A stretch of 64,000 nt of DNA from contig NZ_ATWL01000007.1 of the NCBI RefSeq assembly GCF_000421225.1, forward strand, positions 124,001 through 188,000, read 5' to 3'. This document shows positions 1 to 64,000 of the stretch, one piece after another; positions within the stretch are counted from its first letter, which is position 1; every line of letters starts with the position of its first letter. The notes under the pieces are model-generated. The model was not told the origin of the DNA, made no database searches, and worked only from the letters and a program-made list of their open reading frames with translations. Position numbers and translations under genes: made by a program. Origin of the DNA: Ruania albidiflava DSM 18029. GTDB lineage: Bacteria; Actinomycetota; Actinomycetes; Actinomycetales; Beutenbergiaceae.

Positions 1-440
1 AGCTCCACCACCACGCCCTCGATGCGCAGGTCGTCTCCCCAGACCTTCTCCACCAGCTCGGCGTCGTGGCGACCCTCCACCCAGATCCGCGACCCGCGGG
101 CCACCCGTGCGCGCGCACCCGCCACAGCCACCGAGCCCGAGGCGGTCCGCTGGGGTGCTGCCGCGGCAGGAGCCGGGCGGTGCGGCACCAGCCGGACTGG
201 TTTCCCGTCCACCCAGAACCCAGCCCCGAGCGGGAAGGACCGCGTCCGCCCCTTGCGGTCCTCGAGCACCACCACGTGCACACCGCCGCTCTTCTCCACC
301 CGGACGATGGCGCCCACCCAGCCGGTCTGCACGTCCTCGACGACCAGTCCAGGCTCAGCGGGCTGGTCCCGGGTCTGCGGGCGGCGGCGGGAATGCGGAT
401 CGTCGGCCAGGACGTTACTGCCATAGCGGTCGAAGGTCAC
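1..440 (-). CDS. DUF3097 family protein, 5' part (runs off the window)
   Basis: The 146 visible codons start at a GTG (438-440). An in-frame TGA lies two codons upstream, so this is the earliest possible start. The N-terminus begins TFDRYGSNVLADD, followed by a small beta-rich region and then VEGRHDAELVEKVWGDDLR. That last segment is the conserved mark of the DUF3097 family, an actinobacterial family of about 270-300 residues with a Toprim-like look and no established function. The C-terminal half lies outside the window. It is transcribed divergently from hrcA. The family call rests on remembered motifs, not on a search. Confidence 0.8.
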   Translation of the reverse strand, partial: MTFDRYGSNVLADDPHSRRRPQTRDQPAEPGLVVEDVQTGWVGAIVRVEKSGGVHVVVLEDRKGRTRSFPLGAGFWVDGKPVRLVPHRPAPAAAAPQRTASGSVAVAGARARVARGSRIWVEGRHDAELVEKVWGDDLRIEGVVVE

Positions 441-667
441 CGGTCAAGGTTAGGCGGACCGCCGGCGGAACCACCGCAGGCACGCCCAGCCCGGGTGCCC
501 TGATGGTTGCGCGAGGGTGCACCTGTGGTCGTGATCCGGGGTGATTGCAGCCATAACCGCACCCTCGGGATGATGTGTGGGTCGCAGTGAACTTGGCGCC
601 CGCGCGTAGAGTTGGCACTCTAGAGGTGCGAGTGCTATCTGTTCGAGGGTCGAGGAGGTGAGGACCA
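441..667. promoter_or_regulatory. Divergent intergenic region with hrcA promoter
   Basis: This gap separates the DUF3097 gene (minus) from hrcA (plus). A TAGAGT -10-like hexamer lies at 607-612, which would put the transcription start inside the CIRCE element just downstream. A strong Shine-Dalgarno AGGAGGTG (653-660) sits 7 nt before the hrcA GTG. A loose inverted repeat (CGAGGGTGC near 513 and GCACCCTCG near 560) is also present. No coding sequence is convincing here. Confidence 0.55.
612..638. promoter_or_regulatory. CIRCE element, HrcA operator
   Basis: TTGGCACTC, nine spacer bases, then GAGTGCTAT matches the CIRCE consensus (TTAGCACTC-N9-GAGTGCTAA) in arm sequence and spacer length. It lies about 30 nt before the hrcA start and next to the likely -10. 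HrcA is therefore expected to repress its own transcription and that of the downstream dnaJ. Confidence 0.93.
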
Positions 668-1696
668 GTGACGAGCGACCGGCGGCTGCAGGTGCTGGGC
701 GCGATCGTGCAGGACTACGTCCGCAGCCGCGAACCCGTGGGCTCGCGCAACCTGGTGGACCGGCACAACCTCGGCGTCTCCCCGGCCACGATCCGCAACG
801 ACATGGCTGCGTTGGAGGACGAGGGCTACATCGCTCAGCCGCACACCTCGGCGGGCCGCATCCCCACGGACAAGGGCTACCGGATGTTCGTGGACCAGAT
901 CTCTGTGGTCAAACCGCTCTCCGGTCCGGAACGGCGCGCCATCACCGAGTTGCTCGGCGGCGCTGTGGACCTGGACGAGCTGCTCGAGCGCACCGTGCGG
1001 CTGCTGGCGCACCTCACCCAGCAGGTGGCGGTGGTGCAGTACCCCTCCCTGCGCCGTTCTGCACTGCAGCACGTCGAGCTCGTACCCACCGCTCCGCACC
1101 GCCTCATGGTGGTCATCATCACCAGCAACGGCCGGGTCGCCCAGCGCATCGTGGAGTCCACCCAGGACCTGGACGAGGTGCTGCTGGCCGAGCTGCGCGC
1201 CCGCATCAACGCCGAGGTCGCCGGCCTGGGTGCCGTCAAGGCCCGCCAGCGCCTGGAGCTGGTCGCAGCAGCGTTCGACCCACAGGACCGGCCGCTGATC
1301 ACAGCGATCGTGCAGACCATCGACGAGACCTTGTCGGAGGACGTCGAGGAGCGGATCGTGATGGCCGGCACCGCGAACCTGGCCCGTTCCGACCTGGACT
1401 TCCCTCGCACGATCGGTCCGGTGCTCGAGGCCCTCGAGGAGCAGATGGTGCTGCTGCGCCTGCTCACCGAGATGGTCGACGACGCCCCGGACCGGCCGTT
1501 GGCGGTGCGCATCGGCCGGGAGACCCACCACGAGAACCTCGCGGAGACGGCTGTGATCGCGAGCGGTTACGGTGGGGAGGGCCCAGAGGCCGTCGGCCAG
1601 CTCGGCGTGCTCGGTCCCACCCGGATGGACTACCCCACCACGATGGCGTCCGTCCGCGCGGTCGCCCGCTACCTGTCCCGATTCATGAGCGGATGA
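668..1696 (+). CDS. hrcA: Heat-inducible transcription repressor HrcA
   Basis: The protein has 342 residues, the usual HrcA length. An N-terminal winged helix (about residues 1-75) carries the family signature [20 protein letters not shown], followed by the GAF-like and insertion domains. HrcA binds CIRCE operators and releases them under heat stress. The GTG start is fixed by AGGAGGTG with 7-nt spacing. A CIRCE element directly upstream indicates autoregulation. The next gene is dnaJ (58 nt downstream), the usual hrcA-dnaJ2 pairing of Actinobacteria. Confidence 0.97.
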
Positions 1697-1754
1697 CTCG
1701 GCCCACAGCCCACCCTCGGACCCTAGCGACCTGAGAACCTACAGAAAGCAACCT

Positions 1755-2876
1755 GTGAGCGATTACTACGCCATCCTGGGTGTCTCCCACGACGCCAGCA
1801 CGGATGAGATCAAGCGCGCGTACCGCAAGCTCGCCCGTCAGCACCACCCGGACGTCGCCGGACCGGAGAGCGCGGAGAAGTTCAAGGACATCGCCGCCGC
1901 GCACGACGTGCTGTCCAACCCGGAGAAGCGGCGCGCCTACGACATGGGCGGGATGCCCGGCATGGCCGGTGGCGGCGCCGGCAGCGGGTTCGGGTTCTCC
2001 GACATCTTCGAGTCCTTCTTCGCCGCGGCGGCCGGTGGCGGCGCGCAACGCGGGCCGGTGCCACGGTCCCGCCGTGGCCAGGACGCCTTGCTGCGCATCG
2101 ACCTGGAGCTGGCCGACGCCGCCTTCGGGGTGGCCAAGGACGTCGAGGTCGACACGGCGGTGATGTGCACCACCTGCCAGGGCACCTGCTGCCAGCCCGG
2201 CACCAGCCCGGTGACCTGTGAGGTGTGCCACGGTCGCGGCTCGGTGCAGCGGATGGCCCGCTCGTTCCTCGGCCAGGTGATGACCACCACGGCATGTGCT
2301 GCCTGCTCCGGCTTCGGCACCATCATCACCAGCCCGTGCACCGAGTGCGCCGGAGAGGGCCGGGTGCGCACCCGCCGCACCGTCCGGGTGAACGTGCCCG
2401 CCGGGGTGGACGACGGCACTCGGATCAAGCTCACCGGGCAGGGTGAGGTCGGTCCGGCCGGAGGCCCCCCGGGAGACCTGTACGTGGAGGTGCGGGAAAG
2501 GCGCCACCCGGTGTTCACCCGTCGCGGTGACGACCTGCACTGCACCACCGAGGTGCCGATGACCGCTGCTGCGCTGGGCACCGTGCTCGACCTGGAGACC
2601 CTGGACGGGGTTCAGCAGGTGGACCTGCGACCGGGCACACAGCCGGAGGAGGTGGTCACCCTGCGCGGTCTGGGCATCGGGCACCTGAACGGCGGTGGCC
2701 GCGGCGACCTGCACGTGCACGTGGCTGTATCGGTGCCGAGCAAGCTGGACGAGGAGCAGGAACGGCTGCTGCGCGAGCTGGCCACCCTGCGCGGGGAGGA
2801 GCGGCCTGAGGCTCGTCTGGCCCCCGCGCACCCGGGGATGTTCTCCCGGTTGCGGGACAAGCTGCAGGGCAAGTGA
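1755..2876 (+). CDS. dnaJ: Molecular chaperone DnaJ (DnaJ2 type)
   Basis: This 373-residue Hsp40 co-chaperone stimulates the DnaK ATPase. It has a J domain (residues 1-65, HPD at 31-33), a Gly-rich and Phe-containing linker (about 68-100), four cysteine repeats of the zinc region (from C138) and a C-terminal substrate-binding region. Three repeats are canonical (CEVCHGRG, CAACSGFG, CTECAGEG). The first reads CTTCQGTC, with Cys in place of the last Gly. The start is a GTG. The stop overlaps the rsmE start by 4 nt (GTGA), so translation is probably coupled. Heat control via the CIRCE upstream of hrcA is likely. Confidence 0.95.
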   Translation: MSDYYAILGVSHDASTDEIKRAYRKLARQHHPDVAGPESAEKFKDIAAAHDVLSNPEKRRAYDMGGMPGMAGGGAGSGFGFSDIFESFFAAAAGGGAQRGPVPRSRRGQDALLRIDLELADAAFGVAKDVEVDTAVMCTTCQGTCCQPGTSPVTCEVCHGRGSVQRMARSFLGQVMTTTACAACSGFGTIITSPCTECAGEGRVRTRRTVRVNVPAGVDDGTRIKLTGQGEVGPAGGPPGDLYVEVRERRHPVFTRRGDDLHCTTEVPMTAAALGTVLDLETLDGVQQVDLRPGTQPEEVVTLRGLGIGHLNGGGRGDLHVHVAVSVPSKLDEEQERLLRELATLRGEERPEARLAPAHPGMFSRLRDKLQGK

Positions 2877-3634
2877 GCCTGCCGGTCTTCCTCACCGCCG
2901 CTGGTGACCTGGACGGCCTCGGACCAGGCGACAGCTACGCACTGACCGGACCGGAGGCCCGGCACGCGGTGGGTGCGATGCGTATCCGCCCGGGCGAGCA
3001 GGTCCAGGTGGTCGATGGGGCGGGCGTCCGCCTCACCGGTCAGGTCACCGCCGTCGACGGCGGAGCCCGCCTGGACCTGGACGTGCAGTCCGTCGAGCGC
3101 GAGCGGGCCCCCGGGTGCCGCCTGGTCCTGGTGCAGGCCCTGGCCAAGGGAGGCAGGGACGAGCTCGCGATCGAGGCGGGCACCGAGGTCGGCATGGACG
3201 CGGTGGTGCCGTGGCAGTCGGCCCGGTCGGTCTCTCGCTGGCGCGGCCCGAAGGCAGCCCGTGGGGTGGCCCGCTGGTGCCAGGTGGTGCAGGCGGCCAC
3301 CAAGCAGTCCCGGCGTGCGTACCTGCCCGCTGTGGCCGACCTGGTGGACGGCGAGCACGTGCAGACCACGGTGCGCTCCGCCGTCGCCAGCGGGGGAGTG
3401 GTGCTGGTGGCGCACGAGAGCGCCACCACGCCGATCAGCCAGGTGCAGATCGCACCGGAGGCCCCCGAGGTGCTCGTGGTGGTCGGACCGGAGGGCGGCC
3501 TCACCGACGACGAGGTCCGCGGCCTGTCCGATGCCGGTGCCCAGGTGGTGCGGCTCGGCCCGCACGTGCTCCGCACCTCCACCGCCGGTCCGGTCGCCCT
3601 CACTCTGGTCGCCCACGCGCTGGGCCGAGAGTGA
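2873..3634 (+). CDS. rsmE: 16S rRNA m3U1498 methyltransferase RsmE
   Basis: The 253-residue protein belongs to the SPOUT family. It has an N-terminal PUA-like domain (about 1-75, with the GPEARHAVGAMRIRPG segment typical of RsmE) and a C-terminal knotted SAM-binding domain. Knot motifs are visible as VVVGPEGGLTDDE and LGPHVLRTSTAGPVAL. It methylates N3 of U1498 in 16S rRNA. The GTG start overlaps the dnaJ stop by 4 nt, the conserved dnaJ-rsmE arrangement. Confidence 0.95.
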   Translation: MSLPVFLTAAGDLDGLGPGDSYALTGPEARHAVGAMRIRPGEQVQVVDGAGVRLTGQVTAVDGGARLDLDVQSVERERAPGCRLVLVQALAKGGRDELAIEAGTEVGMDAVVPWQSARSVSRWRGPKAARGVARWCQVVQAATKQSRRAYLPAVADLVDGEHVQTTVRSAVASGGVVLVAHESATTPISQVQIAPEAPEVLVVVGPEGGLTDDEVRGLSDAGAQVVRLGPHVLRTSTAGPVALTLVAHALGRE

Positions 3635-3727
3635 GGAAGCGGTCTGCCAACGTCGGCTGTGCTCGGTAGCATCGAGACACACCACACCACCGAACGAGGA
3701 GTCACCCCAGGGCCATCGGCCCAGCCC

Positions 3728-4786
3728 ATGACCGAGTCCACCCCCTCCGGCGCCGACGACCAGCTGCCCGCTGGTCGGGTGCGTCACCAGATCACCGTCC
3801 CCGAGCACGTGCCCATGGTGGCCCTGCTCGGACAGCGCGACGAGGTGCTCGACGCCATCGAGGCAGGCTTCCCGCAGGTCGACGTGCACGTGCGCGGCAA
3901 CCTGGTCATGATGACCGGCAACGCCGGCGACGTGGCGCTGGCCGAACGCCTCCTGGACGAGCTGACCCAGATCGCCTCCGCCGGGCAGCCGCTGACCGCC
4001 GACGCCGTCGAGCGCGCCATCGCCATCCTCACCGACGCCACCACCGACCGGCCGGCGCAGGTGCTGACGATGAACATCCTGTCCAACCGCGGCAAGACCA
4101 TCCGGCCCAAGACCGTCGGGCAGAAGGACTACGTCGAGGCGATCGACGCCAACACGGTCGTCTTCGGCATCGGCCCGGCCGGCACCGGGAAGACCTACCT
4201 CGCGATGGCCAAGGCGGTGCAGGCCCTGCAGGCCAAGCAGGTGAACCGGATCGTGCTCACCCGCCCGGCCGTGGAAGCGGGAGAGCGGCTCGGTTTCCTG
4301 CCCGGCTCCCTGAACGACAAGATCGACCCGTACCTGCGTCCGCTGTACGACGCGCTGCACGACATGCTCGACCCGGAGTCGATCCCACGGTTGATGGCCG
4401 CCGGCACCATCGAGGTCGCGCCGCTGGCGTACATGCGGGGGCGGACTCTGAACGATGCGTTCATCATCCTTGACGAGGCGCAGAACACCTCTGCGGAGCA
4501 GATGAAGATGTTCCTCACCCGGCTCGGGTTCGGCTCCCGGATCGTGGTCACCGGGGACGTCACCCAGGTGGACCTGCCCGGTGGGGCCACCTCCGGTCTG
4601 AAGGTGGTCCAGGAGATCCTCACCGACATCGACGACGTCGCATTCTGCGAGCTGACCAGCGCCGACGTGGTGCGCCACCGGCTGGTTGCCGACATCATCG
4701 ACGCCTACTCGCACTACGAGACCCGGCACCCGCAGGTGGGGCGGGGGCAGAGCACCCCTCGGGGCCGGTCGGAGTGGACCCGATGA
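3728..4786 (+). CDS. phoH: PhoH-like ATPase
   Basis: This P-loop ATPase has 352 residues from the ATG at 3728. The frame stays open upstream to a GTG at 3659, so the start is uncertain. An N-terminal KH-like segment precedes the PhoH domain. Walker A GPAGTGKT is at residues 149-156 and the Walker B-like DEAQN follows. The family's partners are RNA-related; here the gene sits directly before ybeY (rRNA maturation), a widely conserved pairing. A TAGCAT -10-like hexamer at 3667-3672 may give it its own promoter. The stop lies 37 nt before the ybeY start. Confidence 0.9.
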
Positions 4787-4823
4787 CCGCGCAGACACCG
4801 ACGAACGCGAGGAGCCAGCGCCG

Positions 4824-5276
4824 ATGAGCGTCGAGGTGACCAACGAGTCCGGCTACCGCCTGGACGAGGCTGAGTTCGCCGACCTGTCCCGGCACGTGCT
4901 GGATGCGATGGGTGTGCACCCCCTGGCCGAGCTGGAGATCCGGTTCGTGGACGCAGACGTCATGTCCGAGCTGCACGTGCAGTGGATGGACGAGGAAGGA
5001 CCCACCGACGTGCTGTCCTTCCCGATGGACGAGCTGCGCCCCGGTACCGACGGCGAGCTGAGCGAGGAGGGCATCCTCGGATCGATCGTCGTCTGCCCAC
5101 CGGTGGCCGCCGACCAGGCGCTGGCCGCCGGGCACTCCGCCGAGGAGGAGATGCTGCTGCTGACCACGCACGGCATCCTGCACCTGCTCGGTTACGACCA
5201 TGCCGAACCGGAGGAGGAGAAGGAGATGTTCGACCTGCAGCGTCGGCTCCTGCTCACCTTCCTGGCCGCCCGCTGA
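4824..5276 (+). CDS. ybeY: rRNA maturation endoribonuclease YbeY
   Basis: The 150-residue protein carries the zinc-binding signature [11 protein letters not shown] that defines YbeY, a single-strand RNA endonuclease in 16S rRNA 3' maturation and ribosome quality control. The segment [10 protein letters not shown] is also typical. The ATG at 4824 is chosen because GAGGAG lies 9 nt upstream and the length matches the family. An upstream in-frame extension is not family-like. It lies between phoH and the CBS protein in one apparent operon. Confidence 0.95.
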
Positions 5277-5281
5277 TCGCC

Positions 5282-6643
5282 ATGCTGCTCGGAACTGCCG
5301 GTGATGCCCCGGCCCCGGTGGGTGGTATCGGGTTCATGATCGTGCTCGCCTGCGTGTGCGCCCTGCTCGCCGCCGTGCTCGCTGCCGCTGAGGAGGCCGC
5401 CAGCCGGGTCACCCGCGCCGCAGCCCAGGACTACGCCGCCGGCTCCGGCCGCGGCACGACGGTGGTGCGGATCGCCGAGGAACCCGCGCCGGCGGTGCGT
5501 TCGGCCACCTACGCCCGGGTGCTGCTCGAGCTGGTCGGAGCGGTGTGCCTGACCCTGGTGATCGCGGCCGCCTTCCCCCGTTGGTGGCAGGTGCTGCTGG
5601 TGGCCCTGGCCGCCCTGATCATCTTGGCCACTGTGGTGGTGGAGCTGCTGCCCCGCGCCCTGGGCCGCCGGTACTCGCTGCAGGTGCTGGCCCTGGTCGG
5701 CCCGGCAGTGCTGCTGGTGCAGCGCGGCCTGACCCCGATGATCGCCGCAGTGCGCCGGCTCGCGCATCGCCGGGGCCGCAGCCCCGCCGAGGAGCTGCAG
5801 GAGGAGACGGAGAACCTGCGCGACATGGTCGAGCGGGTGAGCGAGAGCGACCAGATCGACGAGGACGAGCGGGAGATGCTGCAGTCGGTGTTCGAGCTGG
5901 GCACCACCCGGGTGCGGGAGGTGATGGTGCCGCGCACCGACATGGTCACCATCCACGTCGGTGTCTCGGTGCGCAAGGCGCTGAACCTGTTCGTCCGGTC
6001 CGGGTACTCCCGGGTGCCGGTGGTCGGTGACTCGGTGGACGACCTGCGCGGGGTGCTCTACCTCAAGGATGCCCTGGCCCAGACCGTGCGCGGCGGACCA
6101 GAGGAGACCACAGTCGTCGAGGAGGTGATGCGTCCGCCGTTGTTCGTCCCGGAGACCAAGGTGGTCGACGACCTGCTGGAGGAGATGAGAGACGGGTCGG
6201 TGCACATCGCCATCGTGGTGGACGAGTACGGCGGAGTGGCCGGTCTGGTCACGGTGGAGGACATCCTCGAAGAGCTCGTCGGTGAGCTGGTGGACGAGCA
6301 CGACACCGAGGAGGAAGAGGTCGCCGCAGCCGACGACGGTACGTTCGTCGTGCCTGCCCGGCTGGGCCTGGACGAGCTCGGCGAGCTCTTCGACATCGAC
6401 ATCGAGGACGACGAGGTCACCACCGCCGCTGGGCTGCTCACCAAGGCGCTCGGGCGGGTGCCGATCCAAGGCGCCCGCGCCTGCACGCACGGCATCTGCC
6501 TGGAGGCGATCGACTTCCAGGGCCGGCGCCGCCGCCTGCACGCGCTACGGGTCTGGCGGGCAGAGACCGAGACCGAGGCTGCTGCGGCAGCCAGCGCCCC
6601 CTCACCCGCGTCCATAGAGGCACCCGAAGGACAGACCCGGTGA
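5282..6643 (+). CDS. CNNM/CorC-type membrane protein with two CBS domains
   Basis: The 453-residue protein begins with a DUF21/CNNM-type membrane domain (about residues 1-180, several hydrophobic helices starting with GFMIVLACVCALLAAVL). A CBS pair follows (about 215-340, with the VPRTDMVTI and VVDEYGGVAGLVTVEDILEE motifs), then a C-terminal CorC/HlyC domain (about 355-440). Such proteins are often annotated as hemolysins but are implicated in Mg2+/Co2+ efflux. It starts 5 nt after ybeY and its stop overlaps the era GTG by 4 nt. The ybeY-CBS-era order is conserved in Actinobacteria. Confidence 0.9.
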   Translation: MLLGTAGDAPAPVGGIGFMIVLACVCALLAAVLAAAEEAASRVTRAAAQDYAAGSGRGTTVVRIAEEPAPAVRSATYARVLLELVGAVCLTLVIAAAFPRWWQVLLVALAALIILATVVVELLPRALGRRYSLQVLALVGPAVLLVQRGLTPMIAAVRRLAHRRGRSPAEELQEETENLRDMVERVSESDQIDEDEREMLQSVFELGTTRVREVMVPRTDMVTIHVGVSVRKALNLFVRSGYSRVPVVGDSVDDLRGVLYLKDALAQTVRGGPEETTVVEEVMRPPLFVPETKVVDDLLEEMRDGSVHIAIVVDEYGGVAGLVTVEDILEELVGELVDEHDTEEEEVAAADDGTFVVPARLGLDELGELFDIDIEDDEVTTAAGLLTKALGRVPIQGARACTHGICLEAIDFQGRRRRLHALRVWRAETETEAAAAASAPSPASIEAPEGQTR

Positions 6644-7581
6644 CCGAGAACCACGACCAGCAGCCCGCCACCGAACCAGACGAGGGCTTCCGCGCCGGTT
6701 TCGTGTGCGTCGTCGGCCGGCCGAATGCCGGCAAGTCGACCCTGACCAATGCGCTGGTCGGCCAGAAGGTGGCGATCACCTCCGGCCGGCCGCAGACCAC
6801 CCGGCACGCCATCCGCGGCATCGTGCACCGTCCGGACGCCCAGCTGATCCTCGTGGACACCCCCGGGGTGCACCGGCCGCGCACCCTGCTCGGCCAGCGG
6901 CTCAACGACCTGGTGATCGACACGCTCACCGAGGTGGACGCGATCGCCCTGTGCCTCCCGGCGGACCAGACGATCGGCCCCGGCGACCGGTTCATCGCTG
7001 GCGCAGTGGCCCAGGCAGGCACCCCCGTGGTGGCCCTGGCCACCAAGGCGGACACAGTGTCCAAGGCGCGGCTCGCCGAGCACCTGGTCGCCATCGCTGA
7101 GCTGGGTGACTGGGCGGACATCGTGCCGGTCTCGGCCGTCTCCGGCTACCAGCTGGAGGAGCTGGTGGCTGTGCTCCGCTCGCACATGCCGCTCTCTCCA
7201 CCGCTGTACCCGGACGGAGAGCTGACCGACGAGCCGGAGCACGTGATGGTCGCTGAGCTGGTCCGGGAGGCCGCCCTGGAAGGGGTGCGCGACGAGCTGC
7301 CACACTCCCTGGCCGTGGTCGTGGAGGAGATCGTCGAACGGGACCGGCCAGCCAAGGACGGGCGGCCGATGCTGGACGTGCGGGTGCACCTGTTCGTGGA
7401 ACGGGACTCGCAGAAGGGCATCGTCATCGGCGCCAAGGGTGCCCGGCTGCGCGAGGTGGGCACCACCGCCCGGCGGGGGATCGAGGCCCTCCTGGGCGCC
7501 GCCGTCTACCTGGACCTGCACGTGAAGGTGGCCAAGGACTGGCAGCGTGACCCCAAGCACCTGCAACGACTGGGCTTCTGA
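6640..7581 (+). CDS. era: GTPase Era
   Basis: This 313-residue GTPase assists 30S subunit assembly and binds the 3' end of 16S rRNA. The G1 motif is GRPNAGKST (residues 26-34), G3 is DTPG and G4 is TKAD, the last a variant of NKxD. The C-terminal KH domain carries VIGAKGARLREVG and ends with the typical RDPKHLQRLGF. The GTG start overlaps the previous stop by 4 nt, so it closes the ybeY-CBS-era operon. Confidence 0.96.
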   Translation: MTENHDQQPATEPDEGFRAGFVCVVGRPNAGKSTLTNALVGQKVAITSGRPQTTRHAIRGIVHRPDAQLILVDTPGVHRPRTLLGQRLNDLVIDTLTEVDAIALCLPADQTIGPGDRFIAGAVAQAGTPVVALATKADTVSKARLAEHLVAIAELGDWADIVPVSAVSGYQLEELVAVLRSHMPLSPPLYPDGELTDEPEHVMVAELVREAALEGVRDELPHSLAVVVEEIVERDRPAKDGRPMLDVRVHLFVERDSQKGIVIGAKGARLREVGTTARRGIEALLGAAVYLDLHVKVAKDWQRDPKHLQRLGF

Positions 7582-7587
7582 GGCCGC

Positions 7588-7593
7588 TAGCCT
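7588..7593 (+). promoter_or_regulatory. -10 element TAGCCT, leaderless start
   Basis: TAGCCT ends 6 nt before the GTG at 7600. This would place transcription initiation on the start codon, and no Shine-Dalgarno is present. The same geometry recurs at many genes of this window. Confidence 0.5.
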
Positions 7594-7599
7594 GAACCG

Positions 7600-9087
7600 G
7601 TGAGATACCGGAAGCTCGCGATGGTCCTGGTCATCGTCATCGCCTTCGGTGTGATCGGGTCGCTGGCCGGGCCACGGTGGACGCCGCAGCCGATGGAACG
7701 GGCCATCGTGCCCGAGACACCGGACGTGACGATCGGTTCGGACGCCGTCACCGACCCGGTCGGCAGCTATGAGATCGCCAGCGAGACCTTCGACGTCGAC
7801 CTGGACGGCGCCACGGTCGCCGCGACGCTCACCTACCCGGTGGGTGCGCCCGGAGAGCGCCCCGGGATGCTGTTCATGCACGGCGCCGGCACTGCGAGCA
7901 ACGAGAACTTCCACGACCAGGCCACCGCCCTGGCCAGTGCCGGGGTGTACGTGCTGGTCCCGGCGAAGCGGATGGACACCTACACCACCACCAGCCGCAA
8001 CTACCCAGCGATGGCCGAGGACTACCTGGTCTCCTGGCACGTGCTGCGCGACTGGCCCGGGGTGGACCCCACCCAGGTCGGGATCTACGGGGAGAGCGAA
8101 GGCGCCTGGATCGCCCCGATCGCTGCGGTGAAAGAACCCGGCGTGGCGTACTTGGTCCTGGTGTCTGCACCGATCGTGCCGCCCCGGGAACAGTTCGCCT
8201 TCGCCACCGACTCCTACCTGCGCAACGTGGGCGTGCCGGACGCGCTGCTGCGGGCCATCCCGCGCGGCCTCGGGGCGGACGTGCCCGGGGGCGGTTTCGA
8301 CTACGTGGACTTCGACGCCACACCCTGGCAGCGCCAGCTCACCCAGCCGGTGCTGATGGTCTACGGCACCGACGACGCCTCCATGCCCACCATCCAGGGG
8401 CCGCTGACCCTGATCGAGGACATCTCCCACGCCGGCAACCACGCCTACACCGTGCGGTACTTCGCGGACGCGAACCACGGCATCCGGGTGGACGGCGAGC
8501 TGGCCCCCGGGTTCACCAGCGTGCTCGCCCGGTGGACCCAGGGCCTGCCGGCCACGGCGATCGCCGAACCACGGATCGCCGGAGCACAGCCGGAACAGAC
8601 GATCCGGGCCGCACCGCTGGACCACCCGCGCTGGTACGCCAACGGGGACATGCTGGTGTTCACCCTGCTCGGGGCATTCGCCCTGGTGCTCCTCGGGCCG
8701 GTGGTGTGGGCGACCAGCCGGCTGCTGCGCCGACCAACTCGCGCGCTGCCGCCGCCACTGGCCCGGTTCAGTGCCGCGACCGTGATGAGTGCGGTCGCCG
8801 TGCTGGTGGTGTTCGTCGCCTATGTGGTCTACGTGGCCACCTTGGCGCTGAACTACCGCACCGACGACCTGGTGGTCGATGGCGGGTGGATCGTGCTGCA
8901 CGCACTGGGGATCCTCGCCGTGGCGGTCGGGGTGCGCTCGGTGGCCGCCGGCTGGAACGCCTGGCGCACTCTCCGGCGGAGGGCGATGAGCGCAGGCTCA
9001 GCGGTGATCTGGGCCAGCGTCCACCTCGGGGCGGCGGCGATGCTGTTGATCGCTGCCTACTGGGGAGTGTTCCCCACCCTGTTCTAG
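7600..9087 (+). CDS. Membrane-anchored alpha/beta hydrolase with C-terminal TM domain
   Basis: The 495-residue protein has an N-terminal membrane anchor (about 6-22) and an alpha/beta-hydrolase domain (about 55-320). Nucleophile elbow GESEG places Ser at 166, an acidic residue is in GTDD (258-259), and His293 is in ADANHGI, so a full Ser-Asp-His triad is visible. Three or four hydrophobic segments follow (about 350-490). The catalytic domain is probably extracytoplasmic. Substrate is unknown; an esterase or acyl hydrolase is the broad family role. Translation looks leaderless from a GTG. Confidence 0.75.
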   Translation: MRYRKLAMVLVIVIAFGVIGSLAGPRWTPQPMERAIVPETPDVTIGSDAVTDPVGSYEIASETFDVDLDGATVAATLTYPVGAPGERPGMLFMHGAGTASNENFHDQATALASAGVYVLVPAKRMDTYTTTSRNYPAMAEDYLVSWHVLRDWPGVDPTQVGIYGESEGAWIAPIAAVKEPGVAYLVLVSAPIVPPREQFAFATDSYLRNVGVPDALLRAIPRGLGADVPGGGFDYVDFDATPWQRQLTQPVLMVYGTDDASMPTIQGPLTLIEDISHAGNHAYTVRYFADANHGIRVDGELAPGFTSVLARWTQGLPATAIAEPRIAGAQPEQTIRAAPLDHPRWYANGDMLVFTLLGAFALVLLGPVVWATSRLLRRPTRALPPPLARFSAATVMSAVAVLVVFVAYVVYVATLALNYRTDDLVVDGGWIVLHALGILAVAVGVRSVAAGWNAWRTLRRRAMSAGSAVIWASVHLGAAAMLLIAAYWGVFPTLF

Positions 9088-9155
9088 GCCGGTCCGCACC
9101 CGCCAGCGCTAGGATCGGCAGGTCGATGTGCGCCCGGAGGGAAGGAAGGCAACAC

Positions 9156-9995
9156 GTGCAGGTTGCGTGGGGTGCTGCCACCGATGCGGGCGGGCGCCGT
9201 CCGGCCAACGAGGACGCGGTGCTCGCCCAGCCGCCGGTGTTCCTCGTTGCCGACGGCATGGGCGGCCACGTGCACGGAGCGATGGCCTCGGACATCGTGG
9301 TGCGCACGTTCGCCGAGTTCTCCGACGCCTGGCACCCGGACGTGGAGGTCCGCGGGGAGCACGTGCTGGCGGCCATCCACGCTGCTCAGGAGCGGATCCG
9401 GTCCGAGCTGGCGCACCTCGGTGGTGCGGGCATCACCGCCGGCAGCACAGTGGCCGGCGCCGTGCTCACCGCGCACGACGAGAAGACGTACTGGCTCGTG
9501 TTCAACGTGGGCGACTCCCGCGTCTACCGGTTCTCCGGCGGTGAGCTGCACCAGGTGAGTGTGGACCACTCGGTCGTGCAGGAGCTGGTCGAGGCCGGCG
9601 CACTGCGGCCAGAGCAGGCGCGCGAGTCCCGGCACCGGCACGTGATTACCCGGGCGGTGGACTCCGGGCCGGACACCACCGCCGACTTCTGGCTGCTGGC
9701 CGCCGGCAGCGAGGACCGCCTGCTGATGTGCAGCGACGGCCTGCTGGACGAGCTCAGCGAAGCGCATGTCGCGAGCGTGCTGGCGGAGCGAGAGCTCGCC
9801 TCGGCGGCGGCCGAGGTGCTGCTGCAGGACGCGATCACTGGCGGAGCACGCGACAATGTCTCAGTAGTGGTGGTGGACCTGGCCGGTGAAGCCGACCTGG
9901 CGCACACCGCCCCGAGGATGGAACCTAGGGGTCAGGACATCTCGTCGGTGGGCACGACCGTGCCCCGCGAGCAGATTCGGTCCACGGAGGGATGA
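9156..9995 (+). CDS. PP2C-type Ser/Thr phosphatase
   Basis: This is a 279-residue PPM/PP2C phosphatase (PstP/PrpC type). The metal-binding and catalytic motifs are NEDAVL, ADGMGGH, VFNVGDSRVYR, CSDGLLDE and GARDNVSVVVV, all intact. It should dephosphorylate the products of the kinase two genes downstream. The GTG at 9156 is chosen for the purine-rich AAGGAAGG 6 nt upstream; an in-frame ATG at 9126 is the alternative. A TAGGAT -10-like hexamer lies at 9110-9115. Its stop overlaps the next start (ATGA), so phosphatase, FHA protein and kinase form one operon. Confidence 0.92.
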   Translation: MQVAWGAATDAGGRRPANEDAVLAQPPVFLVADGMGGHVHGAMASDIVVRTFAEFSDAWHPDVEVRGEHVLAAIHAAQERIRSELAHLGGAGITAGSTVAGAVLTAHDEKTYWLVFNVGDSRVYRFSGGELHQVSVDHSVVQELVEAGALRPEQARESRHRHVITRAVDSGPDTTADFWLLAAGSEDRLLMCSDGLLDELSEAHVASVLAERELASAAAEVLLQDAITGGARDNVSVVVVDLAGEADLAHTAPRMEPRGQDISSVGTTVPREQIRSTEG

Positions 9996-11662
9996 CGATG
10001 GCAGGGAGCACGGCAGCCCGGTACGTCCGCGGCAGATGGTCAGCGCTGGTGACCGAGCAGGGCACGGCGCTGCTGCACCCCTCGATCGGGGAGGAACGCG
10101 TCCGCGGGGTGTGGTCGGCGCTGAGCGAGGGCGCTGGGGTCAGCGGCTGCCTGGAGGTGCTCGCTGCGGACGGGCTGGTCGACCTGCCCTCGTTCGGGCT
10201 CGTGCAGCACGGGCAGGGTGAGCTGCGCGTGCTGGTGCGCGGCGAGGTGCAGATCAGTGCCGCCGAGCAGGTGCTCGGTGCCGCTGGTATCGCAACCTGG
10301 CGAGAGGCGCTCGTACCCGCCCAGTCCTACCGGATCTTCGTCGCGGACGACGACGCAGCCGGGGTGGCGTGGCCGCTGGCAGCGGGCGTCGTGCTCGCCT
10401 CGGAGGTGGAGTGGCTGGGTGCAGCACCGGAGGTCACCGGGGCTGCACAGGCAGGCGTCCAGGCTGCTGAGGCCGCCCAGGGCCAGGCCGAGGTCGAGGG
10501 AGCGACCGCCGCGCAGGACGCGGCGGTGAGCTCGCCGGAGGTCGCCGCGCCGGTCCCAGCGGTAGGACCGGTGGCGGACGGCGGCGTGCCGCACGACGGG
10601 CCGGCCACCGACGAGGGTCCGCAGCAGGACGAGCCAGCCACGGGCAGTGGCGTGGAGCAGACCGAGGTGAGCCCCGCCGTCGAGCAGAGCGACGAGCACG
10701 AGATCGCCGCGGTGGCCGACGACGGGCTGCAGGCGGCAGCCGAGTCAGGTGAACCGGTCGAGGCCCCCGATGCGGTGGCGGCCGAAGAGGCCCCGGGCGA
10801 GGAGGAGCAGCCGGAGGCAGGTGCAGCGCCGGTCTCCGAGGAGACGCAGGTCGGTCAGCTGTCTGAACGGCGGCCCACGCACCCGGCACCCTCGCTGGCC
10901 GCTGAAGGCAGCGAGATCATCGACTCCCTGCCCTGGGCAGTGAGCACCGCCGACCGGGAGCAGGCAGCCGCTACCGCACCGGCGGCCGAGGCACCGGAGT
11001 CCTCGGCGCCGGAACCAGCTGCGGACGACCTGCCTGAGCACACGGTGCTCTCCCCGCGCGGTCCGAACGCCGCCGCTGCAGCGGCGGCCGCCAGCAGTCC
11101 GGTGCCGCCCTGGCAGCCGCCGTCGGACATGCCCCCACCCAGCGCAGCGGCCCCGGCCTACGGTCAGGGTGATGTGGACATCGACGGCGACCACGACGGG
11201 CACACCATCATGGTCTCCGAGCTGCCCAAGGACCAGGACATGACGATCGTGCCCGGCCTCGGGGACACCGACCTGTACGACGAACCCGGGCAGCGGCCGG
11301 CCGGCGCCCCGGCGCTCAGCCTGAGCGTGTCCACCGGCGCCGAGGTGCCGCTGGACCGGCCAGTGCTCATCGGGCGCGCCCCGGAGTCGGCCCGGTTCAG
11401 CGCGGGTGTGCAGCCCCGGCTGGTCACCGTGCCCAGCCCGCAACAGGACATCTCCCGGACGCACGTGGAGATCCGTGCGGAAGCAGGCAGCGCCGTCGTC
11501 ACCGACCTGAACTCCACCAACGGCACTGTGCTCGTGCAGCCCGGTGCTGCCCCGCGTCGGCTGCACGCCGGCGAAGGTGCGTCCGTGCCGGCCGGTACGC
11601 TCATCGACCTGGGCGACGGGGTCACCGTGAACGTGCACCCGACCGACCAGGCCGGAACGTGA
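9992..11662 (+). CDS. FHA domain protein with long Ala/Glu-rich linker
   Basis: The 556-residue protein has a folded N-terminal region (about 1-145), a long low-complexity linker rich in Ala, Glu and Pro (about 150-430), and a C-terminal FHA domain (about 447-550). FHA landmarks are visible: GRAPES, SRTHVEI and DLNSTNGTV. FHA domains bind phosphothreonine, so it is a likely substrate or adaptor of the adjacent kinase. No membrane segment is seen. It overlaps the phosphatase stop by 4 nt at its start and the kinase start by 4 nt at its end. The N-terminal domain's role is unknown. Confidence 0.85.
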   Translation: MTMAGSTAARYVRGRWSALVTEQGTALLHPSIGEERVRGVWSALSEGAGVSGCLEVLAADGLVDLPSFGLVQHGQGELRVLVRGEVQISAAEQVLGAAGIATWREALVPAQSYRIFVADDDAAGVAWPLAAGVVLASEVEWLGAAPEVTGAAQAGVQAAEAAQGQAEVEGATAAQDAAVSSPEVAAPVPAVGPVADGGVPHDGPATDEGPQQDEPATGSGVEQTEVSPAVEQSDEHEIAAVADDGLQAAAESGEPVEAPDAVAAEEAPGEEEQPEAGAAPVSEETQVGQLSERRPTHPAPSLAAEGSEIIDSLPWAVSTADREQAAATAPAAEAPESSAPEPAADDLPEHTVLSPRGPNAAAAAAAASSPVPPWQPPSDMPPPSAAAPAYGQGDVDIDGDHDGHTIMVSELPKDQDMTIVPGLGDTDLYDEPGQRPAGAPALSLSVSTGAEVPLDRPVLIGRAPESARFSAGVQPRLVTVPSPQQDISRTHVEIRAEAGSAVVTDLNSTNGTVLVQPGAAPRRLHAGEGASVPAGTLIDLGDGVTVNVHPTDQAGT

Positions 11663-13158
11663 CCCGGCGACCACCCTCACGGCCGCCGGAGATCCCCGGG
11701 TTCCGGTACCAGCGGCTGCTCGGCAGCGGCGGCTTCGCCGATGTGTTCCTCTACGAGCAGGAGCTGCCGCGGCGGAAGGTGGCGGTCAAAGCGCTGCTCG
11801 CCGACGCCGTCACCCCCGCCGGCCTGGCACAGTTCGTGGACGAGGCCAACCTGATGGCCCAGCTGTCCACCCACCCCTCGATCGTGACCATCTACCAGGC
11901 CGCCACGACCGCCGACGGACGCCCCTACCTGGTGATGGAGTACTGCCCCCGACCGAACCTGTCGGTGCGGTACCGCAACGAACGGATCGGTGTGGCCGAG
12001 TCGCTGCGGATCGCGGTACGTCTCGCAGGTGCCGTGGAGACTGCGCACCGGGCCGGAATCCTGCACCGGGACATCAAACCGGCGAACGTGCTCACCACCG
12101 ACTACGGCTGGCCCGCGCTCACCGACTTCGGCATCTCCGTGGCCACCGCCGCCGCCGACGACACCGACCAGGCAGGCATGTCCATCCCGTGGGCAGCACC
12201 GGAGTTCTTCGCCGACGACGCCCCCCGCGGCGCCGGTGGCGACGTGTACGCCCTCACCGCCACGGTCTACACGCTGCTGGCCGGGCGCTCCCCGTTCGAG
12301 CAGGGGCGCGGGTCGAACTCGGCGCTGGACCTGATCACCCGCATCGAGCGCGACCCGGTGCCTCCGACCGGCCGAGACGACGTACCCCCGTCGCTGGAGG
12401 AGCTGTTCCGGCGCGGCATGGCCAAACGCCCGGAGGGGCGGTTCTCCTCCGCAGCGGCGTTCGCGCGTGCTATCCAGCGGGTGGAGCAGGAGCTGCACCT
12501 GACCCCCACTGCGTTGGACGTGCCGGACGCCTCCTGGGTGGAGACCGGAGAGGATGCTGAGGACCAGCGCACCCGGGTCCGGTCGATCAGCACGGTGCAG
12601 GTGAACCGCGACCCGAGCGCGACCCGGCACCGGCCCGCGATCATCGACCCGGCCGCACGCGGCCAGGAGGCTGCGGGAGCAGGGCGGGCCGCGGACGAGG
12701 GGGACGTCGGCGCACCGGGCTCGGAGCGTGCCGGTCGACGCCGGAACGCCTGGATCGCTCTCGGCGCGGCGCTGGTGGTGGTCGCGGCAGTGGCGGCGAT
12801 GGCGATCGGTGCGCTGAACCAGCCCGGTGGTATCGAGGAACCGAGCCCGTCGGACTCGGTGGCCACCGCTGACACGCCCACCGCACAACAGTCCCCGCCA
12901 CCACCGGTGACGGACCTGGACCTGGACCGCACAGGTGACGACGTGCAGGTCACGTGGACGGCACCGAAGTACGAGGGGGAACTAGAGTTCGTCATAGTCG
13001 TCACCTCCGGTGGGGACAGCTGGGACCTCAGTACCGGTTCTCGGACGTCGAGCACGATCGAGGACCGGGCCGACCAGGTCTGTGTCACGGTGAAGAGCAT
13101 CGATGCCACGTCCAGGAAGGTGTCCAGTGATAATGGCAATCCGACGGCGTGCGCGTGA
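11659..13158 (+). CDS. Transmembrane Ser/Thr protein kinase with extracellular C-terminal domain
   Basis: This 499-residue eukaryotic-type kinase (PknB-like) has LGSGGFADVF (Gly loop, about 21-30), Lys in VAVKAL, HRD with Asp138, DFG at 156-158 and an APE motif (AAPEFF), so catalysis looks intact. One TM helix (about 364-385) follows a cytoplasmic linker. The outside part is a Pro-rich stretch and a short beta domain starting PPPPVTDLDLDRTGDDVQVTW, which looks FN3-like, not PASTA. It is equivalent in position to Pkb2 of the bifidobacterial PFNA cluster. It overlaps the FHA gene by 4 nt. Confidence 0.92.
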   Translation: MTRRPPSRPPEIPGFRYQRLLGSGGFADVFLYEQELPRRKVAVKALLADAVTPAGLAQFVDEANLMAQLSTHPSIVTIYQAATTADGRPYLVMEYCPRPNLSVRYRNERIGVAESLRIAVRLAGAVETAHRAGILHRDIKPANVLTTDYGWPALTDFGISVATAAADDTDQAGMSIPWAAPEFFADDAPRGAGGDVYALTATVYTLLAGRSPFEQGRGSNSALDLITRIERDPVPPTGRDDVPPSLEELFRRGMAKRPEGRFSSAAAFARAIQRVEQELHLTPTALDVPDASWVETGEDAEDQRTRVRSISTVQVNRDPSATRHRPAIIDPAARGQEAAGAGRAADEGDVGAPGSERAGRRRNAWIALGAALVVVAAVAAMAIGALNQPGGIEEPSPSDSVATADTPTAQQSPPPPVTDLDLDRTGDDVQVTWTAPKYEGELEFVIVVTSGGDSWDLSTGSRTSSTIEDRADQVCVTVKSIDATSRKVSSDNGNPTACA

Positions 13159-13182
13159 CCACGGGGAGGGGCGAGACGATCG

Positions 13183-13893
13183 ATGAGCATCCAGGTGGAG
13201 TTCTGCGGTGAATGGTTCGACGTCAGCAACGAGGAGACATTCCTCATCGGGCGGGAAGGGGACCTGGAGATCGATGACAACCCCTACCTGCACCGGCGGT
13301 TCCTGACCATCACCTACCACGACGACCTGTGGTGGTTGGAGAACGTGGGCAGCCGGCTGTCGGCGACCGTGGCGGACTCCGACGGAAACATGCAGGCCTG
13401 GCTCGCCCCGGGGGCGCGGTTGCCGTTGGTGTTCGCGCACACCTCGGTGCTGTTCACCGCCGGGCCGACCACCTACGAGATCGGCATCGTCGGGGACTCG
13501 CCACACTTCGAGCCGTCGGCCCCGGAACGCACCCAGGTGGGAGAGACCACGATCGGTCCGGTCACTCTCACCGAGACGCAGAAGCTGTTGATCATCGCGT
13601 TGGCCGAACCTGTGCTGCGCGGCCGCGGATCGACCGCCTCCATCCCGACGTCCGCCCAGGCCGCCGCCCGGCTGGGCTGGGCGATCACCCGGTTCAACCG
13701 CAAGCTGGACAACGTCTGCGACAAGCTCTCCCGGTTCGGCGTGCGCGGTCTGCGTGGTGGCCCCCGACAGCTGGCGGTGAACCGTCGCGCCCGCCTGGTG
13801 GAGCACGCGGTCGCCTCCCGGGTCGTGGTCCCTGCCGACCTGGAGCTGCTCGAGGAGAACGCACGGGCGGTTGCGGAGGCCGCCGAGTCCTGA
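13183..13893 (+). CDS. FHA-like domain fused to a winged-helix-like domain
   Basis: The 236-residue protein has an N-terminal FHA-like fold (about 1-105; FLIGREGDLEIDDNPYLHRR, then a GSRLSATV strand). A C-terminal region (about 125-235) looks like a helix-turn-helix: TETQKLLIIALAEP, then AAARLGWAITRFNRKLDNV. This suggests a phospho-responsive DNA-binding or adaptor protein. The FHA Ser/Asn signature residues are not all recognisable, so phosphothreonine binding is unproven. The ATG follows a GGGGAGGGG ribosome site. It lies 24 nt after the kinase, in the same operon. Confidence 0.7.
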   Translation: MSIQVEFCGEWFDVSNEETFLIGREGDLEIDDNPYLHRRFLTITYHDDLWWLENVGSRLSATVADSDGNMQAWLAPGARLPLVFAHTSVLFTAGPTTYEIGIVGDSPHFEPSAPERTQVGETTIGPVTLTETQKLLIIALAEPVLRGRGSTASIPTSAQAAARLGWAITRFNRKLDNVCDKLSRFGVRGLRGGPRQLAVNRRARLVEHAVASRVVVPADLELLEENARAVAEAAES

Positions 13894-13943
13894 CCGCGGC
13901 CGGCCGCTGACCGCAGCTGCGGCCCGCGACGGCGGGCTGTGAT

Positions 13944-13987
13944 GGGGAGCTCTTCCCGTTGGCTTCCCCAGGGCGGCATCGTAGACT
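13944..13987 (+). promoter_or_regulatory. Promoter of the Ig/FN3-MoxR-DUF58 operon with GGGGAG palindrome
   Basis: The palindrome GGGGAGCTCTTCCC (13944-13957) lies immediately before a -35-like TTGGCT (13959-13964), which is 17 nt from a -10-like TAGACT (13982-13987). An almost identical arrangement with the same 24-nt palindrome-to-minus-10 distance lies at 24746-24789. The position suggests an activator or repressor site at the -35. Confidence 0.5.
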
Positions 13988-14024
13988 GCCACGCGGACCG
14001 CAGGTCGACCAAGGCAGGGGCAAG

Positions 14025-17000
14025 GTGAGGATTCGAACGCGGCTGCGCCAGCACAAGCGTGGTGTTGCCAGCGCGACGATCATGTCGTTGGTGCTCGGCA
14101 CCGTCGTGGCGCTCAGCCTCAACTACGAAGGCGTCGCCACAGCCGACGTGGACCTGAACGACGGCGGGGTCTGGGTCTCGAACAACTCCTCGATCATGGT
14201 CGGTCGGCTGAACTACCCGATCGGGGAGATCGACGCCACCCTGGCGGCGCAGAGCCAGGACGTGGACCTGCTGCAGCGCCAGGACGTCGTCTTCGTCCGG
14301 GACCGGGCCACCAACGGCATCCAGCGGGTGGACCCGGCGGCGGTGAGCGTGCAGGGGATGATCCCGCTGCCGGCGGACTCCGACGTGCAGCTCGGGGACG
14401 GCACCCTCGGGGTGCTGGTCGGCGAGACCGGTGAGTGGCGGGTGCTCGGGCTGAACGAGCTCGACGTGCTCCAGGAGTCCAGCGAGGACCCGCAGGCCGT
14501 GCTCGGCGAGGGGTCGGCCCAGGCGATCGCCGACGACGGTACCGCCTACGGGGTGAACACCCGTGACGGGGAGCTGCTCACCTTCGCCCCAGGACAGCGC
14601 ACCGAACCCGAGGCGACCACCATGGACGCGGACCTGCTCACCGACGACACCCAGCTGACCGCCGTCGGGAACGATGTGGTGGCCCTCAGCTACGACGAGC
14701 AGGAGGACGCGCTCACCCTGCTGCGGCCGGAAGAGGAGCCGGTGGACCTCACCGGCCTGGACATCGACCGCGGCACCGCACAGCTGCAGGCACCCTCCGC
14801 CGACGGCGACGTGGTCGCCATCACCACCTCCGACGCCCTGGTGCTGGTGCCGCTGGATGGTGGCGAGCCCCGGGTGGAGCAGCCCAGCACCCCGGGCGAG
14901 CCGGCACAGCCCGTGCAGGTGGCCGACTGTGTGCACAGTGCCTGGTCCTCGGCCGGTTCGGAGTACATCCGGGTCTGCGGCGACTCCGAGGCCGTGCCGC
15001 TGCCAGTACCGGAAGGCACCGGTGGGGAGCTGAAGTTCCGCACGAACCGGAACTTCGTGGTCCTCAACGAGCTGTCCACCGGTAGCTCGTGGATGATCGA
15101 GGACACGCTGATCCTCGTGGACAACTGGGAGGACCTCACTCCGCCGACCGAGGAGGAAGAAGAGGAGGAAGAGGACTCCGAGGACCTCGAGGAGCGGGAG
15201 CTGGAGCTGGACCGGGAGGCAGAGAACCGCGACCCGGTCGCCCAGCCGGACTCCTTCGGCGTGCGGCCAGGGCGCACTGTGCTGCTCCCGGTGCTGGACA
15301 ACGACTCCGACGCCGACGGCGACCTGCTTACTGTCGGTGCCTTCGAGGAGGTGGCAGAAGAGTTCGGCGTCGTGGAGCCGGTGCTCGGTGGCCGGGCGCT
15401 GCAGATCCGGGTAGCAGCGGAGGCCAGCGGCACTGCGAGCTTCCAGTACACCGCCGACGACGGCCGTGGTGGCACCGACGATGCGACCGTGGACCTGACC
15501 GTGCACGGGCCGGAGCAGAACAGCCCACCCGAGCAGCAGCAGGACATCGAGGCGACCATCACCAGCGGCGCCAGCACCGAGGTGAACCTGCTCGACGACA
15601 TGCACGACCCCGACGGTGACCCGATGTACGTCGTCGACGCTGTCGATGCTGCCGGGCTGAACGTGGTCGCCAACCCCAACGGTCTGATCAACATCACCGA
15701 CCCCGGGGTGCAACCCGGCGTGCACCAGGTGCGCGTCGAGGTCAGCGACGGGCAGGACACCTCCGAAGCGGTCATCGACGTAGAGGTGCTTCCGCAGTCC
15801 GCGCAACCACCGACGGCGGTCTTCGACTTCGAGACGGCGTTCGCCGGGCAGGCGATCACGATCGACCCGATCGCCAACGACGTGGACCCGAACGACAAGC
15901 CACTGCGGTTGGCGAACATCAGCGGGGCCGAGGGGGCGGAGATCTCCCAGAACTCAGACAGCACCACGTTCCAGTTCAAGGCCGAGACTCCCGGGGACTA
16001 CTACGTCACCTATGTGGTGGCCGACGACGACGGCCTGTCCGCCACCGGTCTGGTCCGGGTGAACGTGCGGGCGGCCGAGGACGACGAGCCGATCGCCGTG
16101 GCCGACACAGCGCTGCTGCCTCCGACGGGCACTGTGCTGGTCGATGTGCTGGAGAACGACTTTGACCCAGCCGGTGGTGTGCTGGCGGTGCAGCAGATCG
16201 ACGTGCCGGCCGGTCAAGGGCTGCGGGTCTCGATCCTGGACCACCGGATCCTGCGGATCAGCTCCGAGCGGGCCCTGGCCGCTCCGGTGACGATCAACTA
16301 CACCGTCTCCAACGGCACCTCCAGCGCCGAGGGTGAGGTGCTGGTGCTGCCGATGGACGCCGAGACCCAGGCCCAGGGCCCGGTCGCAGTGGCCGACTCG
16401 GTCCGGGTGCGGGCCGGAGACCATGTCACCATCCCGGTGCTGGCCAACGACTCACACCCGAACGGGGTGCCGTTCAGCCTGGACGACGAGCTCGTGGAGG
16501 AGCCGGAGGAAGGGCTGATCTTCACCGCCGGGGACATGGTGCGGTTCCAGGCCCCGGACGAGGCCACCACGCTGCATGCCGTCTACTCGATCACCGACGA
16601 GAACAACCGCACCTCCTCCGCTCGCATCACGATCAACGTGCAGGCTCGGGCGGACGAGGCGAACACGCCGCCGGTGCCCCGGGACGAACAGACCCGATCG
16701 TTCGCCGGGGAGCGGATCCGCATCCCGATCCAGACCTACGGCATCGACCCGGACGGGGACTCCGTGCAGCTGCTCGGCACCGAGTCCGCTCCCTCCCTCG
16801 GGCGGATCGTGGAGGTCGGTCCCAGCTACATCGACTACCAGGCCTACACCGACTCCGCTGGTGCCGACGAGTTCACCTACGCTGTGCGGGACCGGCTCGG
16901 GGCGATGGCCACCGCCTCGGTCACCGTCGGCGTGATCCCGCCGCCGGCGACCAACCGGGACCCGGTGACCGTCAACGACCAGCTGAGTGTGCGACCGGGC

Positions 17001-20000
17001 CGTGCCGTGACCGTGGACGTGCTGGAGAACGACACCGACCCGGACGGTGACCAGCTCGCGCTGGACGACCCGCCCTTCGGTGAGACCGACGGGATCGACG
17101 CATCGGTGCAGGACGGGAACGTCGCGTTCACCGCACCGGAGGAGCCGGGCACCTACCTGGTGGAGTACAACGTCACCGACCTGCACGGTGGCACCGCCCA
17201 GGGGCTGCTCACCGTGGACGTCGACCCGGACGCCGAACCGCAGGCGCCGGTCGCAGTCGATGACGTCGTCCCGGCGAACGAGATCGTGGACCGTACCGAG
17301 GTGCGGGTCGAGGTGCTTGCCAACGACTACGACCCGGACGGCAGCCGAGAGGCGCTGGAGGTCTCCATCCCGGACGGCCAGGACGGCGTCCGCGAAGTGG
17401 ACGACCAGGTCGAGGTCCAGCTCACCGACACCAGGCAGGTGGTCACCTACAAGATCACCGACGAGGACGGACTGTCCTCGTACGCCTTCATCGACGTGCC
17501 GGGGCTGACCGACACCGGGCCGGTGCTCCGCCCAGACCTGGAGCCGATCCGGGTGGAGGCGGGTGTCACCGAGACGATCGAGCTGAACGACTACGTCATC
17601 TCGCTCAGCGGTGACCCGGTGCAGCTGGCCGACACCACCTCGGTGCGCGCGAGCAACTCCGACGGGTCCAACCCGGTGGTGGACCCCAGCACCTTGCAGT
17701 TCACCTCCAGCCCCGACTACGTGGGTCCGGCGACCCTCACCTTCGAGGTCACCGACGCCGAGGACATCAACTCCGACGACATCCTCACCTCGGTGCTCAC
17801 CCTGGACATCGAGGTCTACTCGGAGGAGAACAAGCCGCCGCGGATGCGCAACGGCTCCCTGTCCGCGGAGGTCGGTGGAGACGCGGTCACGCTCGACCTG
17901 GCCCGCCTGGCGGAGGACCCGGACGGACAGTCCACCGACCTGGAGTACGCGATCGCCGAGCAGGCGCCGGGCTTCACTGCGTCCCTGGACGGATACATCC
18001 TGACCGTGCAGGCGGACAACGACACCGCCACCGGCACGGTGACAGAGCTGCCGATCACGGTCACCGACGGCGAGTCCGACCCGGTCAGCGCCGCAGTAGA
18101 GCTGACCGCCACGGCGAGCAACCGGCCACTGATCAGCACCAACCCGGACGATGCCGGTGAAGTGCACCAGGGGCAGAGCACCACTGTGGACGTGCTGGAG
18201 AACGACTCCAACCCCTTCCCGGGCGAGCCGCGCGAGATCACCGACGTCCAGGTGGACGCAGAGCAGGGCACTGCCTCGATCGACGGCGACTCGGTCACCA
18301 TCACCCCGGCCGATGACTATGTCGGCCGGATGACTGTGGTCTACACCGTCGTCGATGTCACCGGCGCCCCGGACCGAGAGGTGCAGGGGCAGGTGACCGC
18401 TGCCGTGCTCGGTGCGCCGGAGGCGCCGACCATCCCGCTGGTGGAAGAGGTCGGCAACGGCCAGGTGGCGCTGAGCTGGACGGCACCGGACGACAACGGC
18501 TCGCCGATCACCGGGTACACGGTCCACTACAACGGCGGCAGCCAGTCCTGCCCGTCCACCACCTGCACCATCTCCGGACTGTCGAACGGGACCACCTACA
18601 CCTTCACCGCCGTGGCGCACAACGACGTCGGTGACTCTGAGGAGAGCCCGGCCTCGGCCGAGGCCACCCCGGACGTGCGCCCAGAGGCGCCGCGCGCCCC
18701 GTCCGTAGAGTTCGGCGACGGTGAGCTCACCCTGGACTGGAACGAACCGGCCAACGAGGGCACGCCGATCACCTCCTACGACGTGCAGATCAACCCGGCC
18801 GGTGGCCGCAGCCAGCAGTCGGTGAACGGCACCCAGATGACCTGGACCGGTCTGACGAACGGGCAGAACTACACCTTCCGGGTGCGTGCCATCAACGATG
18901 CACCGGACCCCGGGCAGTGGAGCGAGTGGTCCGCCGCCGAGCACCCGTCCGGTCCGCCGGCCCAGCCAGCAGCACCGCAGACCACCCGCATCGACGATGC
19001 CGACGGCGGACGTCTGATGGTCGAATGGAGCGCGCCGAACAACAACGGCGACCCGATCTCCTCCTACGAGCTGCGGATGTACCAGGACGGCGACCGCGTG
19101 CAGACCTTCACACCCGGGGGTGGGCAGACCTCCCGGGAGGTGCAGGTGGAGAACGCGCACGACTACCAGTTCAGCCTGGTGGCGATCAACCGATCCGGTG
19201 ACTCGGAGATGTCTCCGCGGTCCGAGGAGGTGCGCTCCTTCGGCAAACCCGGTCGGGTGGGGAACGTCTCGGCGGAGCCGACAGGCGTGGACAACACGGC
19301 CGAGGTCAGCCATAACGAGCCGTCGAACAACGGCCAGGCGATCTCCCGGTACGAGTACCGGCTGAACGGTGGCAGCGTGCAGAACCTGCCCTCCGGCGGC
19401 GAGATCACCGTGCCCAACGACGGGACTTCCTACCGGGTCCAGGTGCGCGCCTGCAACACCTACTGCGGCGCCTGGAGCGCACAGTCGTCTGCGTTCAGCA
19501 CCTACGGGAGGCCGGGAACCTCCACGGTGAACATCGATGCCTCTGCCGATGGGCAGCGCGTCAACTTCTCCTGGACGATCGGTGATCGCGACAACGGCGC
19601 TGCGCTGAACGCGAGCCGCTACCGCATCGACGGTGGCAGCTGGCACAACGTCTCCGGCCGGTCCGGCAGCGCCAACGTGAGCGGTGACTGGGAGGAGAAC
19701 CACACCATCGACGTCCAGGTGCGCAACGAGCACGGCCAGTGGAGCGACTCGAGCGCTAGCAAGTCGCAGAAGGCCGACAAGGACCCGACGCCGCCGGCGA
19801 ACCCGCGCATGTGGATCACCCACGGTGACGAGCGCGGCTGCCAGAGCTCCGGAAGTACCAGTGGCTGCGTACGGTTCAAGTTGAACTGGGAAGACATTCC
19901 AGCGGCGGATCAGGGTACGTACGATGTCTGGATCTCAGTTTCGAACGGCTGCTTCGACCGTCGCGGGCCATACTCCACGACCATCGACTCGACGGATGGC

Positions 20001-20117
20001 AGCGTCCAGCTCGGGAACTCCGGATACACGCCGCCGCACCTCGACCCGAACTGCAGCGGAACCGTGGATCTCGAGATCAGTCCGAACGGTGGATGGGCAG
20101 ACGACACCGCTTGGTGA
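14025..20117 (+). CDS. Giant membrane-anchored Ig-like/FN3 repeat protein
   Basis: The protein has 2030 residues from the GTG at 14025, chosen because GGCAGGGG lies just upstream and the -10 lies upstream of it. One TM helix is near residues 15-32. A repetitive beta region (about 40-360) and an acidic Glu run (about 373-390) follow. About 11 Ig-like or cadherin-like domains come next (about 400-1460), recognisable by repeated VLxNDxDPDGD-type motifs. Five or six FN3-like domains end the protein (about 1464-2030). The second FN3 domain contains WSEWS (1632-1636). It corresponds to the fn3 gene of the PFNA cluster and is probably a surface-exposed scaffold or adhesin. The last 270 nt look less GC-biased than the rest. 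Confidence 0.88.
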   Translation: MRIRTRLRQHKRGVASATIMSLVLGTVVALSLNYEGVATADVDLNDGGVWVSNNSSIMVGRLNYPIGEIDATLAAQSQDVDLLQRQDVVFVRDRATNGIQRVDPAAVSVQGMIPLPADSDVQLGDGTLGVLVGETGEWRVLGLNELDVLQESSEDPQAVLGEGSAQAIADDGTAYGVNTRDGELLTFAPGQRTEPEATTMDADLLTDDTQLTAVGNDVVALSYDEQEDALTLLRPEEEPVDLTGLDIDRGTAQLQAPSADGDVVAITTSDALVLVPLDGGEPRVEQPSTPGEPAQPVQVADCVHSAWSSAGSEYIRVCGDSEAVPLPVPEGTGGELKFRTNRNFVVLNELSTGSSWMIEDTLILVDNWEDLTPPTEEEEEEEEDSEDLEERELELDREAENRDPVAQPDSFGVRPGRTVLLPVLDNDSDADGDLLTVGAFEEVAEEFGVVEPVLGGRALQIRVAAEASGTASFQYTADDGRGGTDDATVDLTVHGPEQNSPPEQQQDIEATITSGASTEVNLLDDMHDPDGDPMYVVDAVDAAGLNVVANPNGLINITDPGVQPGVHQVRVEVSDGQDTSEAVIDVEVLPQSAQPPTAVFDFETAFAGQAITIDPIANDVDPNDKPLRLANISGAEGAEISQNSDSTTFQFKAETPGDYYVTYVVADDDGLSATGLVRVNVRAAEDDEPIAVADTALLPPTGTVLVDVLENDFDPAGGVLAVQQIDVPAGQGLRVSILDHRILRISSERALAAPVTINYTVSNGTSSAEGEVLVLPMDAETQAQGPVAVADSVRVRAGDHVTIPVLANDSHPNGVPFSLDDELVEEPEEGLIFTAGDMVRFQAPDEATTLHAVYSITDENNRTSSARITINVQARADEANTPPVPRDEQTRSFAGERIRIPIQTYGIDPDGDSVQLLGTESAPSLGRIVEVGPSYIDYQAYTDSAGADEFTYAVRDRLGAMATASVTVGVIPPPATNRDPVTVNDQLSVRPGRAVTVDVLENDTDPDGDQLALDDPPFGETDGIDASVQDGNVAFTAPEEPGTYLVEYNVTDLHGGTAQGLLTVDVDPDAEPQAPVAVDDVVPANEIVDRTEVRVEVLANDYDPDGSREALEVSIPDGQDGVREVDDQVEVQLTDTRQVVTYKITDEDGLSSYAFIDVPGLTDTGPVLRPDLEPIRVEAGVTETIELNDYVISLSGDPVQLADTTSVRASNSDGSNPVVDPSTLQFTSSPDYVGPATLTFEVTDAEDINSDDILTSVLTLDIEVYSEENKPPRMRNGSLSAEVGGDAVTLDLARLAEDPDGQSTDLEYAIAEQAPGFTASLDGYILTVQADNDTATGTVTELPITVTDGESDPVSAAVELTATASNRPLISTNPDDAGEVHQGQSTTVDVLENDSNPFPGEPREITDVQVDAEQGTASIDGDSVTITPADDYVGRMTVVYTVVDVTGAPDREVQGQVTAAVLGAPEAPTIPLVEEVGNGQVALSWTAPDDNGSPITGYTVHYNGGSQSCPSTTCTISGLSNGTTYTFTAVAHNDVGDSEESPASAEATPDVRPEAPRAPSVEFGDGELTLDWNEPANEGTPITSYDVQINPAGGRSQQSVNGTQMTWTGLTNGQNYTFRVRAINDAPDPGQWSEWSAAEHPSGPPAQPAAPQTTRIDDADGGRLMVEWSAPNNNGDPISSYELRMYQDGDRVQTFTPGGGQTSREVQVENAHDYQFSLVAINRSGDSEMSPRSEEVRSFGKPGRVGNVSAEPTGVDNTAEVSHNEPSNNGQAISRYEYRLNGGSVQNLPSGGEITVPNDGTSYRVQVRACNTYCGAWSAQSSAFSTYGRPGTSTVNIDASADGQRVNFSWTIGDRDNGAALNASRYRIDGGSWHNVSGRSGSANVSGDWEENHTIDVQVRNEHGQWSDSSASKSQKADKDPTPPANPRMWITHGDERGCQSSGSTSGCVRFKLNWEDIPAADQGTYDVWISVSNGCFDRRGPYSTTIDSTDGSVQLGNSGYTPPHLDPNCSGTVDLEISPNGGWADDTAW

Positions 20118-20142
20118 CAGGCAGGCGTGACGAAAGGCACTC

Positions 20143-21153
20143 ATGACAGCAGCACCTCTGACGGGGCAGCAGGCCCCGGTGACCCCCGACCAGGCGGCCT
20201 GGTTCGCCGACACGTTCGACCGGCTGGTCGCCAACGTGTCCGCTGCAGTGCTCGGCAAGTCGCACGTGGTACGGCTGACCCTGACCTGCCTGCTGACCGG
20301 CGGTCACCTGCTGTTGGAGGACTTCCCGGGCACCGGGAAGACCTCGTTGGCTCGCGCTGTGGCCGCCACCGTGCAGGCCAGCCACTCCCGGATCCAGTTC
20401 ACGCCCGACCTGCTGCCCTCGGACGTGACCGGTGTGACGATCTACGACCAGAAGAGCCAGCAGTTCGAGTTCCACGCGGGCCCGATCTTCGCCTCCGTGG
20501 TGCTCGCAGACGAGATCAACCGTGCCTCGCCGAAGACCCAGTCGGCGCTGCTGGAGGTGATGGAGGAGGGGCGCGTCACCATCGACGGCAAACCGCACTC
20601 CGTCCCCGGCCCGTTCATCGTGCTCGCCACCCAGAACCCGGTCGAGCAGGCCGGTACCTACCGGTTGCCCGAGGCGCAGCTGGACCGGTTCCTGATGCGC
20701 ACCTCGCTCGGGTACCCGGACCAGGCCGCCACTGTGGAGATCCTCAGCGGTGCCGCGGTCCGCGACCGTACTGCGGCGCTGTCCCCGGTGATCACCGCTT
20801 CCGCCGTGGTGGACATGGCCAACCTCGCTGGCGCGGTGCACGTGGACCCCGCCGTCCTCGCCTACATCTCCAGCCTGGCCGAAGCCACCCGCGAGGCTCC
20901 CGAGATCGCCCTCGGTGTCTCCGTGCGTGGTGCTCTCTCCCTGGTCCGCTGCGCCAAGACCTGGGCGGCCGCGAACGGCCGGCACTACGTGATCCCGGAC
21001 GACGTGAAGGAGCTGGCCGAGCCCGTCCTGGCCCACCGCATGGTGCTGGACGCCGAGGCGGAGTTCGAGGGCGCGGACCCGGCCACAGTGCTCTCCCGGA
21101 TCGTCTCCGAGGTGCCGCCGCCCGCGCAGCGGGGGCAGACCCCCGGAGCATGA
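20143..21153 (+). CDS. MoxR-family AAA+ ATPase
   Basis: This 336-residue AAA+ ATPase carries Walker A FPGTGKTS, Walker B VVLADEINRASP, and the MoxR hallmarks LLEVMEEGRVTIDG, ATQNPVEQAGTY and LPEAQLDRFLMR. MoxR proteins act as chaperones that insert cofactors or remodel von Willebrand/DUF58 partners. Here the partner gene DUF58 overlaps by 4 nt (ATGA). It corresponds to the aaa-atp gene of the PFNA cluster and lies 25 nt after the Ig/FN3 gene. Confidence 0.93.
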   Translation: MTAAPLTGQQAPVTPDQAAWFADTFDRLVANVSAAVLGKSHVVRLTLTCLLTGGHLLLEDFPGTGKTSLARAVAATVQASHSRIQFTPDLLPSDVTGVTIYDQKSQQFEFHAGPIFASVVLADEINRASPKTQSALLEVMEEGRVTIDGKPHSVPGPFIVLATQNPVEQAGTYRLPEAQLDRFLMRTSLGYPDQAATVEILSGAAVRDRTAALSPVITASAVVDMANLAGAVHVDPAVLAYISSLAEATREAPEIALGVSVRGALSLVRCAKTWAAANGRHYVIPDDVKELAEPVLAHRMVLDAEAEFEGADPATVLSRIVSEVPPPAQRGQTPGA

Positions 21154-22409
21154 GCACCCCGCCTGAGACGCGCCGGCGCATCGACACCGGCCCCAGCATC
21201 GGCGACGGCCTCACCCGGGCCGTCGCCGGGCTGCGCGACCCGATCCGGCGCACCACGTCGGTGCTCACCTGGATCACGCGAGCGGCCTGGATCGTGCTCG
21301 GCCTGGGCGTCATCGCCTGGGTGGTCGGCGCACTGGGCGGCTGGGTGGAACTGGTCGTGGTCGGTGCCGGTCTGCTCGCGGTGCTCCTGGGCTGCGCGTT
21401 CTTCGCCATCGGCCGGCACCCGTACGCGGTGAACCTGCGCCTGCGCGAGGGGCGTGTGGTGGTCGGCGAGCGTGCGATGGGTGGGATCGACGTACGCAAC
21501 GTAGGCACCTCGCACGTGCTGCCCGCCCGGCTGGAGCTCCCCGTCGGCCCGGTCACCGCGAAGTTCGCCCTCCCCGGGCTGGACCCGGGAGCCGAGCACG
21601 ACGAGCTGTTCGCGATCCCCACCGAACGCCGCGGGGTGCTCCAGGTCGGCCCGGTCCGCTCCGTGCGTGGCGACCCGTTCGGGCTGATCCGCCGGGCGGT
21701 GCAGTGGACCGACCCGGAAGACCTGTACGTGCACCCGCGCACGATCCGGCTGGGTTCCTCCTCGGCCGGGTTCCTGCACGACCTGGAGGGTCAGGTCTCC
21801 CGCGAGGTGACCAACGCGGACCTGTCCTTCCATGCCCTGCGCGAGTACGTACCGGGTGATGACCGCCGGTACGTGCACTGGCGCTCCTCCGCCCGGGTGG
21901 GGGAGCTGATGGTGCGTCAGTTCGAGGAGACCCGCCGCACCCACCTGGTCACCGCCCTGTCGGTGAACGACCGCGACTACGGCGACCCAGACGAGTTCGA
22001 GCTGGCCATCTCCGCTGTGGGGTCGCTCGGCCTGCACACGCTCGGCACCGAGTCCGAGCTCACCGCCCTCACCCAGCGCCGGGAGATCGTCACCCTCGGC
22101 CCGCGCCCGTTGCTGGACGACCTCACCCGGCTGGAGAGCCGGAAGATGAGCGAAGGGGTGGTGGACCTGGCCCGGGCGGTCACCCGGGACGCGATGCGTG
22201 CCACAGTCGCGATCATCGCCTGCGGGTCCACAGTGACGCCGCACCAGATCCGTGCTGCCGGTGCCGTGCTGCCCGCCGGGGTTCGGGCGCTGGCAATCCA
22301 GTGCCGCATCGGCGCCCAGGTGCGCGCCCACCGGCTCGGCGCCGTCACCGTGCTCGAGCTGGGCAACCTCGAGGACCTGCCCCGCGGCTTCCGAAGGCTC
22401 AAGGCATGA
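21150..22409 (+). CDS. DUF58 domain membrane protein
   Basis: The 419-residue protein has two adjacent TM helices (about 46-90) followed by a soluble beta-rich region and the DUF58 domain. The DUF58 signature FHALREYVPGDDRRYVHWR is clear, followed by RVGELMVRQFEE. DUF58 proteins have a von Willebrand-A-like fold and are partners of MoxR ATPases. Molecular function is unknown. The ATG overlaps the moxR stop and the next gene begins 13 nt after its stop. Confidence 0.9.
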   Translation: MSTPPETRRRIDTGPSIGDGLTRAVAGLRDPIRRTTSVLTWITRAAWIVLGLGVIAWVVGALGGWVELVVVGAGLLAVLLGCAFFAIGRHPYAVNLRLREGRVVVGERAMGGIDVRNVGTSHVLPARLELPVGPVTAKFALPGLDPGAEHDELFAIPTERRGVLQVGPVRSVRGDPFGLIRRAVQWTDPEDLYVHPRTIRLGSSSAGFLHDLEGQVSREVTNADLSFHALREYVPGDDRRYVHWRSSARVGELMVRQFEETRRTHLVTALSVNDRDYGDPDEFELAISAVGSLGLHTLGTESELTALTQRREIVTLGPRPLLDDLTRLESRKMSEGVVDLARAVTRDAMRATVAIIACGSTVTPHQIRAAGAVLPAGVRALAIQCRIGAQVRAHRLGAVTVLELGNLEDLPRGFRRLKA

Positions 22410-22422
22410 TGCGGGGTAGCCC

Positions 22423-24693
22423 ATGAGTGCCGACGCCGCAGCACCCGCCTCTCGTCGCGAACGACGCGTGCAGGCCCGCAGCTGGCTGACCCCGCTGGCC
22501 CGGTGGGCCAGCCTGCGCAACGTGCTCAACGCCGTCGTACCGGTGCTCCTGATCGGCATGGCGATCGCACCGCTGCACGCGGTCTACCTGGACCCGGCGC
22601 TGTACGCGGCAGTGGTCGGCGGACTGGTGCTCGGCGGCGGTATCGCCGTGGCCGGCGCCGCCTACCGTCTCGGTGCCGTGACCATGATCTCGGTGACCGT
22701 GATCGTGTTCTTCCTCTTCGGGGCACTGGCGGCCCCGTCGACGGCGGTGCTCGGGGTGATCCCCACGCCCACCACGTGGCAGCTCATGGGCGTGGGCATG
22801 GTGACAGTGTGGAAGCACGTGCTGACCGTGGCTCCGCCGCTGGGCGCAGGCGGTGTCGTGCTGCTGCTGCCGTACCTGTTCACGTTCGTGGCCGCCGTGG
22901 TCGCGGTGACCATCTCGCTGCGCACCCGCCGGCTGTACAGCCTCAGCCTGGCGCTGCCTGCGGTGGTGCTGATGGCCTCGATCCTGTTCGGCACGTACCT
23001 GTCCGTGCTCGCCGGTGTGCTCGGTGTGCTGGCTGTGGTGGTCGCGGTCACCTGGGTCGCCTGGCGTGCCGACCGCCTGGAGCTGAACCGGGTGCTCGCG
23101 GTCACCATCGTGCTCGCGGTCGCTGCCCTGGGTGGGACCGGTGCTTCGGTGTTCGCCGCGCCCACCTCGCAACGTGTGGTGCTGCGTGACTACGTAGAGC
23201 CGCCGCCGGACCCGCAGGACCTGCCCAGCCCCCTGGCCGGGTTCCGGAACTATGCCGACGAGCTCGCCGACGTCGACCTGTTCACCGTGTCCGGGCTGCC
23301 GCAGGACGAGACGCTGCTGCGGCTGGCCGCGCTGGACAGCTATGACGGGCTGGTCTGGTCGGTGACCGGGGAGAACGTTCCCGGGTCGGGAGTGTTCCGG
23401 CGGATCGGGGAACGGGTCGAGGTGGAGGTCCCTGACGACGCCTACGCCGTGGACGTGCACGTCTCCGGTTATGACGACGTGTGGGTGCTGAACGCCGGCG
23501 GCACGGTCGATGTGAACTTCTCCGGGGCCGATGCCGCCGACCTGAGCGACACGTTCTACTACAACCAGGCCACCGACACCGGGCTGACCACCGCCCGCCT
23601 CAGCGAGGGAGACGGCTTCGAGCTGGTGGCCGACCCGGCCGCGCAGGTGGTCCCGGAGAACGTCACCGAGCTGGCCGTGGCCAACATCACCTTGCCCGAG
23701 CCACGAGACGTGCCCGACGCGATCGGTTCGCTGGCCGGACGGTACTCCGCAGACGCGAACTCTCCCTACGCCAAGATCGAGGCGATCGCCGAGTCGCTGA
23801 GCAGCTACGGCTTCTTCTCCCACGGTCTGGAAGGGGAGGTGCCCTCCCGTCCCGGGCACGGGTCCGCCCGGTTGCAGGAGATGCTCGACGCCGAGCAGAT
23901 CGTCGGGGACGAGGAACAGTACGCTGCGGCGATGGCGCTGATGGTGCGGGCACTGGGGTACCCCGCCCGGGTGGTGCTCGGCTTCGACGTGACCTCCGGG
24001 GGCACGGTGACGCTCACCGGTGAGGACGTGATCGCCTGGGTCGAGGTGCCGTTCGAGGGCGTCGGCTGGGTGCCGTTCTTCCCGACCCCGCCCGAGGACC
24101 AGATCCCGCAGGCGGAGGACCCTGACCCCGCAGACCGCCCCCAGCCGCAGGTGCTGCAGCCGCCGCCACCGCCGGAGGAGCCAGCTGAGGTGCCGCCGCA
24201 GGACCGTGACGACGCCGAGGTAGACAACAAGACCATCGACAAGCTCCCGTACTACAACCGGTGGGTGCTCATCGCGGGGATCGGCTCGGGTTCGTTGCTG
24301 GTCCTGCTCAGCCCGCTGTTGCTGATCCTGGCGATCAAGGGGTTGCGCCGCCGGCGCCGACGCACCCGCGGGGACACCGTCGACCGGATCACCGGCGGCT
24401 GGGACGAGGTGATCGACTCGCTGCGTGACCTCGGTGTGGCCACCCCGTCCGGGACCACCCGCAGCGAGCTCGCCACCCAGGTGGACGCCCAGGTCGACGG
24501 TGCCGATGTGCTCACCCTGGCACGCGAGGCAGACCGTGCCGTGTTCGCACCGGAGCAGCCCGCCGAGGAGCACGTGACCACCTACTGGGCGGCCATCCGA
24601 CGCGCTGCCTCCCGGGTGGCCGCGGGCATGCCGTGGCGCCGCCGGATGCGCGCGCGGATCTCCACCCGGTCGCTGCGGCGCAGGAAGCGCTGA
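22423..24693 (+). CDS. Transglutaminase-like membrane protein, predicted catalytically dead
   Basis: The 756-residue protein has about six or seven N-terminal TM helices, an extracytoplasmic region with a transglutaminase-core fold (about 430-560), a Pro-rich stretch, one TM helix (about 610-632) and a basic cytoplasmic tail. The fold is recognised from EQYAAAMALMVRALGYPARVV and GVGWVPF. All three triad positions differ from the active family: GDCEQ reads GDEEQ (Glu497), HAWVEV reads IAWVEV (Ile537) and FDPTP reads FFPTP (Phe553). It fills the tgm position of the PFNA cluster. A structural or binding role is more likely than cross-linking. Confidence 0.88.
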   Translation: MSADAAAPASRRERRVQARSWLTPLARWASLRNVLNAVVPVLLIGMAIAPLHAVYLDPALYAAVVGGLVLGGGIAVAGAAYRLGAVTMISVTVIVFFLFGALAAPSTAVLGVIPTPTTWQLMGVGMVTVWKHVLTVAPPLGAGGVVLLLPYLFTFVAAVVAVTISLRTRRLYSLSLALPAVVLMASILFGTYLSVLAGVLGVLAVVVAVTWVAWRADRLELNRVLAVTIVLAVAALGGTGASVFAAPTSQRVVLRDYVEPPPDPQDLPSPLAGFRNYADELADVDLFTVSGLPQDETLLRLAALDSYDGLVWSVTGENVPGSGVFRRIGERVEVEVPDDAYAVDVHVSGYDDVWVLNAGGTVDVNFSGADAADLSDTFYYNQATDTGLTTARLSEGDGFELVADPAAQVVPENVTELAVANITLPEPRDVPDAIGSLAGRYSADANSPYAKIEAIAESLSSYGFFSHGLEGEVPSRPGHGSARLQEMLDAEQIVGDEEQYAAAMALMVRALGYPARVVLGFDVTSGGTVTLTGEDVIAWVEVPFEGVGWVPFFPTPPEDQIPQAEDPDPADRPQPQVLQPPPPPEEPAEVPPQDRDDAEVDNKTIDKLPYYNRWVLIAGIGSGSLLVLLSPLLLILAIKGLRRRRRRTRGDTVDRITGGWDEVIDSLRDLGVATPSGTTRSELATQVDAQVDGADVLTLAREADRAVFAPEQPAEEHVTTYWAAIRRAASRVAAGMPWRRRMRARISTRSLRRRKR

Positions 24694-24745
24694 GGCCGGG
24701 CGGTAGCGAAGGGACCCCGTCCTGAGCCGAGGATGGGCAGACGAT

Positions 24746-24789
24746 GGGGAGTCCTCCCCGTCGACCCTGCGCAGGGTGCTGCCTAGGCT
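24746..24789 (+). promoter_or_regulatory. Promoter of the YbaB-like gene with GGGGAG palindrome
   Basis: A perfect palindrome GGGGAGTCCTCCCC (24746-24759) lies 24 nt before a -10-like TAGGCT (24784-24789). The -35 position holds TCGACC. The arrangement aligns without gaps with the promoter at 13944-13987, which suggests a common regulator. Confidence 0.5.
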
Positions 24790-24818
24790 CGACGAGTAAG
24801 CAAGAGTGAGGAGGGCCG

Positions 24819-25694
24819 GTGGCAGCCGAGCTGGTGGGCGCGGACGGGACGCAGCTGCTGCAGCAGCTGGAGCGCGCGAAGACCCGCGTCCAGGAGATCC
24901 GCAGGCACCTGGACCGAGCAGAGCACGCGATCGCCCGGACGATCAATGGTCAGGACGGTGAGGGTGCGGTCGAGATCGTGCTCGGTGCCGACGGGAACGT
25001 CGAGGCGGTGCACCTCGATCCCGACTGGCGGGAGCTGGTGGACGAGCAGGGGCTCCCGGCGGCGGTGACCGAGGCGCACCGCGCGGCACACGGCTCCCGC
25101 CTCGCCGACTGGTGCGGTGCACTACGGGAGAGCCTCGGGGCTCGCGGCTGGGTGCCGATGGTCCTGCGAGCGCAGACCGAAGCCCCCGATGGGCCACGGC
25201 TCCTCGGACCGGACCCGGACCTGAGCGGTATCGACCCGGACCTCTCCGACGGGCAGGTCGCCGCCGAGGTACGTGCCGCGCTGCACCGGGCCACAGGTGC
25301 AGGACCGCATGCTGCGGGCACCGAAGGGGCAGCGCCCGCTGCGGCCGACCGGGGCGCTGGTGCACCGGCCGACGCGCGGCGGCTGCGCGAGCAGGTGGTG
25401 GCGGCATTCGGCGACCTGTCGGTGGCGATCGATGCCGCACCTGCCTGGTTGGACATCACCCTCGTGGTCAGTGGCGCCCAGACGGTGCTGGGCATGCTCC
25501 GCGAGGTCACCGAACCGCTGCTGCACTCCGGAGCCGGTGCGCCCGAGAGCCAGGTACGGCTCACCGGCGGGCTGGACGTCGCCGTCCGGCGGGCACGGTC
25601 GCTGCTGGGGATCCCAGAAGGCCTGGGCGTGGCGCTAGGTGCGGTCACGGACTTCGTCACCGTCGCCGGTCCCGGGCTGGCTGGCGGTCGCTAG
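24819..25694 (+). CDS. YbaB/EbfC-like domain protein of unknown function
   Basis: The 291-residue protein starts at a GTG preceded by GTGAGGAGGG. An N-terminal coiled coil (TQLLQQLERAKTRVQEIRR, about 10-28) leads into a strand pair VEIVLGADGNVEAVHLDPDW, which resembles the YbaB/EbfC nucleoid-associated fold. An Ala/Gly-rich linker (about 155-190) joins it to a C-terminal helical domain. No membrane segment is apparent. The promoter shares its palindrome with the Ig/FN3 operon, which suggests a role in the same system. The YbaB resemblance is by eye only. Confidence 0.6.
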   Translation: MAAELVGADGTQLLQQLERAKTRVQEIRRHLDRAEHAIARTINGQDGEGAVEIVLGADGNVEAVHLDPDWRELVDEQGLPAAVTEAHRAAHGSRLADWCGALRESLGARGWVPMVLRAQTEAPDGPRLLGPDPDLSGIDPDLSDGQVAAEVRAALHRATGAGPHAAGTEGAAPAAADRGAGAPADARRLREQVVAAFGDLSVAIDAAPAWLDITLVVSGAQTVLGMLREVTEPLLHSGAGAPESQVRLTGGLDVAVRRARSLLGIPEGLGVALGAVTDFVTVAGPGLAGGR

Positions 25695-25752
25695 CAGCGG
25701 CCGACCGGTCGACAACAACCGACAACTGATGTCTTGGTGTACCCGCCTGCGT

Positions 25753-25758
25753 CTAGGG
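25753..25758 (+). promoter_or_regulatory. -10 element TAGGGT, leaderless start
   Basis: TAGGGT ends 8 nt before the ATG at 25767. No Shine-Dalgarno is visible in the gap, so the transcript is probably leaderless. Confidence 0.45.
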
Positions 25759-25766
25759 TGACATCT

Positions 25767-27083
25767 ATGGTGTGGTTCTCTCAGGAAGGCCGTTGGCTGG
25801 AGCGCGGGCAGCTCGAGCAGGCGTGTGACCAGCTGCTCACCGAGGCGAAGGAACGGCTCGGCATCGAGACCTACCGCCGGGTGCTGCTGCTGCCGCCGGA
25901 CATCACCCGGGCACACGCGGGGGTCGGCTGGATCACCGAGTACCTCTACCACCAGCTCGACCAGGCGGGTGCCGAGGTGCACGTGATCCCCACCCTGGGC
26001 CAGCACGTGCCGCACACCCCGGAGGACAACCGGTGGATGTTCGGCACCATCCCCGAGGAACGGATCCACGCCCACGACTGGAAGGACGGGGTCACCCACG
26101 TGGGCACTGTGCCGGCCGAATACGTGGCCGAACGCACGGGCGGGGCCGTGGACTGGGAGATGCCGATCGACCTGAACACCATGGTGATGAGGCAGGACTG
26201 GGACCTGATCATCAACGTGGGCCACATCGTGCCGCACGAGGTGCTCGGCTTCGCCAACCACAACAAGAACTACTTCATCGGCCTCGGCGGCAAGCGCACC
26301 CTCGGCGCTGCACACATGGCCTCGGCCGTGTACGGCATCGAGAACAACCTCGGCAACCTGCTCACCCCGGTGCGGGCGTGCTTCAACTACGCCGAGGAGC
26401 ACTTCCTGGCTGACCTGCCGGACGTGTACCTGCAGGTGGTGATGGACTACCGCGAGGACGGCACCCTCGCGCACACCGGCGTGTACGTGGGCGACGACCT
26501 GGACACCTACTACAGCGCCGCACGCGCCTCGATGGCGCAGAACATCACCGCGTTCGAGGAGCCGGTGGACAAGATCGTCGCGGTGATGCAGGCCGACGAG
26601 TTCCGCGCCACCTGGGTGGCGAACAAGGCGGTGTACCGCACCCGGATGGCGATGGCCGACGGTGGCGAGCTGGTGATCATCGCCCCAGGGGTGGAGCGGT
26701 TCGGGGAGCAGCCTGAGGTGGACGCACTGATCCGCAAGTACGGCTACCTGAGCAAGGACGAGGTGCTCAGCCGGTACGCCACCGAGGCGGACATGCAGGC
26801 GATCCCGCACGCCACCGCGCACCTGGTGCACGGCAGCCCAGAGGGCCGCTTCACCATCACCTACGCCCCCGGCGGCCTCACCCGCGAGGAGATCGAGTCT
26901 GTGGGCTATGAGTACCTGGACCTGGACGAGGCGCTGCGGCGGTACGATCCAGAGCAGCTCGACGACGGCTGGAACACGCTGCCCGACGGCGAACGCATCT
27001 ACTTCATCTCCACCCCGTCTGCAGGTCTGTGGTCCACCCGGGCCCGGCTCGAGGCCCGCGCCGGGCACGAACAGCACCACTGA
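25767..27083 (+). CDS. LarA-like (DUF2088) hydroxyacid racemase/epimerase homologue
   Basis: The 438-residue protein resembles the lactate racemase LarA superfamily. Visible landmarks are PPDITRAHAG (the Asp/Arg pair), TLGQHVPHT, a GHIVPHE histidine, and GGKRTLGAAH, which holds the Lys and His expected near the nickel-pincer nucleotide. LarA homologues racemise or epimerise various alpha-hydroxy acids, so the substrate cannot be named. No larB, larC or larE cofactor genes are in the window. The ATG at 25767 is preferred over a longer frame because the -10 lies directly upstream. An FHA gene follows after 12 nt. Confidence 0.75.
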   Translation: MVWFSQEGRWLERGQLEQACDQLLTEAKERLGIETYRRVLLLPPDITRAHAGVGWITEYLYHQLDQAGAEVHVIPTLGQHVPHTPEDNRWMFGTIPEERIHAHDWKDGVTHVGTVPAEYVAERTGGAVDWEMPIDLNTMVMRQDWDLIINVGHIVPHEVLGFANHNKNYFIGLGGKRTLGAAHMASAVYGIENNLGNLLTPVRACFNYAEEHFLADLPDVYLQVVMDYREDGTLAHTGVYVGDDLDTYYSAARASMAQNITAFEEPVDKIVAVMQADEFRATWVANKAVYRTRMAMADGGELVIIAPGVERFGEQPEVDALIRKYGYLSKDEVLSRYATEADMQAIPHATAHLVHGSPEGRFTITYAPGGLTREEIESVGYEYLDLDEALRRYDPEQLDDGWNTLPDGERIYFISTPSAGLWSTRARLEARAGHEQHH

Positions 27084-27095
27084 CCAGGAGCCAGG

Positions 27096-28373
27096 ATGCT
27101 CGATCTCATCGGCGAGGCCGCCGCCTATCTGTCCGCCCCCGCGGGTCGGGCACGGTGGCAGGACACCTGGACGATGAAGCGCACCCGCCGTGAGGCGATG
27201 GGGCACCTCGCCAGCGCCTACGCCTCCTGGTTGCGCACCGTCTGCGGTGTGCTGGTCACCGTCGTGGCCCTCGGCGGGGCGTTCCTGCTCGGCCGAGGCG
27301 CAGGAGACCTGAGCGGTCCTGGCGGTCTGGTCGCCGTGCTCACCATGGTCGGGGGAGTGGTCCTGCTGCTGGCCGCTCTGGTGGGCGCCGGGTATGTGCT
27401 GCTGACCGGCACCCGGCTGGTCGGTGCGTTGCGCACCTGGAGCGCGGCCCGGGCCGACGACGGCGGACCCGGGGTGGGCAAGGTGCTCACCCCTGCCGTG
27501 ATGGTGCGGCTGGTGCTCGCGCTGCTCGCCCTGCTCAGCGGCCTCGCCGTGGTGCTGGTCCGCACCGACGTGCTCAACCTCGATCTGCCCCTGACCGCGG
27601 GCGGGGCACCGGACGAAGCCGGTCAGACGTTGTGGGCGTGGTTCGCTGCGGTGATCGCCATGGCGAGCGGACTGGCCGCAGGCAGTGGTGCGGTCCGAGC
27701 GGGACTGGCCGTCCGCCGTCGACCCCGGACCAGGAGAGCCGCACCAGCGGCACAGGCCGCTGCCTCCCAGCAGCAGTACGCTCCTCAGCCCGGTGGTGGC
27801 ATGTCGAGCGGAGCCGGCGGTGCGACGGCACCCGGGGGGTTGGACCTGGCCACCAGCGCACCGGCAGGTGCGGGGGCTCCCACGGGTGCAGCGGGCTGGC
27901 AGCCGCCGGCGACCATGGAGCAGCCGGTGCCCGTGGAGCAGCCGGTGCCCCCGTCAGCACCCGGATCGTCGGCCGAGGAGCAGTGGGCCGAGACCCGAAA
28001 GGTCGGCGACCTGCCCGCCGAGGCCCGCCCCACCGCGGAGCCGATGACCACCGCGCTGCGCGCAGTGCTGGCCGATGGACGCACCATCGCCGCCGAGGGG
28101 CTCACCCTGCTCGGGCGGTCGCCCGCCGGGCGTGCCGGTGAGCAGGTGGCCGCAGTGGTCGCGGTCGAGGACGCTGCGGTGTCCAAGACGCACCTGGCGA
28201 TCCGGCTGGAGGGCGCCCAGGGCTGGGTGACCGACCGGGCATCGACGAACGGGTCGGTGCTGGTCCGTGACGGCAACCACGAGACGCTCACCCCCTGGCA
28301 GGAGGTGCTGCTCGCAGCCGGTGACCGGCTCCTGCTCGGCACGTCGACGGTGCAGATAGAGGCGGCCAGCTGA
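27096..28373 (+). CDS. Membrane protein with C-terminal FHA domain
   Basis: The 425-residue protein has four TM helices (within about 48-205), a Gln/Ala/Gly/Pro-rich cytoplasmic linker (about 210-310) containing a short EQPVPVEQPVP repeat, and a C-terminal FHA domain (about 325-422; LLGRSP, SKTHLAI, DRASTNGS). It is a probable membrane-bound phosphothreonine reader linked to the kinase encoded at 11.7-13.2 kb. AGGAG lies 5 nt before the ATG. It follows the LarA-like gene closely. Confidence 0.82.
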   Translation: MLDLIGEAAAYLSAPAGRARWQDTWTMKRTRREAMGHLASAYASWLRTVCGVLVTVVALGGAFLLGRGAGDLSGPGGLVAVLTMVGGVVLLLAALVGAGYVLLTGTRLVGALRTWSAARADDGGPGVGKVLTPAVMVRLVLALLALLSGLAVVLVRTDVLNLDLPLTAGGAPDEAGQTLWAWFAAVIAMASGLAAGSGAVRAGLAVRRRPRTRRAAPAAQAAASQQQYAPQPGGGMSSGAGGATAPGGLDLATSAPAGAGAPTGAAGWQPPATMEQPVPVEQPVPPSAPGSSAEEQWAETRKVGDLPAEARPTAEPMTTALRAVLADGRTIAAEGLTLLGRSPAGRAGEQVAAVVAVEDAAVSKTHLAIRLEGAQGWVTDRASTNGSVLVRDGNHETLTPWQEVLLAAGDRLLLGTSTVQIEAAS

Positions 28374-28380
28374 TCGGTGG

Positions 28381-28386
28381 TACGGT
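28381..28386 (+). promoter_or_regulatory. Extended -10 promoter of the leuA leader
   Basis: TGG directly followed by TACGGT forms an extended -10 (TGN-TACGGT). It ends 7 nt before the leader-peptide ATG at 28394, so the leader would be translated from a leaderless 5' end. Confidence 0.5.
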
Positions 28387-28393
28387 GGCCAGC

Positions 28394-30260
<1,867 letters not shown>

Positions 30261-30263
30261 CCC

Positions 30264-30345
30264 CCCCAGTTCGCGAACGCTCTGGTTTGCGGTGTGAATC
30301 GGTTCAGCAGCCGCGAAGGCGAGCGTTCGCGATGGGGTGGTGGGG
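30264..30345 (+). repeat. REP-like palindromic repeat, copy 1
   Basis: Arms TCGCGAACGCTC (30271-30282) and GAGCGTTCGCGA (30321-30332) are perfectly complementary, with a 38-nt interior that includes GAATCGGTTCAGCAGCCGCG. A C-run precedes and a G-rich run follows. A second copy in the same orientation lies about 222 nt downstream. Confidence 0.8.
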
Positions 30346-30435
30346 ACTAGCTCCCGCTTGGTCGACCATCCCTTCGGCCGCGGGCGTTCGGTGGCGGCGC
30401 GGAGGGTCGCGACCCGGCCCTCCCGTGACCATCGA

Positions 30436-30480
30436 ACAAGGGCGCCGCACGGAGCCACCCGGCTCCGGCGGCGCCCTTGT
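30436..30480. terminator. Hairpin terminator between leuA and the MFS gene
   Basis: ACAAGGGCGCCGC (30436-30448) pairs perfectly with GCGGCGCCCTTGT (30468-30480), with an inner GGAGCC/GGCTCC stem. It lies between convergent genes and may terminate transcription from both sides. It is flanked by the two REP-like copies. Confidence 0.65.
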
Positions 30481-30486
30481 CACTCC

Positions 30487-30564
30487 CAGGGTTCGCGAAC
30501 GCTCTGGTTCGCGACCTGAATCGGTTCAGCAGCCGCGGAGGGGAGCGTTCGCGAGGGGGGTGGG
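30487..30564 (+). repeat. REP-like palindromic repeat, copy 2
   Basis: TTCGCGAACGCTC (30492-30504) and GAGCGTTCGCGA (30543-30554) form the arms. The interior shares GAATCGGTTCAGCAGCCGCG with copy 1. It ends against the 3' end of the MFS gene. Confidence 0.8.
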
Positions 30565-32001
30565 TCAGGGGGAGAGGCGGCGCCAGAGGCGGTCCCAGGG
30601 CCGCTCGGTCACCGCTATCAGCACTTGCTCTCCTGAGGCCAGCCGCGCCAGCGACCGAGCCCGGGCACCGAGCAGCACCAGCACCATCGCCGTCGTGGAG
30701 AACAACCCGGCCACGGCGATCACCCCCAGTGCCCACCGGTAGTCGCCCAGGGCGGCGGGAGCGCCACCTGCACTCAGGTCGAGCACGACGCCGACGACGA
30801 TCGCCACCACCATCGACCCCAGGAACCCGCCCGCATTCACCAGCCCGGTGGCGGTGGCCATCGTCCGAGGGCTGTTGTAGTCCCGCGCCAGGTGGAACCC
30901 GATCTGCGAACCAGGCACCCCGGTGGCCAGCAGCGCCAGCACCAGGCCGATGACCACAGTCGGTGGCCGGCCACCAGGCCAGAGCACCAGCGTGCCGATA
31001 CCCAGGATGCAGATCAGGGCCACAGCGAGACCCATCGCGGTGCGCCACTCCGGGCGGCGGCCGGCCAACGGACCGATCACCAGGCTGGAGAGGAGGTTGC
31101 CGAGCACGTACACCGACAGCAGCGACGCAGCGGCGGCGTCGTCGTACCCCAGCCCCTCGGTCAGGTAGGGGTACCCCCACACCAGGGACACCACGGTGCC
31201 CGCCGTCATCGTGCCCTGGTGCAACCAGAACGCCAACCGGGTCTCCCGGCGGGCCCAAGCCACGCGCATCGTGCCGGTCGGCCGGGCGGGGCGGGTGACG
31301 CCGGCGGCGGTGCTGGCGGCGGTCTGGTCCGGGTCGCGGCGCGAGCCGGTCGCGCTCGCCGACCCGTCCTCCTCACCCGTGTCGGTGCGGAACGGAGCAG
31401 CGACCGCCGGGCGGAGCAGCAGCAGCGCATAAGCCACGGAGATGCCACCGGTGATCAGGAACGTCTTCGTCCAGCCAAGAGCGCCCAGCGCGAGCACCAG
31501 CGGCACGGTCGCGGCAAAGTTGCCGAGCATGCCGACCAGCCCGGTCGCCATCGTCAGCACCGCGTAGCGCCGCCGCGGGAACCAGCCAGCCACCAGGCGG
31601 AGCACGGCGATGAACACCATGGCATCGCCCACCCCGAGCAGCGCCCGGGCCAGCAGCGCCACCGGGTAGGAGGTGGCGACGGCGAACACCAGCTGCGCCG
31701 TGCCCATCACCACGGTCGCCACCAGCAGCACCCGCCGTGGGCCGAACCGGTCGATGGCCAGTCCGGCGGGTACCTGCATGGCGGCGTACAGGCCGAGCTG
31801 GACCATGATGAAGCTGCCCAGCTCGGTGGCGGAGATGTCCCACCGGGCCACCGCCTGCGGGCCGGCCACCCCGAGCGAGGTGCGGTGCACCATGCCGAAG
31901 AAGTACACGCCGACCGCGAGCAGCCAGACCAACCAGGCGGAGCGGCGGGCCGCATCCTCGATGCGGGAGAAGTGGCTGGTCACGGTGGCCCATTCTCTCA
32001 C
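30565..32001 (-). CDS. Major facilitator superfamily transporter
   Basis: The protein has 478 residues from the GTG at 32001, with twelve predicted TM helices and the MFS loop motif AIDRFGPRR between helices 2 and 3. A long polar loop (SASATGSRRDPDQTAAS region) separates the two six-helix halves. Substrate unknown; the N-terminal half resembles nitrate/hexuronate-type MFS proteins only in general features. AGGAAG lies 5 nt before the GTG at 32001. A further GTG at 31983 and a longer frame to 32067 are alternatives. It is convergent with leuA. Confidence 0.85.
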   Translation of the reverse strand: MREWATVTSHFSRIEDAARRSAWLVWLLAVGVYFFGMVHRTSLGVAGPQAVARWDISATELGSFIMVQLGLYAAMQVPAGLAIDRFGPRRVLLVATVVMGTAQLVFAVATSYPVALLARALLGVGDAMVFIAVLRLVAGWFPRRRYAVLTMATGLVGMLGNFAATVPLVLALGALGWTKTFLITGGISVAYALLLLRPAVAAPFRTDTGEEDGSASATGSRRDPDQTAASTAAGVTRPARPTGTMRVAWARRETRLAFWLHQGTMTAGTVVSLVWGYPYLTEGLGYDDAAAASLLSVYVLGNLLSSLVIGPLAGRRPEWRTAMGLAVALICILGIGTLVLWPGGRPPTVVIGLVLALLATGVPGSQIGFHLARDYNSPRTMATATGLVNAGGFLGSMVVAIVVGVVLDLSAGGAPAALGDYRWALGVIAVAGLFSTTAMVLVLLGARARSLARLASGEQVLIAVTERPWDRLWRRLSP

Positions 32002-32421
32002 CCCGGCTTCCTGGCCGCTGCTGTCGGCAATGTCCGGACACACCCCTGGCGCCTCCGCCGCCGTCACGGCTCATACGGACCACTATTCGTCAGCGGATCG
32101 CCTCATCGGGGTACACACTCAAATAGTGAGCGGCGTTGGGGCCGTCTCCGAGCGAATGGGGTCGGATCATGGGGAGCTTGACGGCATGCCGGAATGGTTG
32201 ACTGTGAGCTTCAAGGCCTACAGTCGGGGGTAGCGTCGCCGACGAGGTTGCCCATGGTGGGTCTGCGGTTCGACCGCGTTGATTGGCTGCGCTGCTGCTA
32301 CGGCCGCGTTGGCAGCGGCTCACGCGTATCTGAATGAACGCGGAGGAGTCTGTCCATCCGGTCAGAGGTTGGAGCTGCGGTGGGCCACCTATAGTCCGTT
32401 GGCTTTTCCAACAAGTATCGG

Positions 32422-32661
32422 GTGCATGTTCTGATTGAGGCGAATAGGTGGTTGGTCGGATTGTACAAGCTTCGGCAAGCGGCGCTTGGTACTGCAGCGC
32501 TAACGCTGACCAACTTCGCTGTTGTGGCGGTAACGGCCAGTTCGCTGCTTGAGGCTGTTCGTACCGTACTGTTGCCGTGCGCCATCGGCGGCGGGGCGAT
32601 ACTCACCGTGCTGTACTTCTCAGATCGTTCGGCACAGCGACGTCGGGCACGACCAGAGTGA
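32422..32661 (+). CDS. Doubtful small hydrophobic protein
   Basis: A 79-codon frame from a GTG has two hydrophobic stretches (ALTLTNFAVVAVTASSLLEA and LLPCAIGGGAILTVLYF) and a basic tail. No ribosome binding site is visible. The frame is open only from 32395 (TAG at 32392-32394). It could be a small membrane protein or the remnant of one. Confidence 0.25.
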   Translation: MHVLIEANRWLVGLYKLRQAALGTAALTLTNFAVVAVTASSLLEAVRTVLLPCAIGGGAILTVLYFSDRSAQRRRARPE

Positions 32662-32854
32662 CGTCGTCGGGTTGTCACTGCCCCAGATCTGTCGGCTGGC
32701 TGAGTCAGGATCAGCCCCATCTGGCCAGAGGTGCGGTGGCGGGGCCATTCATCACCGGATGAATCTCTCGGGCACGGCACCACTCCGCTGACGTTTCGCG
32801 GCGCCGTCACCGGAGACACCGCGCGTCTGCAGGGGGCTTGTCGGTCCGATAGGT

Positions 32855-32860
32855 GACAAT
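32855..32860 (+). promoter_or_regulatory. -10 element GACAAT, leaderless start of recO
   Basis: GACAAT ends 6 nt before the recO GTG at 32867, the same spacing as other leaderless starts of the window. Confidence 0.4.
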
Positions 32861-32866
32861 GGGAAG

Positions 32867-33598
32867 GTGAAGCTCTACCGGGACGAGGCGATCGTGCTGC
32901 GCACCCACAAGCTGGGTGAGGCCGACCGGATCGTCACGTTGCTGACCCGCCGCTATGGGCAGGTGCGCGGGGTGGCCAAGGGGGTGCGCCGCACCAGCTC
33001 GAAGTTCGGCGCCCGGCTGGAACCGTTCAGCGTGATCGACGTGCAGCTCTACGCCGGCCGGAACCTGGACGTGATCACCCAGGTGGAGACCCTCGCTCCG
33101 CACGGTCGCCCGCTGGGCGGGGACTATGCCCGCTACACCACTGCCACCGCCATGGTGGAGACCGCCGGGCGGCTCACCGAGATCCCTGGCGAACCGGCCA
33201 CCCAGCAGTACCTGCTGCTCTCCGGCGCGCTTGCCGCGCTCGCCGAGCAGCGCCACCCGGCCACCCTGATCCTGGACTCCTACCTGCTGCGCGCGCTGGC
33301 GATCGGCGGCTGGGCCCCGTCGTTCACCGAGTGTGCCCGGTGCTCCGCCCCGGGTCCGCACCGGGCGTTCGCGCCGGCGCTGGGCGGTGCGGTCTGTGGG
33401 GACTGCCGCCCGCCCGGTTCGGCAGCGCCCGCCCCGGAGACGTTCACCCTGCTCGGTGCGCTGCTCGCGGGGGACTGGCCGCTGGCCGAGGCCAGCGAGG
33501 ACCGGCACCGCACCGAGGCCTCCGGGCTGGTGGCCGTCTACACCCAGTGGCACCTGGAGCGTCAGCTGCGCTCGTTGCGGCTGGTGGAGCGGGCGTGA
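32867..33598 (+). CDS. recO: DNA repair protein RecO
   Basis: The 243-residue protein has an N-terminal OB fold (about 1-80; [34 protein letters not shown]) and a C-terminal helical domain with a four-Cys zinc site (CARC and CGDC). RecO helps load RecA onto SSB-coated DNA in the RecFOR pathway. The stop overlaps the uppS GTG by 4 nt; recO-uppS is a conserved actinobacterial pair. Confidence 0.95.
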
Positions 33599-34395
33599 GA
33601 CCAGCCGCACACCAGCACCACCCGGTCGCGCCCCCACCACATCCCTCCGGCGCCCGCCCGCCGGCGATCCCTGCCGAGCTGGTACCCCGACACGTGGCGA
33701 TCGTGATGGACGGCAACGGCCGGTGGGCCAACGCCCGCGGACTCACCCGCAACCAGGGGCACGCCGCCGGGGAAGCGGTGCTGCTGGACGTGGTGGCCGG
33801 TGCCATCGAGCTGGGCATCAGCCACATCAGCGCCTACGCCTTCTCCACCGAGAACTGGAAGCGGTCACCCTCTGAGGTGCGCTACCTGATGGGCTTCAAC
33901 CGGGACGTGCTGCGCCGCCGCCGGGACGAGATGAACGACTGGGGGGTGCGGGTGCGCTGGGCCGGTCGCCGTCCCCGCCTGTGGCGCTCGGTGATCACCG
34001 AGCTGGAGGAGGCCGAACGGCTCACCGCCGGCAACTCCACCTGCACGCTGACCATGTGCGTCAACTACGGCGGCCGGGCGGAGATCACCGACGCGGTCCG
34101 GGCGATCGGCCGCGAGGTCGCCGCCGGGCGGCTGGACCCCGACCGGATCACCGAACGCACCCTCGCCCGGCACCTGGACGAGCCGGACATGCCGGACGTG
34201 GACCTGTTCCTGCGCACCTCCGGGGAGCAGCGCACCTCCAACTTCCTCATCTGGCAGTCCGCCTACGCCGAGATGGTCTTCCTGGACAAGCACTGGCCGG
34301 ACTGCGACCGCCGGGACCTGTGGGCCGCCGCCGAGATCTACGCCAGCCGGGACCGCAGGTACGGCGGAGCCCAGGACCGGCCCGCCGCCCGCTGA
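33595..34395 (+). CDS. uppS: Isoprenyl (polyprenyl) transferase, UppS family
   Basis: The 266-residue cis-prenyltransferase makes long-chain polyprenyl diphosphate, the lipid carrier for cell-wall synthesis. The catalytic Asp39 is in [10 protein letters not shown]. Other motifs are [11 protein letters not shown] and [15 protein letters not shown]. The GTG at 33595 overlaps the recO stop. An N-terminal Pro/His-rich extension of about 25 residues precedes the conserved domain. The 3' end is only 8 nt from the convergent DedA gene. Confidence 0.95.
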
Positions 34396-34403
34396 CCTGC
34401 GGC

Positions 34404-34943
34404 TCAGTGCACCTCGGCGGGCACCTGCTCGGCCGCTGCCCGGCTGCGCCGCCGGCGCACCAGCACCACGCCTGCCACTGCGCCGAGCACCAGCACCACG
34501 ATCACGGCGATCCCCAGCGGACTGCCGGCAGCCGCCGCCAGCGCAGCCTCCCACACGGCGAACCCGATGGAGGCATAGATCAGCCCCCACGCGATCGCCC
34601 CGGGAACCTGCGCGAGGGCGTACTTCCACCAGGTGATCCGCAGCACCCCGGCACCGGTCTGCACCATCGACTGGAAACCCACGGTCAGGTAGCAGACCGG
34701 CACGATCAGCAGGCCCCAGCGGCGGATCGCCTCGATGCCGGCATCGGCGCCGCCACCGGCGAGCCAGGCGTGCACCCGGCCCAGCCGCCCGGTCGGGTTG
34801 GTGCGCCGCAGCGCCTGGTCGGTGGGGATGCGCCCGATCCAGTACATCAGCTGCCCACGCAGCCAGCCGCCCACACTGAGGGCGGTCAGCGCCACCGCGA
34901 ACGGAAGGCTGCTGAGAAAATCGGGCACGCCGTCTCCGTCCAT
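34404..34943 (-). CDS. DedA/VTT-family membrane protein
   Basis: The 179-residue protein looks like a short DedA-type (SNARE-associated/VTT) protein: a LSVGGWLRGQLMYWIGR segment, then RRWGLLIVPVCYLTVGFQ, the TWWKYALAQVPGAIAWG region, and a C-terminal TM helix followed by a basic tail. DedA proteins are linked to lipid scrambling and membrane homeostasis. The start is an ATG at 34943. It is convergent with uppS and 120 nt from the zur stop. Confidence 0.75.
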   Translation of the reverse strand: MDGDGVPDFLSSLPFAVALTALSVGGWLRGQLMYWIGRIPTDQALRRTNPTGRLGRVHAWLAGGGADAGIEAIRRWGLLIVPVCYLTVGFQSMVQTGAGVLRITWWKYALAQVPGAIAWGLIYASIGFAVWEAALAAAAGSPLGIAVIVVLVLGAVAGVVLVRRRRSRAAAEQVPAEVH

Positions 34944-35063
34944 CGCTTGCAGTTACCGGGCGCGCAGCACCTGGGGGCTGACCCGCAACCATGTTATCGC
35001 AACATCAGTGTTGCTGAAGTGGCTCCGGTCACCCAGCGAGGGGGCGCGGCCGCCCGCGCGTGA

Positions 35064-35453
35064 TCACTCCTTGGCGGCGCACTCCGCGCAGGTGCCGAAC
35101 AGCTCCACAGTGTGCTCCACGCCGGTGAACCCGTGCTCGGCGCCCATCCGCGCTGCCCAGTTCTCCACAGTGGCGGCATCCAGCTCCACTGTGGCCCCGC
35201 ACTCCCGGCAGACCAGGTGGTGATGGTGGTGCCGGGTGAGGCACTTGCGATACAGGGACTCGCCGTCGGCGGCGCGCAGCACGTCCACCTCACCGCGTTC
35301 GGCGAGGACCTGCATGGTCCGGTACACGGTGGCCAGGCCGATCTCCTCACCACGGTCCCGGAGCATCTCGTGCAGCTGCTGGGCGCTGCGGAAGTCATCG
35401 GTCCCGTCCAACAGCTCCGCCACCGCGGTCCGCTGGCGGGTCATGCGTTGCAC
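35064..35453 (-). CDS. zur: Fur-family regulator, probably Zur
   Basis: The 129-residue Fur-type repressor has an N-terminal winged helix (MTRQRTAVAELL, then GLATVYRTMQVLAERGEVD), the metal-binding HHHHHLVCRECG and a C-terminal CAEC pair, giving the two CxxC structural zinc motifs. The position after znuB in a zinc-uptake operon suggests Zur over Fur. The GTG at 35453 has GGAGG 7 nt upstream; an ATG at 35444 overlaps the znuB stop and is the alternative. It probably autoregulates through the znuA operator. Confidence 0.88.
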   Translation of the reverse strand: MQRMTRQRTAVAELLDGTDDFRSAQQLHEMLRDRGEEIGLATVYRTMQVLAERGEVDVLRAADGESLYRKCLTRHHHHHLVCRECGATVELDAATVENWAARMGAEHGFTGVEHTVELFGTCAECAAKE

Positions 35454-36382
35454 TGGCCTACCTCCTGCTCGGAAAGACTGACGTCGTCCGGGACATCCGG
35501 GTGCGGGTCGGCGTGCTGGTGCCGCCGGCGGGGCCGGACGACGGTGCGGACGATGGCCACTCCAGCGTAGACGGTCACTGCGAGCACCACGATGGTCGCC
35601 CCCGGAGCGAGCGGCTGGGTGAAGGTGATCAGCAACCCGCCCACGCACAGCAGGGCGCCCAGGCCCATCGCCAGGGTCATCGTGCGCCGGAACGAGCTGG
35701 TCAGCTGCTGGGCGATCGCCACCGGGACGATCATCAGGGCACTGACCAGCAGCAGCCCCACCACCCGCATCGCGATCGTCACGGTCAGCGCTGCCACCAC
35801 GGCGATCGCCAGGTTCACCACCCGCACCGGCAGCCCGGCTGAGCGGGCGAACTCCTCGTCCTGGCTCACCGCGAACAGCACGGTCCGCCCACCCAGACCC
35901 ACCACGAGGATGACGGCGGCACCCACCATGGTCGTGACCAGCTCGCTGGGGGAGACGGTCGCCAAGGAACCGAACAGGTAGCCCATCAGGTTCGCGTTCG
36001 TGCCGCCGGCCACGCCGATCAGCACCACGCCGCCGGCGATGCCGCCGTAGAAGAGCAGCGCCAGGGCCACGTCCCCGCTGGTCCTGCCCCGGGCGCTGAC
36101 CACGTCGATCAGGATCGCGCCGATCACCGCGGCGACGACGGCGCCCAGGACTGCGTAGGCATCGTTGGGTTCGGCATGGGTCCGGGCCCCGACGAGCCAA
36201 CCCATCGCCACGCCGGTCAGGGCCACGTGGCCGACCCCGTCGCCGAGCAGGGACAGGCGCCGTTGCACCAGGTAGGTGCCCACCACTGGGGCGCTCACCC
36301 CGACCACCAGGGCGGTGAGCAGGCTGCGCTGCAGCAACGGGGAGGACAGGGCCGTGGACATCAGCTCCCACCAGGCGTTCAT
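35441..36382 (-). CDS. znuB: Zinc ABC transporter permease
   Basis: The 313-residue permease is of the ABC-3 family with about eight TM helices; the conserved RRLSLLGDGVGHVALTGVA segment is present. It has a His/Asp-rich C-terminal tail (RRRHQHADPHPDVPDD), in keeping with metal handling. The ATG at 36382 overlaps the znuC stop, and its own stop overlaps the start region of zur. The whole operon is tightly packed. Confidence 0.92.
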   Translation of the reverse strand: MNAWWELMSTALSSPLLQRSLLTALVVGVSAPVVGTYLVQRRLSLLGDGVGHVALTGVAMGWLVGARTHAEPNDAYAVLGAVVAAVIGAILIDVVSARGRTSGDVALALLFYGGIAGGVVLIGVAGGTNANLMGYLFGSLATVSPSELVTTMVGAAVILVVGLGGRTVLFAVSQDEEFARSAGLPVRVVNLAIAVVAALTVTIAMRVVGLLLVSALMIVPVAIAQQLTSSFRRTMTLAMGLGALLCVGGLLITFTQPLAPGATIVVLAVTVYAGVAIVRTVVRPRRRHQHADPHPDVPDDVSLSEQEVGQCNA

Positions 36383-37197
36383 GGCAGGCTCCGTTGCATC
36401 AGGTGCTCCTCGGCAAGGGTCTGTTCCTCGCCGTGGTCGGCGTGCAGGTGCTGGTGACCCAAGCCCGCGTGTGCGTCTGCGGCCAGGGGAGGGGCGCCGT
36501 CGTGCACGATACGGCCATGCCGCAGCACCACGGCTCGCTGCAGGATCGCCGACATCCCGGCAACCTCGTGCAGCACCACCACGATGGTCATCCCGTCGTG
36601 GTGCAACTGACTGAGCAGCTCGACCAGCGTGTTCTGGGTGGGCGTGTCCACCCCGGCCATCGGCTCGTCCAGCAGCAGCAGGTCGGGCTGACGCACCAGT
36701 GCTCGGGCGATCGCGACCCGCTGCTGCTGTCCGCCGGAGAGGTGCTGCAGTGCAGTGTGCGCCTTCCCGGCCAGGTCCACTGCTTCCAGTGCGGCCAGGG
36801 CACGAGGGCGGGCGCCCCGGTGCAGGCGGAGCGTGCGGCGGTTCAGCAGGCCGGTGAGCACCACCTCCACAGCGGTGGCCGGAACACCGGACGGGGCGGC
36901 CACCCGCTGGGGCACGTACCCGATCCGCTCCCACGGCACCGCCCGGCCCTTGCTCACCGGGGTGCCGAAGATACGCGCCTGCCCGGCGGTCGCGGGGATG
37001 ATGCCGAGCAGGGTGCGCATCAGCGTGGACTTGCCGGAGCCATTGGCCCCGAGCAGCGCCACTGCCTCTCCGGACCGGATGGTCAGGTCCACATCGGACA
37101 GCACCCGGGCGGAGTCATAGGCCACCGAGAGGTGCTCGGCCTGGATCACAGGCGTGCCCGGGGCGGGGCGGGCGGCGGCGGGGTTCGAGGCGTTCAT
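36379..37197 (-). CDS. znuC: Zinc ABC transporter ATP-binding protein
   Basis: The 272-residue ABC ATPase has Walker A GANGSGKST, the signature LSGGQQQRVAIARALV and Walker B LLLLDEPMAGVD. A His-rich C-terminal tail (GLGHQHLHADHGEE) is in line with zinc or manganese uptake systems. The ATG at 37197 overlaps the znuA stop by 4 nt and has GGAG upstream; a GTG at 37203 is the alternative. Confidence 0.93.
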   Translation of the reverse strand: MNASNPAAARPAPGTPVIQAEHLSVAYDSARVLSDVDLTIRSGEAVALLGANGSGKSTLMRTLLGIIPATAGQARIFGTPVSKGRAVPWERIGYVPQRVAAPSGVPATAVEVVLTGLLNRRTLRLHRGARPRALAALEAVDLAGKAHTALQHLSGGQQQRVAIARALVRQPDLLLLDEPMAGVDTPTQNTLVELLSQLHHDGMTIVVVLHEVAGMSAILQRAVVLRHGRIVHDGAPPLAADAHAGLGHQHLHADHGEEQTLAEEHLMQRSLP

Positions 37198-38159
37198 GCG
37201 CACTCCAGGGCGGAGGTGAGGGCGGTCAGGTTGCTGCGCATAACGCTGAGGTAGTCGGCGCCCGGGTCGGTGAGGCTCTCCAGCGGGTCGAGGCGCTGCA
37301 CGGTGATGTCGAGCTCGTCGGCGAGCGCCTCGGCGACGTCCGGACTGAGCAAGGTCTCGGTGAAAATGGTGCGTACCCCCTCGGTGCGGATCACCTGCGC
37401 GATCTGCTGCATCCGTGCCGGGGAGGGCTCGCTCTCCGGGTCCAGGCCGGCGACGCCGACCTGTTCGAAGCCGTACCGGTCGGCCAGGTAGCCGAAGGCC
37501 TCGTGGCTGACGACGATCACGTGTTGGTCGCAGCTGGAGAGCTGGTCGTGGAACTCGGCGTCCAGCTCGCCCAGCTCCGCCTGCAGCTGTGCGGCGTTCG
37601 CGGCGTAGGTGGTGGCGTTCGCGGGGTCGATCGCGGAGAGGGCGGTGGCCACCTGGTCGGCGGTCGCAGCGAGCCGCGTGGGGTCGAGCCAGAAGTGTGG
37701 GTCGGTGCCCAGGTGACCGTGGCCGTCGTCGTGGGCATGGGCGTGCTCGTCGTGGCTGTGGCCTGCGTGGTTCTCGGCTGCGCCCTCGGGGTCGGCTGTG
37801 CCCAGGTGTGGATCCTCCTCTGCGACGGTGTCCACCACCTGCGGGCCGCGGATCTCGGCGAGGGCGTCGTCCAGCGCCGGTTGGAACCCGGAGAGGGTGA
37901 GCACCGCGTCTGCCTCCTCCAGCACGAGCACGTCCCGGGTGGTCAGCTCCAGGTCGTGTGGCTCGGCCCCGGCGGGGGTGAGGTTCTCGACGTCTACCTC
38001 GTCGCCGCCCACCTGCTCGGCGACGAACTGCAGCGGGTAGAAGGAGGCCACCACGCGCACCTCGCCGGTGCTGGCGTGTCCGGCGGTGCAGCCGGCCAGG
38101 GCCAGGGCGGATACGAGGGCAGCACTCAGTAGCCCCCAGGTCCGCCCGCTACGCTTCAT
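37194..38159 (-). CDS. znuA: Zinc ABC transporter substrate-binding lipoprotein
   Basis: The 321-residue cluster A-I binding protein has a lipoprotein signal ending LALAGC. Metal ligands are in GAEPHDLEL, TDPHFWLDP, VVSHEAFGYL and a Glu/Asp near the end. A charged His-rich loop (HAGHSHDEHAHAHDDGHGH) between domains is characteristic of zinc over manganese binders. The ATG at 38159 appears leaderless, with -10 and Zur operator directly upstream. Confidence 0.94.
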   Translation of the reverse strand: MKRSGRTWGLLSAALVSALALAGCTAGHASTGEVRVVASFYPLQFVAEQVGGDEVDVENLTPAGAEPHDLELTTRDVLVLEEADAVLTLSGFQPALDDALAEIRGPQVVDTVAEEDPHLGTADPEGAAENHAGHSHDEHAHAHDDGHGHLGTDPHFWLDPTRLAATADQVATALSAIDPANATTYAANAAQLQAELGELDAEFHDQLSSCDQHVIVVSHEAFGYLADRYGFEQVGVAGLDPESEPSPARMQQIAQVIRTEGVRTIFTETLLSPDVAEALADELDITVQRLDPLESLTDPGADYLSVMRSNLTALTSALECA

Positions 38160-38196
38160 GGGAACGATTCTCAATCCAGGTAAGGGTCGATGTCAA
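38159..38196 (-). promoter_or_regulatory. znuA promoter with overlapping Zur-box candidate
   Basis: On the minus strand TTGACA (plus-strand 38191-38196) and GAGAAT (38167-38172) are 18 nt apart. The -10 ends 7 nt before the ATG, so the transcript is leaderless. TGAGAATCGTTCCCA (38159-38173) matches a TGAGAATGATTCTCA-type Zur palindrome at 12 of 15 positions and covers the -10 and the first base of the start codon. Confidence 0.65.
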
Positions 38197-38344
38197 CTTG
38201 GCGCTGTCTTGGCCCGCCCCGAGTCGACGATCTGAGGTGCCAGAGGGTGTCTGAGGCAGGCGCGGCGTACCTCAGTCAGCACCCACGGCCTCAGACGTGC
38301 GTGCAGGGCGGCTGGCAGTGGGCAGAGGCACGTCGGGCGACCGG

Positions 38345-38350
38345 TAGCCT
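38345..38350 (+). promoter_or_regulatory. -10-like TAGCCT upstream of glyS
   Basis: TAGCCT lies about 60 nt before the glyS GTG, giving a leader of roughly 50 nt with an AGGAG ribosome site. No T-box-like structure was recognised in the 236-nt gap between znuA and glyS. Confidence 0.35.
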
Positions 38351-38410
38351 GGTGCGCACGTCTCGCCCGGACCAGCCAGGTGCGGGCCCGCCGACCCAGG
38401 AGTGTATGAA

Positions 38411-39799
38411 GTGGCCAAGGAGCCGTCGCGTCTCGATTCCGTCGTCAACCTCGCCAAGCGTCGGGGATTCGTGTTCCCGTCCGGGGAGATCTACGGCGGT
38501 ACCCGCTCCGCGTGGGACTACGGCCCACTGGGTGTGGAGCTGAAGGAGAACATCAAGCGGCAGTGGTGGCAGCAGATGGTGCGCGGCCGTGAGGACGTGG
38601 TCGGGATCGACTCCTCGGTGATCCTGCCCAAGCAGGTCTGGGTCGCCTCCGGGCACGTGGGTGTGTTCAGCGACCCGCTCACCGAGTGCCTGTCCTGCCA
38701 CAAGCGGTTCCGCGAGGACCAGATGATCGAGGAGTTCGAGGAGCGCAAGGGGCGTGCCCCCGAGGGCGGGCTGGCCGAGATCGCCTGCCCGAACTGCGGC
38801 ACCCGTGGCCAGTGGACCGAGCCTCGGGACTTCAACATGATGCTGAAGACCTACCTCGGCGTGCTCGAGGACGAGTCCGGTCTGCACTACCTGCGCCCGG
38901 AGACCGCGCAGGGCATCTTCGTGAACTTCGCGAACGTGATGAGCGCAGGGCGGAAGAAGCCGCCCTTCGGCATCGGCCAGATCGGCAAGTCCTTCCGGAA
39001 CGAGATCACGCCAGGCAACTTCATCTTCCGCACCCGCGAGTTCGAGCAGATGGAGATGGAGTTCTTCGTCGAGCCGGGCACCGACGAGGAGTGGCACCAG
39101 TACTGGATCGACAACCGCACCGACTGGTACGTGGACCTGGGTATCGCCAGGGAGAACCTGCGCCACTACGAGCACCCGACCGAGAAGCTCTCCCACTACT
39201 CCAAGCGGACGGTGGACATCGAGTACCGGTTCGGGTTCTCCGGCAGCGAGTGGGGTGAGCTGGAGGGCATCGCCAACCGGACCGACTTCGACCTGTCCAC
39301 GCACACCAAGCACTCCGGGCAGGAGCTGTCCTACTTCGACCAGGCCACCGGGGAACGCTGGGTGCCCTACGTGATCGAACCCGCCGCGGGGCTGACCCGC
39401 TCGCTGATGGCGTTCCTGGTGGAGGCCTACGCCGAGGACGAGGCACCGAACGCCAAGGGCGGGGTGGACAAGCGCACCGTGCTGCGCCTGGACCACCGGC
39501 TGGCCCCGGTGAAGGCTGCGGTGCTGCCGCTGTCCCGGAACGAGAAGCTCTCCCCGGTCGCCCGCGACCTGGCCGCCGAGCTGCGGAAGAGCTGGAACGT
39601 GGACTTCGACGACGCCGGCGCGATCGGCCGCCGGTACCGTCGCCAGGACGAGGTCGGCACCCCGTACTGCGTGACTGTCGACTTCGACTCCCTGGAGGAC
39701 CAGGCGGTCACCATCCGGGAGCGGGACTCGATGGCCCAGGAGCGGGTGGCCCTGGACCAGGTGGGCGCCTACCTGGGGGCACGTCTGATCGGGGCATGA
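38411..39799 (+). CDS. glyS: Glycyl-tRNA synthetase (single-chain, class II)
   Basis: The 462-residue enzyme is the homodimeric type, not the alpha2beta2 type. Class II motifs are visible: [12 protein letters not shown], the [10 protein letters not shown] motif 2 region with [14 protein letters not shown], and the [14 protein letters not shown] motif 3. Cys pairs (CLSC and CPNC) form a zinc-binding insertion. The GTG at 38411 lies 8 nt after AGGAG; a GTG at 38402 is the alternative. The YibE/F gene begins 4 nt after its stop. Confidence 0.96.
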
Positions 39800-39803
39800 C
39801 CGG

Positions 39804-40992
39804 GTGAGTCACGGCCACGGCCAGGTGGAGCTGGCCGCCGGACCTGCGCGTCGGGCCCGGCGCGTGCTGGCCGCCATCACCGTGCCGCTGCTGCTGGCCA
39901 CGCTGATCGGACTGGCCGTGCTCTGGCCGCGCGGAGACACCCCGGTGGGCTCCCAGCCGGACCCGTTCGCCGGTGCCCAGTTCGTGACCGCGGAGGTCGT
40001 GGAGGTTACCGGGGAGACCGGCAAGGAGGTGCGCGCCGAGCTGGCGGACGGGTCGGGCGAGGTGGTGCCGGTGCAGGTGCCGCCGGAGATCATGGCTGCC
40101 GGCGTGGACCCTGGCGACAGCATCCGGGTGTTCTTCACCGCCACCGCGATGGGCTCGGGCAGCCCGTACGTGTTCGTCGACTTCGTGCGCGATGTGCCGC
40201 TCGTGCTGCTCACCGCGGTCTACGTGCTGGTGGTGCTGGCCGTGGCTCGGGTGCGCGGGCTGATGGCGATCGTCGGCCTGGTTGCCTCGATGGGCATCGT
40301 GGTGGCCTTCCTGCTGCCGGCGCTGATGGCCGGGGGCCCGCCGCTACCGGTGACCCTGGTGGGGGCGAGCGCGATGATGTTCATCGCGGTCTACCTCGCC
40401 CACGGCATCTCGGTCCGGACCACGACGGCGTTGCTCGGCACGTTCGTCGGCCTTGCGGTGACCACGTTCCTGGCCTCCTGGGCGACCGGTGCCGCCGAGC
40501 TGTCCGGGGGGCAGCTCGGACGCCTCGATCATGATGAACGCCATGCTGCCCGGGGTGGGGCTGCGTGAGCTGCTGCTCTGCGGGATCGTGATCGCCGGCC
40601 TCGGTGCGCTCAACGACGTGACCATCACCCAGGCCTCGGCCGTGTGGGAGCTGCACGCGGAGAGTCCTCGGGCACCGCGCCGGCGGCTGTTCTCCCGGGC
40701 GATGCGGATCGGCCGGGACCACATCGCCTCGACCGTGTACACCCTTGCCTTTGCCTATGTGGGCGCCGCGCTGCCCACCCTCATGCTGGTGATGCTCTAC
40801 GACCGGTCCCTGGGCGCCACCCTCACCGCCGGAGAGATCGCCGAGGAGGTGGTGCGCACCCTGGTCTCCTCGATCGGGCTGGTGCTGGCCATCCCCGCGA
40901 CCACCGCCCTGGCCGCCGTGCTGGTGCGCACCCGAGGCGGTGCCCGACGGGTGGACCGGTCGGCCCCGGAGCAGGCGGCGTCCGTAGACTGA
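39804..40992 (+). pseudogene. YibE/F-family membrane protein, broken by a +1 frameshift
   Basis: Two frames together make one YibE/F protein. The first (39804-40568) gives a TM helix, a small beta domain and several TM helices up to about ELSGG. The second continues with LPGVGLRELLLCGIVIAGLG, the family hallmark LNDVTITQASAVWELH and the last TM helices. Removing one G from the G6 run at 40506-40511 joins them into a seamless 395-residue protein. The cause may be an assembly error, a true mutation or slippage at the G-run. Function of the family is unknown. Confidence 0.85.
40985..40990 (+). promoter_or_regulatory. -10 element TAGACT, leaderless start
   Basis: TAGACT ends 6 nt before the GTG at 40997 and overlaps the end of the YibE/F frame. 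No Shine-Dalgarno is present. Confidence 0.5.
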
Positions 40993-40996
40993 CGCG

Positions 40997-42178
40997 GTGT
41001 CTGTGCGCGTCGCGATGATCAGCCTGCACACCTCCCCAGGTGCCTCGCCCGGGGCAGGTGACGTGGGCGGGATGAACGTGGTGATCCGCCAGCTCAGCGA
41101 TGAGCTCGCCCGCCTGGGCTGCGCCGTCGAGATCCTCACCCGGCGCACCGACCCCCAGGCGCCGGACAGCATCGAGCTGGACCCAGGAGTGCGGCTCCGG
41201 CACCTGGACGCCGGACCGCCGCGGGTGCTGGCGAAGAACGCCCACGAAAGCTTGGTGCCCGAGTTCGCCGCGGCGCTGCGCGGCCTGCCGGGCTACGACC
41301 TGGTGCACGCCCACCACTGGTACTCCGGCCTGGCGGCGCGGCAGGCGGCCGCCGACTGGGGTGCGCCGCTGGTGCAGTCCCTGCACAGCATCGCCGCGGC
41401 CCCGCACACCCCGCTCAGTGCCGGCGAGCGGCCGGAGTCACCGGGGCGGCTCGCCGCCGAGCAGGCACTGGCACGCCGCGCCGACGCGCTGCACGCGGTC
41501 AGTACTGCCGAGCGAGACACCATCGTCGACCGGCTCGGCGCCGATCCCGCCCGGGTCGAGGTGATCCCGCCCGGAGTGGACACCCGCCAGTTCCACCCCC
41601 AGCGGGCCGAGCAGGGCGGGCCTGGTTACCTGCTGATGGCCGCCCGGTTGGAACCGCTCAAGGGGGCCGACCTGGCGATCGAGACCTTCGCCCGGATCGA
41701 TCCCGCGCTGGTCGGAGAGCTGATCGTCTGCGGTGGCGCGACCAGCGGGTTCGAGGACTACGTCACCGAGCTGCACCACCTGGTGGCCGACCGGGGCCTG
41801 GGGGAGCGGGTCCGGTTCGTGGGTGCCCGGGACCGGGACGAGCTGGCTCGGCTGATGGCCGGTGCCCGGCTCTTCCTCAACCCCTCGCACTCGGAGACCT
41901 ACGGTCTGACCGCGCTGGAGGCCGCTGCCTGCGGGGTGCCGGTGGTCGCCTCCGCCGCCGGCGGGCTGGTCGAAGCGGTCCGGCACGGCGAGACCGGCCT
42001 GGTGCTGGACAGCCGCGACCCGCAGGACTGGGCCGAGGCGGTCACCGGTCTGCTCCGCGACCCGGACCAGGTCCGCCGCCTCGGCGTCGGTGGGCTGGAG
42101 CACGCGCGGGCACACACCTGGGCGCTGATGGCCCGCCGCACGCTGGCGTCCTACCGCAGGCTGCTCGGGCGCGGCTGA
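40997..42178 (+). CDS. GT4-family glycosyltransferase, MshA-like
   Basis: This 393-residue GT-B enzyme carries HTSPGASPGAGDVGGMNV near the N-terminus, the pattern seen in MshA (mycothiol synthesis) and sucrose-phosphate-synthase-like enzymes. A YLLMAARLEPLKGADLAIE segment and the donor-site PSHSETYGLTALEAAACGVPVV follow. MshA would transfer GlcNAc to inositol phosphate, but no other mycothiol gene is nearby, so the substrate is left open. A long perfect palindrome follows its stop. Confidence 0.82.
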   Translation: MSVRVAMISLHTSPGASPGAGDVGGMNVVIRQLSDELARLGCAVEILTRRTDPQAPDSIELDPGVRLRHLDAGPPRVLAKNAHESLVPEFAAALRGLPGYDLVHAHHWYSGLAARQAAADWGAPLVQSLHSIAAAPHTPLSAGERPESPGRLAAEQALARRADALHAVSTAERDTIVDRLGADPARVEVIPPGVDTRQFHPQRAEQGGPGYLLMAARLEPLKGADLAIETFARIDPALVGELIVCGGATSGFEDYVTELHHLVADRGLGERVRFVGARDRDELARLMAGARLFLNPSHSETYGLTALEAAACGVPVVASAAGGLVEAVRHGETGLVLDSRDPQDWAEAVTGLLRDPDQVRRLGVGGLEHARAHTWALMARRTLASYRRLLGRG

Positions 42179-42199
42179 CTCGGCGTGCTGCAGGGCAAC

Positions 42200-42253
42200 G
42201 GGGGTGACCTTGTGGTTGCGATCGGCGCCGTTTGCAACCACAAGGTCACCCCC
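42200..42253. repeat. Perfect 20-bp inverted repeat (terminator or REP-like)
   Basis: The 20-nt left arm (42200-42219, beginning GGGGGTGACC) is exactly complementary to 42234-42253, with a 14-nt loop. It lies 21 nt after the glycosyltransferase stop. No T-run follows. Such a long perfect stem may terminate transcription, or may be a mobile palindromic repeat. Confidence 0.85.
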
Positions 42254-42380
42254 GCGGAGGGATGTGGCACGAATGGTTCGGATCCGTTGGCCCGTGGCGA
42301 CGGCAGCGCCTACACCGCCACCGGACGCCGCCGCGGCCGCGCCCGGGCGGGGCGCAGGGTGCGGGTGGTCGGCCACGGGT

Positions 42381-42659
42381 TCACCGTGACGGGATAGTCA
42401 ACCCCCACGGGTCTACCGCACACTCGGGCACGAGCGGAAGGCAGACCCCCAACGTGTCCAGAGCGCGGACAGCAACATCTGACAGACGGTCGCGCCAGCG
42501 CCCCGGAGGCAAGATCCTCAAGCCGGCCAGGACCTCTGCGCGGTTGATGACTGTGGTGACCGGTTGCTCCGGGAGACTCCGCACCCACGCCAGGACGTGC
42601 GCAGAAGCGTGCGGACCCCGCATCAGCTCGGAGATGACGTTGGTGTCGAGAATGATCAT
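42381..42659 (-). pseudogene. Truncated PIN-domain (VapC/FitB-like) toxin
   Basis: The 92-codon frame begins MIILDTNVISELMRG, the classic PIN start with Asp5 and Glu11, and continues with INRAEVLAGLRILPPGRWR. After CLPLVPECA the sequence departs from the family. The C-terminal third with the last acidic residue (usually a FDALIAA-type motif) is missing, so nuclease activity is unlikely. Its ATG overlaps the upstream antitoxin-like frame (ATGA), the normal VapBC layout. Confidence 0.7.
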
Positions 42660-42780
42660 CGAGCGGTGAAGTCGGCGGCGGTCGCAGGTTCGTCCGCGAC
42701 CTCGGGGATGTCAACGCCACCCACGTCCTCACCAACGGCGATGCGCTGCTCGACCCGATCGGGCCCGGTGATGGCCGGCC
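42656..42780 (-). pseudogene. Antitoxin remnant (5' end missing)
   Basis: The frame ends GEDVGGVDIPEVADEPATAADF... with TGA overlapping the toxin ATG. It reads like the tail of a VapB/Phd-type antitoxin. No start codon is available before it runs into the dus promoter and gene, so the 5' part is lost. Assignment rests on position and tail sequence only. Confidence 0.4.
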
Positions 42781-42792
42781 CCGCCCAGCTGA

Positions 42793-42798
42793 GAGAAT
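42793..42798 (+). promoter_or_regulatory. -10 element GAGAAT, leaderless start of dus
   Basis: GAGAAT ends 6 nt before the GTG at 42805. The promoter lies inside the decayed antitoxin region. Confidence 0.45.
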
Positions 42799-42804
42799 GG
42801 CAGG

Positions 42805-43995
42805 GTGAGTGGACTGCAGATCGGACCCATCGCCGTCGGCACTCCCGTGGTGCTTGCGCCGATGGCGGGCGTGACCAACGCCCCGTTCCGCCGCCTCTGC
42901 CGAGAGGCCGGCGCTGCCGGGCTGCCCGCCGACCGGCCCGACCTCGCCGCGGGACCAGCACCGGCCGGGCTGTACGTCGCCGAGATGGTCACCTCCCGGG
43001 CCCTGGTGGAGCGCACCCCGGAGTCGATGCGGATCATCTCCCACGATGCCGGTGAGGCCGTCCGCTCGGTGCAGCTCTACGGTGTGGACCCCGCCACTGT
43101 GCGCGCTGCCGTGCGGATGCTGGTCACCGAGGACCGCGCCGACCACATCGACCTGAACTTCGGCTGCCCGGTGGCCAAGGTCACCCGCAAGGGTGGGGGA
43201 GCGGTGCTGCCCTGGAAGTCGGACCTGTTCGGCGCCATCATCACCGCTGCCGCTGAGGAGACCCGCGGCACCGACGTGCCACTGACCATCAAGATGCGGA
43301 TGGGCATCGACGCTGACCACCTCACCTACCTGGACGCCGCCCGGCACGCCCAGGACGCCGGCGTAGCCGCGATCGCCCTGCACGCCCGCACCGCCGCCGA
43401 CTACTACTCCGGCACCGCACACTGGGACGCGATCGCCACGCTGAAGCAGGCGATCACCGAGGTGCCGGTGCTCGGCAACGGGGACATCTGGTCCGCCGAG
43501 GATGCGCTGGCGATGGTCGAACACACCGGCTGCGACGGGGTGGTGGTCGGCCGCGGCTGCCAGGGCCGGCCGTGGCTGTTCACCGACCTGGTCGCCGCCT
43601 TCGCCGGCTCGGACCTGCGGGTGCGACCCGGGCTGGCCGAGGTGGCCGAGGTGATCCGGCGGCACGCCCTGCTGATGGTCGAGCACTTCGGCGAAGAGCT
43701 CAAGGCACTGCGCGAGCTGCGCAAGCACCTGTCCTGGTACATGAAGGGGTACGTGGTCGGCGGCGAGGCCCGCCGGCAGCTCGGCCTGGTCAGCACCCTG
43801 GCCGAGCTGGACGAGCGGCTCGAGGCACTGGACCTGTCCCAGCCCTATCCGGGTGAGGCTGCGGAGGGGCCGCGGGGCCGGGCCGGCAGCCCGAAGCGGC
43901 CGCACGTGCCCGAGGGCTGGCTGGACTCGCGAGTGATGGATGAGTCCTGGCGGGCCCAGCTCGCCGAGGCGGAGCTGTCCATCTCCGGCGGCTGA
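42805..43995 (+). CDS. dusB: tRNA-dihydrouridine synthase (DusB type)
   Basis: The 396-residue FMN enzyme reduces uridine to dihydrouridine in tRNA. Landmarks are VVLAPMAGVTNAPFRRLC (FMN barrel start), DLNFGCPVAKVTRKGGGAVL with the catalytic Cys, the KMRMGI and LHARTAADYYSG segments, and GNGDIW and VGRGCQGRPW phosphate-binding loops. A C-terminal helical domain follows. The call to the DusB subgroup is by overall likeness. A leaderless GTG start is probable. Confidence 0.93.
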   Translation: MSGLQIGPIAVGTPVVLAPMAGVTNAPFRRLCREAGAAGLPADRPDLAAGPAPAGLYVAEMVTSRALVERTPESMRIISHDAGEAVRSVQLYGVDPATVRAAVRMLVTEDRADHIDLNFGCPVAKVTRKGGGAVLPWKSDLFGAIITAAAEETRGTDVPLTIKMRMGIDADHLTYLDAARHAQDAGVAAIALHARTAADYYSGTAHWDAIATLKQAITEVPVLGNGDIWSAEDALAMVEHTGCDGVVVGRGCQGRPWLFTDLVAAFAGSDLRVRPGLAEVAEVIRRHALLMVEHFGEELKALRELRKHLSWYMKGYVVGGEARRQLGLVSTLAELDERLEALDLSQPYPGEAAEGPRGRAGSPKRPHVPEGWLDSRVMDESWRAQLAEAELSISGG

Positions 43996-44015
43996 GCACA
44001 CGTCCGGCGCACGTC

Positions 44016-45035
44016 TCAGCCCTGCGGGGCAGCCGCCGTCGAGTCCCGCACGATCAGCTCCGGGGTGAACAGCATCTCCGTGTGCGGTGCCCCGGTGCCG
44101 TCGATCTCGGCGAGGATCGTGCTCACCGCAGCGGTGCTCATCGCGTCCACGCTCTGCCGGATGGTGGTCAGCGGGGGATCGGTGAACGCGATCAGCGGGG
44201 AGTCGTCATAGCCCACCACGGACACCTCGCCCGGCACCGACAGCCCGCGTGACCGCGCCGCCCGGATCGCCCCGAGCGCCATGATGTCCGAACCGCAGAC
44301 GATCGCCGTGTGCCCGGAGGCGAGCAGCTCTGTGGCTGCCGCCTGCCCGCCCTCCACGGTGAACAGGCTGGTCGCCACGTGCTCGCCCGGGTCGCTCACG
44401 CCGAGCCGCTCGCGCAGCGCGGCGGTGAACCCGGCCACCTTGCGCTCGGCCGGAACGAATCGCTGCGGACCGATCGCCAGCCCGATCCGAGTGTGCCCCT
44501 GAGCGACCAGGTGCCGCACCGCCAGGTCCATCGAACCGGCGTCGTCGGAGGAGATGAACGGCGCGTCCACGCTGGCCGAGTACCCGTTGATCAGCACCAT
44601 CGGCATCCCGCGGCTGTGCAGCCGTTGATACCGCTCCGGGCTCGCCTCGGAGTCGGCGTGCAACCCGGAGACGAAGATGATCCCTGCCACGCTGTGATCG
44701 AGGAGGATCTGCACGTACTCGTCCTCGGTGGTGCCCCCAGGTGCCTGGGTGCACAACAACGGTGTGTAACCAGAATGGGTGAGTGCCGCCTCGATCTTCT
44801 GCGCGAAGTTCGGGAACACCGGGTTGCTCAGCTCCGGGACCACCAGGCCGATCAGGCCCGCAGACTTGCCGCGCAGCTTTTCCGGCCGCTCGTAGCCGAG
44901 CATGTCCAGGGCCGCGAGCACCGCTTGCCGGGCCTGTGCGGACACTCCCGGCTTGCCGTTGAGCACACGGGAGACCGTCGCGGTGCTGACACCGGCCTGG
45001 TCGGCAAGATCGGTGAGCCGAGTGCGTGAGGACAC
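44016..45035 (-). CDS. LacI-family transcriptional regulator of the glucan locus
   Basis: The 339-residue repressor has an N-terminal HTH and hinge (LTDLADQAGVSTATVSRVLNG) and a periplasmic-binding-like effector domain ending in SVVGYDDSPLIAFTDPPLTT. The GTG at 45035 is preceded by GAGGAGG with 5-nt spacing; the frame stays open to 45080. It is divergent from the malE-like gene. By context it probably represses the maltodextrin genes and responds to a malto-oligosaccharide. Confidence 0.9.
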   Translation of the reverse strand: MSSRTRLTDLADQAGVSTATVSRVLNGKPGVSAQARQAVLAALDMLGYERPEKLRGKSAGLIGLVVPELSNPVFPNFAQKIEAALTHSGYTPLLCTQAPGGTTEDEYVQILLDHSVAGIIFVSGLHADSEASPERYQRLHSRGMPMVLINGYSASVDAPFISSDDAGSMDLAVRHLVAQGHTRIGLAIGPQRFVPAERKVAGFTAALRERLGVSDPGEHVATSLFTVEGGQAAATELLASGHTAIVCGSDIMALGAIRAARSRGLSVPGEVSVVGYDDSPLIAFTDPPLTTIRQSVDAMSTAAVSTILAEIDGTGAPHTEMLFTPELIVRDSTAAAPQG

Positions 45036-45094
45036 GGCGACCTCCTCGTCTGGCGCCCCGCCACCGACGGTGCCCCTCATTCTGAAAGCGTGAT

Positions 45095-45143
45095 CTGAAA
45101 GTTACAGCAAGGGCTTGCAGGATGCCAGTCGAGCACTTATCTT
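45095..45143 (+). promoter_or_regulatory. malE promoter with LacI-type operator candidates
   Basis: TTGCAG (45115-45120) and TATCTT (45138-45143) are 17 nt apart. Two palindromes lie at or upstream of the -35: CTGAAAGTTACAG (45095-45107) and GCAAGGGCTTGC (45107-45118), the second covering part of the -35. Both are plausible sites for the divergently encoded LacI regulator. Confidence 0.55.
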
Positions 45144-45214
45144 CGGAGTGTCCCGGCCGCAGGACGCATCGACGCAGGCGGCCTTCCACCAGTCCCACAT
45201 CAGGAGAAGAGCGG

Positions 45215-46480
45215 ATGCGACGAAGCATGATGATCACTGCGGCGGCCGGCCTCACGCTGGTGCTCGCCGCGTGCTCGGGCGGCACGGCCGAGGCGCCCGA
45301 GGAACCCGGCAGCGCAGATTCCGACCAGGCCGACGGCGGCGAGGAGCAGGCCTCCGGTTCGCTGACCGTCTGGGCCGACGAGCTGCGTGCGGACGCGATC
45401 ACCGACATCGTCGCCCAGTTCGAGGAGGACAAGGGCGTGGACGTGGAGGTCGTGGAGAAGAACTTCGACGACATCCGCGAGGAGTTCCTCGCCCAGGCAC
45501 CCACCGGCGAGGGGCCGGACGTGATCGTCGGCGCGCACGACTGGGCCGGGGAGCTGGTCACCAACGGTGTGGTCAGCCCGGTCGAGCTCGGTGCCACCGC
45601 TGAGGAGTTCTCCGAGGTCGCGGTGAACGCCTTCACCTACGAGGGTCAGGTCTACGGCGTCCCCTACGGCATCGAGAACATCGCCCTGGTGCGCAACAAC
45701 GACCTGGCCAGCGACACCCCGGACACCTTCGACGACCTGATCGCCCAGGGCGAGGACGCCGACGCGGAGTACCCGGTGCTGATCCAGGTCGGCGAGGAGG
45801 GCGACGCGTACCACATGTACCCGCTGCAGACCTCGTTCGGCGCCCCGGTGTTCGAGACCGACGAGTCCGGCTCCTACGTGCCCGAGCTGGCCCTCGGCGG
45901 GGAGAACGGTGAGGCGTTCGCGGAGTACCTGGGCTCCATCGGTCAGGCCGGTTCGGGTGTGCTGGACACTGCGATCACCGGTGACATCGCCAAGGAGGCC
46001 TTCGCCAACGGTGAGTCTCCCTACATGATCACCGGGCCGTGGAACATCTCCGCGTTCACCGACGCTGGGCTGGACATCTCCGTGCTGCCGATCCCCGGCG
46101 CGGGCCCGGAGCCGGCGGCGCCGTTCGTGGGCGTGCAGGGCTTCTACGTCTCCTCCTACTCGGAGAACGCGGTGCTCGCGAACGAGTTCCTGGTGAACTA
46201 CGCGGCCACTGAGGACGTGCAGATCGCGCTGTACGAGACCGGCGGGCGCATCCCGGCACTGACCGCAGCGGCCGACGCGCTCGCTGACGACCCGATCGTG
46301 GCTGGCTTCGCCGAGGCCGGTGAGGCCGGTGTGCCGATGCCGGCGCTGCCGGAGATTAACGCCGTCTGGACGTTCTGGGGCACCACGCAGGCGGACATCG
46401 TCTCCGGTGCGGCCAGTGATCCGGCAGCAGCCTGGAACACGATGGTGGAGAACATCCAGGGCGCTATCGACGCCGCCTGA
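45215..46480 (+). CDS. malE: Maltodextrin-type ABC substrate-binding lipoprotein
   Basis: The 421-residue binding protein has a lipoprotein signal ending LVLAAC, a Glu/Ser/Gly-rich linker, and a MalE-like fold: SLTVWADELRADAITDI, then APTGEGPDVIVGAHDWAGEL and the VPYGIENIALVRN region. MITGPWNISAFTDAG is typical of MalE. Downstream malF/malG and amylopullulanase support maltodextrin binding. AGGAG lies 8 nt upstream of the ATG. A strong hairpin follows its stop. Confidence 0.9.
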   Translation: MRRSMMITAAAGLTLVLAACSGGTAEAPEEPGSADSDQADGGEEQASGSLTVWADELRADAITDIVAQFEEDKGVDVEVVEKNFDDIREEFLAQAPTGEGPDVIVGAHDWAGELVTNGVVSPVELGATAEEFSEVAVNAFTYEGQVYGVPYGIENIALVRNNDLASDTPDTFDDLIAQGEDADAEYPVLIQVGEEGDAYHMYPLQTSFGAPVFETDESGSYVPELALGGENGEAFAEYLGSIGQAGSGVLDTAITGDIAKEAFANGESPYMITGPWNISAFTDAGLDISVLPIPGAGPEPAAPFVGVQGFYVSSYSENAVLANEFLVNYAATEDVQIALYETGGRIPALTAAADALADDPIVAGFAEAGEAGVPMPALPEINAVWTFWGTTQADIVSGAASDPAAAWNTMVENIQGAIDAA

Positions 46481-46486
46481 CCACCC

Positions 46487-46521
46487 GCTCGGGAGGGGCG
46501 CAGGAAACGCCCCTCCCGAGC
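46487..46521 (+). terminator. Intercistronic hairpin between malE and malF
   Basis: GCTCGGGAGGGGCG (46487-46500) pairs perfectly with CGCCCCTCCCGAGC (46508-46521) around a 7-nt loop. No U-run follows, so it may be a partial terminator or an mRNA 3'-end stabiliser, which would raise binding-protein output above that of the permeases. Confidence 0.7.
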
Positions 46522-46607
46522 AGGCTGGTGACTATTCCCGTGCCGGCGGTGTGCCGGCCCCGGAGTGCGGCTCCGCGCATCGCGGCGCACCTGGTCCCGG
46601 AGGAAAC

Positions 46608-48200
46608 GTGTCCCTACGCACCGAGAACAAGCCCACGTCCACCGTCGACGTCCGCGGCAGCACCTCCCACGCGCGGGAGATGAACAAGTTCTTCTTCGTC
46701 AAGCTCGTGCTGATGGCGCTGGTGAACGCCTTCGGCCTGTTCGTGCTCTACTCCTCCTGGCAGGTGGGCCACTGGGGGATGCTCGCCGCGATGGTGGTCC
46801 TGCTGGTCGTGGTCAACTGGGCCTACTTCTCCAAGCGGATGCTCGCGGCGAAGTTCCTCGTGCCCGGACTGGTGTTCCTGTGCGTGTACCAGCTGTTCAC
46901 CATGGCCTACACCGGCTACGTGGCCTTCACCAACTACGGCACCGGCCACATCGGCACCAAAGAAGCCGCGATCGAGGCGAACCTCGCACAGAACGAGCAC
47001 CGGGTGGAGGGGACACCGGCCTATCCGCTGGCCGTGGTCAGCAGCGATGATGAGCAGCTGGGCTTCGCCATCCTCGATGACGGCGCCGTGCTGGTGGGCA
47101 CGTCCGACTCACCGTTCCAGCCCGCCCCGGAGGCGACTGTGGCCGACGGGGCGATCACCGCTGTCCCGGGCTACGAGGTGCTCACCTTCGAGGAGATCCT
47201 GCAGCAGCAGGAGGAGATCACCACCCTGCGGGTCGGTTTCGGCGATGCGGAGCAGGGCAGCATCCGCACCCAGACCGGGTCCACCGGGTTCCTCTACCAG
47301 CCCTCGCTGAGCTATGACGAGGCCACCGGCGCCCTGACCGACACCACCACCGGTGTGGTGTACCGGGACAACGGGGAAGGTATGTTCGCCGCCGACGACG
47401 GCTCCACCCTGCGGGTGGGCTGGCGGGTGCCCGTCGGGTTCGACAACTTCACCCGGATGTTCACCGATGCGCGGCTGTCCGGTCCGTTCCTGCAGGTGCT
47501 GGTGTGGACCTTCGCCTTCGGCTTCCTGTCCGTGGCCACCACGTTCTTCCTCGGCCTGTTCTTCGCGATCGTGTTCAACCACCCGCGGGTCCGAGGCCGA
47601 AAGGTGATCCGTTCGCTGCTGATCCTGCCCTACGCCTTCCCGGGGTTCCTCTCCGGTCTGGTCTGGGCCGGGTTGCTGAACCGACGATTCGGGTTCATCA
47701 ACCAGGTGCTGCTCGGTGGCGCGGAGATTCCGTGGCTGACCGACGCCTGGTTGGCGCGGTTGAGCGTGATCGGGGTGAACCTCTGGCTGGGGTTCCCGTA
47801 CATGTTCCTGATCACCACCGGGGCGTTGCAGGCCATCTCCTCGGACATGTACGAGGCGGCGAGGCTGGACGGCGCCCGGGTGTGGCGGATGTTCCGCTCG
47901 ATCACTCTGCCGCTGCTGATGATCTCCGTGGCGCCGCTGCTGATCGCCTCGTTCGCATTCAACTTCAACAACTTCAACCTCATCTACTTCGTCACCGAGG
48001 GTGGCCCGAACTTCCCCGGGTCTCCGATCGCGGTGGGCGCCACCGACATCCTCATCTCCATGGTCTACGCGGTGGCGATCGAGTCCGGTTCCACCCAGTA
48101 CGGGCTCGCCTCGGCGATGTCGATCCTGATCTTCCTCATGGTCGGGCTGATCTCCTGGCTCGGCTTCAGACAGACCCGCAAGCTCGAGGAGGTGCTCTGA
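46608..48200 (+). CDS. malF: Maltodextrin ABC transporter permease MalF
   Basis: The 530-residue permease has three N-terminal TM helices and a large extracytoplasmic insertion (about 115-265, the MalF P2-type loop). The transport domain follows, with the EAA motif EAARLDGARVWRMFRSITLP. Length and insertion match MalF, not the shorter sugar permeases. The GTG at 46608 has GGAGG just upstream. The stop is 1 nt from the malG ATG. Confidence 0.92.
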   Translation: MSLRTENKPTSTVDVRGSTSHAREMNKFFFVKLVLMALVNAFGLFVLYSSWQVGHWGMLAAMVVLLVVVNWAYFSKRMLAAKFLVPGLVFLCVYQLFTMAYTGYVAFTNYGTGHIGTKEAAIEANLAQNEHRVEGTPAYPLAVVSSDDEQLGFAILDDGAVLVGTSDSPFQPAPEATVADGAITAVPGYEVLTFEEILQQQEEITTLRVGFGDAEQGSIRTQTGSTGFLYQPSLSYDEATGALTDTTTGVVYRDNGEGMFAADDGSTLRVGWRVPVGFDNFTRMFTDARLSGPFLQVLVWTFAFGFLSVATTFFLGLFFAIVFNHPRVRGRKVIRSLLILPYAFPGFLSGLVWAGLLNRRFGFINQVLLGGAEIPWLTDAWLARLSVIGVNLWLGFPYMFLITTGALQAISSDMYEAARLDGARVWRMFRSITLPLLMISVAPLLIASFAFNFNNFNLIYFVTEGGPNFPGSPIAVGATDILISMVYAVAIESGSTQYGLASAMSILIFLMVGLISWLGFRQTRKLEEVL

Positions 48201-48201
48201 G

Positions 48202-49077
48202 ATGGCAGTGGTGACCTCTGCGACCGAGGTGCGCGGCAAGCGGTGGTGGCGTGAGGTGGGGTGGCGCTACCCGGTGGCCGCCGTGGCGATCGTCTACGCC
48301 GCGTTCCCGATCGTGTACATCCTGTCCGCATCCCTGTCCGACCGCGGCACGCTCACCGGCTCCAACCGGCTGTTCGCCGAGGTCAGCACCAGCCAGTACG
48401 AGCAGCTTCTGGCCACGATGTTCCCGACATGGGTTGCGAACACGCTGTTCATCGGGGGCGTGACGGCGGTGGGTGTGGTGCTCATGGGTGGTGCCGCGGC
48501 GTATGCCTTCTCCAGGTTCCGGTTCGCCGGCCGCCGTCAGTGGCTCACCGGCCTGCTGCTGGTGCAGATGTTCCCGCAGATGCTGGCCTTCGTCGCGATC
48601 TTCCTGCTGCTGCTCAGCCTGCGCGACGTGGTGCCGGTGCTCGGCCTGAACTCCCAGGTGGGCTTGATCGCCGTCTACCTCGGTGGCGCCCTGGGCACGA
48701 ACACGTTCCTGATGTACGGGTTCTTCAACTCGGTGCCCAAGGAGCTGGACGAGGCGGCCAAGATCGACGGCGCGGGCCACGCCCGGGTGTTCTTCACCAT
48801 CATCCTGCGCCTGGCCGCCCCGATCCTGGCCGTGGTCGGGTTGCTGTCCTTCGTGGCCACGTTCTCCGACTACATCATCGCCGGCATCGTGCTGCAGAGC
48901 CAGGACCGGCTGACCGTGGCGGTCGGCCTGTACCAGTTCATCTCCGGCCAGTTCGACGCCCGCTGGGGCATCTTCGCCGCCGGTGCGGTGATCAGCGCCA
49001 TCCCGGTGCTGCTGCTGTTCCTGTTCCTGCAGCGCTACATCGTCGGCGGCCTGACCAGCGGTTCGGTCAAGGGGTGA
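48202..49077 (+). CDS. malG: Maltodextrin ABC transporter permease MalG
   Basis: The 291-residue permease has six TM helices and the EAA motif DEAAKIDGAGHARVFFTIILRLAAP. It begins with a typical MalG N-terminus and pairs with the MalF encoded 1 nt upstream. No ATPase gene follows; a shared MsmK/MalK-type ATPase elsewhere is expected. The amylopullulanase begins 124 nt downstream, after a small GGCC-rich hairpin near 49105-49121. Confidence 0.92.
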   Translation: MAVVTSATEVRGKRWWREVGWRYPVAAVAIVYAAFPIVYILSASLSDRGTLTGSNRLFAEVSTSQYEQLLATMFPTWVANTLFIGGVTAVGVVLMGGAAAYAFSRFRFAGRRQWLTGLLLVQMFPQMLAFVAIFLLLLSLRDVVPVLGLNSQVGLIAVYLGGALGTNTFLMYGFFNSVPKELDEAAKIDGAGHARVFFTIILRLAAPILAVVGLLSFVATFSDYIIAGIVLQSQDRLTVAVGLYQFISGQFDARWGIFAAGAVISAIPVLLLFLFLQRYIVGGLTSGSVKG

Positions 49078-49201
49078 TCGGCCCAGCCCCAGGTAGGTAG
49101 TACCCCGGCCCCGAGGCCGGCACGTCCCACCCCACCGTTGCGCCCAGATGAGACGTTCTGCACCGCACCGGCGGCTTGTTGCGCCCTGACGAAGGAGTCT
49201 G

Positions 49202-55199
<5,998 letters not shown>

Positions 55200-55228
55200 G
55201 CACCCCTCGCCCGATCGCCGACCGAGGC

Positions 55229-55277
55229 ACTCCTGTGACACGGAGGTACGAGTTTCGCGCCTCCATGTCACAGGAGT
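55229..55277. terminator. Palindrome between convergent glucan genes
   Basis: ACTCCTGTGACA (55229-55240) pairs perfectly with TGTCACAGGAGT (55266-55277). An inner GGAGG/CCTCC pair and an outer GAGG/CCTC pair extend the stem. It lies between the 3' ends of the amylopullulanase and the alpha-glucosidase and may terminate both, or may be a REP-like element. Confidence 0.65.
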
Positions 55278-55299
55278 ACCTCAGTGTGAGGCCGCCCGC

Positions 55300-57063
55300 C
55301 TATACCTGGGGGAGCTGCACCCAGGCGGTGACGTCCGGGGCGAGGACTGCAGCGCCGTCGCCGGACCCGGACAGGTCCGCACTGGCGAGCAGCACCTCGG
55401 TGCCCTCCGGTAGACGCAGGTCCTGCTCGCCGAGGTTCACCAGCACCAGCACCGACCCGTTCTGGAAGGCGAGCACCGAGTCGCGTGCGGCACCGGGCAG
55501 CCCGTCCACCCAGGCAAGCGAACCCGCACCCAGCTCCCACTCGGCACGCAGCCGCAGCGCGGCCCGGTACAGCTCCAACGTCGAGCCCGGTTGGTCCATC
55601 TGGGCGTCGCGGGCGAAGGAAGCCCAGTCCTCCGGTTGCGGCAACCAGGTGGTGCCGGTGGGGGAGAAGCCGAACCCGGGGGCGTCGGCCTCCCAGGGCA
55701 GCGGCACCCGGCAGCCGTCGCGGCCCTTCTCGGCACCCTCGGTGCGGAAGAACGCAGGGTCCTGACGCAGCTGGTCCGGTAGGGCCGTGTGCTCCGGAAG
55801 CCCGAGCTCCTCACCCTGGTACAGGTACGCCGAGCCGGGCAGAGCCAGCATCAGCAGCGCCGCAGCCGATGCCCGGCGCAGCCCGAGCGCCGCATCCGGC
55901 TGGGTGTCCTCGGCGCCGATCCCGTTCGGACCCTTGCCGGTCTCGGCCAGCCCCAGCCGGGAGGAGGCGCGGACCACGTCGTGGTTGGACATCACCCAGG
56001 TGGTCGGCGCTCCCACCTCATCACTCGTGGTCAGCCCCCGGGTGATCGAGGCCCGCAGCTCGGAGGCGTCCCAGCGGGTGCACAAGAAGTCGAAGTTGAA
56101 GGCCTGGTGCATCTCGTCCGGGCGGACGTAGCGGGCCAGCGCCTCCGGGGTGTCTGTCCATGCCTCGGCCACCAGGGCACGGTCGCCGTCATAGTCGGCG
56201 AGCACCCGGTGCCAGCGGCGGTACACCTCGTGCACACCGGGCTGGTCCCACATCGGTGCCTGCGGGCGGTCCCCGGCCTCGACCGAGTCGTCGTCCTGGC
56301 CGCCGACCATCGTGGTGTGCCCGCCCCAGTCGGGGAACTCCTGGTCCTTGATCAGCCCGTGCGCCACGTCGACGCGGAACCCGTCCACACCGCGGTCCAG
56401 CCAGAACCGGAGCACATCGTCGAACTCGGCCCGGACCTCCTCGTTCTCCCAGTTCAGGTCCGGCTGGTGGGAGTCGAACAGGTGCAGGTACCACTGGCCG
56501 AGGGTGCCGTCCGGTTCGGTGATCCGGGTCCAGGCGCGGCCACCGAAGACGCTCTCCCAGTTGGTGGGCGGCTCCTCGCCGGACTCGCCGCGGCCGTCGC
56601 GGAAGATGTACCGGTTGCGCTCGGCCGAGCCCGGGGCAGCGGCCAGGGCGGCCTGGAACCACTCGTGCTCGTCGGAGGTGTGGTTGGGCACCAGGTCCAC
56701 GATCACCCGCAGCCCGAGCTCGCGGGCCCGGGCGAGGAGGGCGTCGGCGTCGGCCAGCGTCCCGAACCGCGGGTCGACCTGACGGTAGTCGGCCACGTCA
56801 TAGCCGGCGTCGTGCTGCGGGGAGGTGTAGAACGGGGACAGCCAGATCGCGTCGACGCCAAGCTCGGCCAGGTGGTGCAACCGAGCGGTGATTCCCGGCA
56901 GATCACCGATCCCGTCACCGTCCGCGTCGGCGAAGGAGCGGGGGTAGATCTGGTAGATCACCGCCGTGCGCCACCACTCGGGATCTGGCCCCGCCGGGCT
57001 GTGGATCAGGGTGCTCGTGGTCTCGTCGAGGGTGCCCAGGGGCACAGATGCGGAAACAGTCAC
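55300..57063 (-). CDS. GH13 alpha-glucosidase / oligo-1,6-glucosidase type
   Basis: The 587-residue cytoplasmic GH13 enzyme has the N-terminal VIYQIYPRSFADADGDGIGD, VDLVPNHTSDEHEWF, nucleophile Asp232 in DGFRVDVAHG, acid/base Glu300 in LVAEAWTD and Asp362 in MSNHDVV, and a LYQGEELGLPE segment. It should hydrolyse imported maltodextrins or isomalto-oligosaccharides to glucose. The GTG at 57063 is preferred because CAGAAT lies 6 nt upstream; the frame runs back to 57138. Confidence 0.93.
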   Translation of the reverse strand: MTVSASVPLGTLDETTSTLIHSPAGPDPEWWRTAVIYQIYPRSFADADGDGIGDLPGITARLHHLAELGVDAIWLSPFYTSPQHDAGYDVADYRQVDPRFGTLADADALLARARELGLRVIVDLVPNHTSDEHEWFQAALAAAPGSAERNRYIFRDGRGESGEEPPTNWESVFGGRAWTRITEPDGTLGQWYLHLFDSHQPDLNWENEEVRAEFDDVLRFWLDRGVDGFRVDVAHGLIKDQEFPDWGGHTTMVGGQDDDSVEAGDRPQAPMWDQPGVHEVYRRWHRVLADYDGDRALVAEAWTDTPEALARYVRPDEMHQAFNFDFLCTRWDASELRASITRGLTTSDEVGAPTTWVMSNHDVVRASSRLGLAETGKGPNGIGAEDTQPDAALGLRRASAAALLMLALPGSAYLYQGEELGLPEHTALPDQLRQDPAFFRTEGAEKGRDGCRVPLPWEADAPGFGFSPTGTTWLPQPEDWASFARDAQMDQPGSTLELYRAALRLRAEWELGAGSLAWVDGLPGAARDSVLAFQNGSVLVLVNLGEQDLRLPEGTEVLLASADLSGSGDGAAVLAPDVTAWVQLPQV

Positions 57064-57069
57064 CGCGCC

Positions 57070-57075
57070 ATTCTG
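57070..57075 (-). promoter_or_regulatory. -10 element CAGAAT, leaderless start of the alpha-glucosidase
   Basis: On the minus strand CAGAAT ends 6 nt before the GTG at 57063. No operator resembling those upstream of malE was recognised here. Confidence 0.4.
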
Positions 57076-57180
57076 GTCATTTCCGGGCGGAACATCAACG
57101 GCGCCCGGACGGGACAGCGCCAGAGGCTGCTCGGGCACCTGCGCACGGCACCGCCGCGGGGGCGGCAGACCCCCACCGTC

Positions 57181-57186
57181 TAGGCT
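57181..57186 (+). promoter_or_regulatory. -10 element TAGGCT, leaderless start of dgt
   Basis: TAGGCT ends 7 nt before the GTG at 57194. Three GTG codons (57188, 57194, 57197) are in frame, and the -10 spacing favours 57194. Confidence 0.45.
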
Positions 57187-57193
57187 GGTGGGC

Positions 57194-58480
57194 GTGGTGC
57201 AGGAGCAGATACCGGTCCGTGGCTACGGGGCGCTGGACATCGAGCGGTGGTACGCAGAGCCGCCGAAGACTGCCCACCGCACGCCGTTCGAACGGGACCG
57301 GGCACGGATCGTGCACTCCTCGGCACTGCGCCGTCTCGGCGCCAAGACCCAGGTGCTGGGGCCGGGCACCGACGACTTCGCCCGCACCCGGCTGACCCAC
57401 TCCCTGGAGGTGGCCCAGGTCGGACGGGAGCTGGGCAAGTCGCTGGGTTGCGACCCGGACGTGGTGGACACCGCCTGCCTGGCCCACGACCTGGGTCACC
57501 CACCGTTCGGGCACAACGGAGAGACCGCGTTGAACCAGGTGGCCGCCGGTATCGGGGGGTTCGAGGGGAACGCGCAGACACTGCGGCTGCTCACCCGGCT
57601 GGAGCCGAAGACGTTCACCCCGGAAGGGCTCGGCGTGGGACTGAACCTGACCCGCGCCAGCCTGGACGCCGCCACCAAGTATCCGTGGTTCGCCGGTCAG
57701 GGCCCGGTGCGACCCGATGGGTCCAGCACGCACAAGTTCGGGGTCTACGCCGACGACGCGCCGGTGTTCCGCTGGCTGCGGCAAGGCGCCCCGGAGCTGA
57801 AACGGTGCATCGAGGCGCAGGTGATGGACCTGGCCGACGACGTCTCCTACTCCGTGCACGATGTGGAGGACGCGGTCTTCTCCGGCCGGGTCGACCTGAG
57901 CACCATCACTGGCGAGGTGCAGCGGGAAGAGGTGATCACCCTGGTGCGCCAGTGGTACGACCCGCCGGTCGGGGACGAGGTGCTGGATGCGGCGATCACC
58001 CAGCTCACCTCGCTGGACTACTGGGTGCACAGCTATGACGGCACCCGCCGCGGGCAGGCTCGGCTGAAGGACATGACCAGCCAGCTGATCGGCCGGTTCT
58101 GCGTGGCTGCCGCGCGAGCCACCCGGGAGTCGTTCGGGGACGGCCCGCTGGTGCGTTACGACGCGGACGTGGTGGTCCCGGACGAGGTGCTCGCAGAGAT
58201 CAGCGTCCTCAAGGGCATCGCTGCCACGTATGTGATGGCCCCGCGCGAGGACGACCCCCTCTACCAGCGCCAGCGACTGATCCTCACCGACCTGGTCGCC
58301 GTGCTCTACGACCGGGCGGAGATCGCGCTCGCGGAGATGTTCGCCGAGGACTTCGGCCAGGCGGGTGACGACGACATCCGGCTACGGGTGGTGGTGGACC
58401 AGGTGGCCTCGCTCACCGACCTGTCCGCCCTGGAGTGGCACGCCCGGCTCTGCGGACCGGATGTGGGCACCGCGCTGTAG
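57194..58480 (+). CDS. dgt: Deoxyguanosinetriphosphate triphosphohydrolase-like protein
   Basis: The 428-residue HD-domain protein carries [16 protein letters not shown] and [16 protein letters not shown], which give the H...HD...D metal site. [17 protein letters not shown] is the family N-terminal signature. Family members hydrolyse dNTPs to deoxynucleosides and triphosphate. The position before dnaG is conserved in Actinobacteria. The exact GTG start is uncertain among three nearby codons. Confidence 0.93.
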
Positions 58481-58548
58481 CGGCGGGGCCCACCACCTCC
58501 CGCACCCGGTCCGCTGTGGACGCCGCACCCGGGTCGCGCTGCGACGAC

Positions 58549-58554
58549 TTACAC
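58549..58554 (+). promoter_or_regulatory. -10 element TACACT upstream of dnaG
   Basis: TACACT ends 8 nt before the dnaG ATG at 58563. No Shine-Dalgarno is seen, so the start is probably leaderless. Confidence 0.45.
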
Positions 58555-58562
58555 TCGTCGAT

Positions 58563-60602
58563 ATGGCCGGTCTCATTCGTCGTGAGGACATCACCGCGGT
58601 GCGGGAGCGGGCGAAGATCGACGAGATCGTCGGCCAGCACGTGACCCTGCGCAGCGCCGGCGTGGGCTCGATGAAGGGCCTGTGCCCGTTCCACGACGAA
58701 CGCAGCCCCTCCTTCCACGTGCGTCCGCACCTGGGCCTGTGGCACTGCTTCGGCTGCGGGGAGGGTGGCGACGTCATCTCCTTCGTGCAGAAGATCGACC
58801 ACCTGAGCTTCACCGAGGCGGTGGAGACGCTTGCCGCGAAGGCTGGGGTACAGCTGCGCTACGAGGACGACGGCGGCCCGCGCCGGTCCCCGCACGAGGC
58901 GGGCCGGCGCCAGCGGCTGCTCGATGCGCACCGGGTGGCCGCCGAGTACTTCGCCGCCCAGCTCTCCAGCCCGGAGGCGCAGGTTGCGCGCGACTTCCTC
59001 ACCGGCCGCGGCTTCGACCGGGCCGCTGCCGAGACGTTCGGCCTCGGGTACGCCCCCAAGGGGTGGGACAACCTGGGCCGGCACCTGCGGCAGAAGCACT
59101 TCACCTCTGAGGAGCTGACCGCTTCCGGGCTGCTCTCTCAGGGCCAGCGCGGCAGCTACGACAGGTTCCGCGGACGGTTGGTGTGGCCGATACGAGACCT
59201 GGCCGGCGCCGTCGTCGGTTTCGGGGCGCGCAAGCTGTACGAGGACGATCCGGGACCGAAGTACCTGAACACCCCCGAGACGCAGATCTACAAGAAGTCC
59301 CAGGTGCTCTACGGCATCGACCTGGCCAAGCGGGCGATCGCAAAGAACCGGCGGGTGGTGGTGGTCGAGGGCTACACGGACGTGATGGCGATGCACCTGG
59401 CCGGAGTGCCCACGGCGGTGGCCACCTGCGGTACGGCGTTCGGCGGCGAGCACATCAAGATCGTGCGCCGGCTGCTAGGGGACAGTGCCAGCTCGGCCGC
59501 CGGGGTGATGCTCTCCTCCGGCAGCGCAGTGGGCGGTGAGGTGATCTTCACCTTCGACGGGGACGAAGCCGGGCAGAAGGCGGCACTGCGTGCGTTCGAC
59601 CAGGACCAGCAGTTCGCTTCCCAGACGTTCGTGGCGGTCGAACCCTCGGGGATGGACCCGTGCGACCTGCGCCAGGCGCGTGGCGACGAGGCTGTCCGGT
59701 CACTGGTGGCCGACCGGGAGCCGCTGTTCCAGTTCGCGATCCGCTCGGTGCTGCAGCAGGTGGACCTGGACACGGCCGAGGGGCGCGTGAACGGGTTGCG
59801 GGTGACCGCTCCGGTGGTAGCCCGGATCCGCGACCACGCGCTGCGGGGAGAGTACGCCCGCGAGCTGGCCGGATGGTTGGGCATGGACGAGTCGTCCGTG
59901 CGTCAGGCGGTCAACCGAGCAGCGCGGGCACCTCGGCCAGCCGATGACGGCGGAACTCGCCGGGACAGGCGCCCTGGCCCTGGTCCGGGGCCGAGTGGGG
60001 GCGGCCCGCAGGGGCGGGCCCAGGACGGTGCCGGTGATCAGGACGCGGCACCAGCAGCGGCTGCCGCTCGGGCGGCGGCCCGCTACCGCGACGACCCGGT
60101 AGCACGGCTGGAGCGTCAGGTGCTCGAGGTGGTGCTGCAGCTACCGCAGCACGCTCTGGAGGCGGGGTTCGACGACCTGGGGGCGGACACGTTCGTGGTC
60201 CCGGCGCACCGGGCGGTGCACGATGTGATCCGCGCGGCAGGTGGCCTGGCCCGGTTTGGTGAGCTGGCGGAACAGCTGAGCGCCAGCGGTGCGGGTAGCA
60301 GTGCAGCGGACCGGGCTACCGCCACCTGGGCCGAGCAGGTGCGGGAGGCGGCGGACGGGCCGGTGTCCACCCTGATCACCGAGCTGGCGGTGGCACCGTT
60401 GCCGCAGGACCGTCCCGAGGAGCTGGGCGGTTACGCGCGAGGGGTGCTGGTCGCGCTGCTGCGGATGGGGATGACCCGGCAGGTGGCGGACGTGAAGGGC
60501 CGGTTGCAGCGGATGGATCCCAACGACCCGGCCTACGGCGAGGCGTTCACCGAGCTGGTGCGGCTGGAGGAGCGGCGTCGGCTGCTGAACGAGTCCGCCT
60601 AG
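58563..60602 (+). CDS. dnaG: DNA primase
   Basis: The 679-residue primase has a zinc-binding domain (Cys41 and His44 in CPFH; Cys62 and Cys65 in CFGC), an RNA polymerase domain with Toprim motifs [11 protein letters not shown] (Glu269) and [15 protein letters not shown], and a DnaB-interaction domain at the C-terminus after a Pro/Gly/Ala-rich linker (about 455-510). A Ser/Ala/Gly-rich insertion of roughly 15 residues ([15 protein letters not shown]) lies between the Toprim motifs. Confidence 0.97.
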
Positions 60603-60638
60603 CTGGTACCCGGCCGGTGCGGACACCGGACGTCCTGT

Positions 60639-60692
60639 GGGGACATCTACCCCGGATGAGGTGTGCATCCACCCTGCCCGGTGCTCTAGCCT
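60639..60692 (+). promoter_or_regulatory. GGGGA palindrome and leaderless -10 of the DUF4352-like gene
   Basis: GGGGACATCTACCCC (60639-60653) resembles the palindromes at 13944 and 24746 but lies 33 nt before the -10-like TAGCCT (60687-60692), about one helical turn further. The -10 ends 7 nt before the ATG at 60700, so the transcript is probably leaderless. Confidence 0.4.
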
Positions 60693-60699
60693 GCACCGT

Positions 60700-61860
60700 A
60701 TGAGTGAACCGCAGGGACCACAGGAGCAGCAGCCGGGGAGCACACCGCCCGGTCCGCAGGGGACCCCGGGCTACGGTGCGCCCGGGCAGCAGCCCGGGGG
60801 TGAACAGCCCACGCAGGCGTTTGGCGCTTCCTCCGGGGGGCAGCCCGGCTACGGCGCGCCGGGGCAGCAGCCCGGGGGTGAACAGCCGACGCAGGCGTTT
60901 GGTGCTTCGTCCGGCGGCCAGCCGGGGTACGGCGCACCTGGGCAGCCTGGTGGTCCGCAGCAACCTGGCTATGGCGCTCCTGGTCCGCAGCCGGGGCAGC
61001 AGCCTGGTTATGGCGCGCCGGGGCAGCAGCCTGGTTATGGCGCGCCGGGGCAGCAGCCCGGGTACGGGGCGCCTGGCCAGCAGCCGGCCTACGGGGCACC
61101 CGGTGGCTACGGCCAGCAGCCCGGGTACGGCGGCCCAGGTGGCCCAGGCGGGTACGGACCCGGTGGTCCGGGGGGTCCCGGCGGCGCTGGTGGTCCGGGA
61201 GGACCGACCCCGTGGTACGCCCGCTGGTACGTGTGGGTGGCCGCAGCGTTGGTGATCGTGCTCATCGTGTTCGGCATCGTGAAGCTCGCTGGAGGCGGTG
61301 GCGACGAGCCGCCGCCGACCGCCGACCCGACCACCACCGAGCCGTCGGAGGAGCCCACCAGCGACGAACCGAGCGATGAGCCGAGCGATGAACCGACGAG
61401 CGAGCAGCCCAGTGACGACCCGACGAACGGGGGAGCCGACGTCCCCACCGACGACGTCGCGCTCGGCGACATCGTGTCTCTCGATGCGAATTGGGACGCG
61501 ACCGTCGAGGAGCCGAACATGGACGCAACGCAGCTCGTGGTCGACGAGGGCAACCCCGAACCTGGCGACGGCAAAAAGTACGTGATCGTCTACGCAACTG
61601 TCACGAACACCAGCGACGAGCCCCGTACACCGTGGAACGACCTCGGGATGGCGTATGTCAACGCCAACGGTGACCAGTTCGACAGCTCGAACGTCGTGGC
61701 ACCGGACGACATGTACATGGTGTCGGAGCTGGCGCCCGGCGAGAGTGGTACCGGGACCTGGGTGTTCGAGGTGTCGGAAGAGAGCACCGGTGGCTACTGG
61801 CTGATGGCCTCGTTCGCGGACAGCGACTCACCACAAGTCGTGTCTTTCGTGAACCCGTGA
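60700..61860 (+). CDS. Pro/Gly-repeat membrane protein with DUF4352-like domain
   Basis: The 386-residue protein has a cytoplasmic N-terminus (about 1-170) made of repeats such as GQQPGYGAP. One TM helix follows (about 174-192, YVWVAAALVIVLIVFGIV). An acidic Ser/Pro/Asp/Glu stalk leads to an outer beta domain (about 255-386; KKYVIVYATVTNTSDEP, then ELAPGESGTGTWVFEV) typical of DUF4352-like Ig folds, also found in telomeric-repeat-factor-2-like lipoproteins. Role unknown. Confidence 0.8.
   Translation: MSEPQGPQEQQPGSTPPGPQGTPGYGAPGQQPGGEQPTQAFGASSGGQPGYGAPGQQPGGEQPTQAFGASSGGQPGYGAPGQPGGPQQPGYGAPGPQPGQQPGYGAPGQQPGYGAPGQQPGYGAPGQQPAYGAPGGYGQQPGYGGPGGPGGYGPGGPGGPGGAGGPGGPTPWYARWYVWVAAALVIVLIVFGIVKLAGGGGDEPPPTADPTTTEPSEEPTSDEPSDEPSDEPTSEQPSDDPTNGGADVPTDDVALGDIVSLDANWDATVEEPNMDATQLVVDEGNPEPGDGKKYVIVYATVTNTSDEPRTPWNDLGMAYVNANGDQFDSSNVVAPDDMYMVSELAPGESGTGTWVFEVSEESTGGYWLMASFADSDSPQVVSFVNP
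60769..61100 (+). repeat. In-gene tandem repeats coding Pro/Gly/Gln-rich units
   Basis: Two 78-nt units (60769-60846 and 60847-60924) are nearly identical and encode GYGAPGQQPGGEQPTQAF plus eight more residues. They are followed by several 27-nt units encoding GQQPGYGAP. Copy number is likely to vary between strains. Confidence 0.85.
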
Positions 61861-61881
61861 GCCGCTGAGTCGTCAGCACCT

Positions 61882-61917
61882 ACGCCGGCCGCTCCCTTGC
61901 AAGGGAGCGGCCGGCGT
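61882..61917 (+). terminator. Rho-independent terminator, perfect 36-nt palindrome
   Basis: The sequence from 61882 to 61917 is a perfect palindrome (left half begins ACGCCGGCCGCTCCC). It is followed by the T-rich TCTGTGTTTC. It ends transcription of the DUF4352-like gene and may also serve the tRNA gene on the other strand. Confidence 0.85.
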
Positions 61918-61970
61918 TCTGTGTTTCGCACCGAGTCGGGCGGTGTCCGGCACTTCGGTGAGGAACGGCG

Positions 61971-62044
61971 GTGCCCCAGGCGGGGCTTGAACCCGCGACC
62001 GACGAATTATGAGTTCGCTGCTCTGACCAGCTGAGCTACTGGGG
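61971..62044 (-). tRNA. tRNA with CAT anticodon, probably elongator tRNA-Met
   Basis: A complete cloverleaf of 74 nt is visible on the minus strand: acceptor GCCCCAG/CTGGGGC, D arm, anticodon stem GCGAA/TTCGT with loop CTCATAA (anticodon CAT), and T arm GCGGG-TTCAAGC-CCCGC. The discriminator is A and CCA is not encoded. It lacks the initiator-type C1-A72 mismatch look. A lysidine-modified tRNA-Ile with CAT cannot be excluded without a model search. Confidence 0.9.
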
Positions 62045-62123
62045 CCGGGCGCGCAGCGGCGCACCGCCGCCGGTCCGTGGCATGGGCCGGCGCCGACAAT
62101 CGTAATGGGTGCCGGGCACGGGT

Positions 62124-62129
62124 TAGTGT
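62124..62129 (+). promoter_or_regulatory. -10-like TAGTGT, leaderless start
   Basis: TAGTGT ends 7 nt before the ATG at 62137. No Shine-Dalgarno is present. An in-frame ATG at 62131 is too close to the -10 to be the likely start. Confidence 0.35.
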
Positions 62130-62136
62130 CATGTCC

Positions 62137-62640
62137 ATGCGTCGATCTCTGCGGCAGCTGCCCGAACCGATCCGTGCCCAGATTCCCGCCGGCGCCAAGG
62201 TGCTGGCCAGCCGGGAGCTGACCGATGGTCACTGGGCGGTGGCGACGGCCGAGCGGGTGCTGGTCCTGGAGGCCGAGAAGAGCCTGGTGGACCGTCCGTG
62301 GGCGGAGGTGGACCGGGCCACGATGGACTCCGACACCGAAGAGCTGACCGTGACTTGGGTGGACGGGGCGGAACCGACCGTCCTGCCGGTCGGGGACCAA
62401 CCCGGGGTTGCCGACTTCACCTTCGCGGTCAAGGAGCGCGTGGACAACTCTCTCGTGCACGTGGAGACCGAAGAGCTGCCGGGTGGTGGTGTGCTCCGGG
62501 GTGCGATCCGCCGCAACCCAGACGGCTCGCTCTTCTCCCAGGTGACCATCTCCGGCGCCCGCCGCACTCCGACCGACATTGACCGCCGAGCCGCCGATCT
62601 CGAGACCCGGATCCGAGGTGTAGTGGGACTCACGCCCTGA
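62137..62640 (+). CDS. Conserved hypothetical protein, PH-like beta fold
   Basis: The 167-residue protein has no signal peptide or TM helix. Alternating strands (AGAKVLASRELTDGHWAVAT, AERVLVLEAEKSLVDRPWAEV, EELTVTWVDG) look like a bacterial PH-type domain, and a final helix (RRAADLETRIRGVVG) closes it. It is flanked by two tRNA genes on opposite strands. Function is not recognised; actinobacterial homologues with the same opening (LPEPIRAQIPAGAKVLA) are expected. Confidence 0.7.
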   Translation: MRRSLRQLPEPIRAQIPAGAKVLASRELTDGHWAVATAERVLVLEAEKSLVDRPWAEVDRATMDSDTEELTVTWVDGAEPTVLPVGDQPGVADFTFAVKERVDNSLVHVETEELPGGGVLRGAIRRNPDGSLFSQVTISGARRTPTDIDRRAADLETRIRGVVGLTP

Positions 62641-62677
62641 GCCGGTGGCGGCGGTCCGGAGCACGGAGGAACGCTGT

Positions 62678-62683
62678 TAGTAT
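62678..62683 (+). promoter_or_regulatory. -10 element TAGTAT of tRNA-Asn
   Basis: TAGTAT ends 11 nt before the 5' end of the tRNA, the expected distance for a short tRNA leader. Confidence 0.5.
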
Positions 62684-62694
62684 TGTCGTCGCGA

Positions 62695-62767
62695 TCCCCC
62701 GTAGCTCAATAGGCAGAGCATCCGACTGTTAATCGGACGGTTACTGGTTCGAGTCCAGTCGGGGGAG
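62695..62767 (+). tRNA. tRNA-Asn (GTT)
   Basis: A 73-nt cloverleaf: acceptor TCCCCCG/CGGGGGA, D arm GCTC...GAGC, anticodon stem CCGAC with loop CTGTTAA (read GTT), T arm with GGTTCGAGTCC, discriminator G. CCA is not encoded. It is convergent with the YihY gene, 8 nt away. Confidence 0.96.
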
Positions 62768-62775
62768 CCCTTGCC

Positions 62776-63903
62776 TCAGTGCACACCATCCTGTCCGGTG
62801 GCCTGTTCCCGGTCCGCATGCTCCCCAGCGCTGCGGCCTCCTGAGGTGCGTAGCTCACGCGCCCGCTGTCGGTCCTTCTCCTCCCGGGCGGCCCGCTTGG
62901 CAGCAGCACGCGTGTCCCGTGCCGGGAGCTGAAGGGTGTCCTCAGCCGGCAGGCCCGCCTGCAGCTGGCGGCCACGCTCCAGCTCGGCGTCGAACTCGGC
63001 CCCCAGCAGTAGCGCCAGGTTCATGATCCACAGCCAAAGCAGGAAGATGATGACCCCGGCGAGCGCGCCGTAGGTCGTGGCGTACTTGGCGAAGTTGGCG
63101 ACATAGAGCCCGAGCCCTGTCGAGGCGAGCGCAGCAGCCACGATGGCGATGATCGCACCCAGGCTGATCCACCGGAACCGGGGTTGTTTCACGTTCGGGG
63201 TGGCGTAGTACAGCAGCGCTATCACGACCACGACGATCGCGAGCAGCACAGGCCACTTCACGATGGACCACACGGTGATCGCAGCACTCCCGAGGCCGAC
63301 CAGCTCGCCCACCGCGCGCGCGACCGGACCGCTGAGGACCAGGATCGACGTCGCGACCGCGACCAGCAGCAGCATGAGCACGGTCAGCCCGTACATCGCC
63401 GGCCGCAGCTTCCAGATCGGGCGCCCCTCAGTGACGCCGTAGACCCGGTTCATCGCGCGGGAGAACGCATTGACGTAGTTGGACGCCGTCCACAACGCAG
63501 CCAGCAGCCCGACCAGCAGACCGACTCCGGGTGCAGGTGCGTTGGTGAGGCTGGTGATGACGGGCTCGAGGGTGCTCATCGCGCTGTCCGGTACGGCCGC
63601 GGAGACCAGATCCACCAGCTGGTCGGTCAGCGACTGCTGCCCCACCAGGCTGAGGATCGACACCAGAGCGATCATGGCCGGGAAGATCGACAGCATCGCG
63701 TAGTAGGTGAGCGCTGCCGCGAGGTCCAGGCACTGGTCGGTGACGAACTCGCTCACCGTGCGGCGCAGGATGAACAGCCAGGACGGTTTGCGCAGCTCAG
63801 TGGGGGAGTCCGCCTTCCCCCGGCGGCGGGCCGGAGCAGCCCTCCGGCGAGAGCCTCTCCCCTTCCTCGTCTGATCGGGGTCAGTCGTACGCCGTTCGGC
63901 CAT
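62776..63903 (-). CDS. YihY/UPF0761 (BrkB-type) membrane protein
   Basis: The 375-residue protein has a basic N-terminus (about 1-40), six TM helices and a charged C-terminal tail. Family landmarks are LAAALTYYAMLSIFPAMIAL, NAFSRAMNRVYGVTEGRP, LLYYATPNVKQPRFRW and the GLYVANFAKYATTYGALAG segment. The family is sometimes called ribonuclease BN by error; its real role is unknown. The ATG at 63903 is the first in-frame Met. The final 97 nt of the window hold no recognised feature. Confidence 0.9.
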   Translation of the reverse strand: MAERRTTDPDQTRKGRGSRRRAAPARRRGKADSPTELRKPSWLFILRRTVSEFVTDQCLDLAAALTYYAMLSIFPAMIALVSILSLVGQQSLTDQLVDLVSAAVPDSAMSTLEPVITSLTNAPAPGVGLLVGLLAALWTASNYVNAFSRAMNRVYGVTEGRPIWKLRPAMYGLTVLMLLLVAVATSILVLSGPVARAVGELVGLGSAAITVWSIVKWPVLLAIVVVVIALLYYATPNVKQPRFRWISLGAIIAIVAAALASTGLGLYVANFAKYATTYGALAGVIIFLLWLWIMNLALLLGAEFDAELERGRQLQAGLPAEDTLQLPARDTRAAAKRAAREEKDRQRARELRTSGGRSAGEHADREQATGQDGVH

Positions 63904-64000
63904 GGTCGTCTCCCACTGGTGTCTGAACAGCCGGGCGAGCGGGGGCAGGGCGCACCTACGGCACGGTCCAGAAGTAAGACATCACGTGTGCTTACCCGAG

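Follow-up and report, generated by a model that had tools for sequence, protein, structure and literature searches.

The window, a stretch of 64,000 nucleotides of the Ruania albidiflava DSM 18029 genome (contig NZ_ATWL01000007.1, positions 124,001 to 188,000), encodes a protein of 756 aa that, judging from its sequence and those of its relatives, almost certainly belongs to a family of pseudoenzymes among the TgpA transglutaminases. As read from alignment and structural model, it has preserved the fold and lost the chemistry. By its gene order, the gene is the last of a PFNA-type operon, and across the loci compared it travels with the genes of a MoxR ATPase, a DUF58 protein and a giant surface protein. 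The gene and the codons at its triad sites are located as follows.

22423..24693, + strand: TgpA-like pseudo-transglutaminase gene (TG); ATG start, unbroken ORF, 756 aa
23911..23913, + strand: codon 497 (Glu), catalytic Cys site, within GDEEQYA, by alignment with TgpA
24031..24033, + strand: codon 537 (Ile), catalytic His site, within DVIAWVE, by alignment with TgpA
24079..24081, + strand: codon 553 (Phe), catalytic Asp site, within FFPTP, by alignment with TgpA

The protein is composed of N-terminal membrane helices, a Transglut_core domain (residues 437-552), a Pro-rich linker, a helix at 611-648 and a C-terminal helical domain resembling DUF4129. Transglut_core was assigned by Pfam with 54 bits against a cut-off of 23 and TgpA_N with 39.1 bits against a cut-off of 30; the DUF4129 match lies below its cut-off. 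No NCBIfam match at E 0.01 was obtained for this protein, for the DUF58 ORF or for an FHA protein at 27096-28373. The closest solved structure found by sequence with phmmer is the periplasmic domain of Pseudomonas aeruginosa TgpA (6g49, E 0.002), and by analogy with TgpA the Transglut_core domain would be extracytoplasmic. In the phmmer alignment the TgpA motifs GFCAHYA, DAHAWVE and SVDPTY pair with GDEEQYA, DVIAWVE and PFFPTP, which bears out the claim of the first-pass annotation that Glu497, Ile537 and Phe553 replace the catalytic Cys, His and Asp. That annotation had also named an intact triad elsewhere in the domain as the observation that would overturn its claim. None is present: there is no cysteine in all 756 residues, so a Cys triad at another place in the protein is impossible, and a misalignment or hidden triad is ruled out on the same ground. 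Since the Cys is missing, transglutaminase activity of the protein is, from its sequence, very unlikely.

The AlphaFold2 model of the protein was built from 54 sequences (mean pLDDT 86, pTM 0.60) and has pLDDT block means of 87 to 98 over residues 431-560. In the model, helix 497-510 starts at the Cys site, residue 537 takes the second place in strand 536-544, and residue 553 comes directly after strand 548-552; we take these three positions to be the triad places of the transglutaminase fold. Two TgpA entries (6g49 and 6g4h) hold the top Foldseek ranks for the model, and VIA-align places residues 268-560 on 6g49 with Z 22.0 and rmsd 3.6 over 251 residues at 18% identity, in agreement with the earlier description of the core fold as intact. 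For the C-terminal bundle, a HEPN-like match (Z 7.2) was obtained but not accepted as evidence.

A total of 102 orthologues were aligned first, and 18 more were added to give 120. The catalytic Cys is absent from all 102 in the first alignment and from all 120 in the enlarged set, and no Cys is found anywhere in residues 250-600 of the 120. The site is occupied by Asp in 57 orthologues, Glu in 28, Ala in 13, Gly in 11, Gln in 7 and Ser in 4. Of the 120, 50 still have His at the His site and 47 still have Asp at the Asp site (Asp or Glu in 50); both His and the acid are kept in 31 orthologues and both are lost in 51. The statement that the entire triad is replaced thus stands for the window's protein and not for the family, in which only the loss of Cys is universal. 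Nor are Glu, Ile and Phe conserved in the lineage, a check that the first-pass annotation had suggested, as the 120 orthologues vary at all three sites. From these alignments, the loss of Cys is a common family feature, the rest of the triad has eroded unevenly, and the window's protein is without all three. Matches to the 756-aa protein, with Cys-bearing paralogues counted too, were found in 28 of 29 genomes of relatives at E 1e-5, in 95 of 149 genomes of the order at 1e-15, and at 1e-12 in 172 of 296 genomes of the class and 95 of 296 of the phylum.

Around the eroded sites, S466, G478, R483, G495, E498, Q499, W539 and E541 are invariant in 120 of 120 orthologues, and H479 and D496 are kept in 118 and 116 of them. 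Thirty-four Cys-bearing relatives, with Cys and His in every one and an acid (Glu in 24, Asp in 10) at the third site, have Tyr or Phe at 496 and never Asp (0 of 34); position 479 is His in 6 of them and position 483 is Arg in 2, within a region (residues 464-484) that aligns loosely with the Cys-bearing set. E498 is also found in 13 and Q499 in 27 of the 34, so these two residues, partly common to both sets, may simply have been inherited and need not mark a new site. For comparisons with five relatives, NG86 dN/dS, a rough estimate for such GC-rich genes, is 0.33-0.50 for the whole gene and 0.14-0.33 for the core (437-556). In all five comparisons the core has a lower value than the gene as a whole, and also than the membrane part, residues 250-430 and the C-terminal part taken separately; the Pro-rich linker (557-600) lies below the core in four of five. 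The decay of a single gene is ruled out by the intact frame, the constrained core and the loss of Cys common to 120 orthologues. Combined with the neighbouring MoxR, kinase and phosphatase genes of relatives, which mostly have their catalytic motifs, the absence of Cys and the constraint on the core give good support to the earlier view of a pseudoenzyme and not a random defect.

The PFNA operon of Bifidobacterium consists of pkb2, fn3, aaa-atp, duf58 and tgm, followed by prpC, a hypothetical gene and fha, according to the accessible text of four papers (PMC8430577, PMC6803598, PMC10688814, PMC12607495). The window has the order kinase, FHA-like gene, fn3 giant, MoxR, DUF58 and TG on one strand, which is the PFNA-type order with one insertion. 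The genes that precede the pseudo-transglutaminase gene are listed below.

9156..9995, + strand: PP2C phosphatase; start inferred; DGMGG, GDSR and DN motifs
9992..11662, + strand: FHA-domain protein
11659..13158, + strand: Ser/Thr protein kinase; HRD and DFG motifs; one transmembrane segment by eye
13183..13893, + strand: 236-aa protein; FHA-like by eye; relatives in 59 loci
14025..20117, + strand: giant surface protein; the ORF opens at 13959, start at 14025 inferred
20143..21153, + strand: MoxR-family AAA+ ATPase; PGTGKT and DEIN motifs
21150..22409, + strand: DUF58 protein; start codon ATG overlapping the stop codon of MoxR

The 236-aa protein has no Pfam family at E 0.1. The giant ORF of 2052 aa contains Big_9/cadherin-like repeats and three fn3 stretches, with a hydrophobic anchor near the N-terminus recognized by eye, and its head is a predicted beta-propeller (pLDDT 89) with a YVTN propeller as the top Foldseek match. 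The gap between the DUF58 and TG genes is 13 bases. Scanning for signals returned no promoter-like site and one terminator-like site against 2.7 expected, and such a scan tells little in a high-GC genome. The operon shares with that of Bifidobacterium the kinase, giant fn3 protein, MoxR, DUF58 and TG in the same order, and PP2C and FHA genes belong to both. It differs in that the kinase and fn3 genes are separated by an FHA-like gene, that the PP2C and FHA genes lead the operon, and that the fn3 protein has three fn3 stretches where the accessible descriptions give two for Bifidobacterium.

The gene order was compared in 80 loci, the best 80 of 514 confirmed candidates, which were found with an alignment of Cys-less proteins and with search patterns that left the Cys and His positions free and favoured EQYA. 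Among these best 80, 74 have 6 kb or more of sequence ahead of TG, and 73 of the 74 contain the giant ORF; all 73 loci in which the four genes are seen have them on one strand in the order fn3-MoxR-DUF58-TG. This core occurs, among the same loci, in Microbacterium, Arthrobacter, Cellulomonas, Georgenia, Cryobacterium, Nocardioides and other genera, which contradicts a restriction of the operon type to bifidobacteria as stated in the accessible part of PMC10688814. The group of kinase, phosphatase and FHA genes is placed before fn3 or after TG depending on the locus; many relatives, such as the Arthrobacter and Microbacterium loci, have the PP2C-FHA-kinase group 3' of TG. Counting those neighbours that were found by score in the best 80, the MoxR motifs are kept in 74 of 76 (Walker A, PG.[GA]K[TS]) and 75 of 76 (Walker B), the kinase motifs in 52 of 52 (HRD), 52 of 52 (DFG, loose pattern) and 49 of 52 (VAIK), and the PP2C motifs in 37 of 37. 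The genome nearest to that of the window among the best 80 of 514 loci is Occultella.

Further loci (L132-L211) were hand-picked across families and scores, a non-random set with near-copies included; 79 of these far loci carry a TG of the TgpA-like type, with or without Cys, and L162 does not. In Cys-bearing far loci the TG follows MoxR and DUF58, and none of 31 matches the giant-protein profile. Of 42 Cys-less far loci, 31 have an fn3-domain ORF at a distance of 2 kb or less, versus 0 of 32 Cys-bearing ones, as counted with L159 and four loci lacking MoxR left out and with an fn3 profile seeded solely from the window and seven Cys-less loci. The comparison with the giant-protein profile leaves out L159 (short) and L144, L175, L181, L182 and L211 (no MoxR plus DUF58 matches). 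The far loci of GDxEQ type reach at least 180 bits with this profile in 24 of 27 cases, with two weak matches and one without a match. An fn3 domain was called beside 22 of these 27, and the five without a call comprise two strong (L143, L204) and two weak (L146, L171) giant-profile matches and one locus with none (L187). A third, likewise Cys-less group of 15 loci (GTxEQ type, with GTSEQ, GTPEH, GNGTPDQ and others) has strong giant-profile matches in 2, weak ones in 8 and none in 5; the strong match of L201 lies on the other strand. An fn3-domain ORF adjoins 9 of these 15 and none was detected by the fn3 profile in 6, and Pfam fn3 was found at E 0.001 or better in all eight such ORFs scanned, over the cut-off in seven. 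Where 4.5 kb or more upstream is available, MoxR is preceded on its own strand by an ORF of 1300 aa or longer in 25 of 41 Cys-less loci versus 0 of 27 Cys-bearing loci. The genome of the window itself has three Transglut_core matches, and the copy on contig 2 (L161) has MoxR and DUF58 adjoining and keeps Cys, His and Glu.

A phylogenetic tree of 100 rows was constructed with the triad columns removed; it is a quick and unrooted tree, covering 8 of 22 relatives, 18 of the 80 best loci, none of L114-L131, which are among the best matches to the 756-aa protein, and 74 of the 79 far loci (not L135, L136, L137, L159 and L182). A split with an SH-aLRT value of 98 separates the 51 rows of the PFNA-type clade from the rest, and 32 of the 33 Cys-bearing rows group together with a value of 92. 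A tree joining all 33 Cys-bearing rows is better by 18.9 log-likelihood units (p-AU 0.71) and is not rejected. On these sequences, one change between Cys and no Cys would be enough, and at most one or two are needed. Given how rarely this change occurs, the link between Cys and fn3 rests on one or two events, however many descendants are counted, and a kinship-independent sign test of Cys loss against fn3 has no power with one or two independent pairs. Loss and gain of Cys are indistinguishable on an unrooted tree; as TgpA and the wider superfamily are active enzymes, the change is more naturally read as a loss.

The PFNA operon is described, in the accessible text of the four papers cited above, as a host-communication system in bifidobacteria in which Tgm is a transglutaminase, "presumably a cysteine protease", whereas the sequences examined here are without the catalytic Cys. 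Eight far loci (L132-L139) belong to a family that is probably Bifidobacteriaceae. They have fn3, MoxR, DUF58 and TG in order, with PP2C next in L132-L135, and in all eight the Cys site is occupied by Ser and the His site by a residue other than His. Two strong fn3 domains were found in each of the seven fn3 proteins examined from this family (L137 left out), in L135 at about residues 1481-1655 of 1985, similar to the two fn3 domains of the Bifidobacterium protein as given in the accessible text of PMC8430577, PMC6803598, PMC10688814 and PMC12607495. The WSxPS/WSxES motifs reported in the papers are found in two of the eight fn3 ORFs (L133 and L139), several of which are cut by the end of the locus. 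Phosphoketolase was considered as a bifidobacterial mark and is not diagnostic, being present in nine of nine genomes of the family and also in seven of nine others. The nine genomes of this family each have a single match at E 1e-15 or better, a line below which most Cys-bearing copies would score. In the openly accessible literature that we searched, a lack of the triad is nowhere stated for Tgm or for DUF58-linked transglutaminases, and no PFNA-type operon outside bifidobacteria was found in it, save for a remark on the resemblance of a mycobacterial moxR operon.

P. aeruginosa TgpA (PA2873) is, in the accessible text of PMC3507681, the end of the co-transcribed unit PA2875-2874-2873 and has Ca-independent transglutaminase activity. 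The window's protein resembles it in the DUF3488/TgpA_N membrane part, the extracytoplasmic TG domain, the C-terminal part, the fold (Z 22) and the place as last gene of the unit. TgpA is different in keeping Cys, His and Asp and being active, and no fn3 gene is named beside it in that text. The adjoining of mrp, DUF58 and transglutaminase genes is often observed, as the accessible part of PMC6803598 notes. MoxR-vWA ternary systems, in which MoxR works with a co-chaperone-like partner and inactive enzyme domains are proposed as peptide binders (accessible text of PMC7159879), are similar to the window in having a MoxR ATPase, and the window's giant protein has a propeller head. The window's MoxR matches bpMoxR, the propeller-containing type, with 38.2 bits against a cut-off of 27, and AAA_3 far better with 210.2 bits. 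The window differs from these systems in having DUF58 in place of the vWA protein, and its propeller is the head of a surface protein with Ig-like and fn3 repeats.

Examples of transglutaminases that act without catalysis exist outside bacteria: transglutaminase 2 binds fibronectin non-enzymatically, and erythrocyte protein 4.2 has a scaffold role. A model of the transglutaminase 2-fibronectin complex (9a3v) is among the structural matches. Protein 4.2 (EPB42) is an inactive transglutaminase homologue, according to the accessible text of PMC10318531. It shares with the window's protein a transglutaminase fold without catalysis and is part of the erythrocyte ankyrin-1 complex by the titles of entries 8cs9 and 8csw; in contrast, it is eukaryotic, other domains flank its core, and its Z scores (6.3 and 6.0) are no higher than those of active transglutaminases.

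A binding or scaffolding role, which the first-pass annotation had expected of the cluster, is plausible and fits the link to the giant fn3 protein, which the gene context suggests as the best candidate partner. The protein may then serve the fn3 surface protein as a platform in the membrane that has no catalytic role and is remodelled by MoxR; we consider this somewhat probable. For gripping, the extracytoplasmic dead TG domain would use the old substrate cleft in a rebuilt form, centred on the conserved helix start G-D-x-E-Q and on the GH..R loop. A peptide or loop might be gripped, belonging either to the fn3 surface protein or to the cell wall. The cytosolic tail of the TG protein would present this state to MoxR-DUF58, and the latter would assemble or remodel the complex, with the kinase, phosphatase and FHA proteins of the operon in control. 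The whole explanation, a pseudoenzyme that grips with its cleft and is remodelled by MoxR-DUF58 in a PFNA-type operon, appears reasonably likely. The surface partner could also be a matter of coincidental co-transcription.

The residues kept around the dead site bear on two other explanations. It is unlikely that the TG domain is an inert spacer, kept for the folding of the membrane protein and constrained by core packing. The drift of the Cys, His and Asp sites would be expected once catalysis was lost, and E498 and Q499 are partly common to the Cys-bearing relatives (13 and 27 of 34); however, the polar residues flanking the dead site (H479, R483, D496, E498, Q499) are near-invariant, and core dN/dS is below that of the membrane and C-terminal parts in five of five comparisons. 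A rebuilt catalytic centre, with S466, H479, D496 and E498 forming a hydrolase or transferase site beside the dead cleft, we regard as very improbable, although these residues are near-invariant in the 120 orthologues (120, 118, 116 and 120), occupy in the model the ends of loops and the beginning of the active-site helix, and include two that are rare (H479, 6 of 34) or absent (D496, 0 of 34) in the Cys-bearing set. Position 497 varies freely, the alignment of 464-484 with the Cys-bearing set is loose, and the conserved polar residues would equally suit a ligand site or helix caps.

The Cys-bearing copy on contig 2 (L161), with its MoxR, DUF58, Cys, His and Glu, allows for a decoy or regulator as well, a dead copy that would compete for the substrate of the active MoxR-DUF58-TG set. 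This is improbable: a long distance separates the two TG proteins on the tree, and each of them is accompanied by a separate pair of MoxR and DUF58 genes. Extending the platform reading, we tentatively propose a widespread actinobacterial system of surface-protein assembly or sensing, in which an obligate pseudo-transglutaminase would be the membrane receptor for a giant propeller/Ig/fn3 protein, reset by MoxR as an AAA+ motor and controlled by kinase and phosphatase, the loss of Cys being the founding step and the fn3 partner being fixed afterwards. If this is true, the bifidobacterial PFNA Tgm would be a receptor and not an enzyme.

Among the loci examined, the operon type is spread over other Actinomycetota, with a TG that lacks the catalytic Cys, including in the eight probably bifidobacterial loci. 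This shifts the question from what Tgm cross-links to what Tgm holds. The protein provides a bacterial pseudoenzyme of transglutaminase fold with a Cys-bearing relative in its own genome for comparison. If the named Bifidobacterium sequences agree, the published view of Tgm in the PFNA operon would be corrected.

The features that accompany the TgpA-like pseudo-transglutaminase (TG) and its PFNA-type operon are as follows.

Window 24334-24651 (residues 638-743): C-terminal helical domain of TG, DUF4129-like (Pfam 19.1 bits, below cut-off)
Window 24819-25694: YbaB/EbfC-like protein of 291 aa, immediately 3' of the operon
G000:C2:367000-386500 (L161, on contig 2 of the same genome): second MoxR-DUF58-TG set, whose TG retains the Cys and His and carries Glu as the third triad residue

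In a structure comparison, the C-terminal domain of TG was similar to HEPN four-helix bundles (2hsb, Z 7.2), a score of a size usual by chance for helical bundles. A second, looser group of TgpA-like proteins devoid of the Cys, with the motifs GTSEQFA, GTPEHYA and GNGTPDQFA, was observed in other actinobacterial families (loci L148-L150, L152, L153, L155, L172-L178, L196, L199 and L201). Their TG genes are mostly located downstream of MoxR-DUF58, with the MoxR match absent from L175, and are adjoined by fn3-domain proteins in nine of 15 loci.

The MoxR protein of the window (20143-21153) exceeds the cut-off of bpMoxR, the Pfam profile of MoxR-vWA-propeller systems (38.2 bits vs 27), while its AAA_3 score is far higher. 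The giant protein of the same operon carries a propeller head. By eye, the kinase tail 3' of the hydrophobic segment (window ~12900-13158) resembles a single fn3 domain, and Pfam made no fn3 call there at E 0.1. No phmmer match to the YbaB/EbfC-like protein was found in any other compared locus.

In the two Labedella loci L064 and L074, the first operon is followed, 3' of TG, by another kinase-fn3-MoxR set that runs off the locus end, which suggests that PFNA-type operons are arranged in tandem there.
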